Shown: positions 1-64,000 of the stretch, piece by piece
How positions within the stretch are numbered: the stretch's first letter is position 1
Layout: each line of letters opens with the position of its first letter
Assembly: GCA_028291345.1 (NCBI GenBank)
Contig: JAQGIF010000090.1
Span: 1 to 64,000 of the forward strand
Reading direction: 5' to 3'
Length of the DNA: 64,000 bases
DNA from: Rhodospirillales bacterium
Lineage (GTDB): Bacteria; Pseudomonadota; Alphaproteobacteria; BOG-932; Roseiterribacteraceae
Program-made: the position numbers and the translations under genes
Notes under the pieces: generated by a model
Database searches by the model: none
Seen by the model: the letters and a program-made list of their open reading frames with translations, nothing else
Told to the model about the DNA's origin: nothing

Positions 1-344
1 GACTTTCTATCCCTATGTCGAGGCGACCGATCAGCCTCGAAAATGAGACGCGGATTAGAGCGGGATGATTTTAGGACGAATATCCTGCGTGTTTGAATTA
101 TTTGTGCATTCTTGTGAAGGGAAGTCATTGAGGATCAGTACGATGAACTGACGGTCGTCAACGCCAAGCTGCACGACGGCCGCGCCTACAGGAACAATAT
201 CTTTCCCTGTTCACCATCGCCAACGGCACGAATCAGGAAGTCACTGAATCTGTCGATCCCATTACTCGCGACAATTCTGGTTGGGGAAATCGACCGGCGG
301 CACTATTCTGGGGTGCCTCGGCTCACGTCGGGGCATCGGGATAA
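1..344 (+). pseudogene. remnant of the C-terminal end of a TonB-dependent receptor
   Basis: Reading from about 119 gives 'YDELTVVNAKL..DGR', and after a one-base frame change near 200-205 the reading continues as 'LFTIANGTNQEV', 'DPITR', 'WGNRPA' and 'FWGASAHVG' before TAA at 342-344. This succession (VNAKL, an L-F-x-x-N strand, then a G-x-P-x-x-F/W-G-x-S final strand) is how the last beta-strands of TonB-dependent receptors read. There is no intact frame, and the N-terminal part is absent or outside the window. The first 118 bases contain nothing that could be assigned. The call rests on motif resemblance only. Confidence 0.35.
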
Positions 345-366
345 CGATCAGGCTGGTGGCACGGCC

Positions 367-766
367 ATGACGGGGAAATTCGCACTGTCGTTTGCGGCGG
401 GACTGTTCGTCCTGGCTGTCTCGACGGACGCGTTCGCCGCGACCGAACTCACTGCGCCGATCAAGGATTCCCATCCGCATGATCCGGCGCGGGGGAATGA
501 CGGCGCGCTCTGGTACGCCCGAGCAGAGGGCCGACAAGATCGGCCGGCTGGACCCGGCGACTGGCCTGTCGAAGGAATACCCCCTGAAGCCGGGCTCCGG
601 GCCGCATGGGTTGGTCTCCGACAAAGACGGCAATATCTGGTTCACCGCCAATTCCGCCGGCTATATCGGCAAGTTCGATCCGAAGACCGGCCACGTAACG
701 GAATACAGGTTGCCGGACGAGAAGGCGCGGGACTCGCATACGCCAGTGAAATTCAGCCTGCTTTAG
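367..766 (+). pseudogene. frameshifted and truncated streptogramin lyase-like (virginiamycin B lyase family) beta-propeller
   Basis: The ATG at 367 opens an exported protein (MTGKFALSFAAGLFVLAV...AFAA) that goes into 'TAPIKDSHPHDPARGNDGALWY', typical of blade 1 of the Vgb-type propeller. At about 517-520 one extra C in a run of Cs shifts the frame. The family sequence resumes in frame 2 as 'EQRADKIGRLDPATG', 'GPHGLVSDKDGNIWFTAN' and 'GYIGKFDPKTG', and stops at 766 after 'DSHTPV', about one third of the normal ~300 residues. Family members linearise cyclic streptogramins, or are uncharacterised periplasmic propellers. With two lesions this copy is not expected to work. Confidence 0.7.
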
Positions 767-769
767 GCG

Positions 770-1462
770 TCAGGCGAAGATATTGAGCCGGACCGGCTGG
801 TCGAAGTTCCCGCCGCACAGGGCCAACATTTCTTCGAATCTACGGCGGACCTGCGGTGAGAGAACATCTTCCTCGGTATAATCGTTGAAGCGCGTGCCCG
901 CGATCGCCTGCGCAGCGAACTTATCGAAATCCGAGAACAGGCGGCGCTCGCGGTAGTGAATGACTTTCTCGCTTCTGAATATCGGCGCGGCAAATTCGGC
1001 CATCGCCTCGACCGCCACCCTGCGGACCTCAGTCTCGTCGTGGTAGATTTCCATCACATATTGGTTGGCGCCCTCCGCGATCGGCTCCGCAATGCACAGC
1101 CGACCATCCGGCTTCAAGAGCCGGCGTGCCTCCGCCATTGCCCCGGCGAGCTGGGCTTGCGGCACGTGGTGGAGCGAAAAGACGAATAGGACAAGGTCTG
1201 CGGAGGCATCGGGTTCGGGGATTGCGTCTGCGGTTCCATTGGCGAGCCGATATTCCCCGTCGCCGGCTTTTATCCAGTCGGTCGGAGGGATGAATGGATC
1301 ATATCCGATGACATTCGCGCCCAACTCGGCAAGGGCGTGCGCGACCTGGCCTTCGCCGCAGCCGATATCGATAATACGCATCCGCGCAACCGGTCCGACC
1401 GCGGCCAGCAATCCGTCGAAGCGTGACATCACGCCAAGGTCAGGGATGAGTGTTGGCGTCAT
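770..1462 (-). CDS. class I SAM-dependent methyltransferase
   Basis: A 230-residue cytoplasmic methyltransferase of the UbiE/Methyltransf_11 type. Motif I 'IDIGCGEGQVA' lies near residues 32-42, an acidic motif II 'VIGYDPF' follows, and 'ADLVLFVFSLHHV' forms the post-II strand. The start was placed at the ATG at 1462 because AGGAG lies six bases upstream; the open frame runs 20 codons further up without a ribosome site. It lies directly downstream of a second methyltransferase on the same strand (33 bp apart), so the two are probably co-transcribed. The substrate cannot be read from sequence. Proximity to the importer and monooxygenase suggests a small-molecule O- or N-methylation, which is inference. 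Confidence 0.85.
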   Translation of the reverse strand: MTPTLIPDLGVMSRFDGLLAAVGPVARMRIIDIGCGEGQVAHALAELGANVIGYDPFIPPTDWIKAGDGEYRLANGTADAIPEPDASADLVLFVFSLHHVPQAQLAGAMAEARRLLKPDGRLCIAEPIAEGANQYVMEIYHDETEVRRVAVEAMAEFAAPIFRSEKVIHYRERRLFSDFDKFAAQAIAGTRFNDYTEEDVLSPQVRRRFEEMLALCGGNFDQPVRLNIFA

Positions 1463-1494
1463 AGTCAGCTCCTGTGCAAAAAATGTGAACCCGA

Positions 1495-2349
1495 TTAGGC
1501 GATGGCGGTGCTGACGATCCAAATGGCCGCCTGCATCTTTACCGAATCGCCCTCGCTATAGCCGGCGAGAAGCTCCCGCATCGAAATCGCGACGGCGTCC
1601 CGCACCTCAGGCGGCTGTCCTTCTAAGGCCCGGGAACTCGGTCCAAGCTGAAGCGCGCAGTCCACGGCGGAATCGAGGCCCTTGCCGCCGGCGAGATCAA
1701 AAGTCAGATTTACGGCCTCGAAACTTGGCGTCTTGAAGCCTGCTCCGGTCAGAATACGTGTAACCCGTTCCTGGTTGCCGAAGGAAAATGGACTAGGGTC
1801 TTCGGGGCCGAGCTGGGGCAGGGGCGGTACGTGGCGGTAGGTTGCCTCGAGCGGCGCGATCATCCACGGATTCTCAGCGGGAGGCCGCCAGCAGGCGAAG
1901 ACGACGCGTCCGGTATGCTTCAACGCCTTACGCATATTAGCGAAGGCGGAAGTCGGGTCACCGAAGAACATGACGCCGAAACGGGAAAATAATAGGTCGG
2001 CGGCGGCGGGTGGGAAGTCGTAGGTGGCAGCGTCGGCCAGAATCGTTTTGGCATTGGAATAACCTGCCAGACGGTCGCTCGCGACAGCGAGGATCGGCGC
2101 GGACACATCCGCTCCGATCACATGTCCGGTCGGTCCGATCAGCTTGGCGATTTCGATCGTCGTTCCGCCGCACCCGCAGCCGATATCGATAACCGTTTCG
2201 CCGGGTTGGACCGCGGCGCGCAGGATCGCAATATCGGCCACTTCGGAGATCATGCCTTCCGTGCGCTTTTGGTTGGAAACCCACCGGGCTCCTCCTACCC
2301 CATTCCAATATTCGACTTGATCCGTATGAAGTTGTGTTGTGTCGGGCAT
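1495..2349 (-). CDS. class I SAM-dependent methyltransferase (Methyltransf_25/UbiE-like)
   Basis: A 284-residue methyltransferase. After an N-terminal segment 'DQVEYWNGVGGARWV' that is typical of bacterial small-molecule methyltransferases, motif I 'VIDIGCGCGGTTIEIA' binds SAM, followed by 'GADVSAPIL' and 'ADLLFSRFGVMFF'. The start is the ATG at 2349 (MPDTTQLHT). The frame stays open upstream to 2580, but that extension is Arg-rich and non-conserved in look. It is divergently oriented to the binding-protein gene of the ABC importer, with about 270 bp between them that must hold both promoters. It is the first gene of a likely two-methyltransferase operon. The acceptor is unknown. Confidence 0.85.
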   Translation of the reverse strand: MPDTTQLHTDQVEYWNGVGGARWVSNQKRTEGMISEVADIAILRAAVQPGETVIDIGCGCGGTTIEIAKLIGPTGHVIGADVSAPILAVASDRLAGYSNAKTILADAATYDFPPAAADLLFSRFGVMFFGDPTSAFANMRKALKHTGRVVFACWRPPAENPWMIAPLEATYRHVPPLPQLGPEDPSPFSFGNQERVTRILTGAGFKTPSFEAVNLTFDLAGGKGLDSAVDCALQLGPSSRALEGQPPEVRDAVAISMRELLAGYSEGDSVKMQAAIWIVSTAIA

Positions 2350-2619
2350 GGTTTGCCTTAAATTGGAAAAGCGACAGATTGTCCTTTTATTTGGCACAAA
2401 CCTAACATCACCTCGACGGCTCGGATCATTCAATTTTCTGAAGCGAGCGATAGAAAAGCGTGCGCCCTCGCGCTTTGGGCACCGACGCGCATCCCATCGG
2501 CTTTTTTTATGACCTAATATGCCATCGGCTATTGGCGTGACCTTCGCCAGGCAAATAGCGTGTCCTTGGTGAGTTGCCATTCGGTAGGCGGGATACGCTC
2601 GATCGCGAAGGCGGTGCTG

Positions 2620-4212
2620 ATGAAACGACGGAACTTCCTTAAGGGCCTGTCGGCCGCGGCGATATCCATGCCGTCACTCGCCGCGCCCGCTTTCGCGCAG
2701 AAACCAGCACTGAAGACGCTGCGGATCATCCATAGTACTAATCTCGCCAGTCTCGATCCGATCTGGACGACCGAGCCGGGTGCCAAGGATTACGGCTTTT
2801 TGACATTCGATCAGTTGATCGCCGTCGACGAACATTACGTCCCGCAGCCACAAATGGCGGAGGGCTGGTCGGTCGAGGATGACGGCAAGACTTATATCAT
2901 CGGCCTGCGCGAAGGGCTGAAATTCCACGACGGAGAACCCGTCCGGTCGCAGGATTGCATTCCGTCGATTCGGCGCTGGGGCGCACGCGATGGCTTCGGC
3001 CAGATGATGATGCGTTTTGTCGATGCCTTTGAGGTAATCGACGATCGCAAATTCCGCATCAAGCTCACAAAAGCGTTCCCTATGCTACCGGCTGCGCTCG
3101 GCAAATCGAATTCGTCGCAATGCTTCATCATGCCGGAGCGCATGGCGAAAACCGACCCGATGACGCAGGTCACGGAATCGATCGGCAGTGGACCTTTCCG
3201 GTTTCTGCGGGACGAATGGGTTCCGGGTGCGCATGCCGCTTGGGCGAAGTTCGACGGTTATATTCCACGCAAGGAGCCGGTGAGCGGTATTGCCGGTGGC
3301 CGCATCGCGGCGGTCGATCGCGTCGAATGGTCGATCATCACCGATGCGGCTACGGCAATGGCGGCGTTGCAGGCCGGCGAGCAGGATATCTGGGACATCC
3401 CGGCGCCCGACCTTATGCCGGTCCTCGAAGCCGATCCGAATATCACGCTGTTCGTACGCAATCCGTCCGGTACTTTTTACATGCTGCAGCTGAACCACCA
3501 GCAGCCGCCATTCAATAACCCAGCCATCCGCCAAGCGATGGCGATGGCGATCGATCAGATGGAATTTCTGCAGGCAATCGAGCCAGACCCGAAATTAATC
3601 CGTATTTGCGACAGTTTTTATGCCTGCGGCACGCCGGGTGCGAGCGAAGCCGGATCGAATGTGCTGAAGGTCAAGAGTATCGATAAAGCCAAGGCGGCGC
3701 TGAAGGCGGCCGGCTATGCCGGTGAAAAAGTCGTCATCCTCGGCGTTATGGCCAACCCCGTCCTTGGGGCGCTTGCCTCGGTGACGGAAGACCTGTTGCG
3801 GCGGATTGGAATGAATGTCGACCTCGTCGCCATGGATTTTGCGACGATGGCACAACGCCGCGTCAGCAAGGAGCCGGTGGATAAAGGTGGTTGGAGCCTT
3901 TTCGTCACCGGCTGGACCGGTGCCGATATACTGAACCCCGCCGTCAATCAGATGCTACGTGCCGGCGGCGTCGGAAAGGGCTGGTTCGGCTGGGCCGACG
4001 ATCCCGCCCTGGAAACCCTGCGCGATCAATGGGCGGATGCCGGCGATCCAGCGGAGCAAGCCAAGATCTCGACCGACATTCAAGTCGAGGCCTTCAAATC
4101 TCTTCCCTATATTCCGATCGGCTCGACGTCGACCCGGGTCGCCTACCGCAAGAACCTGACCGGGATCTTTTCTTGTCCGGTATTCGCTTATTGGAACATC
4201 GGCAAAAGCTGA
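2620..4212 (+). CDS. ABC transporter substrate-binding protein, peptide/nickel family (SBP_bac_5)
   Basis: A 530-residue periplasmic binding protein of the DppA/OppA family. The N-terminus has a twin-arginine-like sequence (KRRNFLKG) followed by a hydrophobic stretch and AFA|Q cleavage near residue 26, so export may be by Tat. Family blocks 'TLRIIHSTNLASLDPIWTT', 'GWSVEDDGKTYIIGLREG.KFHDGEPV' and 'NPAIRQAMAMAID' are all present. The start at 2620 avoids a 20-codon non-conserved extension. It is the first gene of a five-gene importer operon (gap of 83 bp to the first permease). DppA-like proteins bind di- or oligopeptides, opines, heme or other small ligands. The ligand here is not predictable. 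Confidence 0.92.
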   Translation: MKRRNFLKGLSAAAISMPSLAAPAFAQKPALKTLRIIHSTNLASLDPIWTTEPGAKDYGFLTFDQLIAVDEHYVPQPQMAEGWSVEDDGKTYIIGLREGLKFHDGEPVRSQDCIPSIRRWGARDGFGQMMMRFVDAFEVIDDRKFRIKLTKAFPMLPAALGKSNSSQCFIMPERMAKTDPMTQVTESIGSGPFRFLRDEWVPGAHAAWAKFDGYIPRKEPVSGIAGGRIAAVDRVEWSIITDAATAMAALQAGEQDIWDIPAPDLMPVLEADPNITLFVRNPSGTFYMLQLNHQQPPFNNPAIRQAMAMAIDQMEFLQAIEPDPKLIRICDSFYACGTPGASEAGSNVLKVKSIDKAKAALKAAGYAGEKVVILGVMANPVLGALASVTEDLLRRIGMNVDLVAMDFATMAQRRVSKEPVDKGGWSLFVTGWTGADILNPAVNQMLRAGGVGKGWFGWADDPALETLRDQWADAGDPAEQAKISTDIQVEAFKSLPYIPIGSTSTRVAYRKNLTGIFSCPVFAYWNIGKS

Positions 4213-4295
4213 AATGTGTGAACTAGAAGCCAAATTTGACCGCCTCCTATATCGACGCGTTATGATCCTCGCCCAGTCCCGGCCACGAGGTTGAA

Positions 4296-5237
4296 ATGCT
4301 GATTTACGCTCTCAGGCGTATCTTGATGGCCATTCCGGTTATGGGCGTGGTCGCGCTGGTTATCTTCGGGCTGCTGTATATTACCCCCGGCGATCCCGCG
4401 ATGGTCATCGCCGGCGATCAGGCGACACCGGATGAAATTGCAAGAATTCGCGTGTCACTCGGTCTCGATCAGCCCGCCTATATCCGCTTCGGAACATGGC
4501 TCTGGCAGGTGATGCAGGGCGACCTCGGCACCTCGATCTTCAGCAACCAACCGGTCGCGCTGATGATCGATCAGCGACTGCAGCCGACGCTATCGCTGCT
4601 CATCCTGGCTGTGCTGCTTTCGATCGGAATCGGCGTGCCTTTCGGCGTGGCGGCGGCATGGAAGCGTGGCAAAGCGATCGATCACGCACTTGCGATTTTC
4701 ACGACGGCCGGATTTTCAATCCCGGCATTCGTCGCTGGTTACGCGCTCGCATTCATTTTCGCCTCCACTTTGCATTGGTTGCCGGTTCAGGGCTTTACCC
4801 CGATTTCAGAGGGTTTCTGGCCTTTTCTACGCAGTCTGATCCTCCCCGCGGTCACGTTGAGCTTGGTCTATGCCGCCGTTATCGCGCGGGTAACCCGTGC
4901 AGCGATGCTGGACGTGCTCAGCCAGGATTATATCCGTACGGCACATGCGAAGGGTGTCAGGCCTTATATGATCCTGTTTCGTCATGCCTTGAAGAACGCT
5001 GCGGTGCCGGTGGTGACGATCATCGGTATCGGCGTTGCCACATTATTCGGCGCCACTGTCGTGACCGAGAATGTTTTCGCTATTCCTGGCCTGGGGCGCC
5101 TTACCGTGGACGCCATCACTCACCGCGACTATCCGATCATCCAGGGCGTTGTCCTGCTGTCGAGCGCCACCTACGTGGTGGTCAACCTCACGGTCGATAT
5201 CCTTTATACGTTAGTTGATCCAAGGATCAGTTATTGA
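4296..5237 (+). CDS. ABC transporter permease, DppB/OppB type
   Basis: A 313-residue inner-membrane permease. It starts 'MLIYALRRILMAIPVMGVV', the usual DppB N-terminal helix, followed by 'LLYITPGDPA' and a second family block with 'LGLDQPAYIRFGTWL'. The cytoplasmic EAA loop is recognisable around 'DYIRTAHAKGVRPYMILFRHALKNA', and the protein ends with 'DPRISY', as this family does. It forms the heterodimeric channel with the next gene, whose TTG start overlaps this stop codon by four bases (TTGA), indicating translational coupling. Confidence 0.93.
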   Translation: MLIYALRRILMAIPVMGVVALVIFGLLYITPGDPAMVIAGDQATPDEIARIRVSLGLDQPAYIRFGTWLWQVMQGDLGTSIFSNQPVALMIDQRLQPTLSLLILAVLLSIGIGVPFGVAAAWKRGKAIDHALAIFTTAGFSIPAFVAGYALAFIFASTLHWLPVQGFTPISEGFWPFLRSLILPAVTLSLVYAAVIARVTRAAMLDVLSQDYIRTAHAKGVRPYMILFRHALKNAAVPVVTIIGIGVATLFGATVVTENVFAIPGLGRLTVDAITHRDYPIIQGVVLLSSATYVVVNLTVDILYTLVDPRISY

Positions 5238-6148
5238 GCGAACAAGTCGACGCTACAATAAAACCAATCATCGGCGGCATCGCCTGGTCGACGATGACTA
5301 AAGGTGCGCGAAACCCATCAAGATTGGTCAAGTTTTTTCGCCGCCACCCGGAAATAGCGTGGGGCGGATTGTTATTGATGATAGTCACCTTGCTTTCAAT
5401 CTTTGCACCGCTGTTGGGAACGGTTGATCCACGCGCCCTTTCGACCGGCAACCGGCTGAAAGCACCGTCACCGGAGCATTGGTTCGGTACCGATATGCTG
5501 GGGCGCGATCTATATTCGCGGGTGCTGTACGGCGGGCGAATATCGCTGTCCATAGGTGTGTCAGCCGCCGCACTCTCCGCATTCTTCGGAACCGCTTTTG
5601 GCTTGCTGTCGGCCTTTGGCGCTCTTCTGGATGGCGTAATTATGCGGATCATGGATGGGATCATGTCGATTCCGGCAATTCTGCTGGCGATTGCGCTGAT
5701 GGCGGTGGCTGGAGCTTCGATCGAGAATGTCGTTTTCGCGGTGACGATCGTCGAGGCGCCGCGCGTCGCCCGTCTTATCCGCGGGGTCGTCCTGTCGCTA
5801 CGTGATCAACCATATGTTGAGGCCGCGATTGCCGCTGGGTCCTCGATGCCAAAGATTATTCTACGCCATCTTCTTCCCGGTATTGTCGGTCCACTGATTG
5901 TCCAGGCGACATTCGTTTGGGCGACGGCGATGATACTGGAGGCGGCCTTGTCGTTCATCGGTGCCGGCACCCCGCCAAGTATTCCATCTTGGGGAAATAT
6001 CATGTCCGACGGTAAGGCGCTGTGGCAGGTGAAGCCTTTCCTGATTTTCATCCCTGCTGCCTTCCTTTCGGTGACCTTGCTGGCGGTCAATCTCCTCGGC
6101 GATGGGCTGCGCGATCTGCTCGACCCACGCATGTCGAAGAGGGGCTGA
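5234..6148 (+). CDS. ABC transporter permease, DppC/OppC type
   Basis: A 304-residue inner-membrane permease, partner of the upstream DppB-like protein. Family signatures seen are 'NRLKAPSPEHWFGTDMLGRDLYSRVLYGGRISL' (split over two adjacent blocks), the EAA loop 'YVEAAIAAGSSMPKIILRHLLPGI', 'GTPPSIPSWGNIMSDG' and the ending 'GDGLRDLLDPR'. The TTG start at 5234 overlaps the stop of the previous gene. An internal ATG at 5294 is an alternative and would still include the first membrane helix. Together the two permeases build the translocation path for the importer. Confidence 0.92.
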   Translation: MSEQVDATIKPIIGGIAWSTMTKGARNPSRLVKFFRRHPEIAWGGLLLMIVTLLSIFAPLLGTVDPRALSTGNRLKAPSPEHWFGTDMLGRDLYSRVLYGGRISLSIGVSAAALSAFFGTAFGLLSAFGALLDGVIMRIMDGIMSIPAILLAIALMAVAGASIENVVFAVTIVEAPRVARLIRGVVLSLRDQPYVEAAIAAGSSMPKIILRHLLPGIVGPLIVQATFVWATAMILEAALSFIGAGTPPSIPSWGNIMSDGKALWQVKPFLIFIPAAFLSVTLLAVNLLGDGLRDLLDPRMSKRG

Positions 6149-6151
6149 CAT

Positions 6152-7144
6152 TTGTCGTTGCTCGATGTCGATGATCTGAGGGTGCGCTTCGCATCCGATG
6201 AGGGCGATCTGAATGCGGTTAATGGCCTTTCCTTCAATGTGGAGGCCGGCGAGACCCTCGCTATCGTTGGCGAGTCCGGTTCCGGGAAATCGGTGACCGC
6301 GATGTCGGTGCTTCGGTTGTTGAAATGCCCACCGGCACGGATCTCGGGGCGGGTGCGTTTCAAGGGGAAGGATCTGCTCACCTTGCCAGAGTCCGAGATG
6401 CGGCGGATTCGCGGCAATCAGATCGGCATGATCTTTCAGGAGCCGATGTCGTCGCTTAACCCCGTGATGGCGGTCGGCGCCCAGATTGCGGAGTCGGTTA
6501 GGCTGCATCAAGGCGCTTCGCGCGCACAGGCGCGATCTCGCGCGCTCGATCTCCTCTCGCGGGTCGGCATTCCGGCCCCTGGACGGCGGATGCGTGAATA
6601 CCCCCATCAGTTGTCGGGTGGCATGCGACAGCGCGTGATGATCGCCATCGCGCTGGCCTGCAACCCTGAACTCCTGATCGCTGACGAACCGACGACCGCG
6701 CTCGACGTAACCGTACAGGCACAAATCCTGGATCTGATGCGTGCGCTGAAGGCCGAACTGGGCTCGGCGATCATCTTGATATCGCACGATCTAGGCGTGG
6801 TCGCCCAAATCGCCGACCGGGTGATCATCATGTATGCCGGGCGCATTGTGGAGCAGGGGACCATGAAGCGTATCTTGAGCGCGCCGATGCACCCTTATAC
6901 CAGAGGGCTGCTGGGCGCAATTCCACATCTGAGCGCCGCTCATCGATGCGATGGTCCGCGCCGACGGTTGGTCGAGATTCCTGGCGCAGTTCCCACCCTG
7001 CGCGAGCGTATTGCGGGCTGTGCCTTTGCCCCGCGCTGCGCCCACTGCACCCAGATTTGCCAGGCCATACTGCCGCCGATGGTCGTTACATCGGCCGGGC
7101 ATGAAGTTGCTTGCCACCACGCTGAGGCGCGTACAGCGGCATGA
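6152..7144 (+). CDS. ABC transporter ATP-binding protein, DppD/OppD type
   Basis: A 330-residue ATPase subunit. Walker A 'GESGSGKS' is near residues 40-47, the Q-loop is in '[11 protein letters not shown]', the signature motif is 'LSGGMRQR', Walker B is '[12 protein letters not shown]' and the H-loop is in 'ISHDLG'. The C-terminal oligopeptide/dipeptide-ATPase extension is present with its Cys-rich end '[11 protein letters not shown]'. The TTG start follows the permease stop by three bases and is preceded by GAGGGG. The next ATPase overlaps it by ATGA. Confidence 0.93.
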
Positions 7145-8139
7145 ACCCTATCCTCGAAGTCGTGTCGTTGAAAAAATACTACCCGGTACGGGGTGGTTTA
7201 CTGCCCGGGCGGCGCGGTTTTGTTCAGGCGGTGGAGGATGTCAGCTTCACCATCGCAAAGGGCGAAACCTTGTCGATCGTGGGTGAGAGCGGTTGCGGAA
7301 AATCGACTGTAGGCCGCGCCGTATTGCGGCTGACCGAGCCGACCGAAGGGCAGATACTGCTCGATGGCTGGCGCATCGACAAAATTCCGGTACCGCAACT
7401 CCGAAAACTGCGCCGGCATATGCAAGTCGTTTTCCAGGATCCGTTCTCCAGTCTCAGCCCGCGGATGACCGTGCGCGACATCATCGCCGAGCCGCTGGTG
7501 AATTTCGGCTTGGCCAAGGGACGCGCCGAAATTGACGATCGGGTCGCCGGCCTATTGGATAAGGTCCGGCTGCCGCGCGATGCGATGCGACGCTTGGCGC
7601 ACGAATTTTCTGGCGGACAGCGTCAACGCATCTGTATCGCTCGCGCGCTGGCACCCAGTCCGGCCCTAATCATCTGTGATGAGGCCGTATCTGCGCTCGA
7701 TGTGTCGTTCAAGGCCCAGATCGTCAATTTGCTGACCGACCTTCAGGATGAACTTGGCCTGGCTCTGCTGTTCATCAGCCATGACTTGGCAATCGTCGAA
7801 CATATGACCCATCGGGTCGCGGTTATGTATCTTGGGTCAATCGTGGAGATCGCTGATCGGCGATCTCTGTTCTCGCGTCCCAGCCACCCATACAGCCGGG
7901 CCTTGCTTTCATCTGTCCCGGCGCCCGATCCGACGGCGAGCCGCCGGCGCATCGTGCTAACAGGCGAAGTTCCCAGCCCCATCAATCCTCCTAGCGGCTG
8001 CCGTTTTCACACACGCTGTCCCTATGTCTTCGACCGCTGCCGCACTGAGGTTCCAAAATTGCGCGCACGGACCGAGGCGACCTATTTTGGCGCGACGCAA
8101 CTCGCAGCCTGCCACTTGGACGCTTTACCGGCGCTTTAA
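7141..8139 (+). CDS. ABC transporter ATP-binding protein, DppF/OppF type
   Basis: A 332-residue second ATPase of the importer. Walker A is 'GESGCGKS', the Q-loop block is 'VFQDPFSSLSPRMTV', the signature is 'FSGGQRQR' and Walker B is 'LIICDEAVSALD'. The C-terminal extension ends with 'GCRFHTRCPYVFDRC'. DppF-type subunits heterodimerise with the DppD-type subunit. It is the last gene of the operon and converges on the amidohydrolase gene with only eight bases between the two stop codons. Confidence 0.93.
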   Translation: MNPILEVVSLKKYYPVRGGLLPGRRGFVQAVEDVSFTIAKGETLSIVGESGCGKSTVGRAVLRLTEPTEGQILLDGWRIDKIPVPQLRKLRRHMQVVFQDPFSSLSPRMTVRDIIAEPLVNFGLAKGRAEIDDRVAGLLDKVRLPRDAMRRLAHEFSGGQRQRICIARALAPSPALIICDEAVSALDVSFKAQIVNLLTDLQDELGLALLFISHDLAIVEHMTHRVAVMYLGSIVEIADRRSLFSRPSHPYSRALLSSVPAPDPTASRRRIVLTGEVPSPINPPSGCRFHTRCPYVFDRCRTEVPKLRARTEATYFGATQLAACHLDALPAL

Positions 8140-8147
8140 GCTGCGCA

Positions 8148-9521
8148 TTACGCTGCGGCGGGGGCACCGTTGGCGTGCGGCCTGAGGAAAGCGCCGTATC
8201 CTGGTTCGTTCACAACTTTGCTGCCGTCGAACGCCAGTGTGCCGCGCACATAAGTGGCGCTGACGCGCGCCCGCATCTCACGGCCGTCGAAGGCACTCCA
8301 TTGCACCGCGGACAGGCTTTTGGACGCGTCGAAGATAAAGCGTCCGGGTTCCAACACGACGATATCCGCGTCCGCGCCGATATCGAACGATCCCTTGCGG
8401 TCGCGTAACAGGAAATGCCGGGCCGGCCCTTCGCAGAGCATCTTTACCGCGAGCGTGGGTGACAGGCCGTGCTCCTCGCATCCCGTCCAGAAAGCGGGCA
8501 GCAAGGTTTCCAGCCCAGGGCCGCCGGACGCATTCTTGAAGATATTCGGATCGGACTTTCGCTCCAAACCCCATGAAACATGGTCCGACGACACGAAATC
8601 GCAGTGTCCCGCAGCGATATGGGTCCAGAGACGTTCGACCTCGGCGCGCGGGCGTACCGGCGGATAGTGTTTCAGCTTCGCACCCAGCCGGCGCATGTCG
8701 TTCTCATGGTCCAACATTAAATACTGAACGCAAGTTTCGATCGCTACCTTGTGCCCTGCGCGTTTGTATTCTTCGCAAACCTCAAAACCCCGCGCCAAGG
8801 AGCAATGGACCACGGCTGCGCGCGCGCCTGTCAAAGCACCGAGTTCATAGATCGTGACGGTCGCCAGACTCTCGACCAATGGCGGATGCGCCCGCCCGAA
8901 GGCATCCCAGCCGGTGTCGCCGGCCTCGGTAAGCTGGGCGATATTCTTGCGAGTCAGTTCTTGATCCTGGTTATGGACGCCGCAGGCGAGACCCGCAGGC
9001 GCAATCAGTCGGAATGCATCGAAAAGAACATCTTCGGAAATCCGTGGAAAGCGCACAGGCGCTGCTTCGAATGTCGAGAATTTAAACGCGCAGGCCCCGG
9101 CTTCGATCAGGCCAGGGATTGTCTCGGTACCGGCTGCCTCCGAGATCGTCGCATACAGCGCGACATCGACATGAGATTCACGCTCGACAAGGCTGATTTT
9201 GGCGCGCAGCAGGTCGGCATGCCAGACCGGCTCTGGATCGTCATACGGCATATCGATCATACTGGTGACACCGCCGGCCGCCGCCGCGCGCGAGGCCCAG
9301 CCAATTCCTTCCTGGTTGGCCTGGCTACCGGAGTGGACCTGCCCGTCGATGACTCCGGGAATTACCCATTGCCCGGTAGCATCGAGAAAATCGCGACCTG
9401 CAGGAGGCGTGGCGTCGCCAACCAAGGCGATCTTCCCATCGGAAACTGCAACGAAACCATTTTCGATAATTCGATCGGCGGTGACGATAGTGCCGCGAAC
9501 GACAAGGTCAAAATCACCCAT
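8148..9521 (-). CDS. cyclic amidohydrolase, dihydroorotase/allantoinase/hydantoinase family
   Basis: A 457-residue TIM-barrel amidohydrolase. The N-terminal small beta domain reads 'FDLVVRGTIVTADRIIENGFVAV' and runs into 'GQWVIPGVIDG'. The usual D-x-H-x-H metal motif here reads D-G-Q-V-H, so the first His is Gln (residue 61 from the chosen start). Other expected ligands are present: Lys in 'CAFKFSTFE' (carbamylated in the family), His in 'VVHCS', and Asp in 'SSDHVSWG'. The ATG at 9521 was chosen because AGCAGG lies about nine bases upstream; a TTG at 9530 is possible. Family members open cyclic amides such as hydantoins, dihydropyrimidines or allantoin. The altered ligand may change metal content or activity. 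Divergent from the tandem-LysR gene. Confidence 0.85.
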   Translation of the reverse strand: MGDFDLVVRGTIVTADRIIENGFVAVSDGKIALVGDATPPAGRDFLDATGQWVIPGVIDGQVHSGSQANQEGIGWASRAAAAGGVTSMIDMPYDDPEPVWHADLLRAKISLVERESHVDVALYATISEAAGTETIPGLIEAGACAFKFSTFEAAPVRFPRISEDVLFDAFRLIAPAGLACGVHNQDQELTRKNIAQLTEAGDTGWDAFGRAHPPLVESLATVTIYELGALTGARAAVVHCSLARGFEVCEEYKRAGHKVAIETCVQYLMLDHENDMRRLGAKLKHYPPVRPRAEVERLWTHIAAGHCDFVSSDHVSWGLERKSDPNIFKNASGGPGLETLLPAFWTGCEEHGLSPTLAVKMLCEGPARHFLLRDRKGSFDIGADADIVVLEPGRFIFDASKSLSAVQWSAFDGREMRARVSATYVRGTLAFDGSKVVNEPGYGAFLRPHANGAPAAA

Positions 9522-9843
9522 TGTGAACAACCTGCTGCTTTTAAGAGTCTGAACTCAGGTTTGATTCTAATTCCGGCTTTACAGCCAAAAGGATCGTTTC
9601 CGGAAGTTTGCTGCGAAATTTCACAGCTTCAGATTAGGCAGTGCTGGGATTGCATGGGTAATAGTAATTGCCGACCAAAAACATCGCATTTCTTGAGATG
9701 CCTGCCGGAGACTTTCGGCCAATGACAACATGGCGCACCTTTATGGCTGGATCAGTCCCGGTTACCGTGGCATTGTGCGATGCAGCAGAGATGCATGGAC
9801 TCGTTTGTCCGAAGAGCTGCGAAAGGATTGTTGGCGACGACCG
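9522..9843. other. divergent intergenic region between amidohydrolase and tandem-LysR regulator
   Basis: Roughly 320 bases, AT-richer than the flanking genes. It should contain the promoters of both divergent genes, and the LysR-type protein is the obvious candidate to act here. No convincing -35/-10 pair or T-N11-A box was pinned down by eye. If the regulator starts at the upstream ATG at 9730, the region is about 100 bases shorter. Confidence 0.4.
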
Positions 9844-11766
9844 ATGGTTGCAAGCCCCAACGATATAGAGCGCGCCCCTCGATCGGTGATGAGCCTCACC
9901 CAGATCCTCTCTTTCTTGACCCTCGTTGAAGAGGGCGGGGTTGCGCGGGCGTCTAAACGATTGGGCGTCGGACATTCCACGGTCAGCGCGCATAGCAAGC
10001 TCATTGGCGAGGAAATCGGCCGTCATCAGTTTAGCAGGACTCCAGGCGGGTTTACGGTAACCGCTGCCGGATTGGACGCCTATAACCGCCTTCGCGCGTT
10101 CGTTGCTCACGCCAGTTTTTGCTTCAATTATTTTCGACGTGAAGCGACGGTTGCCGCGAGCTTTGTGACTGTAGCGATGCCGTCCGGCTTTCCCGGATCA
10201 ATGCTGGATTTAGCGGCCAAAAAAGTCAGCCTCCATCTGACAAAAACCGCGCCCGAGATCTGCCTTGTTCCTGCGTATGGCGAAGTCTCACCGACAGAGG
10301 ATCTACTTGGGCTATATTACGGTGAAGCAGAGACCGACGCTCTAACCATTCGGGATCGTTGGATATTGGTTCGCTCCGGTGCGAATATCGGATGGAGCGA
10401 GCGTGTATTGAGTCGCGCCGATCTATTCGATCAGAGAATTCAGGTCCCGAAACTGCCGGCTGAGCTGCATGGAAGTCTTTTGACTCTCGCCGAGATGGCG
10501 CATTTTTCGCTGGAATGGTCGGATAGCGGCATTCAGGGGATTCTTTCTAGTGCTTCTCAACTTCAGAAGTTCTGTGCGATCGTACCGGAAAGTCTTCTTA
10601 ACGGCGGGATGGCTGCCGAGTATTTTGAGTGCGTAGCGATCGAATCTACGGATTGCGACCCAAAAATCTCGATCTTCTGTGCCGCGTACCCTCTTATCGC
10701 CGCCAGGTTGCATGCCGAATTGCAAATGTTGATCCAGGCAAACACTGGTTGCGCGGTGCCGCCGGGCGAACCGGTGCCTTCGGAACCCGAGGCACTTTCG
10801 CTTAAGCACTGCCGGTCCTTCATCGCGCTTTACGAGGAGGGTAACGTCCGGCGCGCGGCGCAGAGACTTTCGATCGTACAACCCGCATTGACCGTGCAAC
10901 TGCATCATATAGAGGAGCAGGCGGGGTGTTCGCTTTTTACGCGTTCCCATCACGGGCTTCAGGCGAACGAACGGGCGGACGTGCTCTATGGGTTGCTCCG
11001 CCCCCTGATTGCGGAATTCAATGCGACTTTGGTTCATCTGCGCTCGGCAGTGAAAAAGGGCGTCTCCCCGGTCCGGATCGGGCTCATTCCGGCACTGGAC
11101 GACGAAAGCCTGATGTCCGAGGGTTTTGCCACAGCTCTCGATAAATGGTCCAGGACGTACGGCGATGGCGTCGCTCAGGTCATGGAAGGTTATTCAAGTA
11201 CTCTGGTGCGATGGTTGCATTCCGGAAAGATCGATTTCGCTTTGATCGACCGGGTGTTCATGGATCCGGCGTTGATCTTCGAGCCGATAGCAGAAGATAC
11301 TATGGCTGTGGTGGTCGATAGTGCTTCCGGGCTAATTCGTCCCGGCCCGGTTACAGTCGAACAACTCGCGCAGCTACCTCTGGTTCTGCCTTCGAGCCGT
11401 CATGGGCTTAGAACCTTGCTCGCGCAAACGCTCCGGCAGCGTGGACTTTCGTTGCAGCCGCGTTTCGAGGTGGATTCGATGGCGGGCTGTCTGAGTTTGG
11501 TCAAGATCGCCCGATATGCGACCATTCTACCCATGGGCTCGGTCTATAAGAGTCGCGATCGGCGCCGGCTTTCAGTCCATGAAATCCGGGAGCCGAGGAT
11601 CATTCGGACAATGTGCCTTGCGCGGTCGCGCGTTAAGCCGAGCAGCCCAGCAGAGCGTAATTTCCTGGAGGAGCTGAGATTGGCCTTTCTCGATAGCGGC
11701 GATCACCGCGAATCCGGGATGAACATCATGGCGCCGCAACGGGCGGAGCCATCACACGTATCCTAG
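9844..11766 (+). CDS. double LysR-type transcriptional regulator (two LysR units in one polypeptide)
   Basis: A 640-residue protein, about twice the LysR norm of ~300. A first LysR winged helix begins 'MSLTQILSFLTLVEEGGVARASKRLGVGHSTVSAH' (split here at the helix-turn-helix) and is followed by about 230 residues resembling a diverged effector domain. Near residue 316 a second LysR helix-turn-helix starts: 'SFIALYEEGNVRRAAQRLSI', then 'QPALTVQLHHIEEQ' and 'LFTRSHHGL'. A canonical effector domain follows ('VRIGLIPALDDE', 'LPLVLPSSRHGLRTLL'). Start codons at 9730, 9844 or 9889 are all possible and none has a good ribosome site; 9889 matches the usual LysR N-terminus. Likely regulates the divergent amidohydrolase and perhaps the downstream monooxygenase and receptor, which is inference. 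Confidence 0.8.
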   Translation: MVASPNDIERAPRSVMSLTQILSFLTLVEEGGVARASKRLGVGHSTVSAHSKLIGEEIGRHQFSRTPGGFTVTAAGLDAYNRLRAFVAHASFCFNYFRREATVAASFVTVAMPSGFPGSMLDLAAKKVSLHLTKTAPEICLVPAYGEVSPTEDLLGLYYGEAETDALTIRDRWILVRSGANIGWSERVLSRADLFDQRIQVPKLPAELHGSLLTLAEMAHFSLEWSDSGIQGILSSASQLQKFCAIVPESLLNGGMAAEYFECVAIESTDCDPKISIFCAAYPLIAARLHAELQMLIQANTGCAVPPGEPVPSEPEALSLKHCRSFIALYEEGNVRRAAQRLSIVQPALTVQLHHIEEQAGCSLFTRSHHGLQANERADVLYGLLRPLIAEFNATLVHLRSAVKKGVSPVRIGLIPALDDESLMSEGFATALDKWSRTYGDGVAQVMEGYSSTLVRWLHSGKIDFALIDRVFMDPALIFEPIAEDTMAVVVDSASGLIRPGPVTVEQLAQLPLVLPSSRHGLRTLLAQTLRQRGLSLQPRFEVDSMAGCLSLVKIARYATILPMGSVYKSRDRRRLSVHEIREPRIIRTMCLARSRVKPSSPAERNFLEELRLAFLDSGDHRESGMNIMAPQRAEPSHVS

Positions 11767-11917
11767 GCATTGCAAATACCGCGCCTTTGTTACGGGCTCC
11801 TTTGCATCCAAGGTTTTCTATCGCATCTCCCGCAAGTTTGAATGACTCCACCGATCCTGCCGGATGCTAAGCCAAAATGGAATAAATTTCGCGGCCCGCT
11901 ATTGTTGGAGGTTCGTG

Positions 11918-13207
11918 TTGAGCAAGTTTCATCTTGGTTGGTTTCTTGGACCAGGCATCACGATACAAGGCTGGAACGAGCCGGGATTTGGTCACGGTTA
12001 TGATTGGACAAAGCCTGATCTGTTCGTCGATGCGGCGCGCGCGTTAGAGCGTGCTTGCTTTGACGTCTTGATCCTGGAAGACACGTCGGCCGTTCCATAC
12101 ACCTATAAAGGCAGTATGGATTTCTATCTGAAGCACGCGGCGATGACGCCGAAGTTCGATCCGGTAATGCTAACGCCGTATCTAATCGCGGCGACTTCCA
12201 AAATCGGTCTCGCTCCGACGCTGACGACCACTTTCTATCCGCCCTGGCTGCTCGCGCGCACGATGGCGACCTTGGACCATTATTCCAGCGGTCGCATCGG
12301 CTGGAATATCGTGACCGCCACCAGCGACGCGGCCGCGCAGAATTACGGGTTGGATAAGCAGATCGAACATGACTTGCGCTATGACATGGCCGATGAATTT
12401 ATCGATTGCGTCACACAGTTATGGGAGGCGTGGGAGCCTGACGCCGTGGTGATGGATGAGGCTACCGGGATGTTTATCGATCCGACTAAGGTTAAGGCGA
12501 TCCATTTCGAGGGAAAATATTACAAGACGCGTGGACCCCTGAACGTGCCACGATCACCGCAGGGCAAGCCGGTATTCGTAGCGCCGGGCGGTTCTCCGCG
12601 CGGGCGCAAATTCAGCGGCCGCAACGCGGAAATCGTGCTTGCAGGCGGTGCCACGGCCGCGGACATGAAAGACTATCGCGAAGAGGTTTTGAAGAACGCT
12701 GTTGCCTACGGCCGCGATCCTAAGACGGTCAAAACCTTGTTCACCTGTGTGCCGACGATCGTAAAGAGCAAAAGCGATGTCGAGGACACTAAGTACATGA
12801 TGCAGAAGATGAAGGAAAAGCGGATCGAGCACGGACTCGCCGCAATGTCCTTCCTCTCCGGTATCGATTTTTCGAAATTTGATCTCGACGCACCGGTTGG
12901 GGAGATCAAAACCAATGGCATGCAGACCATGCTGAAAAGCTTTGGGAACCCGAACGATTCACTGCGCCAGATCATGAGTCGGCCCAACGAGTTCAGCACG
13001 ATGGTCGGCACGGCCGACGCGATCGCTGGACTGATGCAAGATACGATGGAAGAGGTCGGCGGCGATGGCTTTCTGATCGCCGGTCAATTTAAACCCAAAT
13101 ATGTCACGTCTATTGTCGATGAGCTTGTCCCGGCCTTGCAAAAGCGGCAACTAACCCGCACAGAATATGGCCACGAACAGTTCCGAGATAATCTTATGGC
13201 CTTCTGA
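11918..13207 (+). CDS. FMN-dependent monooxygenase of the NtaA/SnaA/DszA (SoxA) bacterial luciferase-like family
   Basis: A 429-residue cytoplasmic flavin monooxygenase that uses FMNH2 supplied by a separate reductase. Family landmarks are 'WFLGPGITIQGW' at the N-terminus, 'ARALERACFDVLILED', 'LARTMATLDHYSSGRIGWNIVTA', 'EGKYYKTRGPLNVPRSPQGKPV' (two adjacent blocks) and 'AGGSPRG'-like loops. The TTG start at 11918 was chosen because GGAGG lies six bases upstream; the longer frame from 11864 has no such site. Characterised relatives attack nitrilotriacetate, EDTA, dibenzothiophene sulfone, dimethyl sulfide or pristinamycin precursors. No flavin reductase gene is seen next door. Confidence 0.88.
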   Translation: MSKFHLGWFLGPGITIQGWNEPGFGHGYDWTKPDLFVDAARALERACFDVLILEDTSAVPYTYKGSMDFYLKHAAMTPKFDPVMLTPYLIAATSKIGLAPTLTTTFYPPWLLARTMATLDHYSSGRIGWNIVTATSDAAAQNYGLDKQIEHDLRYDMADEFIDCVTQLWEAWEPDAVVMDEATGMFIDPTKVKAIHFEGKYYKTRGPLNVPRSPQGKPVFVAPGGSPRGRKFSGRNAEIVLAGGATAADMKDYREEVLKNAVAYGRDPKTVKTLFTCVPTIVKSKSDVEDTKYMMQKMKEKRIEHGLAAMSFLSGIDFSKFDLDAPVGEIKTNGMQTMLKSFGNPNDSLRQIMSRPNEFSTMVGTADAIAGLMQDTMEEVGGDGFLIAGQFKPKYVTSIVDELVPALQKRQLTRTEYGHEQFRDNLMAF

Positions 13208-13601
13208 GAACTTTGCGGCGTAGGCCGATCTGGTGGCGTTGCGAATGCAATCGCAGGAGATTTCTACATTCGAGTTCATTTCAAAATACGCACAGCAGAG
13301 AATCAACGATCGATTTGATCGTGCATGCTCGGGTGTCAACGGTTGGCCCGGGCGTCGATCGCAAGTTTGAGAGCGCTCAAATTGCCGCACCGCGACAATT
13401 CTATTTCCTCCGGCCGATAAAAGATCGGTGCACCACAAATGGCACTAGCTGAAATAGCGGCCGTCGAAATAACAACGTAAAAGCAATGTGTTAGCAGCTT
13501 ACAAGATTTCGAACGCGGGAATTGGATTCGCTGAAACGACCGCTGCCCGCCTTTTTCAAAAAAATTCGAAATTCTTCGTAAGAAAATTATTTTCTTGAGG
13601 G

Positions 13602-13629
13602 TTGACTCGGCGCCGCAACGCAATATACC
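13602..13629 (+). promoter_or_regulatory. candidate sigma-70-type promoter for the TonB receptor-OmpA gene
   Basis: TTGACT at 13602-13607 and TATACC at 13624-13629 are separated by 16 bases, close to the housekeeping consensus spacing. Transcription from here would give a leader of roughly 130 bases before the ATG at 13769. The assignment is by pattern only. Confidence 0.4.
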
Positions 13630-13720
13630 TTTCGAGGTAAGAGATTTGGAGTTTTGGAGCCGTCCGGCGCCAAGCCCAATAAATCCACAATTTAATCCTT
13701 GTTTGTCGGTTTTTGAATGC

Positions 13721-13740
13721 ACTTCCGCGTGTACGGAAGT
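13721..13740 (+). promoter_or_regulatory. perfect interrupted palindrome in the leader of the receptor gene
   Basis: ACTTCCG, a six-base spacer and CGGAAGT form a perfect 7-bp inverted repeat at 13721-13740, ending 12 bases before the AAGGAGGG ribosome site at 13753-13760. It could be an operator for a dimeric regulator or a small RNA hairpin next to the ribosome site. The sequence does not tell which. Confidence 0.45.
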
Positions 13741-13768
13741 AAATCCAAAAAAAAGGAGGGGTGTTGTC

Positions 13769-16570
13769 ATGCGCGCTGACGGTAACAAAATCTTACGTTC
13801 AATACATTTTTCACGAATCTTGCTTGCTTCCGCCGCAGCGATATCGACGCTAAGCTATCAGGCGATGGCGCAGGATATTCCAGGCGATCAACCGGGAGCA
13901 TCAACTGGTCAACTTGAGGAGGTTTTAGTAACAGCCCGGCGGCGATCCGAAAACCTGCAAGCGACGCCCGTCGCCGTTACAGCTCTTTCCCCGGCCGAAA
14001 TTGCACAAACCAACACACGTAATTTTCAAGATTTGCGCGGCCTCGTGCCGAATTTGGAAATCACACCGCTCAATTCTGGTGGTGGCCTTAATCTGTCAGT
14101 CCGAGGCATCGGGCAAACTAGTACACAGGTCAACGTTGATGCGAAGGTCGGGTTTTATTTGGATGATCTTTACATCGCGCGCGCCGACGGCAACGCTCTT
14201 CACTTTTATGACATCGACACCCTCCAAGTTCTAAAGGGGCCGCAGGGGACTCTATTCGGCAAGAATACGTTGGGCGGCGCGGTTCTGCTGAACACGAAAC
14301 GGCCGGGCGACGAATATGGCGGCTATGTCGACGTGCGCGTTGGGAATTATGATCGCATCGATACAGAAGGTGCGGTCAATATTCCGATAACCGACAAAAT
14401 ATTGACCCGGTTCAGTTTTAGAACTGAAAACGCGGACGGTTATATTACTCATAAGCTCGATTCCGGAACCAGCAACAATCAAGACGATAAATCCGGCCGT
14501 ATTCAAATTCGTGTATTACCGACCGACGGGCTGACTGTCGATCTGCTCGGCGAGTATAACGAGCTCGATGACAACGGTCAGCCTAGTATCGCGGTGGGGT
14601 GCAACCCCAATGCTAGCTACCAAAAAAACTATAACGCCCTCCATCTTGTGCCATTTTGTACTTCATACCCGTCTTTGAATAAGCAATACGAAGTCTATGG
14701 CGGTGCCACGCTCAGCATCCCGACGGATTCACTAATCACTGACAAAGGTATTGCCGGCGCTTTGTCCAATCAGGCGGGGCTGACCTATGGGGGTCACCCC
14801 AGCCCATTCGACAAGGCCAGGGTTGGAACGCTCAATCTTCGCATTAATTATCAAATCAATGATGAGCTAACGATTAAATCGGTAACCGGATTCCGCCGGG
14901 GCGTGTCGAATTTCTATACGGCTGCGGAGGATGTTCCTAATGACATCTATAGCGAGCTCGACCACACGACAACCGAACAGATCAGCCAGGAGCTTGATCT
15001 CAGCGGCAATTATTTCGATGGTGCGCTGACCTTTGTCTCAGGGCTCTACTATATCAATCAGGTAACGCGGTTTTCCCAGAATACCGGCCCGGACTGGATC
15101 GATCCGATCGGTTACTCTTATAATGCCAGCAATAATTTTTCCAGCTATGCCGCTTTCATTCAGGGCACTTATAAAATATTCGACGATTTGGCGCTTACAC
15201 TCGGCGCTCGCTATAATTATGATCGTAAGGAAGCCCAAAGCTCAGTTTATCTTCAGAGGGTCTTCACCGGTTCCTGTTCGACGTTTCAAGGGGCGTTCAC
15301 GACAGGCGCGGCGTGCGGCGGCTATGCAACGGGCAACGGGGCGCATAATTGGTACGCTTTTGATCCACGCGCGCAGCTGCAGTACCAAGTCACGCCCGAC
15401 ATAATGACCTATGTCAGCGCGACGCACGGCTATGAGTCCGGGGGTTTCAATCAGCAGCTCGGAGCCACGCTTCCCGGCAATTCGCTGATCCCGTATGCCC
15501 GTGAGCATATTTGGGACTACGAGGGAGGAGTTAAGACCGAGTGGCTCGATCATCGGCTGCGAGTCAATGTAGATGGATTTTATCAACAATTCTCCAACTA
15601 TCAGGCAACAGTAATCCTCACCTACAACGGCGTGACCACTCGGGCCATTCAAAACGCAGCTTCGGTGCATGAAGATGGCGTCGAACTGGAAGTGGAGGCC
15701 CTCCCCACTCCGGACCTCGAGATCCGGGCCAATGGCGCATATCTCGACCAAGCCTACGATCAGATTGGGGCCGGCGTAACGGCCTTCACCTTGAGCAGTC
15801 CCGTGACGTCCGCTCCGCGATTCGAGGGCAGCATCGCGGTGGATTATACCTTTCATCTGCCATCCGACGCCACTGTGGTCACCGACCTCAACTATCGCTG
15901 GGTCGATAGCAAGCCGGGATGCACCAGCCCGGTGGGAGCTTGCACAGCGCCGGCGTACGGACTCCTAGGGGGCAAGATCACCTACAACAGCCCTGATGGA
16001 GTCTGGAGCGCTGGTTTGTGGGGCTCGAACCTGACCGGCAAATACTATTATTACGCGATCAATACACTGGGCACAGCGCTGGCAAACATGGGTGTCGGCA
16101 CAGTAACTCCTGGGCAGCCCCGTGAGTTCGGTGCTGAGGTAAAATACAATTTTGGTGGGGCCTCAGCAGCTGCCGAAACCGCGTCGGCACCTTATGTCCC
16201 GCCGCCGGTCGTCGCCCCGGCGGTTGCCCACAGCTATATGGTCTTCTTCGACTTCAACAAGTCGGACCTGACGCCCCAGGCGGCCAACATTGTGGATCAG
16301 GCCGCGCATAATGCGGGGCCGGCCAAGGTGACCAAGCTGGAAGTGACCGGTCACACCGACACGGCCGGGTCTGACGCCTACAACATGCGTCTCAGCCGCC
16401 GCCGCGCGGAATCGGTTGCGGCCCAGTTGGAGAAGGACGGAATTCCTTCCAGCGAGATCGCGATTTTCGCCAAGGGCAAGCATGACCTGCTGGTGCCGAC
16501 CGCCGATGGCGTGAAGGAGCCGCAGAACCGGCGTGTTCAGATCGTATATTCCGGTGAACCCGCCGCATAA
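13769..16570 (+). CDS. TonB-dependent receptor fused to a C-terminal OmpA-type peptidoglycan-binding domain
   Basis: A 933-residue outer-membrane protein. It has a signal peptide ending AMA|QD near residue 35, a TonB box in 'EEVLVTARRR', a plug domain ('AVTALSPAEIAQTN', 'LNLSVRGIG', 'LKGPQGTLFGKNTLGGAV') and a 22-strand-type barrel to about residue 795. The barrel closes with 'FGAEVKYNF', but the frame continues through a Pro/Ala linker into an OmpA C domain (about residues 822-930): 'VFFDFNKSDLT', 'VTGHTDTAGS', 'LSRRRAESV' and 'EPQNRRVQI'. The Asp (HTD) and Arg (SRRR) that hold diaminopimelate in OmpA are present. The start has AAGGAGGG eight bases upstream. Neighbours suggest uptake of the substrate of the monooxygenase or lyase-like proteins. 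Receptors normally end at the barrel, so this fusion is unusual. Confidence 0.92.
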   Translation: MRADGNKILRSIHFSRILLASAAAISTLSYQAMAQDIPGDQPGASTGQLEEVLVTARRRSENLQATPVAVTALSPAEIAQTNTRNFQDLRGLVPNLEITPLNSGGGLNLSVRGIGQTSTQVNVDAKVGFYLDDLYIARADGNALHFYDIDTLQVLKGPQGTLFGKNTLGGAVLLNTKRPGDEYGGYVDVRVGNYDRIDTEGAVNIPITDKILTRFSFRTENADGYITHKLDSGTSNNQDDKSGRIQIRVLPTDGLTVDLLGEYNELDDNGQPSIAVGCNPNASYQKNYNALHLVPFCTSYPSLNKQYEVYGGATLSIPTDSLITDKGIAGALSNQAGLTYGGHPSPFDKARVGTLNLRINYQINDELTIKSVTGFRRGVSNFYTAAEDVPNDIYSELDHTTTEQISQELDLSGNYFDGALTFVSGLYYINQVTRFSQNTGPDWIDPIGYSYNASNNFSSYAAFIQGTYKIFDDLALTLGARYNYDRKEAQSSVYLQRVFTGSCSTFQGAFTTGAACGGYATGNGAHNWYAFDPRAQLQYQVTPDIMTYVSATHGYESGGFNQQLGATLPGNSLIPYAREHIWDYEGGVKTEWLDHRLRVNVDGFYQQFSNYQATVILTYNGVTTRAIQNAASVHEDGVELEVEALPTPDLEIRANGAYLDQAYDQIGAGVTAFTLSSPVTSAPRFEGSIAVDYTFHLPSDATVVTDLNYRWVDSKPGCTSPVGACTAPAYGLLGGKITYNSPDGVWSAGLWGSNLTGKYYYYAINTLGTALANMGVGTVTPGQPREFGAEVKYNFGGASAAAETASAPYVPPPVVAPAVAHSYMVFFDFNKSDLTPQAANIVDQAAHNAGPAKVTKLEVTGHTDTAGSDAYNMRLSRRRAESVAAQLEKDGIPSSEIAIFAKGKHDLLVPTADGVKEPQNRRVQIVYSGEPAA

Positions 16571-16578
16571 AAGTTGGA

Positions 16579-16608
16579 GGAGGGCGGCTTCGAGTTGAAC
16601 CGCCCTCC
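16579..16608 (+). terminator. probable transcription terminator hairpin after the receptor-OmpA gene
   Basis: GGAGGGCGG at 16579-16587 and its exact complement CCGCCCTCC at 16600-16608 enclose a 12-base loop, starting nine bases after the TAA. The stem is GC-rich, but only a short T-poor tail follows, so termination may be partial and the next gene could be read through. Confidence 0.6.
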
Positions 16609-16702
16609 TTGATATATCGAGTCAGCGGTTTGACGAAAGGAGTTCACGCGCAGATCCATGCATCGAATGCTCGATAGATTTATCGCTATATAGGAGCCTG
16701 AC

Positions 16703-18496
16703 ATGTTCTTGCGGCGACGGAAAAAGTGGCTGTCAGGCTATTTGTTTATTTTTGCGTGCGGCATTGTGCCGGCTTCTGCCCAAGTAACGCCTTACGAAGC
16801 AATTCATCCGATATCAGCCGACAAGACGATCACGCTTACCGGCCGAGACATGACAATCGATCAATTGATACAAATCGCGCGCGACGGTGCAAAGGTCCAA
16901 TTGACCGATGAGGCGCGCCGGCGATCGGCGGATGCTTATGGCTTGCTTCTAGAGGGCGCTACCGAGGGCGTTGCGATTTACGGCTTCAATCGTGGCTCCG
17001 GCGCGCAGCGTGAAACCAAATTATTCGAGGGCGATCCATCATCTCCTGCTAATGAAGGCGGTCAACGCCGGCGGGAAGAGGCGCGGTTCCGTGAAGAGGG
17101 GCCGCAGGATGGCTACGGCCCGGAAATCGCAAGCGAAGAAATCGTGCGCTCCGCGATGGCGGTTCGTGCGAACGCTATGAGTTACGACGCAGCCAGCCCT
17201 GAATTGACTCAAATGCTGGTCGATATGTTGAACCACCGCGTAACGCCGGTTGTCCAATCACGTGGCAGCATCGGTGAGGGCGACCTTGAGCAGATGCACA
17301 ATATCGCCGGCGCAATGGTTGGCGAGGGTGATGCCTATTTCGAGGGCGTGCGCATGCCCGCACTGACCGCTCTAGAAAAGGCTGGGTTGAGGCCTCTGAA
17401 AATCGCCGCCAACGATGATTTCCGGACGCTGACCAGCAGCGATGCCTATACAACGGGTCAAGCGGCCCTGCTTGTGTCAGATGGAAAACGGGCACTCGAC
17501 TGGGCGGACTTGATCTATGCGATGGATTTGGACGGCATGAACAGCAGTGTTACGCCGCTCAGCCAACCGGCTCGCATCGGTCGTCCTTTCCAATGGCTTA
17601 ATTGGAATGCGGAGCGAGTCTTAGATATGTTGAAGGGTAGCTATCTGTTCGATGATGACCCGACGCGGATCATCCAGGATCCGGAAAGTTTGCGGGCTTC
17701 CTCCGTTCGCCAAGGTTCCGCATGGCAGGCATGGGCGGCGTTGAAACAGATCGTTCAAATTCAAATGAACTCATCGGACCATAATCCCGTCGTCCGAGTT
17801 GGGGCCGAACCAAAAGATTCCTGGGAACTCGGCACCCAACAATTCATGAAATACTACGTGAAGGGTGGGAAGCACTCGGATGGCAAGCACGGCTATATTC
17901 TATCGAACGCAAACTGGGATCCCTATCCGCTTGTGAATCAAGTCGAGGCCTTTTCCCTTGCGCTTGCCAATATGGATGTGGCGGTTGTGCTGCGGATAGA
18001 ACGCTTCAACAATCCTTTCTTCACGGTGATCACGCCGAAACAAATACTGGACCGCTCTCAAACTGAAGGCGTTGCGAGCTTTGCGCCGCCGGCTAATGAG
18101 AAAGTCGCCGTTGATCTTTGGCAGGACATTCAAGCTCAGGCGAGCCCCGTAATGCCCGAAGGTCAGGCGATCGTTTCGACGGTGGAGGATCTTCAAGGGC
18201 AATCACGGCTCAAGATCGCCCGCGCGCGGCAAGTGGTCGCCGATACGATCGATCTGCTGGGCCAAGATTTTCTGACCGCAACCTTTTGGATGGATTTACG
18301 TCAGGGCCAGGACCCCAGCCGCACTTTCGGGGCGGCACCAACCGCAGCATGGCAAGCATTTCGAAAAATTATGGCGTTTCAGCGCAGCCCAGCGGTGCGG
18401 TTTAGCGTACCGCCCGGAGCGATCGCGGCAACGTTTCTCAGGTCCAATTCAGCGGCGGAATTCATGTCGGCAGCCGAGAACACGCTTCCAAATTGA
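16703..18496 (+). CDS. exported aromatic amino acid lyase (HAL/PAL) homologue lacking the MIO Ala-Ser-Gly
   Basis: A 597-residue protein with a signal peptide (basic FLRRRKKW, hydrophobic core, ASA|Q near residue 26), so periplasmic or secreted. The body follows the histidine/phenylalanine ammonia-lyase fold: 'TLTGRDMTIDQLIQIARDGAKV', the catalytic-Tyr loop 'IYGFNRGSG' (Tyr93), 'AVRANAMS', 'QDPESLRAS' (Arg331) and 'MNSSDHNPVV' (Asn356 to Pro362). In HAL/PAL the motif G-S-V-G-A-S-G-D-L makes the MIO cofactor. Here residues 188-195 read G-S-I-G-E-G-D-L, one residue shorter and with no Ser, so MIO cannot form as known. AGGAG lies six bases before the ATG. A paralogue at 21776-23572 shares the same change. 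Known family members are cytoplasmic. Function unknown: binding protein, different chemistry or inactive. Confidence 0.85.
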   Translation: MFLRRRKKWLSGYLFIFACGIVPASAQVTPYEAIHPISADKTITLTGRDMTIDQLIQIARDGAKVQLTDEARRRSADAYGLLLEGATEGVAIYGFNRGSGAQRETKLFEGDPSSPANEGGQRRREEARFREEGPQDGYGPEIASEEIVRSAMAVRANAMSYDAASPELTQMLVDMLNHRVTPVVQSRGSIGEGDLEQMHNIAGAMVGEGDAYFEGVRMPALTALEKAGLRPLKIAANDDFRTLTSSDAYTTGQAALLVSDGKRALDWADLIYAMDLDGMNSSVTPLSQPARIGRPFQWLNWNAERVLDMLKGSYLFDDDPTRIIQDPESLRASSVRQGSAWQAWAALKQIVQIQMNSSDHNPVVRVGAEPKDSWELGTQQFMKYYVKGGKHSDGKHGYILSNANWDPYPLVNQVEAFSLALANMDVAVVLRIERFNNPFFTVITPKQILDRSQTEGVASFAPPANEKVAVDLWQDIQAQASPVMPEGQAIVSTVEDLQGQSRLKIARARQVVADTIDLLGQDFLTATFWMDLRQGQDPSRTFGAAPTAAWQAFRKIMAFQRSPAVRFSVPPGAIAATFLRSNSAAEFMSAAENTLPN

Positions 18497-18620
18497 GGCA
18501 CCTCGATAATACGATAACAATGTGTTGCTGGCGTATTGCAATGGCGCTTGAAAGATTGAAGCATGGATTTCGATCAACGCGATCGAAGCATAACTTTGTG
18601 AGACCACGGCCAGAATAACG

Positions 18621-20396
18621 ATGTCTGTCGAGACCAGCCAAGCCGTGACGCATTTATTGACGGCGGCACTTGCTCATTCGCAGGCCGGTCGCCTTCATGA
18701 AGCCGCTATCGCATATCGCCAGTTGCTGCTCGTCGTTCCCGATCATGCAACCGCCAACTATAATTTGGCGGTAACGTTGAAGGGGCTTGGACGGCTGGAT
18801 GAAGCGGCCGCCCAATATCAGCGAACGCTTATCGTTAAACCTGACAACCCCAAAGCTCATAATAATCTGGGCGCAATTCTGACGCTTCAGGGAAAAGACC
18901 ACGCCGCCGCCGCTCATTATGAGCGGGCGTTAGTTCTTCAACCGCATTATGCTAACGCCCATTACAACTACGCCAATCTTCTGAGAAAACGCGGGGAAAT
19001 TCCCCGCGCCATTACCCACTACTGGCAAGCTTTGCTGAGCAAGCCGGACGATGCCGAGATACGTAACAATCTCGGTATAGCGTTGGTGGCCAATGGCCAA
19101 GGGGACGAGGCAATCCTACAGTTTCAGCAGGCGTTGGCCCTTCGTCCGGATTATGCTGAAGCCTATAGTAATCTGGGATCCGCATTCGAGGACCAGGGAC
19201 GCACCGACGAAAGCCTTGCCTGCTTCAATATGGCTCTCGAACTGAAACCAGCTTACGCCGACGCGCATTGCAACCTTGGACGCGCGCTGCACGCCCAAGA
19301 CCGCCTCGCCGAGGCCGAACTGCATTACGAGCTTGCGCTCGCTCTCGATCCAACACATGCCGAATCACATAATAATTTTGGTTTTCTGTCGCAGCAGGTT
19401 GGCCGGATAGACGTGGCGCTAGCCCGCTATGGGCGTGCTCAGGAACTCAAGCCGAACTATGCCGACGCGCATTGGAATGAAGCATTGGCGCGCTTACTGT
19501 CAGGTGACTTCGCCGCAGGCTGGCGCAAATATGAGTGGCGTTGGAGGCGAAAGGAAACGCCCCCAAGGATATTCGCCGTGCCACTGTGGGATGGTGGCGA
19601 CCTGACCGGGAAGACCATTCTGCTTCATGCGGAACAAGGATACGGCGACGCCATCCAATTCATCCGGTATGCCGCGCTTGTCAAAAAGCGGGGCGGTCTA
19701 GTCCTCGTCGAATGTTCGGAACCGTTGCGGAGGCTTTTCGCCAGTGCCCCCGGTATCGACCGGTTGGTTTCCGCCGATGAACCTTTCCCGCTTTTCGATT
19801 GCCATGCGCCCTTGCTCAGCCTGCCGGCCATACTAGGCACGATGCTCGAGACAATTCCCGCGGACACTCCTTATCTTCGCGCCGAGTCCGACCTTGTGCA
19901 AAAATGGCGAAATCAATTTTCTCAACCGTCCCGGCGCAAGATCGGGCTGGCATGGCGCGGTAATCCGACGCACAGCAACGACCGCAAAAGGTCGATACCG
20001 GCTACCGCGATTGCAGACCTGGGCCGCATGGCTGGGATCGAATTGATCAGCTTGCAGGTTGATACTACGCTCGACGAAATCGCCGCCTTTTCACCGGTGA
20101 TTCTCTACAATATGGGTTCATCTCTCCACGACTGGGCGGATACCGCGGCCTTGGTCGAGGCGCTCGACCTGGTGATAACGGTGGACACATCGATTGCGCA
20201 TCTGGCGGGAGCATTGGGTAAGCCAGTTTGGGTGCTCCTGCCATTTGCGCCGGACTGGCGGTGGCTTCTCGACCGATGTGATAGCCCCTGGTATCCGACC
20301 ATGCGTTTGTTCCGACAGCACGCGCCAGGAGATTGGACGCGGGTCCTAAAGGAAATTCGCGCGGCTTTGGGGAGTGTCAGCATCGCCGGCTCATGA
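18621..20396 (+). CDS. TPR-repeat protein with C-terminal GT-B glycosyltransferase-like domain
   Basis: A 591-residue protein. Residues from about 8 to 310 are 34-residue tetratricopeptide repeats with the A-x-x-x-Y-x-x-A-L pattern ('AAAQYQRTLIVKPDNPKAHNNLG' and the like, at least eight copies). The C-terminal 250 residues ('WRWRRKETPPRIFAVPLW', 'LHAEQGYGDAIQFIRYA', 'KIGLAWRGNPTHSNDRKRS', 'VDTSIAHLAGALGKPVWVLL') match the heptosyltransferase/GT9-like domain found behind TPRs in many proteobacteria. There is no signal peptide, so cytoplasmic. Family members are often involved in protein or flagellin glycosylation, but most are uncharacterised. It lies 124 bp behind the exported lyase-like gene on the same strand. 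Confidence 0.85.
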   Translation: MSVETSQAVTHLLTAALAHSQAGRLHEAAIAYRQLLLVVPDHATANYNLAVTLKGLGRLDEAAAQYQRTLIVKPDNPKAHNNLGAILTLQGKDHAAAAHYERALVLQPHYANAHYNYANLLRKRGEIPRAITHYWQALLSKPDDAEIRNNLGIALVANGQGDEAILQFQQALALRPDYAEAYSNLGSAFEDQGRTDESLACFNMALELKPAYADAHCNLGRALHAQDRLAEAELHYELALALDPTHAESHNNFGFLSQQVGRIDVALARYGRAQELKPNYADAHWNEALARLLSGDFAAGWRKYEWRWRRKETPPRIFAVPLWDGGDLTGKTILLHAEQGYGDAIQFIRYAALVKKRGGLVLVECSEPLRRLFASAPGIDRLVSADEPFPLFDCHAPLLSLPAILGTMLETIPADTPYLRAESDLVQKWRNQFSQPSRRKIGLAWRGNPTHSNDRKRSIPATAIADLGRMAGIELISLQVDTTLDEIAAFSPVILYNMGSSLHDWADTAALVEALDLVITVDTSIAHLAGALGKPVWVLLPFAPDWRWLLDRCDSPWYPTMRLFRQHAPGDWTRVLKEIRAALGSVSIAGS

Positions 20397-20591
20397 TCTG
20401 CCCATCATGCAATCTCTCCAGGTATCACCAGCCGATAATCTCCCCGCTAGGAGCATCCGCTAGGGCATCGATGGACCAGAAGGGCAGAATTTCGATGCCG
20501 CATCGCCTTCAAGACGGCGGAGCGATGCCGCCGATGGGTGCTCGGGCCTGCTTATCCGGATGGGGTGAGCCTGAGAAGTCCATGAGAATTC

Positions 20592-20929
20592 GTGACGGAC
20601 CTTGGCGACTATTCGGATGAACGCGTCGCGAGAATGCTTCTGCGGGCGACCCTCGCAACCATCGATTCAACTTTCAATCAAATCCGGCGCCGGGTTGCCG
20701 TAACCGAACGCGGCATACGCGCGCCCGGCGGCAACTCCATCTGGCACATCAACGCACCCTACAACCCGGTCGATCTCGTCCAAATTCTGGAGATCTTCCG
20801 CGTTGGAAAAACTTCATCGGTCCACCGAAGCGCAAAAAACCCACGCCAGCGCAGAAGCTCGGCCTCGCAAAAGGGCCGATTCGATACGAGGACATCGTTT
20901 ATTTCGATATCCGCGAGTATCTGCGCTGA
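20592..20929 (+). pseudogene. frameshifted C-terminal fragment of a transposase/integrase-like protein
   Basis: From GTG at 20592 one frame gives 'DYSDERVARMLLRATLATID', 'WHINAPYNP' and 'QILEIFRV'. A missing base near 20806 moves the reading to frame 2, which gives 'NFIGPPKRKKPTPAQKLGLA', 'KGPIRYEDIVYF' and TGA at 20927-20929. The 'NFI...K-TPA-x-K-L-G-L-A' ending resembles the end of DDE transposases. The N-terminal catalytic region is missing and no terminal inverted repeats were found. It marks past mobile-element activity between the two lyase-like paralogues. Confidence 0.4.
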
Positions 20930-20944
20930 TGCCACGCTCAGCTT

Positions 20945-21256
20945 TCAGCCTTCGTCGGCAAGGAAGGTAGGGATATCCCTTGCCCATCGTGTGACACGCA
21001 CAATCTCGAGGGGCGAGCTTTTGCGGTAGATCACAGCGAAGGATTTCCAGACGGTCCAAAACAGAACCGGCTGGTCAGTGAGATCCGCCCGCTTGTGGCC
21101 AACGCCAGGATTATCGGCCAGAAACTGGAAAGCTTCGTAGACCGTATCGATGAAGCGAAGGTCGAAATCAGACGTTGGATCTGTTTCACGCATCCAATCC
21201 GTCAGGTCGTCGATATCATCCAGCGCGAGCGGGGCGACTATGAACTTGGCGGCCAA
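20945..21256 (-). CDS. parE: type II toxin, RelE/ParE family
   Basis: A 103-residue toxin. The sequence 'FIVAPLALDDIDDLTDWM', then 'RFIDTVYEAFQFLADNPGVGHKRADL', and the C-terminal strand block 'VIYRKSSPLEIVRVTRWARDIPTFL' are characteristic of ParE, which poisons DNA gyrase in studied members. It lies two bases behind the antitoxin gene on the same strand, so the pair is one operon. The last strands hold the usual Arg residues. The pair sits next to a transposase remnant, as expected for accessory DNA. Confidence 0.9.
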   Translation of the reverse strand: MAAKFIVAPLALDDIDDLTDWMRETDPTSDFDLRFIDTVYEAFQFLADNPGVGHKRADLTDQPVLFWTVWKSFAVIYRKSSPLEIVRVTRWARDIPTFLADEG

Positions 21257-21258
21257 AC

Positions 21259-21519
21259 TCAGCCGCCAATCTTACGGGCGCGTCTTGCCAGAGTTTCCCG
21301 ACGCGCAACATCGCCAGGAATGCCTTCGCCCCTGTCGAGTTGAGCCAATCCGTCTGCGATTCGCCGATTCAACGCCATGACCTCCTGCTTTCGGGCTTCT
21401 TCGAACTGAAAAAACAGCCGAAGCGCCTCCCTAATGAGCTCGCTCGCAGAGGTGTAAAGGCCTGTTTGAACGCGTTCATCCACTCGGCGCTCGAGTTCGT
21501 CGGTCAGCGATACGTTCAT
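21259..21519 (-). CDS. parD: type II antitoxin, ParD family (ribbon-helix-helix)
   Basis: An 86-residue antitoxin. The N-terminal ribbon-helix-helix reads 'MNVSLTDELERRVDERVQTG' followed by 'YTSASELIREALRLF', typical of ParD. The C-terminal half, which wraps ParE, is charged ('EEARKQEVMALNRRIADGL'). GAGGAG precedes the start. A perfect inverted repeat lies 19 bases upstream and is the probable autoregulatory operator. First gene of the parDE operon. Confidence 0.92.
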   Translation of the reverse strand: MNVSLTDELERRVDERVQTGLYTSASELIREALRLFFQFEEARKQEVMALNRRIADGLAQLDRGEGIPGDVARRETLARRARKIGG

Positions 21520-21537
21520 GATTCCGCTCCTCGGTTA

Positions 21538-21568
21538 TGATAACAAGATATAGCAAACCTTGTTATCA
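21538..21568 (-). promoter_or_regulatory. probable ParD operator, perfect 10-bp inverted repeat
   Basis: TGATAACAAG at 21538-21547 and CTTGTTATCA at 21559-21568 are exact inverted copies with an 11-base AT-rich spacer, directly upstream of parD. ParD proteins of the ribbon-helix-helix class repress their own promoter by binding such sites, so this is most likely the operator. The spacer may contain the -10 region. Confidence 0.75.
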
Positions 21569-21775
21569 AATCAAGGCCGGAGAGATGTAGGCAGGGCGCT
21601 CGGACACGGTATTCGCTGGCTATTTTATCACGTCTTGGCCCTGTAAATCACTGGCTTATGTATAAAAATCGCCACTGGTTGGTAATCCAGATTAATGGTA
21701 GGGCTTGAGCTTAGACCGTGTACGCGCCTTTTCTGGTACATCCCCCTTCCCGCCGCGGAATAGCGCGCGTGATTG

Positions 21776-23572
21776 CTATTTTTTCGGATAGGCCTTGCCG
21801 TCGTTTGCCTCGGGTTCGCTAATCGGCGCAAACATGGATGCCGGATTGGTCCTGATAAAAGTGATCGCTGTCAGGGAGGGCGAAAGTGTAGCCGCCGGGT
21901 CGGGCTTTAGGGGCGCAACCTTGCGGAACGCTTCCCAGACCGCCGTCGCCGCGGGGCCAAAAGTCCGTGTCGCATCCTGTGCTCTCCGGACGTCCAGCCA
22001 CCGCGTTCCGGTCGCCAGGTCGGCCCCAAGTAGGCGGAACGTATCGTCGACCGCGGCTTGGGCACGCTGCGCCTTAATGCGAGTCTGGGCCTCCAGCTCC
22101 TCGACGCCGTCGCTGCCACCATAACCCTCAGGCGGAACTGGCATGATCTGAGCCTGAACGTCCTGCCAGATCTCATGCTGGCTATATCCGTTGCGATAAG
22201 GACCGCCCAAGGTTTTCAGGATGTCCTGTGTACCTAGACCGGTAAAGAATTCGCTGCCGAACCGCTCGGTCCGCAGCATGATTGCGATGTCCATGTTAGC
22301 GAGCGCGATCGTAAAGGCTTCCAGGTCGTTGGCGAGCGGATATGGATCCCAATTGGCGTTGGAAACGATAAAGCCGTGTTTACCGTTACTGTTTTTCCCA
22401 CCCTTCACATAATATTTCAGCATTTCAGGCGTGTTCAAATCCCAGGAATCCTGGGGCGAAATATCCGCTCGAATCGCCGGGTTATGATCCGAGCTATTCA
22501 ACTGGGTTACGACATCGTCGCGCAGCATGGCCCACATCTGCCATGCCGAGGCTTGGCGGATCGAAGAGGCGCGCAGGCTTTCTGGATCCTGTATGATCCG
22601 TCCTTTATCGTCGCTGAACAGATAGCTGCCCTTGATCATTTCCTTGACACGGTTCGCATCCCAATTCAGCCATTTGAACGGCCGGTCGGTCTGAACCAGG
22701 TAGCTGAGGGGCGTGACACTGCTATTCATGCCGTTAATGTCGATCGCGTAGGTCAGATCGGCCCATTGAAGCGCCTGATGTGCGTCGGCAACGATGAAAA
22801 CCGCCTGCGCCGTTGCATAGGCATCGCTGCTGGTGAGCGCATTGTCGTCCGCCGCGAAAGGTTGGATCGGCGTCAGGCCGGCCTGCTGAAGCGCCTGCGC
22901 CGCGGGCACGCGAACGCCTTTGTAGTAGGCGTCGCCTGCACCGACCATGGTGGCGCCGATATTATTCAAAATGGGCAGGTCACCTTCGCCCACGGTTCCA
23001 CGCGACTGCATCACCGGAGTCACCCCCTTATTCAGGAGGTCGAGCAACATTTGGGCCAACTGCGGGCTTGGCGCGTTGTAAGTCATGGCATTGGCGCGGA
23101 CGACCATGACCGCGCGCACCAGTGCTTCGTCAAGGATTTCCGGTGGATCGCCGCTGATTGCGCCACGCTGGAAATTCGCCAGCATTCGCTTTTCCAGAAA
23201 AGCCTTATTCTCCGGCGTTAAGGGATCACCATCGAAAATATGGGTTTCACGCTGGCCGCCGGCGCCGCGCGTGAACCAATAGACCGAAACGCCTTCAGCT
23301 GGTGCCTCGAGCAATAACCCATAATTATTTATCTCTCGCTGCTTGGCTTCCGCACTTAGCTGGACTTTTGCGCCACCGCGAGCGACCGCAAGAACCTGCT
23401 CGATCGTCAAATCGCGGCCGGTCAAGGTGATCGTCTTATCGCCGTTCGCCCAATTGATTGCGCGGTATGCCTGTCCGCTATCTGCCTGAGCTTCGAGCGC
23501 GAAAGACGCCATGGCAGCTATTAACAAGGCGCAGAAAGCACTGCCGTCAGGCAATCGCCATTGAATTTGCAT
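21776..23572 (-). CDS. second exported aromatic amino acid lyase homologue lacking the MIO Ala-Ser-Gly
   Basis: A 598-residue paralogue of the protein at 16703-18496, clearly similar along its whole length. A signal peptide ends near ALEAQA|DS (about residue 30). Matching blocks are 'TLTGRDLTIEQVLAVARGGAKV', 'VYWFTRGAG' (Tyr98), 'VRANAMTYNAPSPQLAQMLLDL', 'QDPESLRASS' and 'LNSSDHNPAI'. The MIO region reads G-T-V-G-E-G-D-L with Glu196 where Ala-Ser should be, so the deletion and replacement are shared by both copies. It is in the opposite orientation to the first copy, and the TPR gene, a transposase remnant and parDE lie between them. About 200 bp after its stop, towards parDE, holds nothing recognisable. 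Role unknown. Confidence 0.85.
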   Translation of the reverse strand: MQIQWRLPDGSAFCALLIAAMASFALEAQADSGQAYRAINWANGDKTITLTGRDLTIEQVLAVARGGAKVQLSAEAKQREINNYGLLLEAPAEGVSVYWFTRGAGGQRETHIFDGDPLTPENKAFLEKRMLANFQRGAISGDPPEILDEALVRAVMVVRANAMTYNAPSPQLAQMLLDLLNKGVTPVMQSRGTVGEGDLPILNNIGATMVGAGDAYYKGVRVPAAQALQQAGLTPIQPFAADDNALTSSDAYATAQAVFIVADAHQALQWADLTYAIDINGMNSSVTPLSYLVQTDRPFKWLNWDANRVKEMIKGSYLFSDDKGRIIQDPESLRASSIRQASAWQMWAMLRDDVVTQLNSSDHNPAIRADISPQDSWDLNTPEMLKYYVKGGKNSNGKHGFIVSNANWDPYPLANDLEAFTIALANMDIAIMLRTERFGSEFFTGLGTQDILKTLGGPYRNGYSQHEIWQDVQAQIMPVPPEGYGGSDGVEELEAQTRIKAQRAQAAVDDTFRLLGADLATGTRWLDVRRAQDATRTFGPAATAVWEAFRKVAPLKPDPAATLSPSLTAITFIRTNPASMFAPISEPEANDGKAYPKK

Positions 23573-23910
23573 TTATTCTCTCATTCTTAATTTGGGGTTA
23601 GCAAGGGACGAGCACGCCGCGTCGGCAGGCGCCAAATAATTAATCTATGGGAAAATTATATTCTTGCAGAGAATAATGAGTGGCCCGGCGTCAGCTGTCA
23701 ATATTCAAATAAACTCGCTAGCGGAGAAGGCGCGCTCGATCGTTGGTTTCAGTTGGTGTCGGCTTTCGGGCGGCGGACGAAAACCGGAACTTTCCCAGTG
23801 CTTCTGGGATATTCTTGCGAGACCCGAGCGCCCGGGCGACCTCATAATTTGTCTGCGCACATTACAAAGTGGCGTACGATCCATGGTCGCATTGTCGAGG
23901 CCAAGTAGGC
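23573..23910. other. intergenic region upstream of the second lyase-like gene
   Basis: About 340 bases with no supported gene. It includes an AT-rich stretch near 23580-23680 that probably contains the promoter of the minus-strand lyase-like gene. Frames open on the plus strand here lack family features and run into the degraded acetolactate-synthase-like gene. Confidence 0.4.
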
Positions 23911-24865
23911 ATGCCCAAAGGTTCGGATCTTCTCGTTACCGCATTCGAAAACGTGGGTGTCGATCGAATATTCGGCATCGCCGGCGAAGAGAATCTCGAT
24001 TTCGTAGAAACGCTCCGCACGTCAAAGATCGAGCTCGTTCTAACCAGCTAAGAGCAGGCGGCGGCGTTCATGGCGGCAACCCAATAATGTCTCACTGGCC
24101 ACTCGGGCATCTGCCTGCCGACCTTGGAGTTCGGCGCCTTGAACCTTACGACCGGGGCGGCTTACGCGCATTTGGGCGGCTCATGTTGATGATCACAGGC
24201 CAGAAGGCGATCAAGGGCGCTCGCCAAGCGCTCTTTCAGAGTGTCGATATCGCGGCCGCGATGCGACCGCTTACGAAGAGGAGACGACAGGTCTTCTCGG
24301 CCGCATCTATCCCAGCCTCGTTCGCGATGCTTTTTCGGAAGAACGCCCCGGACCGGTGCACCCTGGAATTGCCGCAGGACATAGCCGCCGAGGAAGCGGC
24401 CGCACCCCTCGTGCCGCCGCACGCGATCGAACGCCCTATCCGGCCGCCTTCGGCGCTGTCGCCAAGCTTCTGAGCCCTCACCGCAAAGTCCTGCCGGTTT
24501 GTGGCGATAGCGGCTTCATGATGAACAACCAGGAACTCGAAACCACCGTTCGTTTGAGACTCGATCTTGCCGTGCTGATCATCAACGATTGGGCCTATGG
24601 CATGATCCGTTGGAAGCAGGCACTGGATAATTTCGCCGACTTCGGCATGACAATCGGCAATCTTGACTTTGTTGCCTATACACAGTCCTGCGGCGCCCAT
24701 GGTAATCGAGTGGCTCCACTAAGGACCTTGTCCCTGGGTTTGATGCGGCGGCTTTCATTGCCGGCGGTGTCCATCTTGTGACAGTGCCCATCGATTGCAG
24801 CGAGAATACGCGCGTCCTTCGTCGATGAACTGGGCGGGCGAGCAGATGGCGTCGAATTGGCCTAA
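23911..24865 (+). pseudogene. degraded acetolactate synthase-like thiamine-diphosphate enzyme
   Basis: The ATG at 23911 starts 'GSDLLVTAFENVGVDRIFGIAGEENLDFVETL', the N-terminus of acetolactate synthase large-subunit relatives. A stop codon at 24049-24051 falls where the family has 'LTRHEQAAAFMAA', and the family text continues in pieces: 'EQAAAFMAAT', 'LTTGAAYAHLG', 'ELPQDIAAEEA'. It then jumps, with roughly 200 residues missing, to the ThDP-binding part 'VCGDSGFMMNNQELETTVRL' and 'LIINDWAYGMIRWKQ', and ends near TAA at 24863. There are multiple frame changes, a stop and an internal deletion: a dead gene. Confidence 0.8.
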
Positions 24866-24908
24866 CACGGATGACGCGGTTCGCGGACCTGGGCATCGGC
24901 CTCCGCCG

Positions 24909-25649
24909 TTAGCGAAGCCTATCGTTGAACAGCGCCAGAAGCTCTCGCCAATGCCGCTCGGCAGCAGCCTCGTTGTAGACAGGAAAGTCCGCCATCGTCC
25001 AACCGTGAAGCGCGCCGGAATAAATCTCGCAGCGATGATCGACACCGGCATCGGTCAGCGCCCTTTCCAGCCGCTCCGCCATTTCCGGGGGATAGGATTC
25101 GTCCTGATCGGCCCCCGCGACGTAGATGCGTCCCTTCATCCTCGGGGAAAGCAGATGTGGGCTCATTTCTGAATCGGTCGCCAAATTGCCGCCGTGGAAA
25201 CTTGCCGCCGCCGCGATTCGGTCTGGGTAGGTACCTGCCACGGTGAGTGAGATGGCGCCGCCCATGCAATAGCCTGTCGTTCCCACCTTGCTGCCAGCAA
25301 CATCACGGCGTGTGTCCAGCCAGGCGAGAAACGCCTCCGTATCTTCGGCTGCGCGGCGATTGTCGGTCGAATTAAACAGATGGGCGAGGGCCGTGCGAAC
25401 ATCGCCTGTCGCTAAGACCTTTTTTGGCTCCAGCGGCTCATAAGGGCCGGCGCGATAGAAGAGATCGGGCAGCAGCACGACATATCCTGCGTCCGCGAGC
25501 CGCTGGCCCATCTCGAACAGTGTCGGTCGGATGCCGAGCCCGTCCATAAAGAAGATCGCCGCTGGCCATGGACCGCCGCCTTCGGGCGTGAAGACGTGGG
25601 CTGGGCACTCGCCGTCGCGGGTACGGATCGAAGCCTGCTCGTTGGTCAT
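24909..25649 (-). CDS. dienelactone hydrolase family protein
   Basis: A 246-residue alpha/beta hydrolase, cytoplasmic. The nucleophile elbow is G-Y-C-M-G-G, with Cys as in dienelactone hydrolase. The acid is in 'GADQDESYPPEM' and the catalytic His in 'GALHGWTM'. The N-terminal strand 'PAAIFFMDGLGIRPTLFEMGQRLADAGYVVLLPDLFYR' is split between two adjacent family blocks. The family hydrolyses dienelactones in chlorocatechol or related ring-cleavage pathways, or acts as general carboxyl-ester hydrolases. No ring-cleavage dioxygenase is in the window, so the substrate is open. It is followed upstream on the same strand by a short hypothetical gene. Confidence 0.9.
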   Translation of the reverse strand: MTNEQASIRTRDGECPAHVFTPEGGGPWPAAIFFMDGLGIRPTLFEMGQRLADAGYVVLLPDLFYRAGPYEPLEPKKVLATGDVRTALAHLFNSTDNRRAAEDTEAFLAWLDTRRDVAGSKVGTTGYCMGGAISLTVAGTYPDRIAAAASFHGGNLATDSEMSPHLLSPRMKGRIYVAGADQDESYPPEMAERLERALTDAGVDHRCEIYSGALHGWTMADFPVYNEAAAERHWRELLALFNDRLR

Positions 25650-25687
25650 AATCCTATCCTTTCAGCGTGCGTTCCTGGAACATGTCG

Positions 25688-26041
25688 TCATCTCCTGGGC
25701 GCGAGTAGATCGCGCCGCAACGTTTCGCGTTCGTCGGCGAGTGAGATATCAGGCACCGCCCGGTCCACCCGACCGTACCAATAAGCGGCATTGCTAAGAT
25801 CGCCTTCTTTGCGGTGCAGATAGGCGTGGACGCGTATGCCGGCTTCATCGGTGCATGCATCCACGCATGCGTGGGCCTTATCCCAATCGCCTTTGGCATC
25901 CCACCATAGGCCCACGAGTGCCGCACTAAGATTTGTTGGCGGTTGATCAGAATTGAGAGTTCTTATGAACTCTTCCTCGGCGCGCATCATGTAATCGTTC
26001 TCATATCGAACCCGCTGTCGGCTCTCGATGGCATTGAACAC
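25688..26041 (-). CDS. hypothetical protein with helical TPR/Sel1-like character
   Basis: A protein of at most 117 residues, not recognised by name. It contains 'LVGLWWDAKGDWDKAHACVD' and 'HAYLHRKEGDLSNAAYWYGR', helix pairs that resemble Sel1/TPR-type repeats. It is Asp/Glu/Arg-rich, with no signal peptide or membrane segment. The frame opens at a GTG at 26041; an ATG at 25990 (MMRAEEEF) looks a more natural start, but neither has a good ribosome site. It lies 38 bp upstream of the dienelactone hydrolase gene on the same strand and may be its operon partner. Confidence 0.6.
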   Translation of the reverse strand: MFNAIESRQRVRYENDYMMRAEEEFIRTLNSDQPPTNLSAALVGLWWDAKGDWDKAHACVDACTDEAGIRVHAYLHRKEGDLSNAAYWYGRVDRAVPDISLADERETLRRDLLAPRR

Positions 26042-26605
26042 TGACTTTCAATCGCGGCAGACCGGAAGAAGGGGCTGCGGTAATTAAGCTTGGGAGCCGT
26101 CGAAATTGCTTCAAGGCCGCCGCCGCGATGTGTCAGCTTCCTAGGAACGCCCAGCGTCCGTCCTTTGCATGGCGGCGTCAATCGTACCTTGAAGCGAATG
26201 TCGGTTGCGGCAATTGCGCTCCCCGATTTGTAGCTGGCCAACGACCCGGCATCGTCGCCGATCCTCTTTGCCACCGAGAGCAGCATGCGCGATTGGCATG
26301 CGGCTGCGCCGTCGGAAGCCAGGCGGCGGCTCTCAGCAATGGCGGTAAGGAATGGTGCCCTTCCAAGAATCCGGGCCTGAAGCGCATGAGTTCGCCGGTG
26401 TTGCCCCGATGTCCGGCCTCACTCGGGTTCACTGCGAAGCGCCGCGAGGCGCGCTCCGCATGCACAACGTCCTAGCCACTGAGCCCCGCGTGAATCACGC
26501 CGCCTGGATGGTCCAAGCATTCTTGGACAGGTCGGCACGATTTATTAGAACAATTCCAACCTTGCGCCGTTAACCCATCATTCAACTCATGAGGGGGGAG
26601 CGACC
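26042..26605. other. 560-bp region without a supportable gene, upstream of catalase
   Basis: Both strands carry short open frames, but none shows recognisable family sequence, and they overlap each other in opposite directions. It is GC-rich without coding character. The catalase promoter should lie in the last 100 bases, which are more AT-rich (around 26520-26590). No OxyR-like or extracytoplasmic-sigma box could be assigned by eye. Confidence 0.4.
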
Positions 26606-28702
26606 ATGGCGTCGACAGTGAATTACGAAACCAACCGGGGCAATGGCGGCGAAACCCATCAGCAGGTGCCGGCGAAGGGGCCACACGATGGGCAGGGCCA
26701 TCTGACGACCAATCAGGGCATCCGGGTTTCCGACAATCAGAATAGCTTGAAATCCGGGGCGCGCGGCCCGGCGTTGCTCGAAGATTTCGTGTTGCGCGAG
26801 AAGATTTTCCATTTCGATCATGAACGGATTCCCGAGCGTATCGTCCATGCCCGCGGATCGGCGGCGCACGGGTTTTTCGAGGTCTATGAATCGCTCGCCG
26901 ATATTACCAAGGCCGATCTCTTTCAGCGGCCGGGCGAGAAAACCCAGGTGTTCACCCGCTTTTCGACCGTCGCGGGTGGCGCCGGTTCGGTTGACACACC
27001 GCGCGACGTGCGCGGTTTCGCGGTCAAGTTCTATACGAAGGAAGGCAACTGGGACCTGGTCGGCAACAATATCCCGGTCTTCTTCATCCAGGACGCGATC
27101 AAGTTCCCGGACCTGATCCATTCGGTGAAGATGGAGGCCGATCGTGCCTATCCGCAGGCCGGCAGCGCGCACGACACGTTCTGGGACTGGGCGTCTCTGA
27201 TGCCGGAAACGACGCATATGCTGATGTGGGCGATGTCCGATCGCGCCATTCCCCGCTCGTTCCGCATGATGGAGGGATTCGGCATTCATACGTTCCGGCT
27301 GGTCAATGCCGAGGGTAAATCGACTTTCGTGAAGTTCCACTGGAAGCCGAAGCTTGGCATGCAATCCACCTTGTGGGACGAGGCGCTTAAGCTGCAGGCG
27401 GCGGACAATGATTATCACCGCCGCGACCTGTTCGAATCAATTGCGATGGGTGCGTACCCGGAATGGGAGCTGGGCATCCAGGCTTTCGACCAGAAATTCG
27501 CCGACAGCCTCCCATACGATGTCCTCGACTCGACCAAGATCATTCCTGAAGAAGTCCTGCCGGTCCGCCTCATCGGCCGCATGGTGCTGGACCGCAACCC
27601 TGACAATTTCTTCGCCGAGACCGAACAGGTTGCCTACTGCCCGGCGAATATCGTGCCGGGCGTCGACTTCACCAACGATCCGTTGCTACAAGGCCGGCTG
27701 TTCAGCTATCTGGACACGCAGAAAAGCCGGCTGGGGACAGCCAATTTCCATCAGATCCCGATCAATGCACCGAAATGCCCGTTCGCGAATTTCCAGCGCG
27801 ATGGGCAGATGCAGATGGCCGTACCGAAGGGCAGGGCGAATTACGAGCCGAACAGCCTTGCCGATGCCGGTGAGGAGCCCGGACCGCGCGAATGTCCAGC
27901 CACCGGTTTCACGACCTTCGAAGGCCGGCCGGATCACGATGAAGCCGGCGGCAAACTGCGCATCCGTGCCGAACTGTTCGCCGACCATTACAGCCAGGCG
28001 CGGCTGTTCTTCCGCTCGCTGACAGCGAACGAGCAGGCGCATGTCGCTTCCTCCTTCACCTTCGAACTGTCAAAGGTCGGGCTCGAGCATGTGCCGCCGC
28101 GCATGGTCGGCAACCTGCGCAATGTCGATGAAGAGTTGGCCAAACGTGTGGCCGACGGCATAGGCATTCCGCTGCCGTCCAAGAATGAGGCCGCGCGTCA
28201 GCCGATCGACATGAAGCCGAGCCCGGCGCTCAGCATCCAGGGCAATATGAAGGAGACGATAGCCGGGCGTTCGATCGGGATCCTGTATGCGGACGGTTCG
28301 GACGGCAAGGTGATCAAATCCCTTGTCGCCGGCATTCAGCAAAAAGGCGGCCGGGCTGTGCTGATCTCCCCAAAGGTCGGCGGTGCGACATTGGCTGACG
28401 GCTCGAAGCTGAAGGCCGACGGACAACTGGCCGGCACGCCGTCGCAGACGGTCGACGCGATCGCCGTCGTGCTGTCGGCTAGCGGATGCACGGCTTTGCT
28501 GAAGGAAAGCGCTGCGGTGCAGTTCGTGATGGATGCATTCGGCCATCTGAAGGCCATCGGCCATTCGCCCGACGCGATGCCGTTGCTCGATAAAGCCGGA
28601 GTGCAACCCGATGAAGGCATCACCGTGCTGGGCGACGCCTTCATCGGAGCGGCCGGAAAGCGGTTTTATGACCGGGAGCCGAAGGTGCGCACGCTGGCTT
28701 GA
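26606..28702 (+). CDS. katE: large-subunit (clade II) heme catalase, HPII type
   Basis: A 698-residue catalase converting hydrogen peroxide to water and oxygen. The active-site His lies in '[17 protein letters not shown]', the distal Asn in '[17 protein letters not shown]', and the proximal heme Tyr in '[14 protein letters not shown]'. After residue ~560 comes the flavodoxin/DJ-1-like C-terminal domain ('[13 protein letters not shown]', '[14 protein letters not shown]', '[11 protein letters not shown]'), which only the large-subunit clade has. The length fits that clade (700-750). A GGGGGGAG ribosome site precedes the ATG. It is followed on the same strand by two epimerase-like genes after 200 bp, so probably its own unit. 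Confidence 0.95.
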
Positions 28703-28902
28703 GCGCGCCAATCTTTTATCCCTCGCTCCGAGTAGGAGGACAGGGATGCTAAGGCTCAGTGAGGACAGCGAACTTAGCCTCAGCCGGGTGAGGGGGGCTG
28801 TAAGGTGCCGAAGCCCATGCACCCTCATCCGGCTGCAAGCGGCAGAGGGTAATTCCGGGCGTCCTCTGTTATAAAATGCGCAAAGTCTTGAGGGGGAAAA
28901 CG

Positions 28903-29907
28903 ATGCGCATCCTGATAACGGGCGCAGCCGGAATGATCGGCCGGAAGCTGGCGGAGCAGCTGGCGCAAATAGGCCGGCTCGGCGACCAAGCAATCTCCGT
29001 CCTGACGCTGACCGATGTTGTGCCGCCGGTCGTTCCCGCCGGTTTCGCCGGCCTTCTCGAACTCGACACGGCCGACCTCGCGACGCCGGATGAAGCGACA
29101 AGGCTGATCGCCGGCCGGCCCGATGTCATCTTCCATACAGCGGGCATCGTGTCCGGCGAGGCGGAGAGCGATTTCAACAAGGGCTACCGGGTCAATCTCG
29201 ACGGCTCCCGTCTGTTGCTGGCGGCGATCAGGCAGGAGGGGCAGGCCGCACTTTATCGGCCCAGGCTGGTCTTCACGTCTTCGATAGCAGTCTTCGGGGC
29301 GCCGTTTCCCGATACAATCGACGACGATTTCCTGACCGCGCCATTGACCAGTTACGGCACCCAAAAGGCGATGGTCGAACTCCTGCTGTCTGACTACACC
29401 CGGCGGGGCTTCGTCGATGGTGTGGGGCTCAGGCTCCCGACGATCTGCGTCCGGCCCGGCATCCCGAATAAGGCCGCCTCGGGTTTCTTCTCCAGCATCA
29501 TTCGCGAACCGCTGGCCGCCCGTGAAGCGGTTCTACCGGTTTCCGGCGACGTTCGCGCCTGGCATGCCAGCCCACGCGCGGCCATCGGTTTTCTGCTCCA
29601 TGCCGCGACCCTGGACGCGGCTATGTTGGGAGCGCGACGCAATATGAACATGCCCGGTTTGTCGGTCACGGTGGACGAGCAGATCGCGGCGCTGAGGCGG
29701 GTCGCGGGCGATGGCGCCGTGCAGTCGATCCGCCGCGAATTCGACCCCACTATCGCGAAGATGGTCGACGGCTGGCCTCAAGCCTTCGACGCGGCGCGCG
29801 CACTCGCTCTCGGCTTCCGTGCGGATTCTTCATTCGACGAGATCATCCAGAACCATATCGATGATGAGATGAGTGGCTCGATTGCCAAAGTGGCTGAGGC
29901 CACATAG
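28903..29907 (+). CDS. NAD-dependent epimerase/dehydratase, D-erythronate dehydrogenase (DenD)-like
   Basis: A 334-residue Rossmann-fold extended SDR. The NAD site is 'ITGAAGMIGRKLAEQL', then 'DVIFHTAGIVSGEAESDFNKGYRVN', the catalytic Ser/Tyr-Lys region 'FTSSIAVFGAP' and 'SYGTQKAMVELLL' (Y-x-x-x-K), and 'LRLPTICVRPG'. This set is typical of DenD, which oxidises D-erythronate at C2, and of close homologues. The start was placed at the ATG at 28903 (MRILITG) behind GAGGGG; nine codons upstream is a weaker start. It lies 30 bp ahead of a second NAD-epimerase-like gene, so a two-gene operon. Confidence 0.85.
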   Translation: MRILITGAAGMIGRKLAEQLAQIGRLGDQAISVLTLTDVVPPVVPAGFAGLLELDTADLATPDEATRLIAGRPDVIFHTAGIVSGEAESDFNKGYRVNLDGSRLLLAAIRQEGQAALYRPRLVFTSSIAVFGAPFPDTIDDDFLTAPLTSYGTQKAMVELLLSDYTRRGFVDGVGLRLPTICVRPGIPNKAASGFFSSIIREPLAAREAVLPVSGDVRAWHASPRAAIGFLLHAATLDAAMLGARRNMNMPGLSVTVDEQIAALRRVAGDGAVQSIRREFDPTIAKMVDGWPQAFDAARALALGFRADSSFDEIIQNHIDDEMSGSIAKVAEAT

Positions 29908-29937
29908 GGTCCGCCATCTTTTGACGGGGAGGGTCAT

Positions 29938-30840
29938 ATGAGGGTTTTAGTGGTCGGCGGCGCCGGCATGATCGGCGGCCACGCGGCGTTGCGCTTGCAG
30001 AAAAGCGGGCATGCCGTGACCATCGCCGGCCGCAATCCTCCCGAGGCCGGCACCCCGCTGGCGGCGCTGGAGTTCCACCGCCTCGATTATATCAACGACG
30101 CGCCACCGGCGCGGTTGAAGGAATTCGACGCGCTTTTGTTCGCTGCGGGCAACGACATCCGCCATGTCCCGAAAGGCGCGGATTTCTTCGCCCATGTGAC
30201 TCATGCCAACGCTGTGGCTCAGCCGCGCTTCTTCGCCGCCGCGCGCGACGCGGGGGTTGGCACGGCCATCAATATCGGTAGCTTCTACCCGCATGTCGCG
30301 CCGGAATTGATGCGGGACAATCTCTACATGCAGTCCCGCCAGGCGGCCCATGATGGCATGCGCGCCTTGGCCGGCGACGGCTTCCGCGTGATCAGCATCG
30401 ACGCCCCCTTCGTCGTCGGCGCTGTGCCGGGTTTGAAGACGATGTTCGCGTCATATGTGGAATATGCCGAGGGAAAGTTCGCCGGCATCCCGATCTTCAC
30501 CCCGCCCGGCGGCGTCAATTTCGTCAGCACCGATTCGATTTCCGACTGCGTCGAAACCGTTCTGACTAAGGGCGAGAATGGCAACGCCTACCTTATCGGC
30601 GACGAAAATCTCAGCTTCCGGCAATTCTTCGGCGAGTTCTTCAACGGGGTCGGCAAGCCCGTTCCGCCGGCGATCGACCAGGAACACCCGATGCTGCCGG
30701 ACGGCGCCATTACCTGGGGCCGCGGCAACAATCTGTTCTTCGAGACCGATCCGGCGGAAACCGCACTGCTGAACTATCGGCATAACGATGTGCTGCGCAC
30801 GGTGCGCGAGGAGATCGTGCCGCAGTTCAAGTCAGCCTAG
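29938..30840 (+). CDS. NAD-dependent epimerase/dehydratase family protein
   Basis: A 300-residue Rossmann protein: 'VLVVGGAGMIGGHAALRLQ' at the N-terminus binds NAD(P). 'FDALLFAAGNDIRHVPKG', 'INIGSFYPHVAP', 'YMQSRQAAHDGMRAL' and 'VISIDAPFVVG' follow. The canonical Y-x-x-x-K is replaced by Y-M-Q-S-R, so the chemistry may differ from classical SDRs. A strong site GGGGAGG lies before the ATG. It is co-transcribed with the DenD-like gene just upstream. The substrate is not predictable; a sugar-acid or steroid-type alcohol are options. Confidence 0.8.
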   Translation: MRVLVVGGAGMIGGHAALRLQKSGHAVTIAGRNPPEAGTPLAALEFHRLDYINDAPPARLKEFDALLFAAGNDIRHVPKGADFFAHVTHANAVAQPRFFAAARDAGVGTAINIGSFYPHVAPELMRDNLYMQSRQAAHDGMRALAGDGFRVISIDAPFVVGAVPGLKTMFASYVEYAEGKFAGIPIFTPPGGVNFVSTDSISDCVETVLTKGENGNAYLIGDENLSFRQFFGEFFNGVGKPVPPAIDQEHPMLPDGAITWGRGNNLFFETDPAETALLNYRHNDVLRTVREEIVPQFKSA

Positions 30841-30951
30841 AGTGGCGCGGAAACCTTCCAACCATGGCTTTCAGTGCCCATATCGCCAAGGCTAGCGTCT
30901 TTCCGTTCAACATCCGCGCAGTCACGCGGTAAGGGTCGAAAGGTTGGAAAA

Positions 30952-31326
30952 ATGACCAAGCATTTTGTGGTAACGGCTGCCGTCATCGGTGCGATGGCGT
31001 TGACCGCGGGTTTGCCCGCGATGGCGGCGGAAGGGAGCGGGCGGCCTGTTTGCATCCGGTCCTATGACATCGATCATACCGAGACGCCCAACGACAATAC
31101 GATCCTGTTCTATATGCATGGGCACAAGCTGTTTAAGGCGGATATGGTCAACCGCTGCGTCGGCCTGAGAAACAATACCCGGGGCTTCACTTATCAGCCG
31201 ACAAATCCCGGGACGGACGAGATCTGTTCCAACCTGCTGACCATTCACCTGAACGATACGGGCCAGGTTTGTTTGGTCGGCGCCATCACGCCAGTCGAGG
31301 CGCCAGCCGGAAAGACGTCGCCTTAA
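30952..31326 (+). CDS. small exported protein of unknown function, DUF6491-like
   Basis: A 124-residue protein with a signal peptide (MTKHFVVTAAVIGAMALTAG..AMA|AE near residue 25). The mature part has four Cys and the run 'VCIRSYDIDHTETPNDNTIL' followed by 'NRCVGLRNNTRGFTYQP' and 'EICSNLLTI', which resembles the small alphaproteobacterial periplasmic family DUF6491. The Cys may form two disulfides. The start at 30952 avoids a 26-codon non-conserved extension. No function is known. Confidence 0.75.
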   Translation: MTKHFVVTAAVIGAMALTAGLPAMAAEGSGRPVCIRSYDIDHTETPNDNTILFYMHGHKLFKADMVNRCVGLRNNTRGFTYQPTNPGTDEICSNLLTIHLNDTGQVCLVGAITPVEAPAGKTSP

Positions 31327-31483
31327 GCGCGCCTTTGTCCGCTCTCGATCGCACTGACCGCCCTCTCCATGTTCCTAGCTTTTGGAATTGAACCGACTTC
31401 GTCGGCTTAGTATCGCAAAGCTCACCGAGGAGGCTCCGCACCCGATCGTCGTGCGGGTTGTCACCGACCATCGCAACACGCGT

Positions 31484-34012
31484 TTAATAACCACTTTCAC
31501 GTGCGAAACCGTCACCCCAGTCCGTCGCCTCCCTAACCAACTCCTCTTCCGCCTCCGCCAACAAATGATCCCGCGCCTCGCCCCAAACACTCTCCCGCCC
31601 GATCTCCAGTAAAACAGGCACAGCCAGCGGCGACACCCGCTCAAGCACCTTCAGCGTGATCCGCCCCTTGGCGCGTTGCAGCAGGTCGGCCACACGACGC
31701 ACGTCGGTCAGGCCGCGGGCGGCGTCGGCCCGGGTGGCGCGCAGCAGGATATGATCCGGCTCATGCCGTTTCAGGACCTCGTAGATCAGGTCCGAGCTGA
31801 AGGTTACCTGGCGGCCCGATTTCCGCTTTTCGCCCGGGTGATTGCGTTCGATCAGGCCGGCGATGACGGCGACATTGCGGAAGGTGCGCTTCAGAAGGCT
31901 GGAATCCTCCATCCATGCCTCCAGGTCGTCGCCCAGCATGTCCTCGTCGAACAGCGGGGCGATATCGGCCTTGCTGACAGGATTTAGCGACCAGATCCCC
32001 AGCACATAATCGGTGGCGACGAAACCCAAAGGCCTCAATCCCATTCGCTCCATCCTGCGGGTCAGCAGCATGCCCAATGTCTGGTGCGCGTTGCGGCCCT
32101 CGAAGCAGTAGGCGACGGTGTATTGGCGATCGCCGCGCGGAAAACTTTCGACCAGCAAGCCATGCGGGTCGGGCATCACCGAGGCGCAGCGCTGAAGCTC
32201 GAGCCACTCGCGCACGTCGCGCGGCATGTCCGTCCAGGCGGCAGGGTTGGCCAGCATGTCGCGCACGCGCTCCGCCAAATGGGTCGTCAGCGGCAGGCGG
32301 CCACCGGCATAAGCAGGGACCTTCGGGTCGCCTGTGCCGCCATCGGTCGCCATCACCTCGGTGTCGTGCAGCCCGACGAATTTCAGCAGCCGGCCGGCGA
32401 AGATGAATGTGTCACCAACCACGAGACCGTTGGCGAAATATTCCTCGACCTCGCCCAGTACGCGGCGGCCGAGGCGCACCTTGAGCATGGTCGCCTCGAC
32501 GATAGTGCCGATATTCATCCGGTACTGCCGCAGCGCATGGGGGCTCGCCAGCGTGTATTCGCCGGTCGCCTCGTCCAGCTTAAGCCGACGGAATCGCTCA
32601 TAATTGCCCAGAGCATAGCCGCCCGTCGACACGAAGCGGACCGCATCGTCGAAATCGCGGCGAGCGAGCGCGGCATAGGGCGCGGCGCTGGTCACGTCGG
32701 CGAACAGTGCATCGGCGGTGAAGGGGCCGGAGCAGGCCATCCCGAGAATGTGCTGTGCCAGCACGTCCAATCCGCCGGCCACGACCGGGTCATTGTCGAA
32801 GCTCTTTTCCGCCACCGCGTCAGCGGCGGCGCGGCACTCGAGATATTCGAAGCGGTTGCCGGGCACCAGCAGGGCGCGGCTGGGTTCGTCAAGCCGGTGA
32901 TTGGCGCGGCCGATGCGCTGGATCAGGCGCGATGCTCCCTTTGGCGCGCCGACCTGGACTACGAGATCGACCGAGCCCCAATCGATGCCGAGATCGAGCG
33001 AGGAGGTGGCGACAACGGCGCGAAGTTCCCCGCGCGCCATCGCTGCCTCCACCTTGCGGCGCTGCTCGATCTCCAGCGATCCATGGTGGATGCCGATCGG
33101 CAAGTTTTCGGTATTGAAACGCCACAGGCCCTGGAAGCACAATTCCGCCTGGGCACGGGTGTTGACGAAGACGATGCAGGTTTTGACCGCGCGGATGCGC
33201 TCGTAAACCTCCTCCATCGCGTGGACAGCCATATGTCCTGCCCAGGGCATGCGCTCGCGCGTCGCCAAGGTTTCGACCGCCGGCTGGGCGCCGTCGCGGC
33301 CGCGTATAATCATCACGTCCTTCGGACTGGGCTGGCCGCTTTTGGATAGATAGGCGGCGAGGCGGGGAGGGTCAGCGACCGTCGCCGACAGGCCGACCGC
33401 GCGGGCTCGGGGCGTCAGGCGGCGCAACCGCGCCATGCCCAGCGACAGCAGATCGCCGCGCTTGGTCCCGGCGATGGCATGCAGCTCGTCGATGATGATG
33501 GTCTTGCAGCCGGCGAAGATGTCGCCGGCATCGGTATTAGACAACATCAGCGCCAGGCTTTCCGGCGTGGTCATCAAGATATGCGGCGGCGTTTTTCGTT
33601 GCCGTTCGCGCTTGGCCTGCGGGGTATCGCCGGTACGGGTCTCGGCCCGAATGGGTAGGCGCAGTTCCGCGATCGGCGTTTCCAGGTTGCGCTGGATATC
33701 GACCGCAAGTGCCTTCAGCGGCGAGATATAGAGAGTATGCAGGCCCGGCCGGGGCCGTTCGGCCAGATCGACCAGGCTGGGCAGGAATCCGGCCAAGGTC
33801 TTGCCGCCGCCTGTCGGCGCGACCAGCAGGGCGTTCTGACCGCGCGCTGCCGCCTCCAGCATCGCCAGCTGATGCGCATGCGGCGTCCAGCCGCGATGGG
33901 TGAACCATGCGGCGATATTTGGCGGCAGCAGCTCCGTTTGCTTTGACGGCTCCGGTGGTGTCCAGAAATCGGCCAGGGGCAGGGAACTCATGCCCCCCAT
34001 ATGGGAGAACAA
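31484..34012 (-). CDS. ligase-associated DNA-damage-response DEXH-box helicase (Lhr family)
   Basis: An 842-residue superfamily 2 helicase. Walker A 'APTGGGKT' is near residue 65, motif Ia is 'YISPLKALAVD', motif II is D-E-L-H-A, motif III is 'GLSATVADP', and the C-terminal RecA domain has 'FVNTRAQAELCFQGL' and 'QRIGRANHR'. The winged-helix and Lhr core follow ('LGNYERFRRLKLDEATGEYTL'). In most alphaproteobacteria this gene is clustered with a phosphoesterase (PdeM), an ATP-dependent DNA ligase and an exonuclease-like protein. None of these is next to it here. The upstream neighbour is a decayed GNAT gene and 3' of it are about 160 bases of non-coding DNA. Confidence 0.92.
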   Translation of the reverse strand: MFSHMGGMSSLPLADFWTPPEPSKQTELLPPNIAAWFTHRGWTPHAHQLAMLEAAARGQNALLVAPTGGGKTLAGFLPSLVDLAERPRPGLHTLYISPLKALAVDIQRNLETPIAELRLPIRAETRTGDTPQAKRERQRKTPPHILMTTPESLALMLSNTDAGDIFAGCKTIIIDELHAIAGTKRGDLLSLGMARLRRLTPRARAVGLSATVADPPRLAAYLSKSGQPSPKDVMIIRGRDGAQPAVETLATRERMPWAGHMAVHAMEEVYERIRAVKTCIVFVNTRAQAELCFQGLWRFNTENLPIGIHHGSLEIEQRRKVEAAMARGELRAVVATSSLDLGIDWGSVDLVVQVGAPKGASRLIQRIGRANHRLDEPSRALLVPGNRFEYLECRAAADAVAEKSFDNDPVVAGGLDVLAQHILGMACSGPFTADALFADVTSAAPYAALARRDFDDAVRFVSTGGYALGNYERFRRLKLDEATGEYTLASPHALRQYRMNIGTIVEATMLKVRLGRRVLGEVEEYFANGLVVGDTFIFAGRLLKFVGLHDTEVMATDGGTGDPKVPAYAGGRLPLTTHLAERVRDMLANPAAWTDMPRDVREWLELQRCASVMPDPHGLLVESFPRGDRQYTVAYCFEGRNAHQTLGMLLTRRMERMGLRPLGFVATDYVLGIWSLNPVSKADIAPLFDEDMLGDDLEAWMEDSSLLKRTFRNVAVIAGLIERNHPGEKRKSGRQVTFSSDLIYEVLKRHEPDHILLRATRADAARGLTDVRRVADLLQRAKGRITLKVLERVSPLAVPVLLEIGRESVWGEARDHLLAEAEEELVREATDWGDGFARESGY

Positions 34013-34055
34013 ATCGGGTTCGTCACTGGTTGAGTGCCAAAAATCTTCCCGCTGA

Positions 34056-34578
34056 TTGGAGGGAGCGGCGTGGCATGTGATAGCAGCGCCGATGATGACG
34101 CGATGCTTTCCAATGGCGTGCTGTGCACAAGGGATTTGCGACCCGGATGTCGGTCATCCGACCTATCCGGAGGATCCTTCCATATTCGCCCAGCGTTTGG
34201 CTGTCTATCAGGAGGGTTGCCTGGTGATGGAGATTGCCGGCGTGCCGGTCGGCTACGTCGTCAGTCACCCGGGGATATAAGCCAGGCCGCCGAAGCTTAA
34301 CAGTCTCCTCAGCGCGCCGCCGCCCCTGCCGACAAGATATTACATTCATGACATCGCGCCGCTGCCGCAAATGCGCGGCATGGGCGGAGCGGACATGGCG
34401 ATAGAGCAGCGTCTTTTAACCCATGTCATAGCCGGGGCTTCCCCGGAGTTTCTCTCATCGCCGTTAATCATTCGCGCGGCTCCTGGGAGCGGCACGGTTT
34501 TCGCACCGTCGCGGTGCCGCGAAGGGGGATTTGTCGAGTTACGACAGCGGGGCAAGGTTCAGGTCGCGGCCATGCTGA
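34056..34578 (+). pseudogene. multiply frameshifted GNAT family acetyltransferase
   Basis: Read in pieces, the strand gives 'HPTYPEDPSIFAQRLAVYQE' and 'CLVMEIAGVPVGYVVSHP' (to about 34276). In another frame follows 'PPKLNSLLSAPPPLPTRYYI' then 'HDIAPLPQMRGMGGA'. A third frame gives 'GFPGVSLIAVNHS' and 'SWERHGFRTVAVP', and a fourth gives 'LSSYDSGARF' ending at TGA 34576-34578. Together these form an almost complete GNAT N-acetyltransferase (acetyl-CoA site at 'QMRGMGGA') broken by at least three frame changes. It overlaps the end of the convergent kinase gene by 20 bases. The number of lesions argues for decay rather than a single sequencing error. Confidence 0.75.
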
Positions 34579-36931
34579 CGGGCGGCGCCCCAGTCAACGC
34601 TTGCTGCAGCGCCTGCGCCAGATCGGAGCGGGTGAAGGGTTTCGTCAGGCATTGCGCGTCCGACAGATCGTAGTTCTGCATTAAATCCTGCGGCGCATAA
34701 CCCGACATGAAGATGACCCTCAGGTCCGGCCGGTGGCTCCGCGCAGCCTTCGCCAGTGCCGGGCCGCTGATTCCGCCGGGTAGAACAATATCCGTCAGCA
34801 GCAGATCGACATCGGGGGCGGCGTTCAGGATCTGGAGCGCCGATGTGCCGTCAGCTGCCGCTAATGTCCGATAGCCCAGCGATGTGATCACGCGAATTTG
34901 GAACTCCCGCAACGCTTCATTGTCTTCGACCAAAAGGATCATCTGCTGGGCGCCGGCGATCGGCGCGGGCCTCTCGATCTGAATCGCATCGGCGGGCATG
35001 TCGTCCCGCAGCTCGGGCAGATAAAGACTGATTGTCGTGCCTAAACCCTCTTCGCTGTAAATTGTTAGATGCCCGCCGGATTGCTTGATGAACCCAAAAA
35101 CCATGCTAAGCCCCAACCCGCTGCCTTTCCCGACCGCCTTGGTCGTGAAAAAGGGTTCAGCCGCCCGGTCGAGGACCGCTTTCGGCATTCCGACCCCGGT
35201 ATCGGTAATCGAAACTTTGACGTAGCGGCCGGGCGCCACTTCGTCATGGTGCCTGCGATAATCCTCATCTAGGACGGCGTTTTCCGCCACGATCGTCAGC
35301 TTGCCGCCTGACGGCATTGCATCGCGCGCATTGACGACAAGATTGAGCACCGCGTTCGCCAATTGGCCGGAATCGATCCGCGATCTCCGCAGGTCGGGTG
35401 CGATGGTGGTGTGGATCGCGATCGTTTCCTCGATCATGCGTCTAAGCATTTCGATGGTTCGCGACACCAGGGCGCCGACATCCACCGCGGTCGCCATCAG
35501 TTGCTGCTGGCGTGAAAAAGCGAGCAATTGGTGGGTTAGGCCCGATCCATGTTCCGCCGCCGTCAAGGCGCCCTGGACGAGCTCCCTTGATGGGGGATCG
35601 TTATCGAGACGCTCTCCCAGGAGCTCGAGATTACCCTGGATGACCGCGAGCAGATTGTTGAAATCGTGGGCAACGCCGCCGGTCAATTGGCCCACCGCCT
35701 CCATTTTCTGAGCTTGGCGAAGCTTGCGCTCCAGTTCTTTGATAGAGCCGACATCGTGGGCGATGCAGAGCATGCCTGTCGGTTGATCGTTTGCGTCGCG
35801 CAGAATGGCGGAGGACATGCGCAACTCGAGCTCGGTCCCGTCGATTGCGACCCGCCGGACCTCGACATCCTTGAAGCCATCTTGCTCGAATGCGGACTTG
35901 ACGAGGGATTCGGAGGACTGGGCACCCGGCGGCACGCGTCCTGAGGGCAAGTCGCGCCAAGGCTTTCCAATCGCATCGACTGCCGAAATTCCATAGATAT
36001 TGACGACGGCGGGGTTCCAGATCGTTATGCGTTCATCCGCATCGATAGCCCAGATCGCCACCGGAGCGGATTCGATAATCTTGCCAAGCTTGGCGTTGGC
36101 TTGCCGCAGTGCCTCCGCGCTGCTTTGGCGTTCCTCGAAGATTGCCTGTTGCCGCCGACTTTCGATGATGGCTGCGGCGGCAATTTTCTCCTCTGTAATA
36201 TCGCGCACAGTGACGAGGAGCCGCGATCCCCAGTCGTCCAGAACCGGGGCGATCTGGATGTCGACGGGAAATTCCCCGCCATTCGCACGTAGGGCGAAAA
36301 AATCCAGGCCCCTGCCCATAGGCCGGCCTTGTGGGGCGGCGGCGAATATTTTGAGAAACTCCTCGTATCGGGTGCGAAAACGCTCTGGAATCAACACATC
36401 CGCTGTCTGGCCTACGAGCAGGTCGCGGGTATAACCGAACATTGTCAGCGTCGAATCATTGACACGAACGACGCGTCCCGCCGTGTCAATGACAATCACA
36501 GCGTCGGGGTTGGAGTTGAAGATCGCAACGTCGAACGTGCGCAAATTGGCGGAATGCCGCAGGGCAGATCGCAGAACTCCGACAATCGTAACCTCGGCGA
36601 TGCCGAATGATATGAAAGAAAGAAGATTGTTGATTTGCACCTGATCTTCAATGTGGAACGAATATCGGGTCGGGATAATGAAATACCAGACCGCGAAAAA
36701 AGCTAGGCCGCCGGCCAGCGTACCCGCCCGCATCCCGCAAACCAGTGTTGCGATCATGATCCCAAAAACGGGGAGTAATAGCTGAGAACCCGAAATATCG
36801 GGTTCGACCGCAATGCATAGCGCGGTTACGACGGCAACGACGAAACTTGCTAAAACATAGGCGCTGACCGATCCCGGTCGGATGATTGTCAGGCTAAGAT
36901 ATAGGCGTTCAAGAAAAGGCTCGTCATGCAT
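34559..36931 (-). CDS. membrane hybrid histidine kinase: DUF4118-like membrane domain, two PAS domains, HisKA, HATPase, receiver
   Basis: A 790-residue sensor. Residues about 20-120 hold several membrane segments (from 'VLASFVVAVVTAL' to 'LLSFISFGIAEVTIVGVL') of the kind seen in KdpD-type DUF4118. PAS 1 begins near 'IFNSNPDAVIVIDTAGRVV' and PAS 2 near 'IIESAPVAIWAIDADERIT'. The phospho-acceptor box is 'GGVAHDFNNLLAVIQGNLE', of the HisKA family with Asn pairs. The ATPase has 'LNLVVNARDAMP' and 'GSGLGLSMVFG'. The C-terminal receiver has phospho-Asp in 'LLLTDIVLPGG' and Lys in 'LTKPF'. The start was set at the ATG at 36931; a 40-codon upstream extension is non-conserved. No response regulator gene adjoins it. 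Confidence 0.92.
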   Translation of the reverse strand: MHDEPFLERLYLSLTIIRPGSVSAYVLASFVVAVVTALCIAVEPDISGSQLLLPVFGIMIATLVCGMRAGTLAGGLAFFAVWYFIIPTRYSFHIEDQVQINNLLSFISFGIAEVTIVGVLRSALRHSANLRTFDVAIFNSNPDAVIVIDTAGRVVRVNDSTLTMFGYTRDLLVGQTADVLIPERFRTRYEEFLKIFAAAPQGRPMGRGLDFFALRANGGEFPVDIQIAPVLDDWGSRLLVTVRDITEEKIAAAAIIESRRQQAIFEERQSSAEALRQANAKLGKIIESAPVAIWAIDADERITIWNPAVVNIYGISAVDAIGKPWRDLPSGRVPPGAQSSESLVKSAFEQDGFKDVEVRRVAIDGTELELRMSSAILRDANDQPTGMLCIAHDVGSIKELERKLRQAQKMEAVGQLTGGVAHDFNNLLAVIQGNLELLGERLDNDPPSRELVQGALTAAEHGSGLTHQLLAFSRQQQLMATAVDVGALVSRTIEMLRRMIEETIAIHTTIAPDLRRSRIDSGQLANAVLNLVVNARDAMPSGGKLTIVAENAVLDEDYRRHHDEVAPGRYVKVSITDTGVGMPKAVLDRAAEPFFTTKAVGKGSGLGLSMVFGFIKQSGGHLTIYSEEGLGTTISLYLPELRDDMPADAIQIERPAPIAGAQQMILLVEDNEALREFQIRVITSLGYRTLAAADGTSALQILNAAPDVDLLLTDIVLPGGISGPALAKAARSHRPDLRVIFMSGYAPQDLMQNYDLSDAQCLTKPFTRSDLAQALQQALTGAPPVSMAAT

Positions 36932-37394
36932 GGGCGTTACATAGCCCGAGCAGCGTCGGCGGCTCCAATTTCGCGTAGCGCCTGCGCCGCCATCGATACG
37001 CGCCTGCGGACCCTGGTCGTACGATTGGCAGGTCGATAGGTGGACTTTCAACCCTTAATGATTTCCCCACGGCAACTCCCTATCACAATCAATCCGCAAA
37101 GCGGCACGCGACTGTGTGCAGGTCTACCCAATTCCTACATAACGGCAGGCGGGAAACATGACCGCGCACACTATTCGTCAGTCTCCGGTAATACCGATCT
37201 CCCACACACCGTTGATTTATGTCAAAATTGAGGTTTTCGACATACGTTCCGACCGCTAGGCTAAAACTAGGTTAAAAGAAGATTAACCTCTCGAATTTAA
37301 GTTTGCCTAAACAAAATCTAGGCCACGAAAACCCTTGAAGCAGCTGCCGGCACCCTGGACAGTACGAGATCAATCCCAATACGGACCACACTTC
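36932..37394. other. 460-bp divergent intergenic region, kinase versus nucleosidase
   Basis: No supported gene. It is AT-rich from about 37060 on. A short inverted repeat GGTTAA/TTAACC with a seven-base spacer lies at 37270-37288, about 105 bases ahead of the nucleosidase ATG. It could be a regulatory site or chance. Promoters for both divergent genes must lie here. Confidence 0.4.
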
Positions 37395-38123
37395 ATGACT
37401 TCCACCCGTCCAATTGCCGTTTTGAGTGCCATTCCCGAAGAGATTGCTGCGTTCGGCGCGCATCTGGTGGAGAGCAAGCAGGAAACCGTGGCGGGCGTTA
37501 CGATCCGGCATGGCAGGTTGGATGGCCGCAGGGTCGTGCTGGCGGAATCCGGCGTCGGCAAGGTCAACGGGGCACTGGCGGCGACAATTCTGTTTGACCG
37601 GTTCGGGTGCGCGGGGATCATCTTTTCCGGGGTCGCGGGCGGGCTCGACCCGGCGCTCGAGGTCGGCGACCTGGTAATCGGAGCTGAGGTGATCCAGCAT
37701 GATTACGGCGCGATGGTCCAAGGCGCGCTGGAGGTCTACCGGGCTGGCGCGCTGCCCTTTCCGCAGTTCCGGGGCGATCTCTCCTTCAAGGCAGATCCTA
37801 GCCTGATCGAGGCGGCGCGCGTGGTTTTAGCCGATACGCATTTCGGCACTATCCTGACGGGCGATTTTTATCTCGGCTGCGGGATGACGCGGGAGCGTCT
37901 GTTCGCTAGCTTCGCCGGCAAAGCGGTCGATATGGAAAGCGGCGCGGTGGCGCAGGTGGCGGAGGCGTTCGGCGCGCCCTGGCTGATCATTCGGGCGCTG
38001 TCCGATCTTGCGGGCGAGGACAGCCAGCTTGATTTCCAGGTGTTCGCCGCCCAGGCTGCCAAGAAGGCTGCGGCGGCTGTATTGAAGTCCCTTCCTCTTT
38101 TCGACGCGGTGGCGATGTCATGA
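37395..38123 (+). CDS. mtnN: 5'-methylthioadenosine/S-adenosylhomocysteine nucleosidase
   Basis: A 242-residue purine-nucleoside-phosphorylase-fold enzyme that splits MTA and SAH into adenine and the thiopentose. Family marks are 'AVLSAIPEE' with the catalytic Glu, 'LAESGVGKVNGALAA', 'FSGVAGGLDPALEVGD', 'AVDMESGAVAQVAE' and 'IRALSDLAGE' with the catalytic Asp. The ATG at 37395 (MTSTRP) fits the family N-terminus; 20 codons upstream are non-conserved. The next gene overlaps by ATGA, so they are coupled. Confidence 0.92.
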   Translation: MTSTRPIAVLSAIPEEIAAFGAHLVESKQETVAGVTIRHGRLDGRRVVLAESGVGKVNGALAATILFDRFGCAGIIFSGVAGGLDPALEVGDLVIGAEVIQHDYGAMVQGALEVYRAGALPFPQFRGDLSFKADPSLIEAARVVLADTHFGTILTGDFYLGCGMTRERLFASFAGKAVDMESGAVAQVAEAFGAPWLIIRALSDLAGEDSQLDFQVFAAQAAKKAAAAVLKSLPLFDAVAMS

Positions 38124-38560
38124 GCAACGAGCTCCTTCTGATAGAACGTGAGATCCATCTGGCGTTGTGCCGCTTTACGCGCGCCTGCGACCAGCGTGAC
38201 TGGGCGGCGTTCGAAACCGTACTGGCCCCCGATATCAGCATGGAATTCCCAGGCTTTTTCGCAGTGGAAGGGCGCGATGCCGTCATCGAAAGTATCCGTT
38301 CGCACCTGGGTGGCTGTGGGCCCAGCCAGCATCTGATCGGTAATCTGGAGGTCGTCGCCGCCGGAAAATCGGCGGAAAGCCGCTGCTATGCCCGGGCATT
38401 TCATCGCGGTCGAGGCGACAAGGCGGACATAACCTTCCAGGCGTTCGGCGAATACGGCGTGCGCTGGCGGCGCTTGGCGGAAGGCTGGCGCGCGGTGGAA
38501 TGGAAGATGACCGTCCAGACCGAAATGGGCGACCGGTCGGTATTGGGGCCGGGCGATTAA
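38120..38560 (+). CDS. SnoaL-like / nuclear transport factor 2 family protein
   Basis: A 146-residue cone-shaped alpha+beta barrel protein. The N-terminal helix 'ALCRFTRACDQRDWAAFETVL' is followed by 'APDISMEF', 'HLIGNLEV' and 'ESRCYARAFHRG', the pattern of SnoaL_4-type proteins, which include ring hydroxylating dioxygenase beta-like folds, dehydratases and ketosteroid isomerases. The start overlaps the nucleosidase stop (ATGA). It precedes three KstD-like flavoproteins, so a role with steroid-like or polyketide-like substrates is conceivable but unproven. Confidence 0.8.
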   Translation: MSNELLLIEREIHLALCRFTRACDQRDWAAFETVLAPDISMEFPGFFAVEGRDAVIESIRSHLGGCGPSQHLIGNLEVVAAGKSAESRCYARAFHRGRGDKADITFQAFGEYGVRWRRLAEGWRAVEWKMTVQTEMGDRSVLGPGD

Positions 38561-38641
38561 GGTAGGCGATTCGGTAGGTTTCAAGCGGCCGGTAAGTTCG
38601 ATACCTTGCGCGCAAATCAGGGACCTAGGTCAGGGGAAGTT

Positions 38642-40342
38642 ATGAATTGGGATAGCACGGTCGACGTCTTGGTCGTCGGCTCCGGCAATGGTGGGATGAC
38701 GGCGGCGCTCTGCTGCTACGAAATGGGGGCGAAGAACGTCCTTGTGATCGAAAAGGGCGATAAATACGGCGGCACCAGCTCCTATTCCGGGGGCGGCATC
38801 TGGGTGCCCTGCAGCCATTACACGATCGAGGCCGGAGCCGAGGATACGCTGGTCGAGGCGCGGGAATATTTGACGCACGCAATTCCCGAGGGTTCGGTCG
38901 ATCCGGCGATGCTTGACACCTATATCGAATCGGGCCCCGAAATGCTGCGCTTCCTGCACGACCGCACGCAGGTGCGCTATGAATCGCTGGCGCATTATCC
39001 CGATTATTATTCCGAACTGCCGGGTGCCAAGGTTGGCCATCGCAGCCATGAGCCGACGCCTGTTGATATGAGCCTGCTGGGCGACGAGGCCGAGCATCTG
39101 ATGCCGGTTCATCCGATGATGCGCTTCCTGGGCCGCATCGGCATCACCCAGGTCGAGGCGCAGCTGCTTTATGTCCAGGCCAAGGGCTGGAAAAGCATGG
39201 TCGGCAAGATGCTGCTCAGCTATGCCATCGACATTCCCTGGCGCTTCAAGACCAAGGTCGCGCGGCGTCTCACCTGCGGCAGCGCCGGCGTTGCACGGCT
39301 GCGCCTGTCGATGATGGACCGCAATATTCCACTTTGGCGCAAGACCAGGCTCATCGAACTGGTGCGCGAAGAGGGCAGGGTGCTGGGCGCGGTGATCGAG
39401 CGCGAAGGCAGGCGCATGACGGTTAGGGCCGAACGCGGTGTGATCCTCGCCGCCGGCGGGTTCGAGCAGAACCAAGCAATGCGCGACAAGTACTTGCCCA
39501 AGCCGACGGATACCCATTGGAGCGCTGGGGTCAAGACGAACGAGGGCGACGGCATCAACGCGGGCACGGCGGTCGGCGCGGCGTTCAAGCCGGTCGATGG
39601 AGGCTGGTGGTTTCCCGTGCTGTGTGTACCGGGTGAGTCGATTCCCTATCTCGCGATCATGGAGAAATCCTATCCCGGGACAATCTCGGTGAACCGGGAG
39701 GGCAAGCGCGTCGCCAATGAATCCATGAACTACATGGCCTATGTGAAGGAAGCCTTCGCCGTCCATTCGCCGGAGCATCCGTCGGCGCCGCTCTACATGA
39801 TCTTCGACGCCAATTTCCGCGCCAAATACCTGGTCGGGCCGCTGATGAAGCAGTCCTTCCGGCCGGATTTCACGCTGCCGAAGAGTTATTACGAGCAAGG
39901 CTTCCTGGCCAAGGCGGACACGCTCGATGGGCTGGCGAAGCAGGCAGGCATCGACCCGCAAGGGCTGAAACGGTCGGTCGAGCTGATGAATAACAGCGCA
40001 CGCACCGGCAAGGACCCTGAGTTCGGGCGCGGCGATTCGGCCTATGACCGCTATTACGGCGATCCGACGGTCAGCCCGAACCCGTGCCTCGGCCCGATCG
40101 TGAAACCACCTTTCTATGCGGTGCGGATGGAGTTGGGCGATTTCGGCACTCAGGGCGGCCTCGAAACCGACACCAATGGGCAGGTGAAGGATACCACCGG
40201 CGCGCCCATCCCGGGACTTTACGCCACCGGGAATTGTGCGGCGGCAATCTTGCCGACCTATCCTGGGCCGGGATCGACCCTCGGACCGGCCATGACTTTC
40301 GCCTATCGCGCCGCCCGTCACTTGACCGGGGCAAAGCATTAA
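38642..40342 (+). CDS. FAD-dependent oxidoreductase, 3-ketosteroid delta-1-dehydrogenase/fumarate-reductase flavoprotein family (paralogue 1)
   Basis: A 566-residue flavoprotein. The FAD-binding N-terminus 'VDVLVVGSGNGGMTAAL' is followed by 'VIEKGDKYGGTSSYSGGGIW'. A second FAD region reads 'RGVILAAGGFEQN', and the C-terminal block 'GLYATGNCAAA' leads to 'YPGPGSTLGPAMTFAYRAAR'. The Tyr and Gly in YPGPG match the catalytic end of 3-ketosteroid delta-1-dehydrogenases. The cap domain (about residues 280-440) is poorly conserved. The ATG at 38642 has AGGGGAAG upstream. Two similar genes lie at 40463 and 45043. The precise substrate is unknown. Confidence 0.88.
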   Translation: MNWDSTVDVLVVGSGNGGMTAALCCYEMGAKNVLVIEKGDKYGGTSSYSGGGIWVPCSHYTIEAGAEDTLVEAREYLTHAIPEGSVDPAMLDTYIESGPEMLRFLHDRTQVRYESLAHYPDYYSELPGAKVGHRSHEPTPVDMSLLGDEAEHLMPVHPMMRFLGRIGITQVEAQLLYVQAKGWKSMVGKMLLSYAIDIPWRFKTKVARRLTCGSAGVARLRLSMMDRNIPLWRKTRLIELVREEGRVLGAVIEREGRRMTVRAERGVILAAGGFEQNQAMRDKYLPKPTDTHWSAGVKTNEGDGINAGTAVGAAFKPVDGGWWFPVLCVPGESIPYLAIMEKSYPGTISVNREGKRVANESMNYMAYVKEAFAVHSPEHPSAPLYMIFDANFRAKYLVGPLMKQSFRPDFTLPKSYYEQGFLAKADTLDGLAKQAGIDPQGLKRSVELMNNSARTGKDPEFGRGDSAYDRYYGDPTVSPNPCLGPIVKPPFYAVRMELGDFGTQGGLETDTNGQVKDTTGAPIPGLYATGNCAAAILPTYPGPGSTLGPAMTFAYRAARHLTGAKH

Positions 40343-40462
40343 AATTAGGCGCGTCTTTAGCATTTTCCGTTCGGTCTTTTCTCTATAAGACAGTCCGGTC
40401 GCAGCGGCTGGCAGCGCGGGCCATACAAAGGGCCGGCCGGATAAAAGGGATCGAGGAGAACA

Positions 40463-42151
40463 ATGGCGAATGCGATTGCGTGGGATGTCGAGGTCGATGT
40501 TCTGATCGTTGGCTCGGGCGCCGCGGCGATGACGGCTGCGGTCGTCGCCCGCAAACACCACGCCGATGCGCTGGTCATCGAAAAAAGCGACCTGTATGGC
40601 GGTTCGTCGGCCACTTCCGGCGGCGTGGTCTGGATCCCGGCGACCCGGCAAGCGAAGGAAGCCGGCAGCGACGACACGCCCGAGGATGGCTTTAATTATA
40701 TCCGCGCCCTGACCGCGCCCGACGTCTCCGACGAGCTGATCTGGGCCTTCGTCAATAACGGCCCCAGGATGCTCGAATGGATGGAGCAGAACAGCGACGT
40801 CAAATACGCCACGACTCATTATTGCGACTATCACCCCAACCTGCCGGGCGGAAAGACCGCCTACCGCTCCCATGACGCGATGCCGATCCATGCCAAGGCG
40901 TTGGGCAAGGATTTCCTGCGGCAGCGGGCACAGCATCCGGCGGCCCAGTTCTTCGGCAAGATCAACTGGACGGTCGATGAGACCGGCCCTTTGCTGTTCC
41001 GGCTGCCGGGCTGGAAGAAAATCGTGTTCCGACTGTTCGCCCGCTATTATCTGGACCTGCCCTGGCGCTTCCGCTCGGCGCGCGACCGCTTCTTGACCCT
41101 GGGCAGCGCGCTGGCGGCGCGGCTGAAGCTGTCGATGGACCGGCTCGGCGCGAAATTATGGCTGAAAACAAAATTCCTTGAGCTGGTGACGGAGAATGGC
41201 CGTGTCACCGGTGCAATCGTGGAGCGCGAAGGCGTCCGCATGCGGATCGGTGCGCGCCAAGGGGTGCTGCTGGCCGCCGGCGGTTTCGAACGCAATCCCG
41301 AGATGCGGTCAAAGTACCTGCCGGTCCCGACGATCTATACCGGAGCACAGCCGCCCAATACCGGCGACGCAATCCGCGGCGCCATGGCTCTCGGCGCACA
41401 GACGGCTCGGATGGATTCGGCCTGGTGGGGCGTTTCGCTGGCCATCCCCGGCGAGGACAAAACACGGCTGATGACGTTCGAGCGCGCTTTGCCGGGCTGC
41501 ATTATGGTGAATCAGGCCGGCAAGCGTTATTTCAACGAGGCCGCGTCCTATCACATCGCCGGCCACGCGATGATCGAGAACAACAAGAGCGGCGCCAGCA
41601 CCGTGCCATCCTATATATTGTTCGATTCGCAATATCGCCACGACTATCCGATGGGGCCGGTCCTGCCGCTGCTGCCCGACTGGATGTTGTCGTCGAATAT
41701 CCGCAAGGTGCTGATCAAGGGCAAGACCTGGGACGAGGTTGCCCGCCAGGCCGGCCTACCGGCCGCGGCGCTTAAAGAAACCATCGAAAACTTCAACAAG
41801 CATGCGCGCGAGGGCAGGGACCCCGAATTCCTGCGCGGCGATGACCCATACGACTGCTATTACGGTGATCCGAAGGTGAAACCGAACCCGACATTGCGTG
41901 CGCTCGATAAGGGACCGTTCTATGCCTTCCCCTGCTATCCGGGAGACATCGGCACCAATGGCGGGCTGGTAACCAACGAGAATGCCCAGGTACTGGACAA
42001 GGACGGCAACCCAATCCCCGGCCTCTATGCCGCCGGCAACACCACCGCCAGCGTCATGGGCTATTCCTACCCCGCCGCAGGCGCAACCCTTGGACCGGCA
42101 ATGACCTTCGGTTTTCTGGCCGCTCGCCACATGGTCGGTGCGAACGACTAA
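40463..42151 (+). CDS. FAD-dependent oxidoreductase, KstD-like (paralogue 2)
   Basis: A 562-residue flavoprotein collinear with the gene before it. 'VDVLIVGSGAAAMTAAVVAR' and 'VIEKSDLYGGSSATSGGVVW' bind FAD. 'QGVLLAAGGFERN', 'GDIGTNGGLVTNENAQVLD' and the C-terminal 'GLYAAGNTTASVMGYSYP' then 'AGATLGPAMTFGFLAAR' complete the family pattern. The expected catalytic-end Tyr is present but the following residues are Pro-Ala-Ala rather than Pro-Gly-Ala. GAGGAG lies upstream of the ATG. It is separated from paralogue 1 by 120 bp and may share its promoter. Confidence 0.88.
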   Translation: MANAIAWDVEVDVLIVGSGAAAMTAAVVARKHHADALVIEKSDLYGGSSATSGGVVWIPATRQAKEAGSDDTPEDGFNYIRALTAPDVSDELIWAFVNNGPRMLEWMEQNSDVKYATTHYCDYHPNLPGGKTAYRSHDAMPIHAKALGKDFLRQRAQHPAAQFFGKINWTVDETGPLLFRLPGWKKIVFRLFARYYLDLPWRFRSARDRFLTLGSALAARLKLSMDRLGAKLWLKTKFLELVTENGRVTGAIVEREGVRMRIGARQGVLLAAGGFERNPEMRSKYLPVPTIYTGAQPPNTGDAIRGAMALGAQTARMDSAWWGVSLAIPGEDKTRLMTFERALPGCIMVNQAGKRYFNEAASYHIAGHAMIENNKSGASTVPSYILFDSQYRHDYPMGPVLPLLPDWMLSSNIRKVLIKGKTWDEVARQAGLPAAALKETIENFNKHAREGRDPEFLRGDDPYDCYYGDPKVKPNPTLRALDKGPFYAFPCYPGDIGTNGGLVTNENAQVLDKDGNPIPGLYAAGNTTASVMGYSYPAAGATLGPAMTFGFLAARHMVGAND

Positions 42152-42187
42152 GGGGAAAACGCCTAAGGGCTGTGCGCCGGTCGGATT

Positions 42188-42213
42188 GTTGGGTTACGCT
42201 ACGCTAACCCAAC
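42188..42213. repeat. 9-bp palindrome GTTGGGTTA/TAACCCAAC, dispersed-repeat type
   Basis: GTTGGGTTA at 42188-42196 and TAACCCAAC at 42205-42213 are exact inverted copies with an eight-base spacer. Such GGGTTACGC-type palindromes recur in intergenic DNA of many bacteria. This copy lies 16 bases before the ATG at 42230 and immediately before its GGAG ribosome site, so it may fold in the leader of that gene. Confidence 0.55.
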
Positions 42214-42229
42214 TTACGGAGACGGCGCC

Positions 42230-42997
42230 ATGCCGACCGACATCGCGACCAAACGCGCCGCATTTCGCGCATTGCATCAAGAGGGTTGCTTCGTCCTGCC
42301 CAACCCATGGGACACGGGCAGCGCGCGACGCTTGGCAGCCCGAGGATTCAAGGCGCTCGCGTCGACCAGCGCAGGCTTTGCCTGGTCGCTCGGCCGCGAC
42401 GATGGGCAGGTGACGCGGGACGAGCTGCTGGATCATCTGTGGATGCTGAACGCGGCCACCGACCTTCCCGTCAATGCGGATTTCGAGGCCGGCTTCGCCG
42501 ACGATCCTGAACAGGTGGCGGCGAATGTGAGGCTGGCGGTCGAAACCGGGATTGCCGGCCTGTCGATCGAGGATCGCACTGGGACAGAACTCTATCCGAT
42601 GCCGATCGCCGTCGAACGGATTCGGGCCTCCCATGCTGCCATCGCCGATGAGCGCGCCGACGTCATGCTGATCGGGCGCAGCGAGGGTTTCCTGATCGGA
42701 AACTACGATTTGTCGGCGACGATCAAGCGGCTGGTCGCCTATGCCGAGGCCGGGGCCGACTGCCTTTATGCGCCGGGTGTCATCGATCTTGCCGCCATCA
42801 CGGAAATTGTCGCGGCGGCCGCGCCCAAGCCGGTGAATGTGCTGCTGATGGGGCCGCAGATGCGCGTCGCCGACCTGGCCGCTGTCGGGGTTCGGCGGGT
42901 CAGTGTCGGCGGCGGGTTGGCATATGCCGCCTGGGACGGCTTCGACCGTGCGGTGGATCTGCTGATGCATGAGGGGACTGTTCCTGCGCGGTTTTAA
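42230..42997 (+). CDS. isocitrate lyase/phosphoenolpyruvate mutase superfamily protein
   Basis: A 255-residue TIM-barrel enzyme. 'CFVLPNPWDTGSARRLAARGFKALASTSAG' (two blocks) and 'NADFEAGFAD' with the Mg-binding Asp/Glu, then 'GLSIEDRTG' and 'LIGRSEGF', are typical of the PEP mutase/ICL group that makes or breaks C-C or P-C bonds next to carboxylates. No catalytic Cys loop of isocitrate lyase (K-K-C-G-H) is seen, so oxaloacetate decarboxylase, 2-methylisocitrate lyase-like or carboxyvinyl-phosphonate-like activity are all possible. Its 3' end overlaps mepA by 29 bases. Confidence 0.85.
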   Translation: MPTDIATKRAAFRALHQEGCFVLPNPWDTGSARRLAARGFKALASTSAGFAWSLGRDDGQVTRDELLDHLWMLNAATDLPVNADFEAGFADDPEQVAANVRLAVETGIAGLSIEDRTGTELYPMPIAVERIRASHAAIADERADVMLIGRSEGFLIGNYDLSATIKRLVAYAEAGADCLYAPGVIDLAAITEIVAAAAPKPVNVLLMGPQMRVADLAAVGVRRVSVGGGLAYAAWDGFDRAVDLLMHEGTVPARF

Positions 42998-43829
42998 CCG
43001 CCTGTGGCTGGCCGCGACGCTTGCCGCGAGTTGCGCGACGGCGGGAAGCCTGCCGGGAAATGGCTGGAGCCTCTACCAAACCCCAACCTCCGGCCCTGCT
43101 CAGGCGATCGGCGAGCCTGCCAACGGCTGTCTGGTCGGAGCTGCGAAACTGCCGCTCGACGGACCAGGCTATGAGGTCATCAGGCTGAGCCGGCGCCGGT
43201 ATTTCGGCCATGGCGATACCATCGATTTCGTCGAAGCGCTGGGGCGCGTGGCGCAGGCGGCCGGCTTGCCGCAATTCTATGTCGGCGACGTGGCGCAGCC
43301 GCGCGGCGGGCCGCTGCCTTTCGGTCATGCCAGCCATCAAACCGGACTCGATGTCGATATCTGGTTTACACTGGATACTAAGCCCGGATTGCCGGAGTCG
43401 CAGCGGGAGGAGCCGGAACTGCCGTCGATGGTCTTGCCGAATGCAGCCGTCGATCCCGCCCATTTCGGCCGGCGACAGGTGATGCTGCTGCGGCTGGCGG
43501 CGGCTGACCCTCGCGTGGACCGGATCTTCGTCAACCCGGTCATCAAGCTGGCGTTATGCCGCGGTTTCGGGGGCGCTACCGATAGCGGGACCGAGTGGTT
43601 GCGCAGGTTACGTCCCTGGTGGGGCCATGACGACCATTTCCATGTCCGGCTGCGCTGTCCCGAAGGTTCGACGGCTTGCGAGCCACAGGCCGCCATCCCG
43701 GCCGGCGATGGCTGCGACGCCGCGCTGGAAGATTGGACCCACCACCTGACACCCCCCAAGCGGACGGGAGCGTCTGCGCCGCCGCGGAAGCTGCCGGCAA
43801 CCTGTCAGGCATTGCTGACTCAACGCTAA
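42969..43829 (+). CDS. mepA: penicillin-insensitive murein endopeptidase
   Basis: A 286-residue exported M74 metallopeptidase that cuts D-Ala-meso-DAP cross-links in peptidoglycan. A hydrophobic leader (RLWLAATLAASCATAGS) precedes 'YQTPTSGPAQAIGEPANGCL'. The zinc site is in 'FGHASHQTGLDVDIWF' (His and Asp), with a further His in 'WWGHDDHFHVRL'. The Cys pairs expected for the family are present ('LRCPEGSTACE'). It overlaps the preceding gene by 29 bases and is followed after 11 bp by a SRPBCC gene, so it is part of a run of plus-strand genes. Confidence 0.92.
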   Translation: MRGLFLRGFNRLWLAATLAASCATAGSLPGNGWSLYQTPTSGPAQAIGEPANGCLVGAAKLPLDGPGYEVIRLSRRRYFGHGDTIDFVEALGRVAQAAGLPQFYVGDVAQPRGGPLPFGHASHQTGLDVDIWFTLDTKPGLPESQREEPELPSMVLPNAAVDPAHFGRRQVMLLRLAAADPRVDRIFVNPVIKLALCRGFGGATDSGTEWLRRLRPWWGHDDHFHVRLRCPEGSTACEPQAAIPAGDGCDAALEDWTHHLTPPKRTGASAPPRKLPATCQALLTQR

Positions 43830-43840
43830 GGGAGAAAACC

Positions 43841-44326
43841 ATGCCGAGCGTCGTCACATATGAAATTCACGTCGACCTGCCGCGTGCACGGGTGTGGGAG
43901 GGTTTGCGCGACCTTTCGCGCGCGCCTTTCTATGTGCCCAACCTGACCGGCGTGGAATTCACCACCGCCCAGCATGAAGGGGTGGGCACCAGCCGCCGGG
44001 TCTTTCAGAAGAACGGCAAGTCGCTGGATGAGACGGTCGTATCGTGGAATGACGGATTTGGCTTCACCTTGCGCCTGCATAATGACGACAAGCCGCCGGC
44101 GCCGTTCAAGCAAGGCTGGTTCGATTATCGTATTGCCGAAGCGCCCGATGGCGGCACTTTGTTCAAGCCGTCGCTGACCTATGAGATGCCGTGGGGGCCA
44201 TTGGGGAAGCTGCTGGATTTGCTAATGGTCAAACGCTTCGCACAAAGCAGCACGCGGCAGGTGGCTGAGAACTTCAAGCGCTACTACGAGACCGGCGAGA
44301 TCACCAATTCCGCCTATAAGCCATAG
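43841..44326 (+). CDS. SRPBCC (START-like) family protein
   Basis: A 161-residue single-domain hydrophobic-pocket protein: 'VTYEIHVDLPRARVWEGL' at the N-terminus, 'SRRVFQKNGKSLDETVVSWNDGFGFTLRLH' in the middle strands, and a long C-terminal helix 'FAQSSTRQVAENFKRYYE'. It is a member of the polyketide cyclase/dehydrase-like group of ligand-binding proteins. Nothing in the sequence indicates the ligand. The ATG at 43841 is preceded by AGGGAG. It converges on the ACT-domain gene with nine bases between. Confidence 0.85.
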   Translation: MPSVVTYEIHVDLPRARVWEGLRDLSRAPFYVPNLTGVEFTTAQHEGVGTSRRVFQKNGKSLDETVVSWNDGFGFTLRLHNDDKPPAPFKQGWFDYRIAEAPDGGTLFKPSLTYEMPWGPLGKLLDLLMVKRFAQSSTRQVAENFKRYYETGEITNSAYKP

Positions 44327-44335
44327 AGCTCGCGC

Positions 44336-44866
44336 CTAGTTAGCGCTTTCCACGGCGCTGCTTTCGAGGCCCAGGCTGCCGGCGGTGTTGGCAATGGCGG
44401 ACAGGCAGGTCTCCGCCCGGTCGGGCGGTAGAGATACAGCAAAGCGGGTGACATAGCGGCCGCCTTCGGCAGCGGGCAGCTTTTGCGCGTCGAGCCGGAC
44501 GATATTGGCGCCAAACTGTGCGAAGATTTCCGACAGCCGGGCAATCAGCCCGAGCTGGTCACCGCCGCCGACCTCGATCCGATGGGTGATGCGGACGGCG
44601 GGCCCCGGTGTCGGGTCGAAGACGAAAGGTGCAACCCGCAGTTCCGCGCCCTCCAGTTCCGGCAGCCGCGCCAGCCCCTGCTCTATATCGTTAACGCCGA
44701 CCCCATCGGGCAGCTCGCAGACCGAACTGAATTCGGCGCCCGAACCGTACACGGCGAAGGTGGTGTCGCGCAGATTGACCCCGACGGAAAACAGGAAATC
44801 GGCGACCGACGATACCAGCCCGACACGGTCGAGGCAGAGAATCGAGACAAGGGCGACGATGGGCAT
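44336..44866 (-). CDS. double ACT-domain protein, GcvR-like
   Basis: A 176-residue protein of two ACT domains. The first reads 'LVSILCLDRVGLVSSVADFLFSVGVNL' and the second 'HRIEVGGGDQLGLIARLSEIFAQFGANIVRLDAQ', each with the D-x-x-G-L ligand loop. Proteins of this layout include the glycine-cleavage regulator GcvR and related amino-acid sensors. It lies between, and opposite to, two plus-strand flavoprotein genes, so it is its own transcription unit. The exact amino acid sensed is not predictable. Confidence 0.8.
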   Translation of the reverse strand: MPIVALVSILCLDRVGLVSSVADFLFSVGVNLRDTTFAVYGSGAEFSSVCELPDGVGVNDIEQGLARLPELEGAELRVAPFVFDPTPGPAVRITHRIEVGGGDQLGLIARLSEIFAQFGANIVRLDAQKLPAAEGGRYVTRFAVSLPPDRAETCLSAIANTAGSLGLESSAVESAN

Positions 44867-45042
44867 ATTGCTGTCCTATAAAAACCCAGGAACGCTATCT
44901 TGGCATGCGCTTCGCGCTGGGGTAAGGCAATTTCCATGTGGTGTCTGCCAGATTGATATTGCGCAGGAAACTCCGCTCTATTCGCCGCATTCAACCGCCG
45001 CTACAAAGGCGGAATATAAAAACGCGTAGGAGAGGGAAGGTT

Positions 45043-46734
45043 ATGGCGTCATCGGCCGAGGAGCTTAGCGTCGACGTTCTTGTTATCGGATCAGGGGCGG
45101 GGGCCATGACGGCGGCGTTGGCGAGCGCTAAGGCGGGCCTGGAGACCCTGATCGTCGAAAAGGCCGATGTTTATGGCGGCACTTCGGCAACATCCGGTGG
45201 CGGGCTGTGGATCACCTGCAATCACCTGATGCCCGGTGTCGGAATCGAGGATAATCCAGACGATGCCATCGCCTACCTGACAGCGCTGACCGGCAATGAC
45301 GTGCCGCCCGCCAATGTGGCGTCCTTTGCCCGGAACGGCGCGCGGATGCTGGGCTGGATCATGGAAAACAGCCATGTCCAATTCATCGCGATGCCGGAAT
45401 ATGCCGATTATTATCAGCATATCCCGGGCGCCCGGCCTGGAGCCCGATCGATCGACCCGCTGCCCTACGATGCACGCGAATTGGGCGACGATTTCCTGAA
45501 CATGAATATGCCGCATCGGCAGGTGCGGGTGCTGGGGCTGATGGGCTATAGCAATATCGAGGGTGCGATTCTGCTCAGCAAGTCGCCCGGGTGGTTCAAG
45601 TTGCTGGTCAGGCTCGCCTGGCAATATTTCTCCGACATTCCCTGGCGGTTCCGGTCCCGCCGGTCGCGCCGTCTCACCATGGGCAATGCGCTGATCGGCC
45701 GGTTGCGCAAAAGCCTTCTCGACCTACACGTGCCGATCTGGCTGAACTGCCCGGCTGGCGATCTGTTGGTCGAGAACGACAGCGTGGTCGGCGTTCGGGC
45801 CAAGCGCGAGGGCAAAGATATCACGATCCGCGCGAGGCGGGGCGTGGTGCTGGCATCCGGCGGGTTCGAGCATAACCAGAAGCTGCGTGAGCTTCACCTG
45901 CCCAAGCCGACAAGCACCCGCTGGTCGGCGGCCAGCCCGGCCAATACCGGCGACATGCTGGTGGCCGGCCAGGCGATCGGCGCGCGCACCGCTTTGCTGG
46001 ACGAGGCCTGGTGGGGCCCGACCATGGTCATCGATGGGGAGGACAGGGCGCGGGCACTGTTCACCGAACGCTCGATGCCTGGTGCGATCGTCGTCAACAC
46101 GGCGGCGCAGCGCTTTTTCAATGAATCGGTCGCCTATACGACGGCGGTTCAGGCCATGTATCAGCGCGGCAATCTGCCGTCCTTCCTGATCTTCGACCAA
46201 CGCTATAGGAGCAATTATCCGTTCGGTCCCTTGCTGCCGGCTGAGATGCATCTGAACTGGCTGCAGCCGCGGCATATCCGCAAAGACCTGCTGAAATCAG
46301 CACCGACGATCGAGGCGCTGGCCGGCAAGTTGGGGCTCGACCCGGTCGCTCTCGCCACTACGGTCGCGCGGTTCAACGGCTTCGCGGCAACGGGTAAGGA
46401 CGAGGACTTCAGTCGCGGTGAGAACAGCTACGACCTGATCTACGGTGACATTCGGATCAGGCCCAATCCCTGCCTGGCGCCACTTGCAGAGCCGCCATTT
46501 TATGCCCTGCAAATCCATCCCGGGGACATCGGCACCAAGGGCGGGCTGCTGACTAACGAGAATGCCCAGGTGATCGGTCAGGGCGGCCAGCCGATCGCTG
46601 GGCTTTATGCGATCGGCAACTGTTCGGCCTCGGTGATGGGGCGTTACTACCCAGGCGCCGGCGCCACGCTAGGGCCGGCCATGACCTTCGGATTCCTGGC
46701 CGCCGAGCATATCGCCGGGCGCTCGTTAGACTAA
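45043..46734 (+). CDS. FAD-dependent oxidoreductase, KstD-like (paralogue 3)
   Basis: A 563-residue flavoprotein, third in the set. 'VDVLVIGSGAGAMTAALASA' and 'IVEKADVYGGTSATSGGGLW' bind FAD. 'RGVVLASGGFEHNQKL', 'GDIGTKGGLLTNENAQVIG' and the end 'GLYAIGNCSASVMGRYYPGA' then 'GATLGPAMTFGFLAAEHI' are as in 3-ketosteroid delta-1-dehydrogenase relatives, including the YPGAG Tyr/Gly. The start at 45043 has GGAGAGGGAAGG upstream; an open extension to 44938 is Arg-rich and unlikely. A palindromic block follows the stop. Confidence 0.88.
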   Translation: MASSAEELSVDVLVIGSGAGAMTAALASAKAGLETLIVEKADVYGGTSATSGGGLWITCNHLMPGVGIEDNPDDAIAYLTALTGNDVPPANVASFARNGARMLGWIMENSHVQFIAMPEYADYYQHIPGARPGARSIDPLPYDARELGDDFLNMNMPHRQVRVLGLMGYSNIEGAILLSKSPGWFKLLVRLAWQYFSDIPWRFRSRRSRRLTMGNALIGRLRKSLLDLHVPIWLNCPAGDLLVENDSVVGVRAKREGKDITIRARRGVVLASGGFEHNQKLRELHLPKPTSTRWSAASPANTGDMLVAGQAIGARTALLDEAWWGPTMVIDGEDRARALFTERSMPGAIVVNTAAQRFFNESVAYTTAVQAMYQRGNLPSFLIFDQRYRSNYPFGPLLPAEMHLNWLQPRHIRKDLLKSAPTIEALAGKLGLDPVALATTVARFNGFAATGKDEDFSRGENSYDLIYGDIRIRPNPCLAPLAEPPFYALQIHPGDIGTKGGLLTNENAQVIGQGGQPIAGLYAIGNCSASVMGRYYPGAGATLGPAMTFGFLAAEHIAGRSLD

Positions 46735-46737
46735 AAA

Positions 46738-46786
46738 ACCCTCCACCGCAAAGCGGGAGTTGGAGCCGCCCGCGAAGCGGGAGGGT
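46738..46786 (+). terminator. nested palindrome (three-stem) after the third flavoprotein gene
   Basis: ACCCTCC (46738-46744) pairs with GGAGGGT (46780-46786). Inside are two smaller hairpins, CCGC-aaa-GCGG (46746-46756) and CCCGC-gaa-GCGGG (46769-46781, sharing two bases with the outer arm). It begins four bases after the stop codon. There is no T-run, so it could be a terminator, an mRNA 3' stabiliser or a dispersed REP-like element. Confidence 0.45.
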
Positions 46787-46936
46787 GAGGCTGCATATGC
46801 AAGTAGGCGCGAGATCAAAGCCCTGAGCAACCCGCTTTTTCCCTGACGTTTTAATCCGGCTACATCCCTGACAGTTGATCGGCGGTTTGATGGGTCGTTT
46901 TGGAGCCGCTCCAAAACGGGCGACTTTTCCGGAGTA

Positions 46937-47095
46937 TTGATCGATGGGGACGAGTGGAGCATCGGCGAAGCTGTGCGGAAATACGAGGCGTTGGCGGAGA
47001 CCGGTGCGGCGTGTGGGTATCAGTTGGTGGAACTGCCGCGCGGGCCGGTCGAGGCGCGAACAAAGATGGTGCTTTCAACCATTTCGGACGATTGA
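46937..47095 (+). pseudogene. C-terminal remnant of an AAA family ATPase (AAA_28-like)
   Basis: One frame reads 'WSIGEAVRKYEALAETGAAC', then 'GYQLVELPRGPVEARTKMVL' and stops at 47095. The pattern E-A-V-R-x-Y-x-A-L...G-Y-x-L-V-x-L-P-x-x-x-V-E-x-R-x-x-F/V-L is the end of AAA_28-type ATPases. The Walker A half and the rest of the protein are absent upstream. About 150 bp on each side of the fragment show nothing else recognisable. Confidence 0.45.
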
Positions 47096-47242
47096 TTCGC
47101 ACTTGTCATTCTGCCTTGCTGCCTGCTGACCGGCAGCGAAAAGCTTACCGCTTGGTTGGCTCTGGATTTCATCTATTGTTTCGGCAGTGAATAAGATATG
47201 AATCGCGGTTCATCAAAGAAACGGGCCAAAATTGGGGAAGTC

Positions 47243-49249
47243 ATGCTGTATCGGACTCTCGTTGCGACCTGCGCCTTAGCGGCGCTATCGACCGGCATTC
47301 AGGTGCGGGCGGAAAGCGGAAAGGCCCCCCTCGCTAAGTTCGAACAGGCCGGCAAGGAATGGTCGCTGCATGGCGGCTCGACCGGCAATACGCGCTATTC
47401 CACTCTCGACCAGATCAATGCCGGCAATGTGAAAAGCTTGGGCGCCGCCTGGAATTTCGACCTGAAGGAAGAACAGTCCAAGGGCCCGCCGGTGGTGGCC
47501 GATGGGATAATGTTCATCGCGGCGGCGGGCGGGCATGTGACCGCGCTCGACGCGGTAACCGGGGCGGTCAAATGGAGCTATCTGCCGACCGGGCCGGGTA
47601 TTGATGCGCGCAATCGCGGACTCGCTGTGGGCGGCGGCAAGGTCTATTTCGGGTTAACCGACGGCAGCGTGTCGGCGGTCGATGAAAAGACCGGCGCCTT
47701 CGCCTGGACCACCTATATCGGCGATGGTCCGGCGCGGTTCGGCATGTTCGTTTCGGCGGCGCCGACCTATGCGGACGGCAAGGTGCTGGTCGGTCTGGCC
47801 AGCGGCGACGCCGGCATCAAGGGACGCTTTGTGGCGCTGGACGCCAAGACCGGCAAGCTGGTGTGGCAGTTCAACACCATCCCGCTGCCGGGTGAGGCCG
47901 GTCACGACACCTGGCCCGTCGATAACGACTCCTGGAAGAATGGCGGGGCGGGGGTGTGGATGATCCCCTCGGTCGATCCCGAACTGGGCATGGTCTATTT
48001 CGGAACCAGTAACGCCTCGCCCCAATATGGCGGCGAGGTTCGGCCCGGTAACAATCTATATACCGCCACTGCCGTTGCGCTGGACCTCAAGACCGGCAAG
48101 GAGAAATGGCACTTCCAGGCCCTGCACCACGACATCTGGGAGGGCGACCTCGGCACACCGCTGGTGCTGTACGATCAAAAATTCGACGGCAAGATGCGCA
48201 AGGCGATCGCCGTGCTGCGCACCGATGGCGAGTTGTTCGTGCTGGACCGCGCGACCGGCAAGCCAATCATTCCGGTCGAGGAGCGGCCGGTCAAACAGGA
48301 CAAGCGATTGGCCACCGCGCCGACCCAGCCTTATTCGGTCGGCACCGACAAGGTCGGCCCGAATTGCGTCGAGCCCGATCTGATCCCCGCCGGCTTCAAG
48401 GCCGGATGTTACTGGGATCCGGTCAATTTCGACCAGCCGAACCTGGTGTTCCCGACCTCAACCCGCTTCGCGCCGATGTCCTACAGCCCGAAGACCGGGC
48501 TCATCTATGTCACCGGCATGTCGGGCGGCCATTGGATCCGGCGGGGCGAAGATCCTTATTTCTTCACCCTGCCTAGCGTGCCTGGCATGAAGAGCTATGG
48601 CCTGATGGTGGCGCTGGACAGCCGGACATCCAAGATCGTCTGGCAGAAGAAGACGCCCTATCCGATCGCCTTCGGCAGCGGTACAACGGCGACCGCGGGC
48701 AACCTGCTGTTCCACGGCGAGCCCGACGGACAGTTCCAGGCCTATGACGCCAAGACCGGCGACATCGCATGGCAGTTCCAGACCGGCGGCGCCGCGACGG
48801 CTCCGGCTATCGCCTACGAGGTTGGCGGCGAGCAATATGTCGCGATCACCGCGACCAACAAGGTGTGGAGCTTCGCGCTTGGCGGCAGGGTGGCCGCGGC
48901 TGCGAACCCGCCCATGCCCGAGACCGAAAGCGAGTTCGCCGGGCGCATCGTCTCGACCGACCATGTGGCGATGTCCGCGACGGTCAAAAGCATCGGGGTG
49001 ATCAAGAACGCCGAATTCACAGACGAATATGTCTTCCAGCCGATGCGCATCAAAGTAAAGGCCGGAACCACGGTCACCTGGACCAACGACGGCAAGGAGG
49101 CACATTCCGCCTCGTCCCAGGACGGCTCTTGGTCGACCGGTGAGGTGGCGCCGGGCAAGATCGCGACGGTGAAGTTCGATAGACCCGGCACCTACACCTA
49201 TATCTGCAAGGACCACATGTGGAGCTACGGCGAAATCGTGGTGGAGTGA
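47243..49249 (+). CDS. PQQ-type beta-propeller dehydrogenase fused to a C-terminal cupredoxin, catalytic Asp replaced
   Basis: A 668-residue exported protein (signal LYRTLVATCALAAL.., VRA|ES near residue 23). The eight-bladed PQQ propeller runs to about residue 560: 'EWSLHGGSTGNTRYSTLDQI', 'VTALDAVTGAVKW', 'WQFNTIPLPGE' and 'DIAWQFQTGGAATAPAIA'. In methanol- and alcohol-dehydrogenase relatives the catalytic Asp lies in R-P-G-D-N. Here it reads R-P-G-N-N (Asn270), and the neighbouring Cys-Cys disulfide is absent. From about residue 575 a blue-copper domain follows: 'TTVTWTNDGKEAHSASSQDG' and 'YTYICKDHMW' supply His, Cys and His ligands; an axial Met is not certain. Quinohaemoproteins carry cytochrome c at this place, so the copper domain would be the electron acceptor. 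The ATG at 47243 has GGGGAAG upstream. Confidence 0.88.
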   Translation: MLYRTLVATCALAALSTGIQVRAESGKAPLAKFEQAGKEWSLHGGSTGNTRYSTLDQINAGNVKSLGAAWNFDLKEEQSKGPPVVADGIMFIAAAGGHVTALDAVTGAVKWSYLPTGPGIDARNRGLAVGGGKVYFGLTDGSVSAVDEKTGAFAWTTYIGDGPARFGMFVSAAPTYADGKVLVGLASGDAGIKGRFVALDAKTGKLVWQFNTIPLPGEAGHDTWPVDNDSWKNGGAGVWMIPSVDPELGMVYFGTSNASPQYGGEVRPGNNLYTATAVALDLKTGKEKWHFQALHHDIWEGDLGTPLVLYDQKFDGKMRKAIAVLRTDGELFVLDRATGKPIIPVEERPVKQDKRLATAPTQPYSVGTDKVGPNCVEPDLIPAGFKAGCYWDPVNFDQPNLVFPTSTRFAPMSYSPKTGLIYVTGMSGGHWIRRGEDPYFFTLPSVPGMKSYGLMVALDSRTSKIVWQKKTPYPIAFGSGTTATAGNLLFHGEPDGQFQAYDAKTGDIAWQFQTGGAATAPAIAYEVGGEQYVAITATNKVWSFALGGRVAAAANPPMPETESEFAGRIVSTDHVAMSATVKSIGVIKNAEFTDEYVFQPMRIKVKAGTTVTWTNDGKEAHSASSQDGSWSTGEVAPGKIATVKFDRPGTYTYICKDHMWSYGEIVVE

Positions 49250-49345
49250 TTTCAATTGCGTTCCCCGGCATGATCGGTCGCCACCGAAAGGTCACATCCC
49301 AGGCATTGGGCATCGCGATACAGTCCTGGTAACAGGAGGGCAACG

Positions 49346-49504
49346 ATGATCGAGGAACTCGACGTCACCGAAGTTGTGAGGGCCGTGGAACTGGTCAGGG
49401 AAACCTACCGGACCTCCATGCTACGTTTTTCGGGATGGGAAAGGCCGCCGAACAGCGGCGACGAGTTGGGTGAGGCGATCAATCAGCTCCAATTCAGGGA
49501 GTGA
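49346..49504 (+). CDS. small protein of 52 residues, unknown
   Basis: A short frame starting ATG at 49346 behind a strong AGGAGGG site and ending TGA at 49502-49504. The product begins MIEELDVTEVVRAVELVRET and is acidic and helical in look, without signal or membrane segment. It is not recognised. It lies 96 bp behind the PQQ gene on the same strand. The ribosome site makes it a better candidate than its length alone would suggest. Confidence 0.4.
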   Translation: MIEELDVTEVVRAVELVRETYRTSMLRFSGWERPPNSGDELGEAINQLQFRE

Positions 49505-49590
49505 GCCGCCGGTCGTCAATATGCGTAGAAGCATGACGACAGTCAGCACGTGAGATGAATCTCACGGGCTGATGTTCATTGGCTCTCGTT

Positions 49591-50340
49591 TCAGGCGACC
49601 TTGCGCGGCGAGAGCAGGTCTTCAAGGTCGAGGCGGCGGAACAGCTCCGCCCGGACCCGGTCGGCGACGCGGTTGACGATCCCGCAGCCATCCTCCGACG
49701 GGTCGATATGGGTGCGGATCGGTCGCATCCCGAACGGCATATCCACAACCTCGAGGATCGCCTCGGCCACCGTAACGGTATCGGCGTCGGCGGGTTCCAG
49801 CGAGGCCAGTCTCTTCAGACTCTGCTCTGGCAGGCCGGCATCGGGGCCCTTGTCATATTCCTCGGGCCGCCTCGTATCGGCCGGCTTGCCCGCATTGGCG
49901 AAGTAATTGCTGCCCTTGGTGAAGGCGCCCGGCACGATCATCGAGCTCTCAATCCCCAACGGGTCAGCTCGCTGGCATAGGAGATGGCGAGCGAATGCAT
50001 TGCCGGCTTGGCAGCGAAATAGGGCGATTGGTATGGCGGCGTAGCACCGCGGGCGCTGCTCGATGACACCCAGACCACCAGCCCGCCCTTGCTTGCGCAA
50101 CTGCGGCAGGGACGCCCGGTTCACGCGCTGGTTACTCAGCGCATTGATGTCGAATAGCGGGGCGAACTGTTCCGGGGTGAAAGCCTCGGCAGGGCCGAGC
50201 GACAACTGCCCGCCATTATGGACCTCGACATCCAAGCGGCCATTGTCGGCGACGATCCTGGCGATGCCGGCTTCGACTAATATATCCGAGGCGACGTCGG
50301 ACTCGCCAAATGGCAGTGGACGATGGGGCGAAAGGGGCGG
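49591..50340 (-). pseudogene. frameshifted short-chain dehydrogenase/reductase
   Basis: Reading on the minus strand, 'ARIVADNGRLDVEVHNGGQL' then 'AFTPEQFAPLFDIN' and 'RVNRASLPQLRKQGRAGG' form the middle of an SDR. In another frame follows 'VVWVSSSSARGATPPYQSPY' with the catalytic Ser and the 'YFAAK' Tyr-Lys motif. The first frame resumes with 'GIESSMIVPGAFTKGSN' to the stop at 49591. The N-terminal TG-x-x-x-G-x-G nucleotide site is missing upstream of about 50340. Two frame changes plus the lost N-terminus make this inactive. Confidence 0.75.
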
Positions 50341-50426
50341 GGTTCGCGCATTTGCGCCCGCGCAGGCGACGCCCTATGCCCGCTGCGATGTCTGGATGGA
50401 GCTGCGGTTATACGCCGGTCGCAACC

Positions 50427-51332
50427 TCACCCCAGCCGCCGCTTCAACTCCATCACCCAATTCAAGAACCCGTCGATCTCCTTCGTCTCTTTACAAAAGG
50501 AGATCAGCAGGGGGCTCAGCGTTGTCGCGCCCGCCTTGGCCCATTGCACGGCCGCTTCGGCGCTGGCAGCGTAGTCGATGGTGTCGTCGATCTTGCGGAT
50601 CGGGGCGAACTGGATTTCGATTTCCAGAGTCTCCGGATCGCGGCCATGGGCGGCTGTGATGCTTTTCAGGGCCGCCACGCGCTCCGCGAACTCACCGAGG
50701 CCGGCCGGGTTAACCGCCCAGCCGTCGCCGACCCGGGCGATGCGTTCGAAATTGCGGTCGGTCGGCGCGAAGCCCAGCAGCAGGGGCAGGCGCGCGCCCT
50801 GGACCGGGAAGGGCAAGGCGTGGAAATCGTCGAAATTGATCTGCTTGCCATGGAAGCTGGCGGGCGCCCCGCCCCACAAAGCGCGGCAGGCCAGCACCAG
50901 CTCCTCAAGATAGCCGAAGCGACCCTCGAACGGGATGTTGTTGGCGTCGAACTCCGCCTTCTGCCAGCCGACGCCCAGGCACATGGTCACGCGCCCGCCC
51001 GACAGCACGTCCAATGTCGCTAGCTGCTTGGCGAGCAGCAAAGGCGGGCGCAGCGGGGCCACGAGCACGAACACCGACAGCCGGGCGTGCTTGGTCACCG
51101 CTGCGACGGCGGAGAGGAACGAGATCGGCTCGATCCAGGGCTGCTCCAGCCCATATGGAAAGCCGTGGGTACGCCTGCGCTCCGCATGTACGGCGGCATT
51201 GAAGCCCAGATGGTCGCAGGTGCTGATCAGATCGACGCCCATGCGGTCGGCCTTGGTGACCGTTTCCAGAACCGGGCCCAGCGCGCCATCGAACAGGCCT
51301 TCCGCGCCCATGAAATTCAATCCAACCTTCAC
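50427..51332 (-). CDS. LLM-class (luciferase-like) flavin-dependent oxidoreductase
   Basis: A 301-residue TIM-barrel flavoenzyme. 'MKVGLNFMGAEGLFDGALGP', 'ADRMGVDLISTCDHLG', 'LLLAKQLATLDVLSGGRVTMCLGVGWQ' (two adjacent blocks) and 'RLPLLLGFAPTDRNFERIAR' match the TIGR03619-type subgroup that contains F420- or FMN-dependent oxidoreductases. In alphaproteobacteria FMN is more likely, because no F420 gene is in view. The substrate is unknown. It is divergent from the M13 peptidase gene. Confidence 0.85.
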   Translation of the reverse strand: MKVGLNFMGAEGLFDGALGPVLETVTKADRMGVDLISTCDHLGFNAAVHAERRRTHGFPYGLEQPWIEPISFLSAVAAVTKHARLSVFVLVAPLRPPLLLAKQLATLDVLSGGRVTMCLGVGWQKAEFDANNIPFEGRFGYLEELVLACRALWGGAPASFHGKQINFDDFHALPFPVQGARLPLLLGFAPTDRNFERIARVGDGWAVNPAGLGEFAERVAALKSITAAHGRDPETLEIEIQFAPIRKIDDTIDYAASAEAAVQWAKAGATTLSPLLISFCKETKEIDGFLNWVMELKRRLG

Positions 51333-51484
51333 CCGAATCTCCCGTATGATGACTTCTGGTTATGGTTTAGCAGCATGATGCTCGCCGATGCTACACTGCG
51401 GTTCGTCGAAATGCGCTTGGACATTGCGCGGAGAAAGAGATTATCGTCCGCCCTCCGATCCTGATGCCCTAAGGATAATCCTTC

Positions 51485-53521
51485 ATGCATTCTCGCGTTT
51501 CTCGCCTGCTTCCCGGCGCCGCTGTCGCGCTTTCCTGTCTTGCCGGTCCCGCCATTGCCGGCCCGGCCGAGATGTCCAAGCCGCTCGACCCCGCCAGTTT
51601 CAATAAGACCGCGGAGGCGTGTCAGGATTTCTATAAATTCGCGACCGGCGGCTGGACCGCGGCGCATCCGATTCCCGCGCATCTGTCGCGCTGGGGCTCG
51701 TTCGACCAGCTGTCGGAGAACAATCTTTCCAATATGCATGAGCTGTTGGACAAGCTCGTCGCGACACCGGACAAAAGCGACCCGGATTTCATGCGTGTCA
51801 CCAACTATTACAAAGCCTGCATGGACGAGGACCGGGTCGAGAAGGAAGGCGACGCTTGGCTCCAGGAGCAGCTGAAACCGATTGACGCGCTGGCGGACCG
51901 GCCGGCCATCCTGACGGAAATCGCCAAGCTGCAGGCTGCCGGTATCCCGGTATTCTTCAGCTTCGGCTCCACCCCTGACGGACTGGACAGCGATCATGAG
52001 AATGCCGGCGTCGGTCAGGGTGGCCTGTCGCTGCCGAACCGCGATTACTACACACGCACGGACGACAAGGCGAAGATGATCCGCGAAAAACTGGTCTCCC
52101 ACATCGCCAAGATGTTCGCGCTGGCGGGTGAAGACGCCATGAAAGCCGATACCGATGCGAAGTCGGTGATGGATATCGAGATGCAGTTGGCTTTCGCCTC
52201 GCGCACGCCGATCGAGCTGCGCGACCCACTCAAGAACTACAATCTGATGCCGGTGTCGGCCTTGCAGGGTCTGTCGCCCGATTTCGACTGGACCGGTTTC
52301 ATGAAGGCGGTCGATTCACCCTCCGTCGACAAGGTCGATGTCGGCCAGCCCGATTTCGTGAGGGGCCTGGGGCCGGTGCTGGCGAAGACAGATCCGGCGG
52401 CGCTCAAGGCGTATCTGCGCTGGAACGTTATCGGCAGCGGCGGTAACGCCCTTCCCAAGAGGTTTGTCGACGAGCAGTTCGAATTCACCAAGCTGCTCAG
52501 CGGCGCGAAGGAACAGCGCCCACGTTGGCAGCGCTGCGTGCGCGCGGTGAAAAGCGCCATGCCCGATGCGGTCGGAAAGGTGTTCGTCAAGAATCTGGTT
52601 CCCGCCGGGACCAAGGAACGCATGGTCGCGCTCGTCCATAATGTGCGCCAGACTTTGCGCGAAGATATCCAGGACCTGGACTGGATGGGCCCGCCGACCA
52701 AGAAGCTGGCGACAGCGAAGCTCGATAAGATGACGGAGCATATCGCCTATCCGGACAAGCCGATCGACTATTCCGCTCTTAAGGTCGCCGATAACGCGCT
52801 GTATGGCGACGTGGTCCGCGCGGCGATGAAGTTCGAACAGCATCGCGACCTGAAGAAGATCGGCAAGCCGACCGACCACAACGAGTGGCATATGTCGGCG
52901 ATGGAGACGAACGCCTATTATGAGCCGTCCGACAACAGCATCACCTTCCCGGCGGGCATATTGTTCGCGCCATTCTTCGATGTGAAGGCCGACGACGCGG
53001 TGAATTACGGCGGCATCGGAGTCGTCATCGGCCATGAAATGACCCATGGCTTCGACGATCAAGGCCGCAATTACGATGCCAAGGGCAATTTGAAAGATTG
53101 GTGGACCAAGGAAGACTCCGACAAATTCGACGCGCGGGGCAAATGCATCGCCGACGAATATGACGGCTTCGTCGCGGTCGACGATGTGCATGAGCAGGGC
53201 AAGCTGGAAGAGGGCGAAGCGATCGCCGACCTCGGCGGCATCGTTATCGCCCATCGCGCCTTCCTGAAGACGCCGGAAGCCAAGGCCCACAAGTCGATCG
53301 ACGGGCTGACGCCGGATCAGCGTTTTTACGCTAGTTTCGCTCAGATCTGGTCACAGAATATCCGCCCCGAGGAAGCGCGCAACCGCGCCATGTCCGACCC
53401 ACACCCGCTGGCGAATTTCCGCGTCATCGGCACGGTCGGCAACGTCCCGGGTTTTGCCACTGCCTATCAATGCGGCCCGACGAGCCCGATGGTGCGGAAG
53501 GAAATCTGCAAAATCTGGTAA
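51485..53521 (+). CDS. M13 family (neprilysin-like) zinc metallopeptidase
   Basis: A 678-residue exported endopeptidase. A signal peptide (LPGAAVALSCLAGPAIA|G) precedes 'CQDFYKFATGGW', the M13 N-terminal helix. The zinc-binding H-E-M-T-H sits in 'VVIGHEMTHGFDDQG', the third ligand in 'EGEAIADLGG', and the conserved 'NAYYEPSDNSITFPAGI' lines the active site. Oligopeptides up to about 40 residues are cleaved by known members. The ribosome site AAGGA is inside a 13-base palindrome AAGGAT-A-ATCCTT (51471-51483) directly before the ATG. It runs convergent to marC. Confidence 0.93.
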   Translation: MHSRVSRLLPGAAVALSCLAGPAIAGPAEMSKPLDPASFNKTAEACQDFYKFATGGWTAAHPIPAHLSRWGSFDQLSENNLSNMHELLDKLVATPDKSDPDFMRVTNYYKACMDEDRVEKEGDAWLQEQLKPIDALADRPAILTEIAKLQAAGIPVFFSFGSTPDGLDSDHENAGVGQGGLSLPNRDYYTRTDDKAKMIREKLVSHIAKMFALAGEDAMKADTDAKSVMDIEMQLAFASRTPIELRDPLKNYNLMPVSALQGLSPDFDWTGFMKAVDSPSVDKVDVGQPDFVRGLGPVLAKTDPAALKAYLRWNVIGSGGNALPKRFVDEQFEFTKLLSGAKEQRPRWQRCVRAVKSAMPDAVGKVFVKNLVPAGTKERMVALVHNVRQTLREDIQDLDWMGPPTKKLATAKLDKMTEHIAYPDKPIDYSALKVADNALYGDVVRAAMKFEQHRDLKKIGKPTDHNEWHMSAMETNAYYEPSDNSITFPAGILFAPFFDVKADDAVNYGGIGVVIGHEMTHGFDDQGRNYDAKGNLKDWWTKEDSDKFDARGKCIADEYDGFVAVDDVHEQGKLEEGEAIADLGGIVIAHRAFLKTPEAKAHKSIDGLTPDQRFYASFAQIWSQNIRPEEARNRAMSDPHPLANFRVIGTVGNVPGFATAYQCGPTSPMVRKEICKIW

Positions 53522-53773
53522 GGGGGCAGGACGCGCAATCGTAGCAAACAATAGCGCGTCCTCCCCGTAAAAATCGTCGATCATCCGGCGCTGCGCCTCC
53601 GCCAGGTCGCGCCAACTGCCGGAAGTCAGTTTGACGATATGGCCGCGATGAATTTGCGTCGTCGCCACCAGGCGTCGGCCGGATTGTCGCAACTTTTCAT
53701 CAACTTGGGGGAAAAAGTTAAACTCGCGGCGTAGCACGCTGCCAATGTCGTATTTGCGGCTTAAAGAACCGCC

Positions 53774-54424
53774 TTAGCGGGCCGCGTCCCAGATCTGACG
53801 CACACCTACAACCATATACTCGACCGCGACCGCCGCCAGCAGGATCCCGAGCAGGCGAGTCGTAATGGCGACCAGGGTCGGGCCGATGACCCGCCCCAGC
53901 CGCTCGGCGACCAGGAAGGTCACCAGCGTGATCGCGAGAACCGCGAGCATCGCGACAAGCACAATACCTTGTTCGATCATGTCGCCCTTATGACGGCTGG
54001 TCAGTAGCAGGGCGGAGGTGATCGCGCCCGGCCCGGCGATCAGCGGAATGCCGAGCGGAAAGATCGCGACATCGTCCTTCGGCGGCTCGTCCGCTACGTT
54101 CTCGGCGGTTTCCCTGCGGCGCTCATGCCGGTGCTGGAACATCATCTCAATCGCCAGCATGAACAGCATCGCGCCGCCCGCGGCGCGGAAAGCGGGCAGC
54201 GAGATGCCCAACGCGCCCAGCAAACGCTCACCGCCGATCGAGAACAGCACCAATATGCCGCTGCCCACTGTGATGCCACGAATCGCCAGCCGGCGCTTGT
54301 CGTGTGGTGTCATCCGGACGGCGAGACCGTTGAAAATGCCGATCAGCCCGATCGGATCGATGATCACGAAAAAGGTGATGAAGCTGTTGATCGCCAAGTC
54401 GATGAGCGGTTGGATCGGCGACAT
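53774..54424 (-). CDS. MarC family integral membrane protein
   Basis: A 216-residue protein with six membrane helices. 'LAINSFITFFVIIDPIGLIGIF' at the N-terminus, 'RAAGGAMLFMLAIEMMF', 'FPLGIPLIAGPGAI' and 'LLGILLAAVAVEYMVVGV' are the usual MarC/UPF0056 blocks. No transport activity is firmly established for the family. Its upstream neighbour on the same strand is the RluA-type gene 11 bp away, so the two are probably one operon. Confidence 0.9.
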   Translation of the reverse strand: MSPIQPLIDLAINSFITFFVIIDPIGLIGIFNGLAVRMTPHDKRRLAIRGITVGSGILVLFSIGGERLLGALGISLPAFRAAGGAMLFMLAIEMMFQHRHERRRETAENVADEPPKDDVAIFPLGIPLIAGPGAITSALLLTSRHKGDMIEQGIVLVAMLAVLAITLVTFLVAERLGRVIGPTLVAITTRLLGILLAAVAVEYMVVGVRQIWDAAR

Positions 54425-54435
54425 GCTTATTGGTC

Positions 54436-55152
54436 TCAGCGGTTACGCCAGCCGCATGCGGCCAGTGCTTCCACCATATGCGGCGGCGGCGGCGCGGTCA
54501 CAGCAATAGAATCCTTGGTGGGATAGAGCGGCACTGTGACGCCGCGCGAATGCAGGTTGAGGTCCATGCCGTCGACGGGGCGTCCATAGATCGTGTCGCC
54601 CACGATCGGACAGCCGATCGCGATGGCATGGACTCGGATCTGGTGGGTCCGTCCGGTGCGCGGGCGGAATTCGATCCAGCTCAACGGGCCGGCGGTTCCC
54701 ATCACCTCATAGTCGGTGACTGCCGATTGCCCGGCGGGGTCGGGGAACATCCGCCAGTGATGCTTGCGGGCGACCTTGAGCAGTGGCACCTCGATCCGCC
54801 CGGACGTCTCGCTCGGCGTTCCTTCGACAATCGCCCAATAGGTTTTCTCGACCTTGCCGTTCTGGAACAGCCGGCCCAGCCGCGCCAGCGCCTTGCGGTG
54901 ACGGCCCAGTATCAGGCAGCCGCTGGTGTCGCGGTCCAACCGGTGGGCCAAAGCGGGCAGGCGTGGCAGGCCGAAAGTCAGTGGTGAGAAATACTGCTCC
55001 AGGTTCTGGCCGCCGCCCGGGCCGGCATGAACCGGCATGCCGGCCGGCTTGTCGATCACCAGCATCATGGCGTCGCGGAACAAAATCCGGCCCAGCAGGA
55101 AATCGGGCGGGTACGTTGCGGCGTTGACGGTTCGGGCTGGGATGGGAGGCAC
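54436..55152 (-). CDS. RluA family pseudouridine synthase
   Basis: A 238-residue pseudouridine synthase. The catalytic Asp is in H-R-L-D-R-D-T-S-G. 'FRDAMMLVIDKPAGMPVHAG' and 'EFRPRTGRTHQIRVHA' are the flanking family motifs. There is no S4 RNA-binding domain, which fits the RluA/RsuA-like short class. It modifies uridines in rRNA or tRNA; the exact site is not predictable. It begins at the ATG at 55152 and is followed by marC. Confidence 0.9.
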   Translation of the reverse strand: MPPIPARTVNAATYPPDFLLGRILFRDAMMLVIDKPAGMPVHAGPGGGQNLEQYFSPLTFGLPRLPALAHRLDRDTSGCLILGRHRKALARLGRLFQNGKVEKTYWAIVEGTPSETSGRIEVPLLKVARKHHWRMFPDPAGQSAVTDYEVMGTAGPLSWIEFRPRTGRTHQIRVHAIAIGCPIVGDTIYGRPVDGMDLNLHSRGVTVPLYPTKDSIAVTAPPPPHMVEALAACGWRNR

Positions 55153-55296
55153 GCGGAACCTCTATGCGCGCTTTCCGAATATGACAAGCAGCCAATTAAT
55201 ATCGAAAGGCACCGTTGCGCACGGACGCTTCGTATGTCCTAATCGCCGCCTCCAGTGACCGCCCAAGGCGGCGCAAGCAGGGAATGGGGAAGCGTC

Positions 55297-56499
55297 ATGG
55301 TTGCCGTATCCGAAAATAGTGAGTCGTTGCTTTTCCGCGTGCTGCGCATGCTGGTGCTGCTGTCGGCGCCTGTCCTTGCGGGCGCGGTGCAACTGGCGGT
55401 CATTCCGGCGCAGACTGGCATGGCGGCCTATTTGACCGCCCAGGGCGGGGACGGCACGCTGCTGGCCCAGAACATCATGACGATCGCCGCGCTTGCCATG
55501 GCATTCGGCGCGCCGGTGATCGGATGGCTTGCCGGCCGCTTCGGCAAACGCAACACGCTGCTGGCTTCGATGCTGGTTTATGGCATGGCCGGCCTGGTCG
55601 GGGCCTTTGCATCCGATCTCTTTAGTCTTTTCGCATCGCGGCTGCTGCTGGGCATTGCTTCCGCCGGCTACGTCACCGTCGCGGTCTCGTTGATCGGCGA
55701 TTACTATGTCGGTGAGGGTGCGCGCGACCGGCTGCTCGGCTGGTTTGCTATCGTCGGTGGCGGCGGATCGCTGGCCGTTCTGTATGTGTGCGGTCAATTG
55801 GCGAAAGCGGGCGGTTGGCATGCGCCTTTCGCCCTCTATGCCGTCGCCTTGCCCTTGTTCGTGCTGGCGTTGTTCGTCATTACCGATGTGCGCCGCGCTG
55901 TGGCCGGCGAGACGGTTGCGTCGGTATCGGACTCCATCTGGGGCGCCTGGGGCATTTATGTGCTGATCATCCTGATCAGCATCAGCATGTATGCGGTGAC
56001 CATTCAAGGGACCTACCTGATGAATGAGGAGGGGATCACGGATCCCTCGACCCAATCGAACGTGCTGCTGCTCTCCACCATCGGGAGCATGGCCGGGGCC
56101 TATCTGTTCCGGTTCGTCCGGCCTGGCCTCGGTTTTTACCTCACCCTGGCTTTGACCTGGGCCGCGCTGGCACTGGGCAATATCGGCTTCGCCTCGACAT
56201 TGAACGTCTATCTCCTGGCGGGCTGCGCCGCGCTGGTCGGCGCGGGCAGCGGGTTGATGCAGCCGTTGACCCAGAGCACCATCCTCAACATGGTCACGCC
56301 GGCCGCCAGCGCCCGGGCGATGGGCATGGCGCTCGGCTGCATCTTCGCGGGCCAGTTTGTCCACCCATTCGTGGTCACGCCGCTCCGCACCGCATTCGGG
56401 TTGCACAATGCGTTCCTGATTCTGGGCGCAGCCTCGCTGCTGGCCGCGGTGATAGCCGGGTTCTGGCGGTTAGTGGGCCCGCGGCGCGCGGTCGCCTGA
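55297..56499 (+). CDS. MFS transporter
   Basis: A 400-residue 12-helix major facilitator. The N-half has 'GAVQLAVIPAQTGMAAYL', 'GAPVIGWLAGRFGKRNTLL' (the helix 2-3 loop motif A-like) and 'RLLLGIASAGYVTVAVSLIG'. The C-half has 'GSMAGAYLFRFVRPGLGF' and 'GSGLMQPLTQSTILNMVTP'. The ATG at 55297 with GGGGAAG fits best; a 14-codon extension is possible. No substrate-specific motif was seen. A weak inverted repeat CCGCTTT/AAAGCGG lies after the stop (56515-56545). Confidence 0.88.
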   Translation: MVAVSENSESLLFRVLRMLVLLSAPVLAGAVQLAVIPAQTGMAAYLTAQGGDGTLLAQNIMTIAALAMAFGAPVIGWLAGRFGKRNTLLASMLVYGMAGLVGAFASDLFSLFASRLLLGIASAGYVTVAVSLIGDYYVGEGARDRLLGWFAIVGGGGSLAVLYVCGQLAKAGGWHAPFALYAVALPLFVLALFVITDVRRAVAGETVASVSDSIWGAWGIYVLIILISISMYAVTIQGTYLMNEEGITDPSTQSNVLLLSTIGSMAGAYLFRFVRPGLGFYLTLALTWAALALGNIGFASTLNVYLLAGCAALVGAGSGLMQPLTQSTILNMVTPAASARAMGMALGCIFAGQFVHPFVVTPLRTAFGLHNAFLILGAASLLAAVIAGFWRLVGPRRAVA

Positions 56500-56596
56500 T
56501 CGCGCAGTGAGACCCCGCTTTGAGATACTCGCTCTGGTAAAGCGGAACGTGCGATATAAACTTTAGAATACATCGCATTTTTCGAGAGTATCGTTC

Positions 56597-57568
56597 ATGG
56601 ACTACGTCAATCTGGGCTCGACTGGCCTCAAGGTGTCACGGCTGTGCCTCGGATGCATGACCTATGGCGCCAAAAGCTGGCGCGAATGGGTGCTGGAGGA
56701 GGAGGACGCTAAGCCTTTCATCAAGCAGGCATTGGATGCCGGCATCAATTTCTTCGATACCGCTGACATGTATTCACTGGGCGTCAGCGAGGAGATCCTT
56801 GGCCGTGCGCTGAAGGAATTCGGCGCCGCTCGCAACCAAACAGTGATCGCCACCAAACTGCTCAGTCCGATGAGCGACGATCCCAACGATCGCGGTTTGT
56901 CGCGCAAGCACATCATGCACTCGATCGACAACAGCCTGCGCCGCCTGGGCACCGACTATATCGACCTCTACCAGATCCACCGGTTTGACTATGAAACGCC
57001 GATCGAGGAAACGCTCGAGGCGCTGACCGATGTCATCAAGGCGGGCAAAGTGCTCTATATCGGCGCCTCGTCGATGCATGCCTGGCAATTCGCGAAGATG
57101 CTGTACGTGGCCGACCAGATGGGCTTCAGCCGCTTCGTGTCGATGCAGAACCATTACAACCTGATGTACCGGGAGGAGGAACGGGAGATGATCCCGCTCT
57201 GTCAGGATCAGGGAATCGGGCTGATCCCGTGGAGCCCGCTGGCGCGCGGCCAACTCGCCGGCAACACGCGCAGCATCACAACACGCAACAAGACCGACGA
57301 CTTCAGCAAGCGCATGTACACCCATCCGGCCGACGATAAGGTCATCGACCGCGTCGCCGAGGTGGCGGCCGGACACGGTGTGCCGCCGGCTCAGGTGGCG
57401 CTGGCCTGGATGCTGTCCAAGCCGTACATCACCGCACCGATCATCGGCGCCTCAAAGCCGCATCACCTTGCCGACGCGATCGCCGCCCTCGGCCTGTCGC
57501 TGGAGGTGGACGAGATCAAGCGGCTGGAGGAAGTCTATGAACCCCACGCGGTCCTGGGGCACAGCTGA
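56597..57568 (+). CDS. aldo/keto reductase
   Basis: A 323-residue TIM-barrel NADPH oxidoreductase. The signature 'FFDTADMYSLGVSEEILGRAL' has the catalytic Asp and Tyr. The catalytic Lys is in 'TVIATKLLSP', and His in 'DLYQIHRFDYETP'. The C-terminal NADP-binding part is 'ITAPIIGASKPHHLADAIAAL'. It is of the AKR11/12-like group (YajO/YghZ-related); the natural substrate is unknown. It is followed after three bases by the xdhC half gene, so it could be in the same transcript as the molybdenum genes. Confidence 0.92.
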   Translation: MDYVNLGSTGLKVSRLCLGCMTYGAKSWREWVLEEEDAKPFIKQALDAGINFFDTADMYSLGVSEEILGRALKEFGAARNQTVIATKLLSPMSDDPNDRGLSRKHIMHSIDNSLRRLGTDYIDLYQIHRFDYETPIEETLEALTDVIKAGKVLYIGASSMHAWQFAKMLYVADQMGFSRFVSMQNHYNLMYREEEREMIPLCQDQGIGLIPWSPLARGQLAGNTRSITTRNKTDDFSKRMYTHPADDKVIDRVAEVAAGHGVPPAQVALAWMLSKPYITAPIIGASKPHHLADAIAALGLSLEVDEIKRLEEVYEPHAVLGHS

Positions 57569-57571
57569 ACC

Positions 57572-57916
57572 ATGGTCGCGCCAGATGAAAACGACGATGT
57601 GCTGAGGGTCCTGGACCACGCCGCCGAATGGTTAGACGATGGTCAGGCCGTGGCGTTGGCGACCGTCGTGCAGACTTGGGGCTCGTCGCCGCGCCCGGTC
57701 GGTTCGCAGATGGCGATCGCCGGCGACGGCCGCTTCGAGGGGTCGGTCAGCGGCGGCTGCGTCGAGGGCGCGGTGGTCGAGGCCGGGCAGGAGGCGATGG
57801 CGGACGGCAAGTCGCGCCTGCTGACTTTCGGCGTGAGCGACAGCGACGCCTGGGCTGTTGGTCTCGCCTGCGGCGGAACCGTCAGGATTTATGTCGAGCC
57901 GGTGACGTCCGCATGA
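57572..57916 (+). CDS. XdhC/CoxI family protein, N-terminal half (small subunit)
   Basis: A 114-residue protein corresponding to the XdhC_CoxI domain: 'VALATVVQTWGSSPRPVGSQ', then 'GRFEGSVSGGCVEGAVVEAG' and 'CGGTVRIYVEP' (ending with the conserved C-G-G). In single-chain XdhC this domain is fused to a Rossmann domain, which here is the next gene, overlapping by ATGA. XdhC proteins bind Moco and help sulfurate and insert it into xanthine dehydrogenase-type enzymes. Confidence 0.88.
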   Translation: MVAPDENDDVLRVLDHAAEWLDDGQAVALATVVQTWGSSPRPVGSQMAIAGDGRFEGSVSGGCVEGAVVEAGQEAMADGKSRLLTFGVSDSDAWAVGLACGGTVRIYVEPVTSA

Positions 57917-58563
57917 AGCGGGATGTGTTGGACAGGCTCCGCGCCGCCCGGCGCGAGCGGCGCAGCGTCGCGCTGGTGACGGAATTGGGCACGGGCGTGC
58001 AGCGTTTGGCCGAAGCGGGTGCTGGTCGGACGCGCGTCGAGCCGGCCGGCAATGACGAGGTCTTCACCCATGTCTTCCAGCCCACCCCCAGGCTGATCTT
58101 AGTGGGGGCGGTCCATATCGCGCAGAAGCTGGTGCCGATAGCGCGACTGGCCGGGTTCGCCGTCGATGTCGTCGATCCGCGCATTGCTTTCGCCACCACC
58201 GAGCGCTTTCCCGATGTCGGCTTGGCCCACGACTGGCCGGACAAGGCAGTGGCCGCTCTATCGCCTGATTCCGCGACCGCGGTCGTGACCCTGACACACG
58301 ACCCCAAGCTGGACGATCCCGGGCTGATCGTCGCGCTGCGCTCCCGAGCCTTTTACGTCGGCGCGCTCGGCAGCCGGAAAACCCATGGACGGCGGATCGA
58401 GCGGCTGACCGCCGAGGGTTTCGACGATGCGGCACTAGCCCGCATCCGTGCGCCTGTCGGCCTGCCCATCGGGGCGATCTCGCCGGGTGAGATCGCGGTG
58501 TCGATCATGGCCGACATCATTGCCGTCCGCCATGGGCGCGCATTGCAGGCAGCCGCGGCTTGA
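57913..58563 (+). CDS. XdhC Rossmann domain protein, C-terminal half
   Basis: A 216-residue protein. 'LILVGAVHIAQKLVPIARLA' and 'DVVDPRIAFATTERFPDV' form the Rossmann core, followed by 'VTLTHDPKLDDPGLIVALRS', 'YVGALGSRKTHGRRIERL' and 'GAISPGEIAVSIMADIIAVR', all typical of the XdhC_C domain. It is translationally coupled to the XdhC N-half by ATGA, and to the next gene by an overlapping TTGA. Together the two halves equal one full-length XdhC. Confidence 0.9.
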   Translation: MKRDVLDRLRAARRERRSVALVTELGTGVQRLAEAGAGRTRVEPAGNDEVFTHVFQPTPRLILVGAVHIAQKLVPIARLAGFAVDVVDPRIAFATTERFPDVGLAHDWPDKAVAALSPDSATAVVTLTHDPKLDDPGLIVALRSRAFYVGALGSRKTHGRRIERLTAEGFDDAALARIRAPVGLPIGAISPGEIAVSIMADIIAVRHGRALQAAAA

Positions 58564-59552
58564 GGTTCGGGAAGATGCCGCTGGCGATGGCGGGTGGCGG
58601 CATTCTGGCCCACTCGGTGCGGCGCGATCGCCTGGTTTTCCGCAAAGGACAAAGGCTAGGGCGAGCGGAATTGGCTGCCCTGGCGGACGCCGGAATCGCC
58701 GATGTTACCGTCGCGCTGCTCGAGCCCGGCGATGTCGCAGAGGACGAAGCGGCGCGCCGGGTTGCTGGCGTCGTGCAATCGTCAGGGGTTGTCGAAGGGG
58801 CGCCGGCGACCGGGCGAGTCAATCTCTTTGCCACCCATACGGGCCTCTTGTCCTTCGATCAGGCCGCCATCGACGCGGTGAACGCGGTGACCGAGGATGT
58901 TACTTTGGCAACCTTTCCGCTGTTGGCGCCGGTCGAAGCCGGACGCATGGTCGTAACCGTCAAGATCATTCCCTTCGCCGTACGCGACGCCGTTCTCGAA
59001 CGCTGCATCGATGCTGGACGGACGGCGTCGATCACGGTCCGGCCGTTTCGCCCGCTCGCCGCTCGGCTGATCCAGACGGTCACCGCCGACCTGAAGCCCA
59101 GCGTGATGGCCAAGACCTCGACTGTCACCGCCGACCGCATGGCGCGGCTCGGAGGCACGGTGACCGGTGAGACGCGCTGCCCGCACGATGTGGAGCGGTT
59201 GAGCGCCGACATGGCTGCCGCGCTGAAGGCCGGCTGCGACATTCTGCTGGTGATCGGCGCATCGGCGATCGTCGACCGGCGCGATGTCATCCCCGCGGCG
59301 ATGGAAGCGCTGGGCGGGCGGATCGAACGGCTGGGCATGCCCGTCGATCCCGGCAATCTTATCCTGATTGGTGAAATCGGCGCGACGCCGGTGCTTGGCT
59401 TGCCCGGATGCGCCCGTTCGCCGGCGCGCAACGGGCTCGACTGGGTTCTGGAGCGCATATCAGCCGGCTTGCCGGTAACGCATGACATCGTCGCCGGCAT
59501 GGGTGTCGGCGGCCTGTTGATCGGGCGGGAAGAGGAGAAGGACTATCTTTAG
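58560..59552 (+). CDS. molybdopterin-binding protein (MoeA/MogA-fold domain)
   Basis: A 330-residue protein starting 'MRFGKMPLAMAGGGILAHSV', as in the molybdopterin-binding proteins found beside MobA-like cytidylyltransferases. The C-terminal half has the MoCF-type core 'ETRCPHDVERLSADMAAALK', 'DILLVIGASAIVDRRDVIPA' and 'GNLILIGEIGATPVLGLPGC'. The TTG start overlaps the previous stop and matches the family N-terminus; an ATG at 58575 is an alternative. It is probably involved in preparing MPT-cytosine dinucleotide for xanthine-oxidase-type enzymes. Confidence 0.88.
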   Translation: MRFGKMPLAMAGGGILAHSVRRDRLVFRKGQRLGRAELAALADAGIADVTVALLEPGDVAEDEAARRVAGVVQSSGVVEGAPATGRVNLFATHTGLLSFDQAAIDAVNAVTEDVTLATFPLLAPVEAGRMVVTVKIIPFAVRDAVLERCIDAGRTASITVRPFRPLAARLIQTVTADLKPSVMAKTSTVTADRMARLGGTVTGETRCPHDVERLSADMAAALKAGCDILLVIGASAIVDRRDVIPAAMEALGGRIERLGMPVDPGNLILIGEIGATPVLGLPGCARSPARNGLDWVLERISAGLPVTHDIVAGMGVGGLLIGREEEKDYL

Positions 59553-60126
59553 CATCGCCGCCATCCTGCTTGCCGCCGGTGAATCGCGGCGATGGGGCGA
59601 GGATAATAAGCTGCTCGCATCCATCGACGGGCAGCCGATGATCCGTCAAACAGCCGAGGCGTTGCTATCATCCGCCGTCAGGCCGGTGCTGGTGGTGACC
59701 GGGCACGAAGCCGAGGACATCAAGGCGGCTCTCGCCGAATTGCCGGTGTCTTTCCATCATGCACCGGATTTCGCCGAGGGCATGTCAGCGTCGCTGAAGG
59801 CAGGCATTGCAGCGGTTCCGGAAGGTTGCGACGCGGCGCTTATCTGCCTCGGCGACATGCCGTTCGTTCGGGCGCAGACATTCGACCAGGCGGCCCAGGC
59901 TTACAACCCGACGAGCGGCTGGATGGCGCTTTTCCCGACTTTCCAAGGAAAACGCGGCAATCCGGTACTGCTGGCTCGCCCGCTATTCGCCGAGATCATG
60001 CGCCTAAAGGGCGATCAGGGCGCGCGTGCTTTGCTCGCTTCGATCCCGGAGCGCGTAGGGGAGATCGTGGTCGACGATCCCGGCGTACTGCGTGATATCG
60101 ACCATCCCAATGCATTATCCGCATGA
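59545..60126 (+). CDS. MobA-like nucleotidyltransferase (molybdenum cofactor cytidylyltransferase type) with non-standard start
   Basis: A nucleotidyltransferase of about 193 residues. The nucleotide-binding signature 'LLAAGESRRWGEDNKLL' (codons about 59566-59616) lies upstream of the first ATG (59638), so that ATG cannot be the true start. In this frame the previous stop is at 59518-59520, and there is no ATG, GTG or TTG between it and the signature. ATC at 59545 sits seven bases behind GGAG and would overlap the upstream stop, so it is proposed as the start; a frame error or other rare codon are alternatives. Later motifs are 'VLVVTGHEAEDIKAAL', 'LICLGDMPFV' and 'GKRGNPVLLARPLF'. It attaches a nucleotide to molybdopterin. 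Confidence 0.75.
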   Translation: MFSIAAILLAAGESRRWGEDNKLLASIDGQPMIRQTAEALLSSAVRPVLVVTGHEAEDIKAALAELPVSFHHAPDFAEGMSASLKAGIAAVPEGCDAALICLGDMPFVRAQTFDQAAQAYNPTSGWMALFPTFQGKRGNPVLLARPLFAEIMRLKGDQGARALLASIPERVGEIVVDDPGVLRDIDHPNALSA

Positions 60127-60821
60127 ATCCAAACACATTCTCGCCTGAAGAGTGGCAGGCGATCTGGCTGACGCTCAAGGTCGCCATTCTAGCTGTGCTC
60201 GGCAGCGTGCCTTTCGCGATAGGCGCCGCTTGGTTGCTGTCTTACGCGCGCTTTCCCGGCAAAATTTTCATCGAAGCTTTAATCAGCTTGCCGCTGGTCT
60301 TGCCGCCCGTCGTGACCGGCTACGCCTTGCTCGTGCTGCTCGGGCGCCATGGGCTGATCGGCAGGTTTCTTGATAGGGATCTCGGCATCGTGCTGGCCTT
60401 CCGCTGGACCGGCGCAGCCGTCGCCGCGGCGGTGATGGGGTTTCCTTTCATGGTGCGTGGCATCCGCCTGTCCTTCGATGCGATCGAGCGCGACCTGGAG
60501 GGGGCGGCGGCATCGCTGGGCGCGCCCGGCTGGCTCGTATTCGCAACCATCTCCCTGCCGCTCGCCATCCCCGGCCTGCTCTCTGGCGCGGTCCTTGCTT
60601 TTGGCCGCAGCCTGGGCGAGTTCGGCGCCACAATCACCTTCGTCTCCAGCATTCCGGGGGAGACGCGCACCATTTCCTCGACCATTTATGGCCTGCTCCA
60701 GACGCCGGAGGGCGATTCCGCCGTACTGAGGCTGTGCGTCGTTTCGCTGGTCCTGTCCTTCGGATCGCTGATCGTCTCGGAACTGATGATCCGCGCCGGG
60801 CGCAGGCGGCTGGAGCGGTGA
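60123..60821 (+). CDS. modB: molybdate ABC transporter permease
   Basis: A 232-residue inner-membrane permease with five helices. 'FHRSF..' alternatives in other frames were rejected; the proper frame reads 'EEWQAIWLTLKVAILAVLGS', 'LPLVLPPVVTGYALLVLLG', the EAA-like loop 'AAASLGAPGWLVFATISLPL', and the diagnostic end 'RSLGEFGATITFVSSIPGET'. ATGA overlap with the previous gene and GTGA overlap with modC make the set one operon. Confidence 0.95.
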   Translation: MNPNTFSPEEWQAIWLTLKVAILAVLGSVPFAIGAAWLLSYARFPGKIFIEALISLPLVLPPVVTGYALLVLLGRHGLIGRFLDRDLGIVLAFRWTGAAVAAAVMGFPFMVRGIRLSFDAIERDLEGAAASLGAPGWLVFATISLPLAIPGLLSGAVLAFGRSLGEFGATITFVSSIPGETRTISSTIYGLLQTPEGDSAVLRLCVVSLVLSFGSLIVSELMIRAGRRRLER

Positions 60822-61477
60822 GCGGTTTCGAATTCAGGGCACGGCTACGCCTGGGCGATTTCCTGCTCGATGCTGAGTTTACCGGCGAGGGGCGAGTGAC
60901 TGCCCTGTTCGGCCCTTCGGGATCGGGCAAAAGCACGATCCTCCGCCTGATCGCCGGGCTGCTGAAGCCGGACGAGGGCCGGATCGTGTTGGCCGGCCGT
61001 GTCGTGTTCGACACCGCGACTCGTACCAACCTATCGCCGCGCGATCGGCATGTCGGGTTGGTGTTCCAGGATGGTCTGCTGTTCCCGCATTTAAGCGTGC
61101 GGCAGAATCTGCTCTATGGCCCATGGGCGCGCCGCTCGCCCATGCCCGCCGGTTTCGATCAGACGGTTGAAATTCTCGATATAGCCGGATTGCTGGACCG
61201 GGCGCCGCGTCACCTGTCCGGTGGTGAGCGCCAGCGCGTTGCCATCGGCCGCGCGCTGCTGTCCGACCCGGCGGTCCTGCTGATGGACGAGCCGGTGGCG
61301 GCGATCGATCAGGAGCGGCGCGCGGAAATTCTGCCCTATCTCGAAACCTTGACGCGCGAATGGCCGACGCCGCTGCTCTATGTCTCGCATGCAATGGCAG
61401 AGGTCGAACGGCTGGCGCAGCAGATCATCAATATCCGCGACGGACGCGTAATGAGCGTCGAAGCCCTTCCGGCCTAG
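60818..61477 (+). CDS. modC: molybdate ABC transporter ATP-binding protein, without TOBE domain
   Basis: A 219-residue ATPase. Walker A is 'GPSGSGKST', the Q-loop is in 'GLVFQDGLLFPHLSV', the signature is 'LSGGERQR', Walker B is 'VLLMDEPVAAID' and the H-loop is 'VSHAMAE'. The GTG at 60818 overlaps the modB stop. E. coli ModC has about 350 residues with a C-terminal TOBE/Mop domain that senses molybdate; that part is absent here, so ATPase trans-inhibition by molybdate is unlikely. It converges on the porin gene with three bases between. Confidence 0.93.
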   Translation: MSGFEFRARLRLGDFLLDAEFTGEGRVTALFGPSGSGKSTILRLIAGLLKPDEGRIVLAGRVVFDTATRTNLSPRDRHVGLVFQDGLLFPHLSVRQNLLYGPWARRSPMPAGFDQTVEILDIAGLLDRAPRHLSGGERQRVAIGRALLSDPAVLLMDEPVAAIDQERRAEILPYLETLTREWPTPLLYVSHAMAEVERLAQQIINIRDGRVMSVEALPA

Positions 61478-61480
61478 GCC

Positions 61481-62977
61481 TTACCAGGCGACCTGGGTTC
61501 TGAGCGCGACAGCGTCGATTGAGGCACCGACGGGCGCGCCCAACACCGCGCCGGCCACGGCCGTGGGGTTGGCCCGGGCATAATCGGTGTGCAGATAATC
61601 CAGCATGAAGCGCAGATAGTTGTTCGGGTACCAGTTCAGCGCCACCGTGTAGCTTGTCTGCCGTCCGCCATCGACGGCGGAAGGCTGGCTGGCGAGTGAC
61701 CGGCCAGCGATGAAGTGGTCGTTCAAGTCTACATAGCTGACACGGGCCGCCACTTCCCACGCGCCGGGAAAGCCGTCCTTGACCGAAAACGCATTCTCGG
61801 GGACCAGACGCTGATACGAGCCCGAGGCCGGATTATATTTGTGGGTCTCGCCAGTCAGCGCATAGGCGACCTGCGCATACCCGCCGTCGAAATCGGCGGT
61901 CGCGAGATTGCGGCGGTCGATCTGGTAATGGAAATATTCGCCCTGGAAGAACAGGTTCCGGTAATTCCCGGCCGCTTCGACGTTATAGACGATGCCGCTC
62001 GTCACTGGATTGGCGATGGTGCCCAGCGTTCCGGTATTGGCGAATGTCGTGGTGTCGATCCGCAGTTCCGGCTGGTCGCTGAGCGAGATCGCGTTCGGAG
62101 TGCCGGGGCCTGCATTGGGGGCTTTCAGCAGCTCATCCACGGCAACGCCCAGATGCAGCGTATAGTCGGGCTCCGCCAGCACCTGATAGGTTGCGCGCTG
62201 GAACGCGCCGATGCGCTCGGCCACACTATGCGCGTCGCCGGAGGCTGGGCCGGTGATGTAGCCGCCGACCCAATAGCGGTCGCCGAAGAAGCGGGCGCCG
62301 ACATTCGAGCGGAAATCGCCGGCATTCAGGTTGATCGCGATGTTGGTCGGGGTCGAGCGTTCGAGGAACAAAAGGTCGTTGGCGCTGGTCGCCTGGTCCA
62401 GTGTGAAATAGGTGCTGGAATAGCCGAGCTCGAGCGCCACGCCTTTCCAGCCATTATAGATCACCTGGGCATATTCGATGCCCTTGGGCGTGGTGTCGGC
62501 CGAATTGCCGGCGTCATAGATGAAGCTGTAGCTGAAATCGCCGCCGGCCTTGCCGGTGACGCCGATGCGGGCGCGGCGTGCGTTGAAACCGGCGTTCAGA
62601 TTCTGCGGCCCAACCACCTTGGAATCGGCATGAAAGCCGGGATAGGCGCCAACATCGGCCTGAATCACACCGATTAGCCCGACGGAATATTGCCCATCGG
62701 CGCTTTCGAGCGCGAAACGATGGGATGAGGTTTCGGTGACGCGCGGCGCCGGCTTCGGTGCCACCGGCGGCCCGGCGGTGGCACCCTGCTTTGCCGCTTC
62801 CTTGGCTTCCAGCGCCTTCACGTTGGCTTCCACGCGCTGGAGCTGGGCCTTCAAAAGATTGATCTCCGCCTGCTGTACGCGGATGAGATCGGCAGTGCTT
62901 TCCGCCATTGCCGGACCAGTGGCGCGCAAGGCGGCGCCCAGGATCGTTCCAGCCAAGATCGCTGATCTGACAGTCAT
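61481..62977 (-). CDS. phosphate-selective porin (OprO/OprP-type) outer-membrane protein
   Basis: A 498-residue porin. A signal peptide (VRSAILAGTILGAALRATGPAMA|E) precedes a coiled-coil segment of about 40 residues ('IRVQQAEINLLKAQLQRVEA'), then a Pro-rich linker and a barrel starting 'QYSVGLIGVIQADVGAYPG'. 'FNARRARIGVTGKAGGDFSY', 'YDAGNSAD', 'RSNVGARFFGDRYWVGGYIT' and the C-terminal 'AVALRTQVAW' (ending in Trp) are typical of Porin_O_P proteins. ATG at 62977 behind AAAGGA was preferred over 62983 and 63031. It stands downstream of modA on the same strand, which suggests transport of an oxyanion such as molybdate. Confidence 0.88.
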   Translation of the reverse strand: MTVRSAILAGTILGAALRATGPAMAESTADLIRVQQAEINLLKAQLQRVEANVKALEAKEAAKQGATAGPPVAPKPAPRVTETSSHRFALESADGQYSVGLIGVIQADVGAYPGFHADSKVVGPQNLNAGFNARRARIGVTGKAGGDFSYSFIYDAGNSADTTPKGIEYAQVIYNGWKGVALELGYSSTYFTLDQATSANDLLFLERSTPTNIAINLNAGDFRSNVGARFFGDRYWVGGYITGPASGDAHSVAERIGAFQRATYQVLAEPDYTLHLGVAVDELLKAPNAGPGTPNAISLSDQPELRIDTTTFANTGTLGTIANPVTSGIVYNVEAAGNYRNLFFQGEYFHYQIDRRNLATADFDGGYAQVAYALTGETHKYNPASGSYQRLVPENAFSVKDGFPGAWEVAARVSYVDLNDHFIAGRSLASQPSAVDGGRQTSYTVALNWYPNNYLRFMLDYLHTDYARANPTAVAGAVLGAPVGASIDAVALRTQVAW

Positions 62978-63146
62978 GCTCATTTTCCTTTGATGAATTT
63001 TTTCTAATGAGCAAATCCTAATTGCGGACAATCGTGACGTCTACACGCACATAACGATGCCCAATCCCTTGGAAATGCTGGATTTCCAACACGCGGAAGC
63101 ATGGGCGAGGTAGCTGACCCCGCCGATAAAAGCCTGTCCGCTGCGG

Positions 63147-63920
63147 CTATTTCTTGCCGAGGACCGCGAAACCGTACTTGCTGAAGATCGCCTGGGCCGC
63201 CGGTTCGTTCAGGAAGGCGACGAATTTCGCGGCGTCGGGATTGTGGCTGGCCTTGACCACCGCGACCGGATAGCGGATCGGCTTGTGGCTGTCTTCTGGG
63301 AACACCGCGACGATCCGCACATTAGGATCTACTTTCGCGTCGGTTTCATAGACGATGCCCAGCGGCGCCTCACCGCGCGAGACCAGTACCAGCGCCGCCC
63401 GCACGTCGGCGGCCGGCGCCAGCTTGGACGCCACCTCGTCCCAGATATTGAGTTCGGTTAGCGCCTCCTTGGCATAGATACCGGCTGGCACGTTCGATGG
63501 GTCGCCGATCGCGAGTCGACCGCTTCCGAGCAGTTCGCCCAAATTCAGACCCGTTTTGATATCGAGCGACAGCGGGTTGTCCTTGGCCGCGATCAGGACC
63601 AGCCGGTTGCCGAGCAGATCATGCGGCATTTCGATCAGCGCTTTCTTGACGACGTAATCCATCCATTGCGTATCGGCAGAGATGAAGATATCCGCCGGCG
63701 CGCCCTGTTCGATCTGTTTGGCAAGGACCGAACTGGAGGCATAGGAAGATGCGACCTGCGTGCCGCCGTTCTTTTTCCATTCCGCCGTAACGTCATCCAG
63801 CGCGTTCTTGAGACTCGCCGCCGCGAACACCGTTAGATTGTCTGCCCGCGCGGCGGGCAAGCCAATTAGCGCGGCGAGCGCCAGGCTGGCGAGAACCAGG
63901 GCGCGGATAAATCTCTTCAC
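63147..63920 (-). CDS. modA: molybdate ABC transporter periplasmic binding protein
   Basis: A 257-residue exported protein. A signal peptide (FIRALVLASLALAALIGLPAARA|D) precedes 'LTVFAAASLKNALDDVTAEW', 'SYASSSVLAKQIEQGAPADIFISAD' (two blocks with the oxyanion-binding Ser residues), 'AIGDPSNVPAGIYAKEAL' and 'VLVSRGEAPLGIVYETDAK', the classic ModA pattern. The GTG start at 63920 lies two bases behind the stop of the upstream gene. It is encoded opposite to modBC with a porin between, rather than the usual modABC order. Confidence 0.95.
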   Translation of the reverse strand: MKRFIRALVLASLALAALIGLPAARADNLTVFAAASLKNALDDVTAEWKKNGGTQVASSYASSSVLAKQIEQGAPADIFISADTQWMDYVVKKALIEMPHDLLGNRLVLIAAKDNPLSLDIKTGLNLGELLGSGRLAIGDPSNVPAGIYAKEALTELNIWDEVASKLAPAADVRAALVLVSRGEAPLGIVYETDAKVDPNVRIVAVFPEDSHKPIRYPVAVVKASHNPDAAKFVAFLNEPAAQAIFSKYGFAVLGKK

Positions 63921-63922
63921 GG

Positions 63923-64000
63923 TTATTTGACCTCGATGCTGGCGATGGCACTAACGGCACGGCCTGCCGCCCTGTCGCCAGGGACGATGAGGCGCGCGAA
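63923..64000 (-). CDS. C-terminal end of a probable molybdopterin-dependent oxidoreductase (partial)
   Basis: The last 25 residues of a gene running off the window end. They read 'FARLIVPGDRAAGRAVSAIA' and then SIEVK followed by TAA at 63923. The L-I-V-P-G-D-x-x-x-G-R-x-V...I-x-V pattern resembles the end of sulfite-oxidase-fold (Oxidored_molyb) proteins. It is first in the operon with modA and the porin. The identity is a weak guess from a short tail and its context. Confidence 0.35.
   Translation of the reverse strand, partial: FARLIVPGDRAAGRAVSAIASIEVK

Follow-up and report, generated by a model that had tools for sequence, protein, structure and literature searches.

A putative periplasmic betaine lyase of the ergothionase kind, lacking MIO, and its exported relatives in Proteobacteria

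Results

The gene at positions 16703-18496 of the window (the whole stretch of 64,000 nucleotides analyzed here, from a Rhodospirillales bacterium) very likely encodes an exported, MIO-independent lyase of the ergothionase kind. The substrate of this protein, P0001, is likely a trimethylammonium betaine, and the gene context in the window genome and its relatives points to ergothioneine. Taken broadly, as a periplasmic betaine lyase of ergothionase type acting on ergothioneine or a close imidazole betaine, the assignment is probable; for P0001 itself, we give ergothioneine or hercynine as the substrate a slightly better than even chance.

The gene, its product and the former MIO site

The original prediction placed the reading frame correctly in coordinates, frame and length: it is intact and encodes 597 amino acids from an ATG preceded by AGGAG. 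The PF00221 profile matches residues 50-555 end to end (profile positions 1-466; E=1.4e-88; 298 bits against a gathering cut-off of 27.3 bits). The HutH equivalog TIGR01225 scores 146.6 bits, under its curated cut-off of 539, and in the profile search no NCBIfam model names the lyase itself. The features of the gene and of its paralogue in the window are as follows.

16703-18496, plus strand: P0001, exported MIO-less PF00221 lyase, putative periplasmic ergothionase-type trimethylamine-lyase (PF00221; best PDB match ergothionase 6S7J)
16703-16780, plus strand: probable Sec signal peptide of P0001, residues 1-26, cleavage after ASA (inspection; hydrophobicity; low pLDDT at residues 1-25)
17258-17287, plus strand: former MIO site of P0001, SRGSIGEGDL, residues 186-195, with a one-residue deletion (alignments with HutH, ergothionase and about 70 relatives)
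21776-23572, minus strand: P0002, second exported MIO-less paralogue, RGTVGEGDL (53% identity to P0001; PF00221, 283 bits)

The MIO tripeptide is absent, as had been read from the segment G-S-I-G-E-G-D-L. Aligned with the HutH of its own genome (contig C280; GSVGASGDL), P0001 (SRGS-IG-EGDL) is one residue shorter, has E in place of the HutH A and has no Ser; P0002 agrees with it in having lost the tripeptide. A string check found ASG nowhere in either window protein. Sequencing error and a hidden ASG were considered and rejected, because almost all family members have E-G-D-L, with E192 and D194 each found in 69 of them. Of the hallmarks first listed as remaining, the fold, the Tyr loop (IYGFNRGSG) and Q-D-x-x-x-L-R (QDPESLR) are kept; the motif given as L-N-S-x-x-N-P begins with L-N-S only in P0002, while in P0001 the corresponding NSSDHNP stands in the context M-N-S.

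Relation to ergothionase and to MIO enzymes

The original prediction rested on the premise that all characterized relatives depend on MIO. This is wrong, since the closest characterized enzyme, ergothionase, which converts ergothioneine to trimethylamine and thiourocanic acid, is itself described as being without MIO (PMC13405746) and bears the same E-G-D deletion. A PDB sequence search with P0001 returned Treponema denticola ergothionase at E=2.5e-38 and next an archaeal HAL at 6.3e-23. An AlphaFold2 model of P0001 built from 49 family sequences (pLDDT 85.1, pTM 0.87) was compared with solved structures by Foldseek, which ranked three ergothionase chains first (E=8.8e-27; target TM 0.86) and then HAL (3.1e-22). 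In a quick IQ-TREE analysis of 86 rows, the P0001 family, ergothionase and ergothionase-type plasmid proteins fall together, apart from five MIO enzymes (SH-aLRT 99). The P0001 clade forms a sub-clade of its own, with a long branch leading to it (1.98 changes per column, in a quick tree with several long-branched rows).

P0001 and the T. denticola enzyme (6S7J/6S7Q) share the HAL fold, the absence of MIO, E-G-D with a one-residue deletion (S-S-I-G-E-G-D-I in ergothionase), N-R-G after the catalytic Tyr loop and the D-x-N-P segment, and ergothionase E411 is kept as E495 in P0001. They are only 24% identical in the structural alignment, and P0001 differs in its signal peptide, an insert of about 20 residues and NWDPY for NFE. 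The position of HAL Tyr280 is occupied by Tyr in HutH, Leu in ergothionase and Glu (E328) in P0001. The Tyr and Arg equivalents of ergothionase are kept in the P0001 clade, whereas that of Lys383 is not conserved.

The ergothionase-type proteins of Sinorhizobium, Burkholderia, Paraburkholderia and Paracoccus are likewise MIO-less, and some of them (L103, L106, L124) belong to ert clusters together with thiourocanate hydratase, ErtD and ErtE. They occupy separate tree branches, at about 30-33% identity to P0001, and several keep Lys at 383; where annotated, they are called HutH or aromatic amino acid ammonia-lyase. HutH, PAL, TAL and the aminomutases share with P0001 the PF00221 domain, the fold, the Tyr loop, QD...R and N-x-x-x-N-P, but they carry the ASG tripeptide and MIO, lack a signal peptide and form a separate group in the tree. 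Of the options first suggested, other chemistry in an enzyme that belongs to a distinct superfamily group is the best reading; P0001 groups with ergothionase apart from the MIO enzymes.

On the Klebsiella pneumoniae plasmid pKPC-5501, a gene annotated as an aromatic amino acid ammonia-lyase (L111, 1432-2964) adjoins hutC and hutD. It has GSVGYLIATAH at the MIO site, so ASG is seemingly missing there too.

Distribution, active-site conservation and paralogues

One scan of the genome collection (genome_contigs) identified 62 loci of the P0001 family. They are spread over Mesorhizobium, Labrys, Sphingomonas, Novosphingobium, acetic acid bacteria and many metagenome-assembled genomes (MAGs) from bogs and soil. 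In a class-wide sampling the family was matched in 4 of 385 genomes, a rarity estimate that is approximate because only three candidates were scored per genome.

Comparison of approximately 70 family proteins in one alignment revealed a nearly invariant active site (P0001 numbering): Y93 (69/70), R97 (70/70), E192 (69/69), D194 (69/70), N280 (70/70), R331 (69/70) and N404 (69/69), with D406 close to invariant. The clade is marked by Glu at the position of HAL Tyr280 (66/70), by Trp (W405) for the usual Phe after the conserved Asn and before D406, and by the insert of about 20 residues ahead of W405. Given the changes at E328, W405 and the Lys383 equivalent, and the insert, the substrate may differ from that of ergothionase.

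The window genome encodes six exported copies, two in the window, three on contig C211 and one on C216, which argues for more than one substrate. It also encodes a non-exported divergent PF00221 member on C211 and, in a hut cluster on C280, a true HutH with ASG. The paralogue on C216 (L012, 7973-9688) has lost E-G-D and the arginine of QDPESLR and is shortened towards its C terminus; it looks to be decaying or non-catalytic. In another paralogue, C211b, the loop is changed.

The non-exported protein on C211 (L009, 18105-19634) is very divergent and has GQGGAGEI at the MIO site. Its homologues at L123 (about 6443) and L125 (about 1) lie alongside ErtD, ErtE, UbiD and UbiX, which suggests that another MIO-less activity takes part in this catabolism.

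Export

P0001 is very probably exported by means of a Sec-type signal peptide. On inspection its N terminus reads MFLRRRKKWLSGYLFIFACGIVPASA|Q, and residues 1-25 of the model have pLDDT <50. An N-terminal hydrophobic segment (mean Kyte-Doolittle value of a 12-mer >=1.6) is present in 68 of the 69 testable family members. The signal peptide originally proposed is therefore upheld at the level of sequence. Predicted export is not special to the P0001 clade: among the ergothionase-type proteins, those of S. meliloti, S. sojae, Paraburkholderia, Burkholderia arboris and two Paracoccus also have signal-peptide-like N termini.

Gene context in the window genome

The genes upstream and downstream of P0001 are listed below; G398 is a MAG with a similar gene island.

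2560-4212, plus strand: ABC transporter substrate-binding protein, SBP_bac_5 (PF00496; 57% identical homologue in the G398 island)
4296-8139, plus strand: four genes of an ABC transporter, following that of the binding protein (all in the same order in the G398 island, at 55-63% identity)
4296-5237 and 5234-6148, plus strand: presumed ABC permeases
6152-7144 and 7141-8139, plus strand: ABC genes (7141-8139 an ATP-binding protein by NCBIfam HMM)
8148-9530, minus strand: ErtD, hydantoin-5-propionate amidohydrolase of ergothioneine utilisation (NF058538, 689.7 bits over 600)
9730-11766, plus strand: LysR-type regulator, apparently a double-length fusion (LysR models on residues 357-650; HTH-like start in the N-terminal half by inspection only)
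11864-13207, plus strand: NtaA/DmoA-family FMN-dependent monooxygenase (TIGR03860, 380 bits over 279.7)
13595-16570, plus strand: TonB-dependent receptor, OmpA domain at its C terminus, immediately upstream of the lyase (PF00593, PF07715, PF00691; probable true start 13769)
18621-20396, plus strand: TPR-repeat protein directly downstream of the lyase (multiple TPR models)

The ert pathway, as defined in NCBIfam, is represented by ErtD in the window and by ErtE, an N-carbamyl-L-glutamate amidohydrolase, on C211 (13392-14687; 564.2 bits over the cut-off of 520). Thiourocanate hydratase was not found in this genome, which is 97% complete; a HutU fragment at the edge of C280 was all that turned up. 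The presence of ErtD and ErtE implies that the unsaturated acid ends as hydantoin-5-propionate in the window genome.

Contig C211 carries, beside its three exported paralogues, DmmA (over its cut-off) and a HODM-type demethylase subunit. Further genes on C211 encode trimethylamine dehydrogenase (a full-length match to 1djn, 1286 bits), a GcvT-like protein, a type III glutamine synthetase and SoxAB-like proteins. Together these plausibly make up a near-complete route from trimethylamine through dimethylamine and methylamine to N-methylglutamate. UbiD/UbiX, which are encoded on C211 and occur in Komagataeibacter too, or the FMN monooxygenase may be part of another branch.

Several recurrent neighbors were observed. 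TPR or sulfotransferase proteins recur beside the lyase at other loci. In several genomes, exported lyases have as a neighbor a small PF12974 (phosphonate-binding-like) protein (L009, 5726-6544; L102, 11727-12563), which is found beside the Polaromonas ergothionase-type gene as well. Both in the window (13595-16570) and at L009 (6673-9588), the TonB-dependent receptor that adjoins exported lyases carries an OmpA (peptidoglycan-binding) domain at its C terminus; such receptor-OmpA fusions look unusual. Elsewhere in the window, 44938-46734 encodes an FAD-dependent protein resembling 3-ketosteroid-delta-1-dehydrogenases (597 bits, below the cut-off of 789).

Gene context in other genomes

In Sphingomonas formosensis (L069), an exported lyase is followed within 9 kb by thiourocanate hydratase (989.9 bits over 930), an MHS transporter, ErtE and ErtD. 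A second locus of this species combines a relative of the window TonB receptor, a lyase, FolD, a DmmD-like protein, DmmA and HODM proteins.

One contig of G398 unites, in a single stretch of approximately 40 kb, genes of the window with genes of the C211 type. It contains SoxB, thiourocanate hydratase, MHS, a TonB receptor 47% identical to that of the window and directly upstream of two exported lyases, dimethylamine monooxygenase and N-methylglutamate genes, UbiD, UbiX and ErtD. The same stretch has counterparts of window positions 1495-8139, namely a methyltransferase-like gene, a binding protein and four more genes of an ABC transporter, and an FMN (LLM) monooxygenase 68% identical to that at 11864-13207. 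In genome G393, which was found from its ErtD, thiourocanate hydratase, MHS, an exported ergothionase-type lyase, ErtD and ErtE stand in a row.

Of 45 lyase-bearing genomes or records, 7 have an ErtD that scores over its cut-off, vs. 3 of 368 others (Fisher p~1e-5, for sets unmatched in taxa). Typical ErtD is missing from most of the 45, and many lyase loci have demethylation genes without ert genes. The neighbors of the Mesorhizobium lyases look like unrelated housekeeping genes and are uninformative. In genome G043 (L128, about 6327), ErtE- and ErtD-like genes adjoin a lyase whose ASG is intact, and UbiX and UbiD are some 10 kb off; ErtD/ErtE clusters hence also occur with MIO enzymes.

Proposed mechanism and alternative readings

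From these observations we infer the following reaction, substrate, transport step and product path. A quaternary ammonium betaine, most likely ergothioneine or a close imidazole betaine such as hercynine, would cross the outer membrane, probably through the TonB-dependent receptor, to which its adjacency points. In the periplasm, P0001 and most of its paralogues would remove the beta proton and expel trimethylamine, leaving an unsaturated acid, which would be thiourocanate if ergothioneine is the substrate. MIO turns the amine of histidine or phenylalanine into a better leaving group. Since trimethylammonium, unlike the free amine of histidine, is already a good one, MIO would be dispensable, and with a betaine as substrate a lyase of the HAL fold can lose it, as ergothionase did; the E-G-D loop would occupy its place. 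Oxidation of the trimethylamine would then proceed in steps, through trimethylamine dehydrogenase, dimethylamine monooxygenase and the N-methylglutamate route. The acid would pass through hydantoin-5-propionate, the substrate of ErtD, and N-carbamoyl-glutamate, the substrate of ErtE, to glutamate.

The same elimination might instead serve other substrates, e.g., hercynine, tyrosine betaine, hypaphorine, phenylalanine betaine or dimethylated amines, with the exported paralogues sharing out plant- or fungus-derived betaines. The occurrence of up to six exported paralogues per genome, the changed E328 and W405 with the Lys383 equivalent gone, the failure to find thiourocanate hydratase in the window genome and the many loci with demethylation genes but no ert genes all fit such a division. 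So do UbiD/UbiX on C211 and in Komagataeibacter, as these enzymes can decarboxylate aryl-acrylates. On the other hand, the window ErtD and the C211 ErtE score over curated cut-offs, and the clade lies beside thiourocanate hydratase in S. formosensis and G398; we regard this reading as possible but rather unlikely.

Far less probable is a role of P0001 as a catalytically inactive betaine-binding or transport-accessory protein of the periplasm serving the TonB receptor, an option that the original prediction had raised in the form of a periplasmic binding protein. Its predicted export and its position next to the receptor agree with this, and the changes in the C216 copy and C211b mean that some copies may be non-catalytic. 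However, the catalytic residues of the parent enzymes are present in P0001, its Tyr, Arg, Glu, Asp and Asn positions being near-invariant over the aligned proteins, and a true ABC binding protein has its gene close by, at 2560-4212. An exported ammonia-lyase or aminomutase for ordinary aromatic amino acids, with another electrophile or a metal replacing MIO, would suit the predicted HAL/PAL fold (Foldseek prob 1.00), but we reject it as highly improbable on homology and gene context, given the grouping with ergothionase rather than MIO enzymes, the adjoining methylamine-pathway genes and the separate HutH with ASG in the hut cluster on C280.

Novelty and implications

While the kind of enzyme proposed for P0001, an ergothionase-type betaine lyase, is already known, the exported, TonB-receptor-linked clade with multiple paralogues and its tie to the trimethylamine pathway appear to be new. 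Neither this clade nor its trimethylamine link was described in the literature searched, and a search for periplasmic MIO-family or MIO-less lyases returned ergothionase only (both searches covered few subscription journals). Public records name such genes histidine ammonia-lyase or aromatic amino acid ammonia-lyase. A 2026 BLAST survey described ergothionase as restricted to a few genera, with its own caveat that divergent homologues might have escaped it (PMC13405746).

More speculatively, and with somewhat less than even confidence, we propose a large unnamed family of periplasmic betaine lyases that are fed by TonB receptors, with up to six paralogues per genome acting on different aromatic trimethylammonium substrates. 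Trimethylamine would be released outside the cytoplasm, and chemistry of the histidine-ammonia-lyase type would be linked to methylotrophic use of plant and fungal betaines.

If the assignment of P0001 as an exported ergothionase-type lyase is true, a divergent exported branch extends across α- and γ-Proteobacteria of soil, bogs, nodules and acetic-acid habitats and is tied, in several of these bacteria, to the use of methylamines. A misleading annotation would be corrected, and the family could be used to test how the HAL fold functions once MIO is gone. Estimates of the sites at which ergothioneine and other betaines are broken down would change as well.

Follow-up and report, generated by a model that had tools for sequence, protein, structure and literature searches.

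In PF00221 enzymes that carry MIO, this group activates a poor amine leaving group; a primary amine needs such activation, whereas trimethylammonium, being quaternary, leaves well by itself. The ergothionase of T. denticola (6s7j/6s7q), in which four catalytic residues are reportedly essential, has the PF00221 fold and no MIO, and carries an S-I-G-E-G-D loop (SSIGEGD in 6s7j), a conserved Tyr, QDPxSxR and N-x-x-D-x-N-P motifs and an acid after NF/NW. A 2026 paper (PMC13405746) describes ergothionase as MIO-less and regards it as confined to a few genera. In NCBIfam, the Ert pathway of ergothioneine breakdown is represented by thiourocanate hydratase (NF058530), ErtD (NF058538) and ErtE (NF058540), and genes of this pathway lie near exported PF00221 lyases in the genome studied here, in Sphingomonas formosensis (L059) and in an alphaproteobacterial MAG (L035).

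Two such exported lyases, W2 and W1, are encoded in the window, by which we mean the whole 64,000-nucleotide stretch analyzed. From their sequences, export signals, clade, selection, active-site signatures, fold and gene context, we infer catalysis, substrate, periplasmic site and the pairing of paralogues with substrates: both are probably MIO-independent, trimethylamine-eliminating lyases of the ergothionase type that act in the periplasm on ergothioneine or a related betaine.

Two exported lyases with a shortened loop

21776–23572, minus strand: W2, exported MIO-less PF00221 lyase of 598 aa, ATG start, intact frame
22976–22999, minus strand: codons of the altered MIO loop of W2, G-T-V-G-E-G-D-L (residues 192–199)
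23673–23701, minus strand: weak promoter-like match, TTGACA-17-CATTAT, ~100 bases upstream of W2
16703–18496, plus strand: W1, exported MIO-less PF00221 lyase of 597 aa, old paralogue, intact frame
17264–17287, plus strand: codons of the W1 loop, G-S-I-G-E-G-D-L (residues 188–195)

W2 covers the whole PF00221 model (282.8 bits, cut-off 27.3) and falls below the NCBIfam cut-offs for hutH (142 versus 539 bits) and phe_am_lyase (80 versus 519); neither W1 nor W2 matched any ergothionase or Ert lyase model in NCBIfam. The genome also encodes a HutH protein (contig C280) with a G-S-V-G-A-S-G-D-L loop. Histidine ammonia-lyase HutH in general shares the fold and overall active-site frame of W2 but, unlike W2, contains the MIO-forming Ala-Ser-Gly, has HAL-type Asn-Gly and N-F-H sites and lacks a signal peptide. 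Compared with the HutH of this genome, W2 and W1 have a single Glu in place of Ala-Ser, so neither protein has an Ala-Ser-Gly to cyclize to MIO. The first-pass annotation had reported this substitution in W2, and its reading is exact at residues 192–199; its further claims, that W2 has a signal peptide of its own and that two intact frames (GTVGEGDL in W2, GSIGEGDL in W1) carry the altered loop, also hold. Both signal peptides are plausible, with a hydrophobic core followed by AQA in W2 or ASA in W1. We list the promoter-like match as weak because such matches are no commoner here than by chance. Beside W2 lies a thiamine-pyrophosphate enzyme remnant (23664–24781, with TPP_enzyme_C at 24356–24781), probably a decayed gene, and a ParE-type toxin-like gene (PF05016; 20945–21256, minus strand) lies between W1 and W2.

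The pair of copies noticed at first is an undercount, as the genome encodes six exported paralogues: W1, W2, three copies from contig C211 and a sixth, degenerate copy from contig C216. W1 and W2 are 53–55% identical. Contig C211 also encodes a very divergent cytosolic PF00221 protein (L009:18105-19634), which has GQGGAGE at the MIO-loop position, adjoins a LysR gene and UbiD/UbiX genes and falls outside the exported and ergothionase groups.

Relationship to ergothionase and to MIO enzymes

The best PDB sequence match of W2 is T. denticola ergothionase (6s7j, E 1e-34; next match 3e-22). Its AlphaFold model (pLDDT 86) also matches 6s7j best in Foldseek (E 8e-27, with histidine ammonia-lyase at 7e-23). 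W2 shares with this ergothionase the fold, the absence of MIO, the loop and the motifs described above. The two differ in that the T. denticola chain lacks a signal peptide and opens directly with the domain, and identity is about 21% over the structural alignment; W2 also has an additional stretch around residues 373–400 and W-rich motifs (SNANWDPYP). The W2 loop is one residue shorter than the MIO loop, follows the pattern G-E/A/Q-G/A-D and lacks the MIO tripeptide, as is typical of ergothionases. Column comparison identifies further features common to the exported and ergothionase-like proteins and absent from HAL, namely a GE[GA]D loop, Ser-x-Asn/Asp in place of Asn-Gly, N-S-S-D-x-N-P (Asp362) and N-[FW]-[DE] in place of N-F-H (Asp409 for His). 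Three HAL-type residues are retained in the exported clade: the catalytic base Tyr (Y98), the QDPxSxR arginine (R334) and the acid corresponding to HAL E414 (E491).

About 70 relatives of W2 and W1 form one clade with 100/100 support, apart from MIO-containing groups, in a tree computed without the MIO-loop columns; the final version omits the cytosolic C211 protein and L082, both very long rows, and uses the full T. denticola sequence. A single 100/100 branch sets the ergothionases and the exported clade apart from MIO HALs and from other aromatic lyases; the ergothionase-like proteins form a grade rather than a clade. The phylogeny proposed earlier as a check thus places both copies in a single exported, conserved-Glu clade. 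The stem of this clade is long (about 1.9 changes per site), and its members are 27–31% identical to ergothionase-like proteins. W1 and W2 do not group together within the clade, and for each of them genes from other genera are closer than the other copy. The W2 subclade (17 rows in the final tree, 20 in the first), which excludes W1, contains Gammaproteobacteria MAGs, Sphingomonas formosensis and the C211a paralogue. Because the two are not each other's nearest relatives, their earlier description as old duplicates is right as to age; horizontal transfer is an alternative to duplication.

Could the altered loop simply reflect random decay of an MIO enzyme, with W2 as a dying duplicate? Duplicates do decay as a general matter, but this explanation is contradicted by the intact frames, by the loop Glu, which is kept in 69 of 71 clade members with Ala-Ser-Gly at the site in none, and by dN/dS values of 0.03–0.09 in unsaturated clade pairs (Mesorhizobium, Labrys, Aestuariivirga and two MAGs); we regard it as close to untenable. 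The altered loop is not a chance feature, since Glu is so widely kept and Ala-Ser-Gly never occurs, and the first-pass claim that the motif is selected agrees with these data. The W1–W2 pair that was suggested for dN/dS is itself saturated (pS 0.74), and closer pairs were used instead; these are far below 1, including W2 and its 74%-identical orthologue from a same-genus genome (about 0.08, dS near saturation). The exported clade is under strong purifying selection.

If the exported proteins were pseudoenzymes or binding proteins, then after the loss of MIO their role in the periplasm would be confined to binding an aromatic zwitterion, perhaps for delivery to a transporter. MIO is indeed absent and inactive copies do exist, but the catalytic Tyr, Arg and acid are kept together with the ergothionase signatures in about 70 members and purifying selection is strong, making this reading improbable for the clade. 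The C216 copy (L011:7973-9688) is such an inactive case: it has lost the catalytic Tyr and QDP, its GEGD loop now reads GGPE, and sites are also decayed in its relative from genome G246. Across two genomes of the genus, the pair formed by the C216 copy and L076 has a dN/dS of about 0.14 at near-saturated dS, and this type of paralogue could be a maintained pseudoenzyme. Very improbable, in our judgment, is an ammonia-lyase or aminomutase that acts on ordinary amino acids by a new, MIO-independent mechanism. The PF00221 fold and retained catalytic Tyr would suit such an enzyme, but motif, tree and neighbors indicate trimethylamine; we know of no precedent for amine elimination without MIO in this fold, and a literature search for MIO-lacking ammonia-lyases found none.

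Ergothionase-like proteins from Burkholderia arboris (L100), Sinorhizobium meliloti pSymA (L098), Polaromonas (L097) and Paracoccus saliphilus (L099) resemble W2 in their MIO-less GE/GA/GQ-A-D loop, active-site signatures and apparent signal peptides, and differ from it in lying outside the exported clade. Most are annotated as histidine or aromatic amino acid ammonia-lyases, or are unannotated. By a simple ad hoc rule rather than a trained predictor, signal peptides occur in 64 of 71 exported-clade members, 4/4 ergothionase-like proteins and 0/14 MIO and other lyases; in the Polaromonas protein, the signal peptide lies upstream of the annotated start. We therefore rejected export as the defining property of the clade, as the Burkholderia, Sinorhizobium and Paracoccus proteins outside it also have signal peptides. 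The distinct exported family proposed by the first-pass annotation stands insofar as the clade is separate from MIO enzymes, but its motif is already that of ergothionase and export is not peculiar to it.

Gene neighborhood and candidate substrates

770–2580, minus strand: two class I methyltransferase-like genes (770–1522 and 1495–2580)
2560–8139, plus strand: SBP_bac_5-type ABC importer (binding protein, two permeases, two ATPases)
8148–9530, minus strand: ErtD, hydantoin-5-propionate amidohydrolase of ergothioneine utilization (NF058538, 690 bits, cut-off 600)
9730–13207, plus strand: LysR regulator with a long N-terminal extension (9730–11766) and NtaA/DmoA-type FMN monooxygenase (11864–13207), putative parts of the pathway
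13595–16570, plus strand: TonB-dependent receptor with a fused OmpA domain, immediately upstream of W1
18621–20396, plus strand: TPR protein weakly similar to glycosyltransferase-9, located between W1 and W2

Several of these neighbors recur beside lyases elsewhere. Methyltransferase-like homologues lie near the Sphingomonas formosensis lyases (L059, L053), a homologue of the TPR protein follows the lyase in a same-genus locus (L047), and homologues of the TonB-OmpA receptor lie near lyases of C211, C216 and other genomes. Receptors with a C-terminal, peptidoglycan-binding OmpA domain recur by the exported lyases of this genome (window 13595–16570, L009:6673-9588 and L011:13099-15906). The ABC importer is a possible uptake partner. 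The LysR-type regulator has about 350 extra N-terminal residues with no Pfam match.

The C211 cluster combines three exported lyases with a TonB-OmpA receptor, ErtE (564 bits, cut-off 520) and UbiD/UbiX. About 10–25 kb further on are an electron-transfer flavoprotein-like gene, an Fe-S protein, a trimethylamine-dehydrogenase-like flavoprotein, a heme N-demethylase, GcvT, a GlnA-like enzyme, sarcosine oxidase beta (SoxB) and glutamate-synthase-like genes of the N-methylglutamate type; these trimethylamine and N-methylglutamate step names interpret general family matches. The L059 locus of Sphingomonas formosensis runs from a methyltransferase gene through a lyase, thiourocanate hydratase (990 bits, cut-off 930), MFS and ErtE to ErtD. 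The L035 MAG has thiourocanate hydratase, MFS, a TonB-OmpA receptor, two lyases, Amt, GcvT and trimethylamine monooxygenase (832 bits, cut-off 675). A further, conserved gene set, consisting of a lyase, a cytosolic PhnD-like protein, a PF00487 membrane desaturase-like protein and an MFS transporter, occurs in Gammaproteobacteria MAGs and C211 (L013, L017, L023, L024, L041, L061 and others).

Methylamine or Ert genes are present in 15 of 50 de-replicated lyase flanks (0.875 Mb) versus 2 of 60 arbitrary same-genome stretches taken from contig starts (0.862 Mb; p 1e-4). ErtD exceeds its cut-off in 6/43 host genomes and 3/288 background alphaproteobacteria (p 2e-4), with Gammaproteobacteria among the hosts and lineage uncontrolled. 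Thiourocanate hydratase reaches cut-off in 3/43 hosts and 4/289 background genomes (p 0.05), and we count it only as adjacency evidence because this co-occurrence is weak.

Some observations weigh against ergothioneine as the substrate. Thiourocanate hydratase was not found in the 97%-complete draft genome (G000), whose sole urocanase-family match is cut by a contig end, and the few hosts that reach cut-off imply that many may use another substrate or route. Moreover, the clade stem is long, Mesorhizobium and Labrys lyase copies stand alone with no pathway genes nearby, and a TonB receptor would be unneeded for a 229-Da molecule when porins are present. With the hydratase mostly missing, some copies isolated and the stem long, the substrate may differ between paralogues.

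One alternative keeps periplasmic trimethylamine elimination but makes the main substrate another aromatic betaine, such as hercynine, tryptophan or tyrosine betaine, or a larger TonB-imported conjugate, with the paralogues dividing the substrate range. The six diverged paralogues in one genome would fit, as would the position of HAL Tyr280, which varies between Glu, Leu and Ile within the clade, and the TonB receptors that adjoin many lyase copies. UbiD/UbiX decarboxylase pairs near lyases in C211 and Komagataeibacter suggest that some acrylates are decarboxylated. The product of hercynine would go to ordinary urocanase. Most hosts lack thiourocanate hydratase, and a urocanase-family gene (E ≤ 1e-100) is present in 39/43 hosts versus 73/289 background genomes, a contrast in which genome size and lineage are confounding factors. 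Ergothioneine breakdown is, however, the only pathway with substrate-specific genes found near the lyases, and we consider this alternative rather unlikely, though well short of negligible. That the exported clade is a separate family of periplasmic betaine trimethylamine lyases, with dedicated TonB receptors, substrates other than free ergothioneine and a range shared among paralogues, is a possibility we hold tentatively.

Proposed mechanism and wider implications

For exported lyases of the ergothionase type, we propose that W2 and W1 would bind an aromatic amino-acid betaine in the periplasm, most likely ergothioneine or a close derivative such as hercynine or ergothioneine sulfonate. The conserved Arg would hold the betaine carboxylate, a base would remove the beta proton and trimethylamine would depart by 1,2-elimination, leaving an acrylate such as thiourocanate. 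MIO would be unneeded in W2 and W1 because trimethylammonium leaves readily without activation. The MFS transporter could then import the acrylate, and in hosts with all the enzymes, thiourocanate hydratase, ErtD and ErtE would convert it to glutamate. Methylamine enzymes would oxidize the released trimethylamine.

The chemistry would not be new, as trimethylamine-lyase activity is already known. What appears to be new is the exported ergothionase-type branch, which is unrecognized in annotation and has strong but circumstantial links to ergothioneine and trimethylamine breakdown; we found no published description of a widespread branch of this kind. Should the members of the clade prove active, the release of trimethylamine from betaines resembling ergothioneine would be much wider in soil and peat Pseudomonadota and would take place outside the cytoplasm, and the annotation ‘aromatic amino acid ammonia-lyase’ would be concealing it. 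More generally, one fold would drop its protein-derived cofactor when the leaving group shifts from ammonia to trimethylamine, with many natural sequences available to test.

Shortened loops also occur on the HAL side of the tree, where PF00221 proteins at L057:12848-14335, L077, L078, L079, L082 and L103 carry GSIGAADL, GSLGASDL or GADDL, each with one residue fewer than the MIO motif. These are possibly a second, independent MIO-less lineage.
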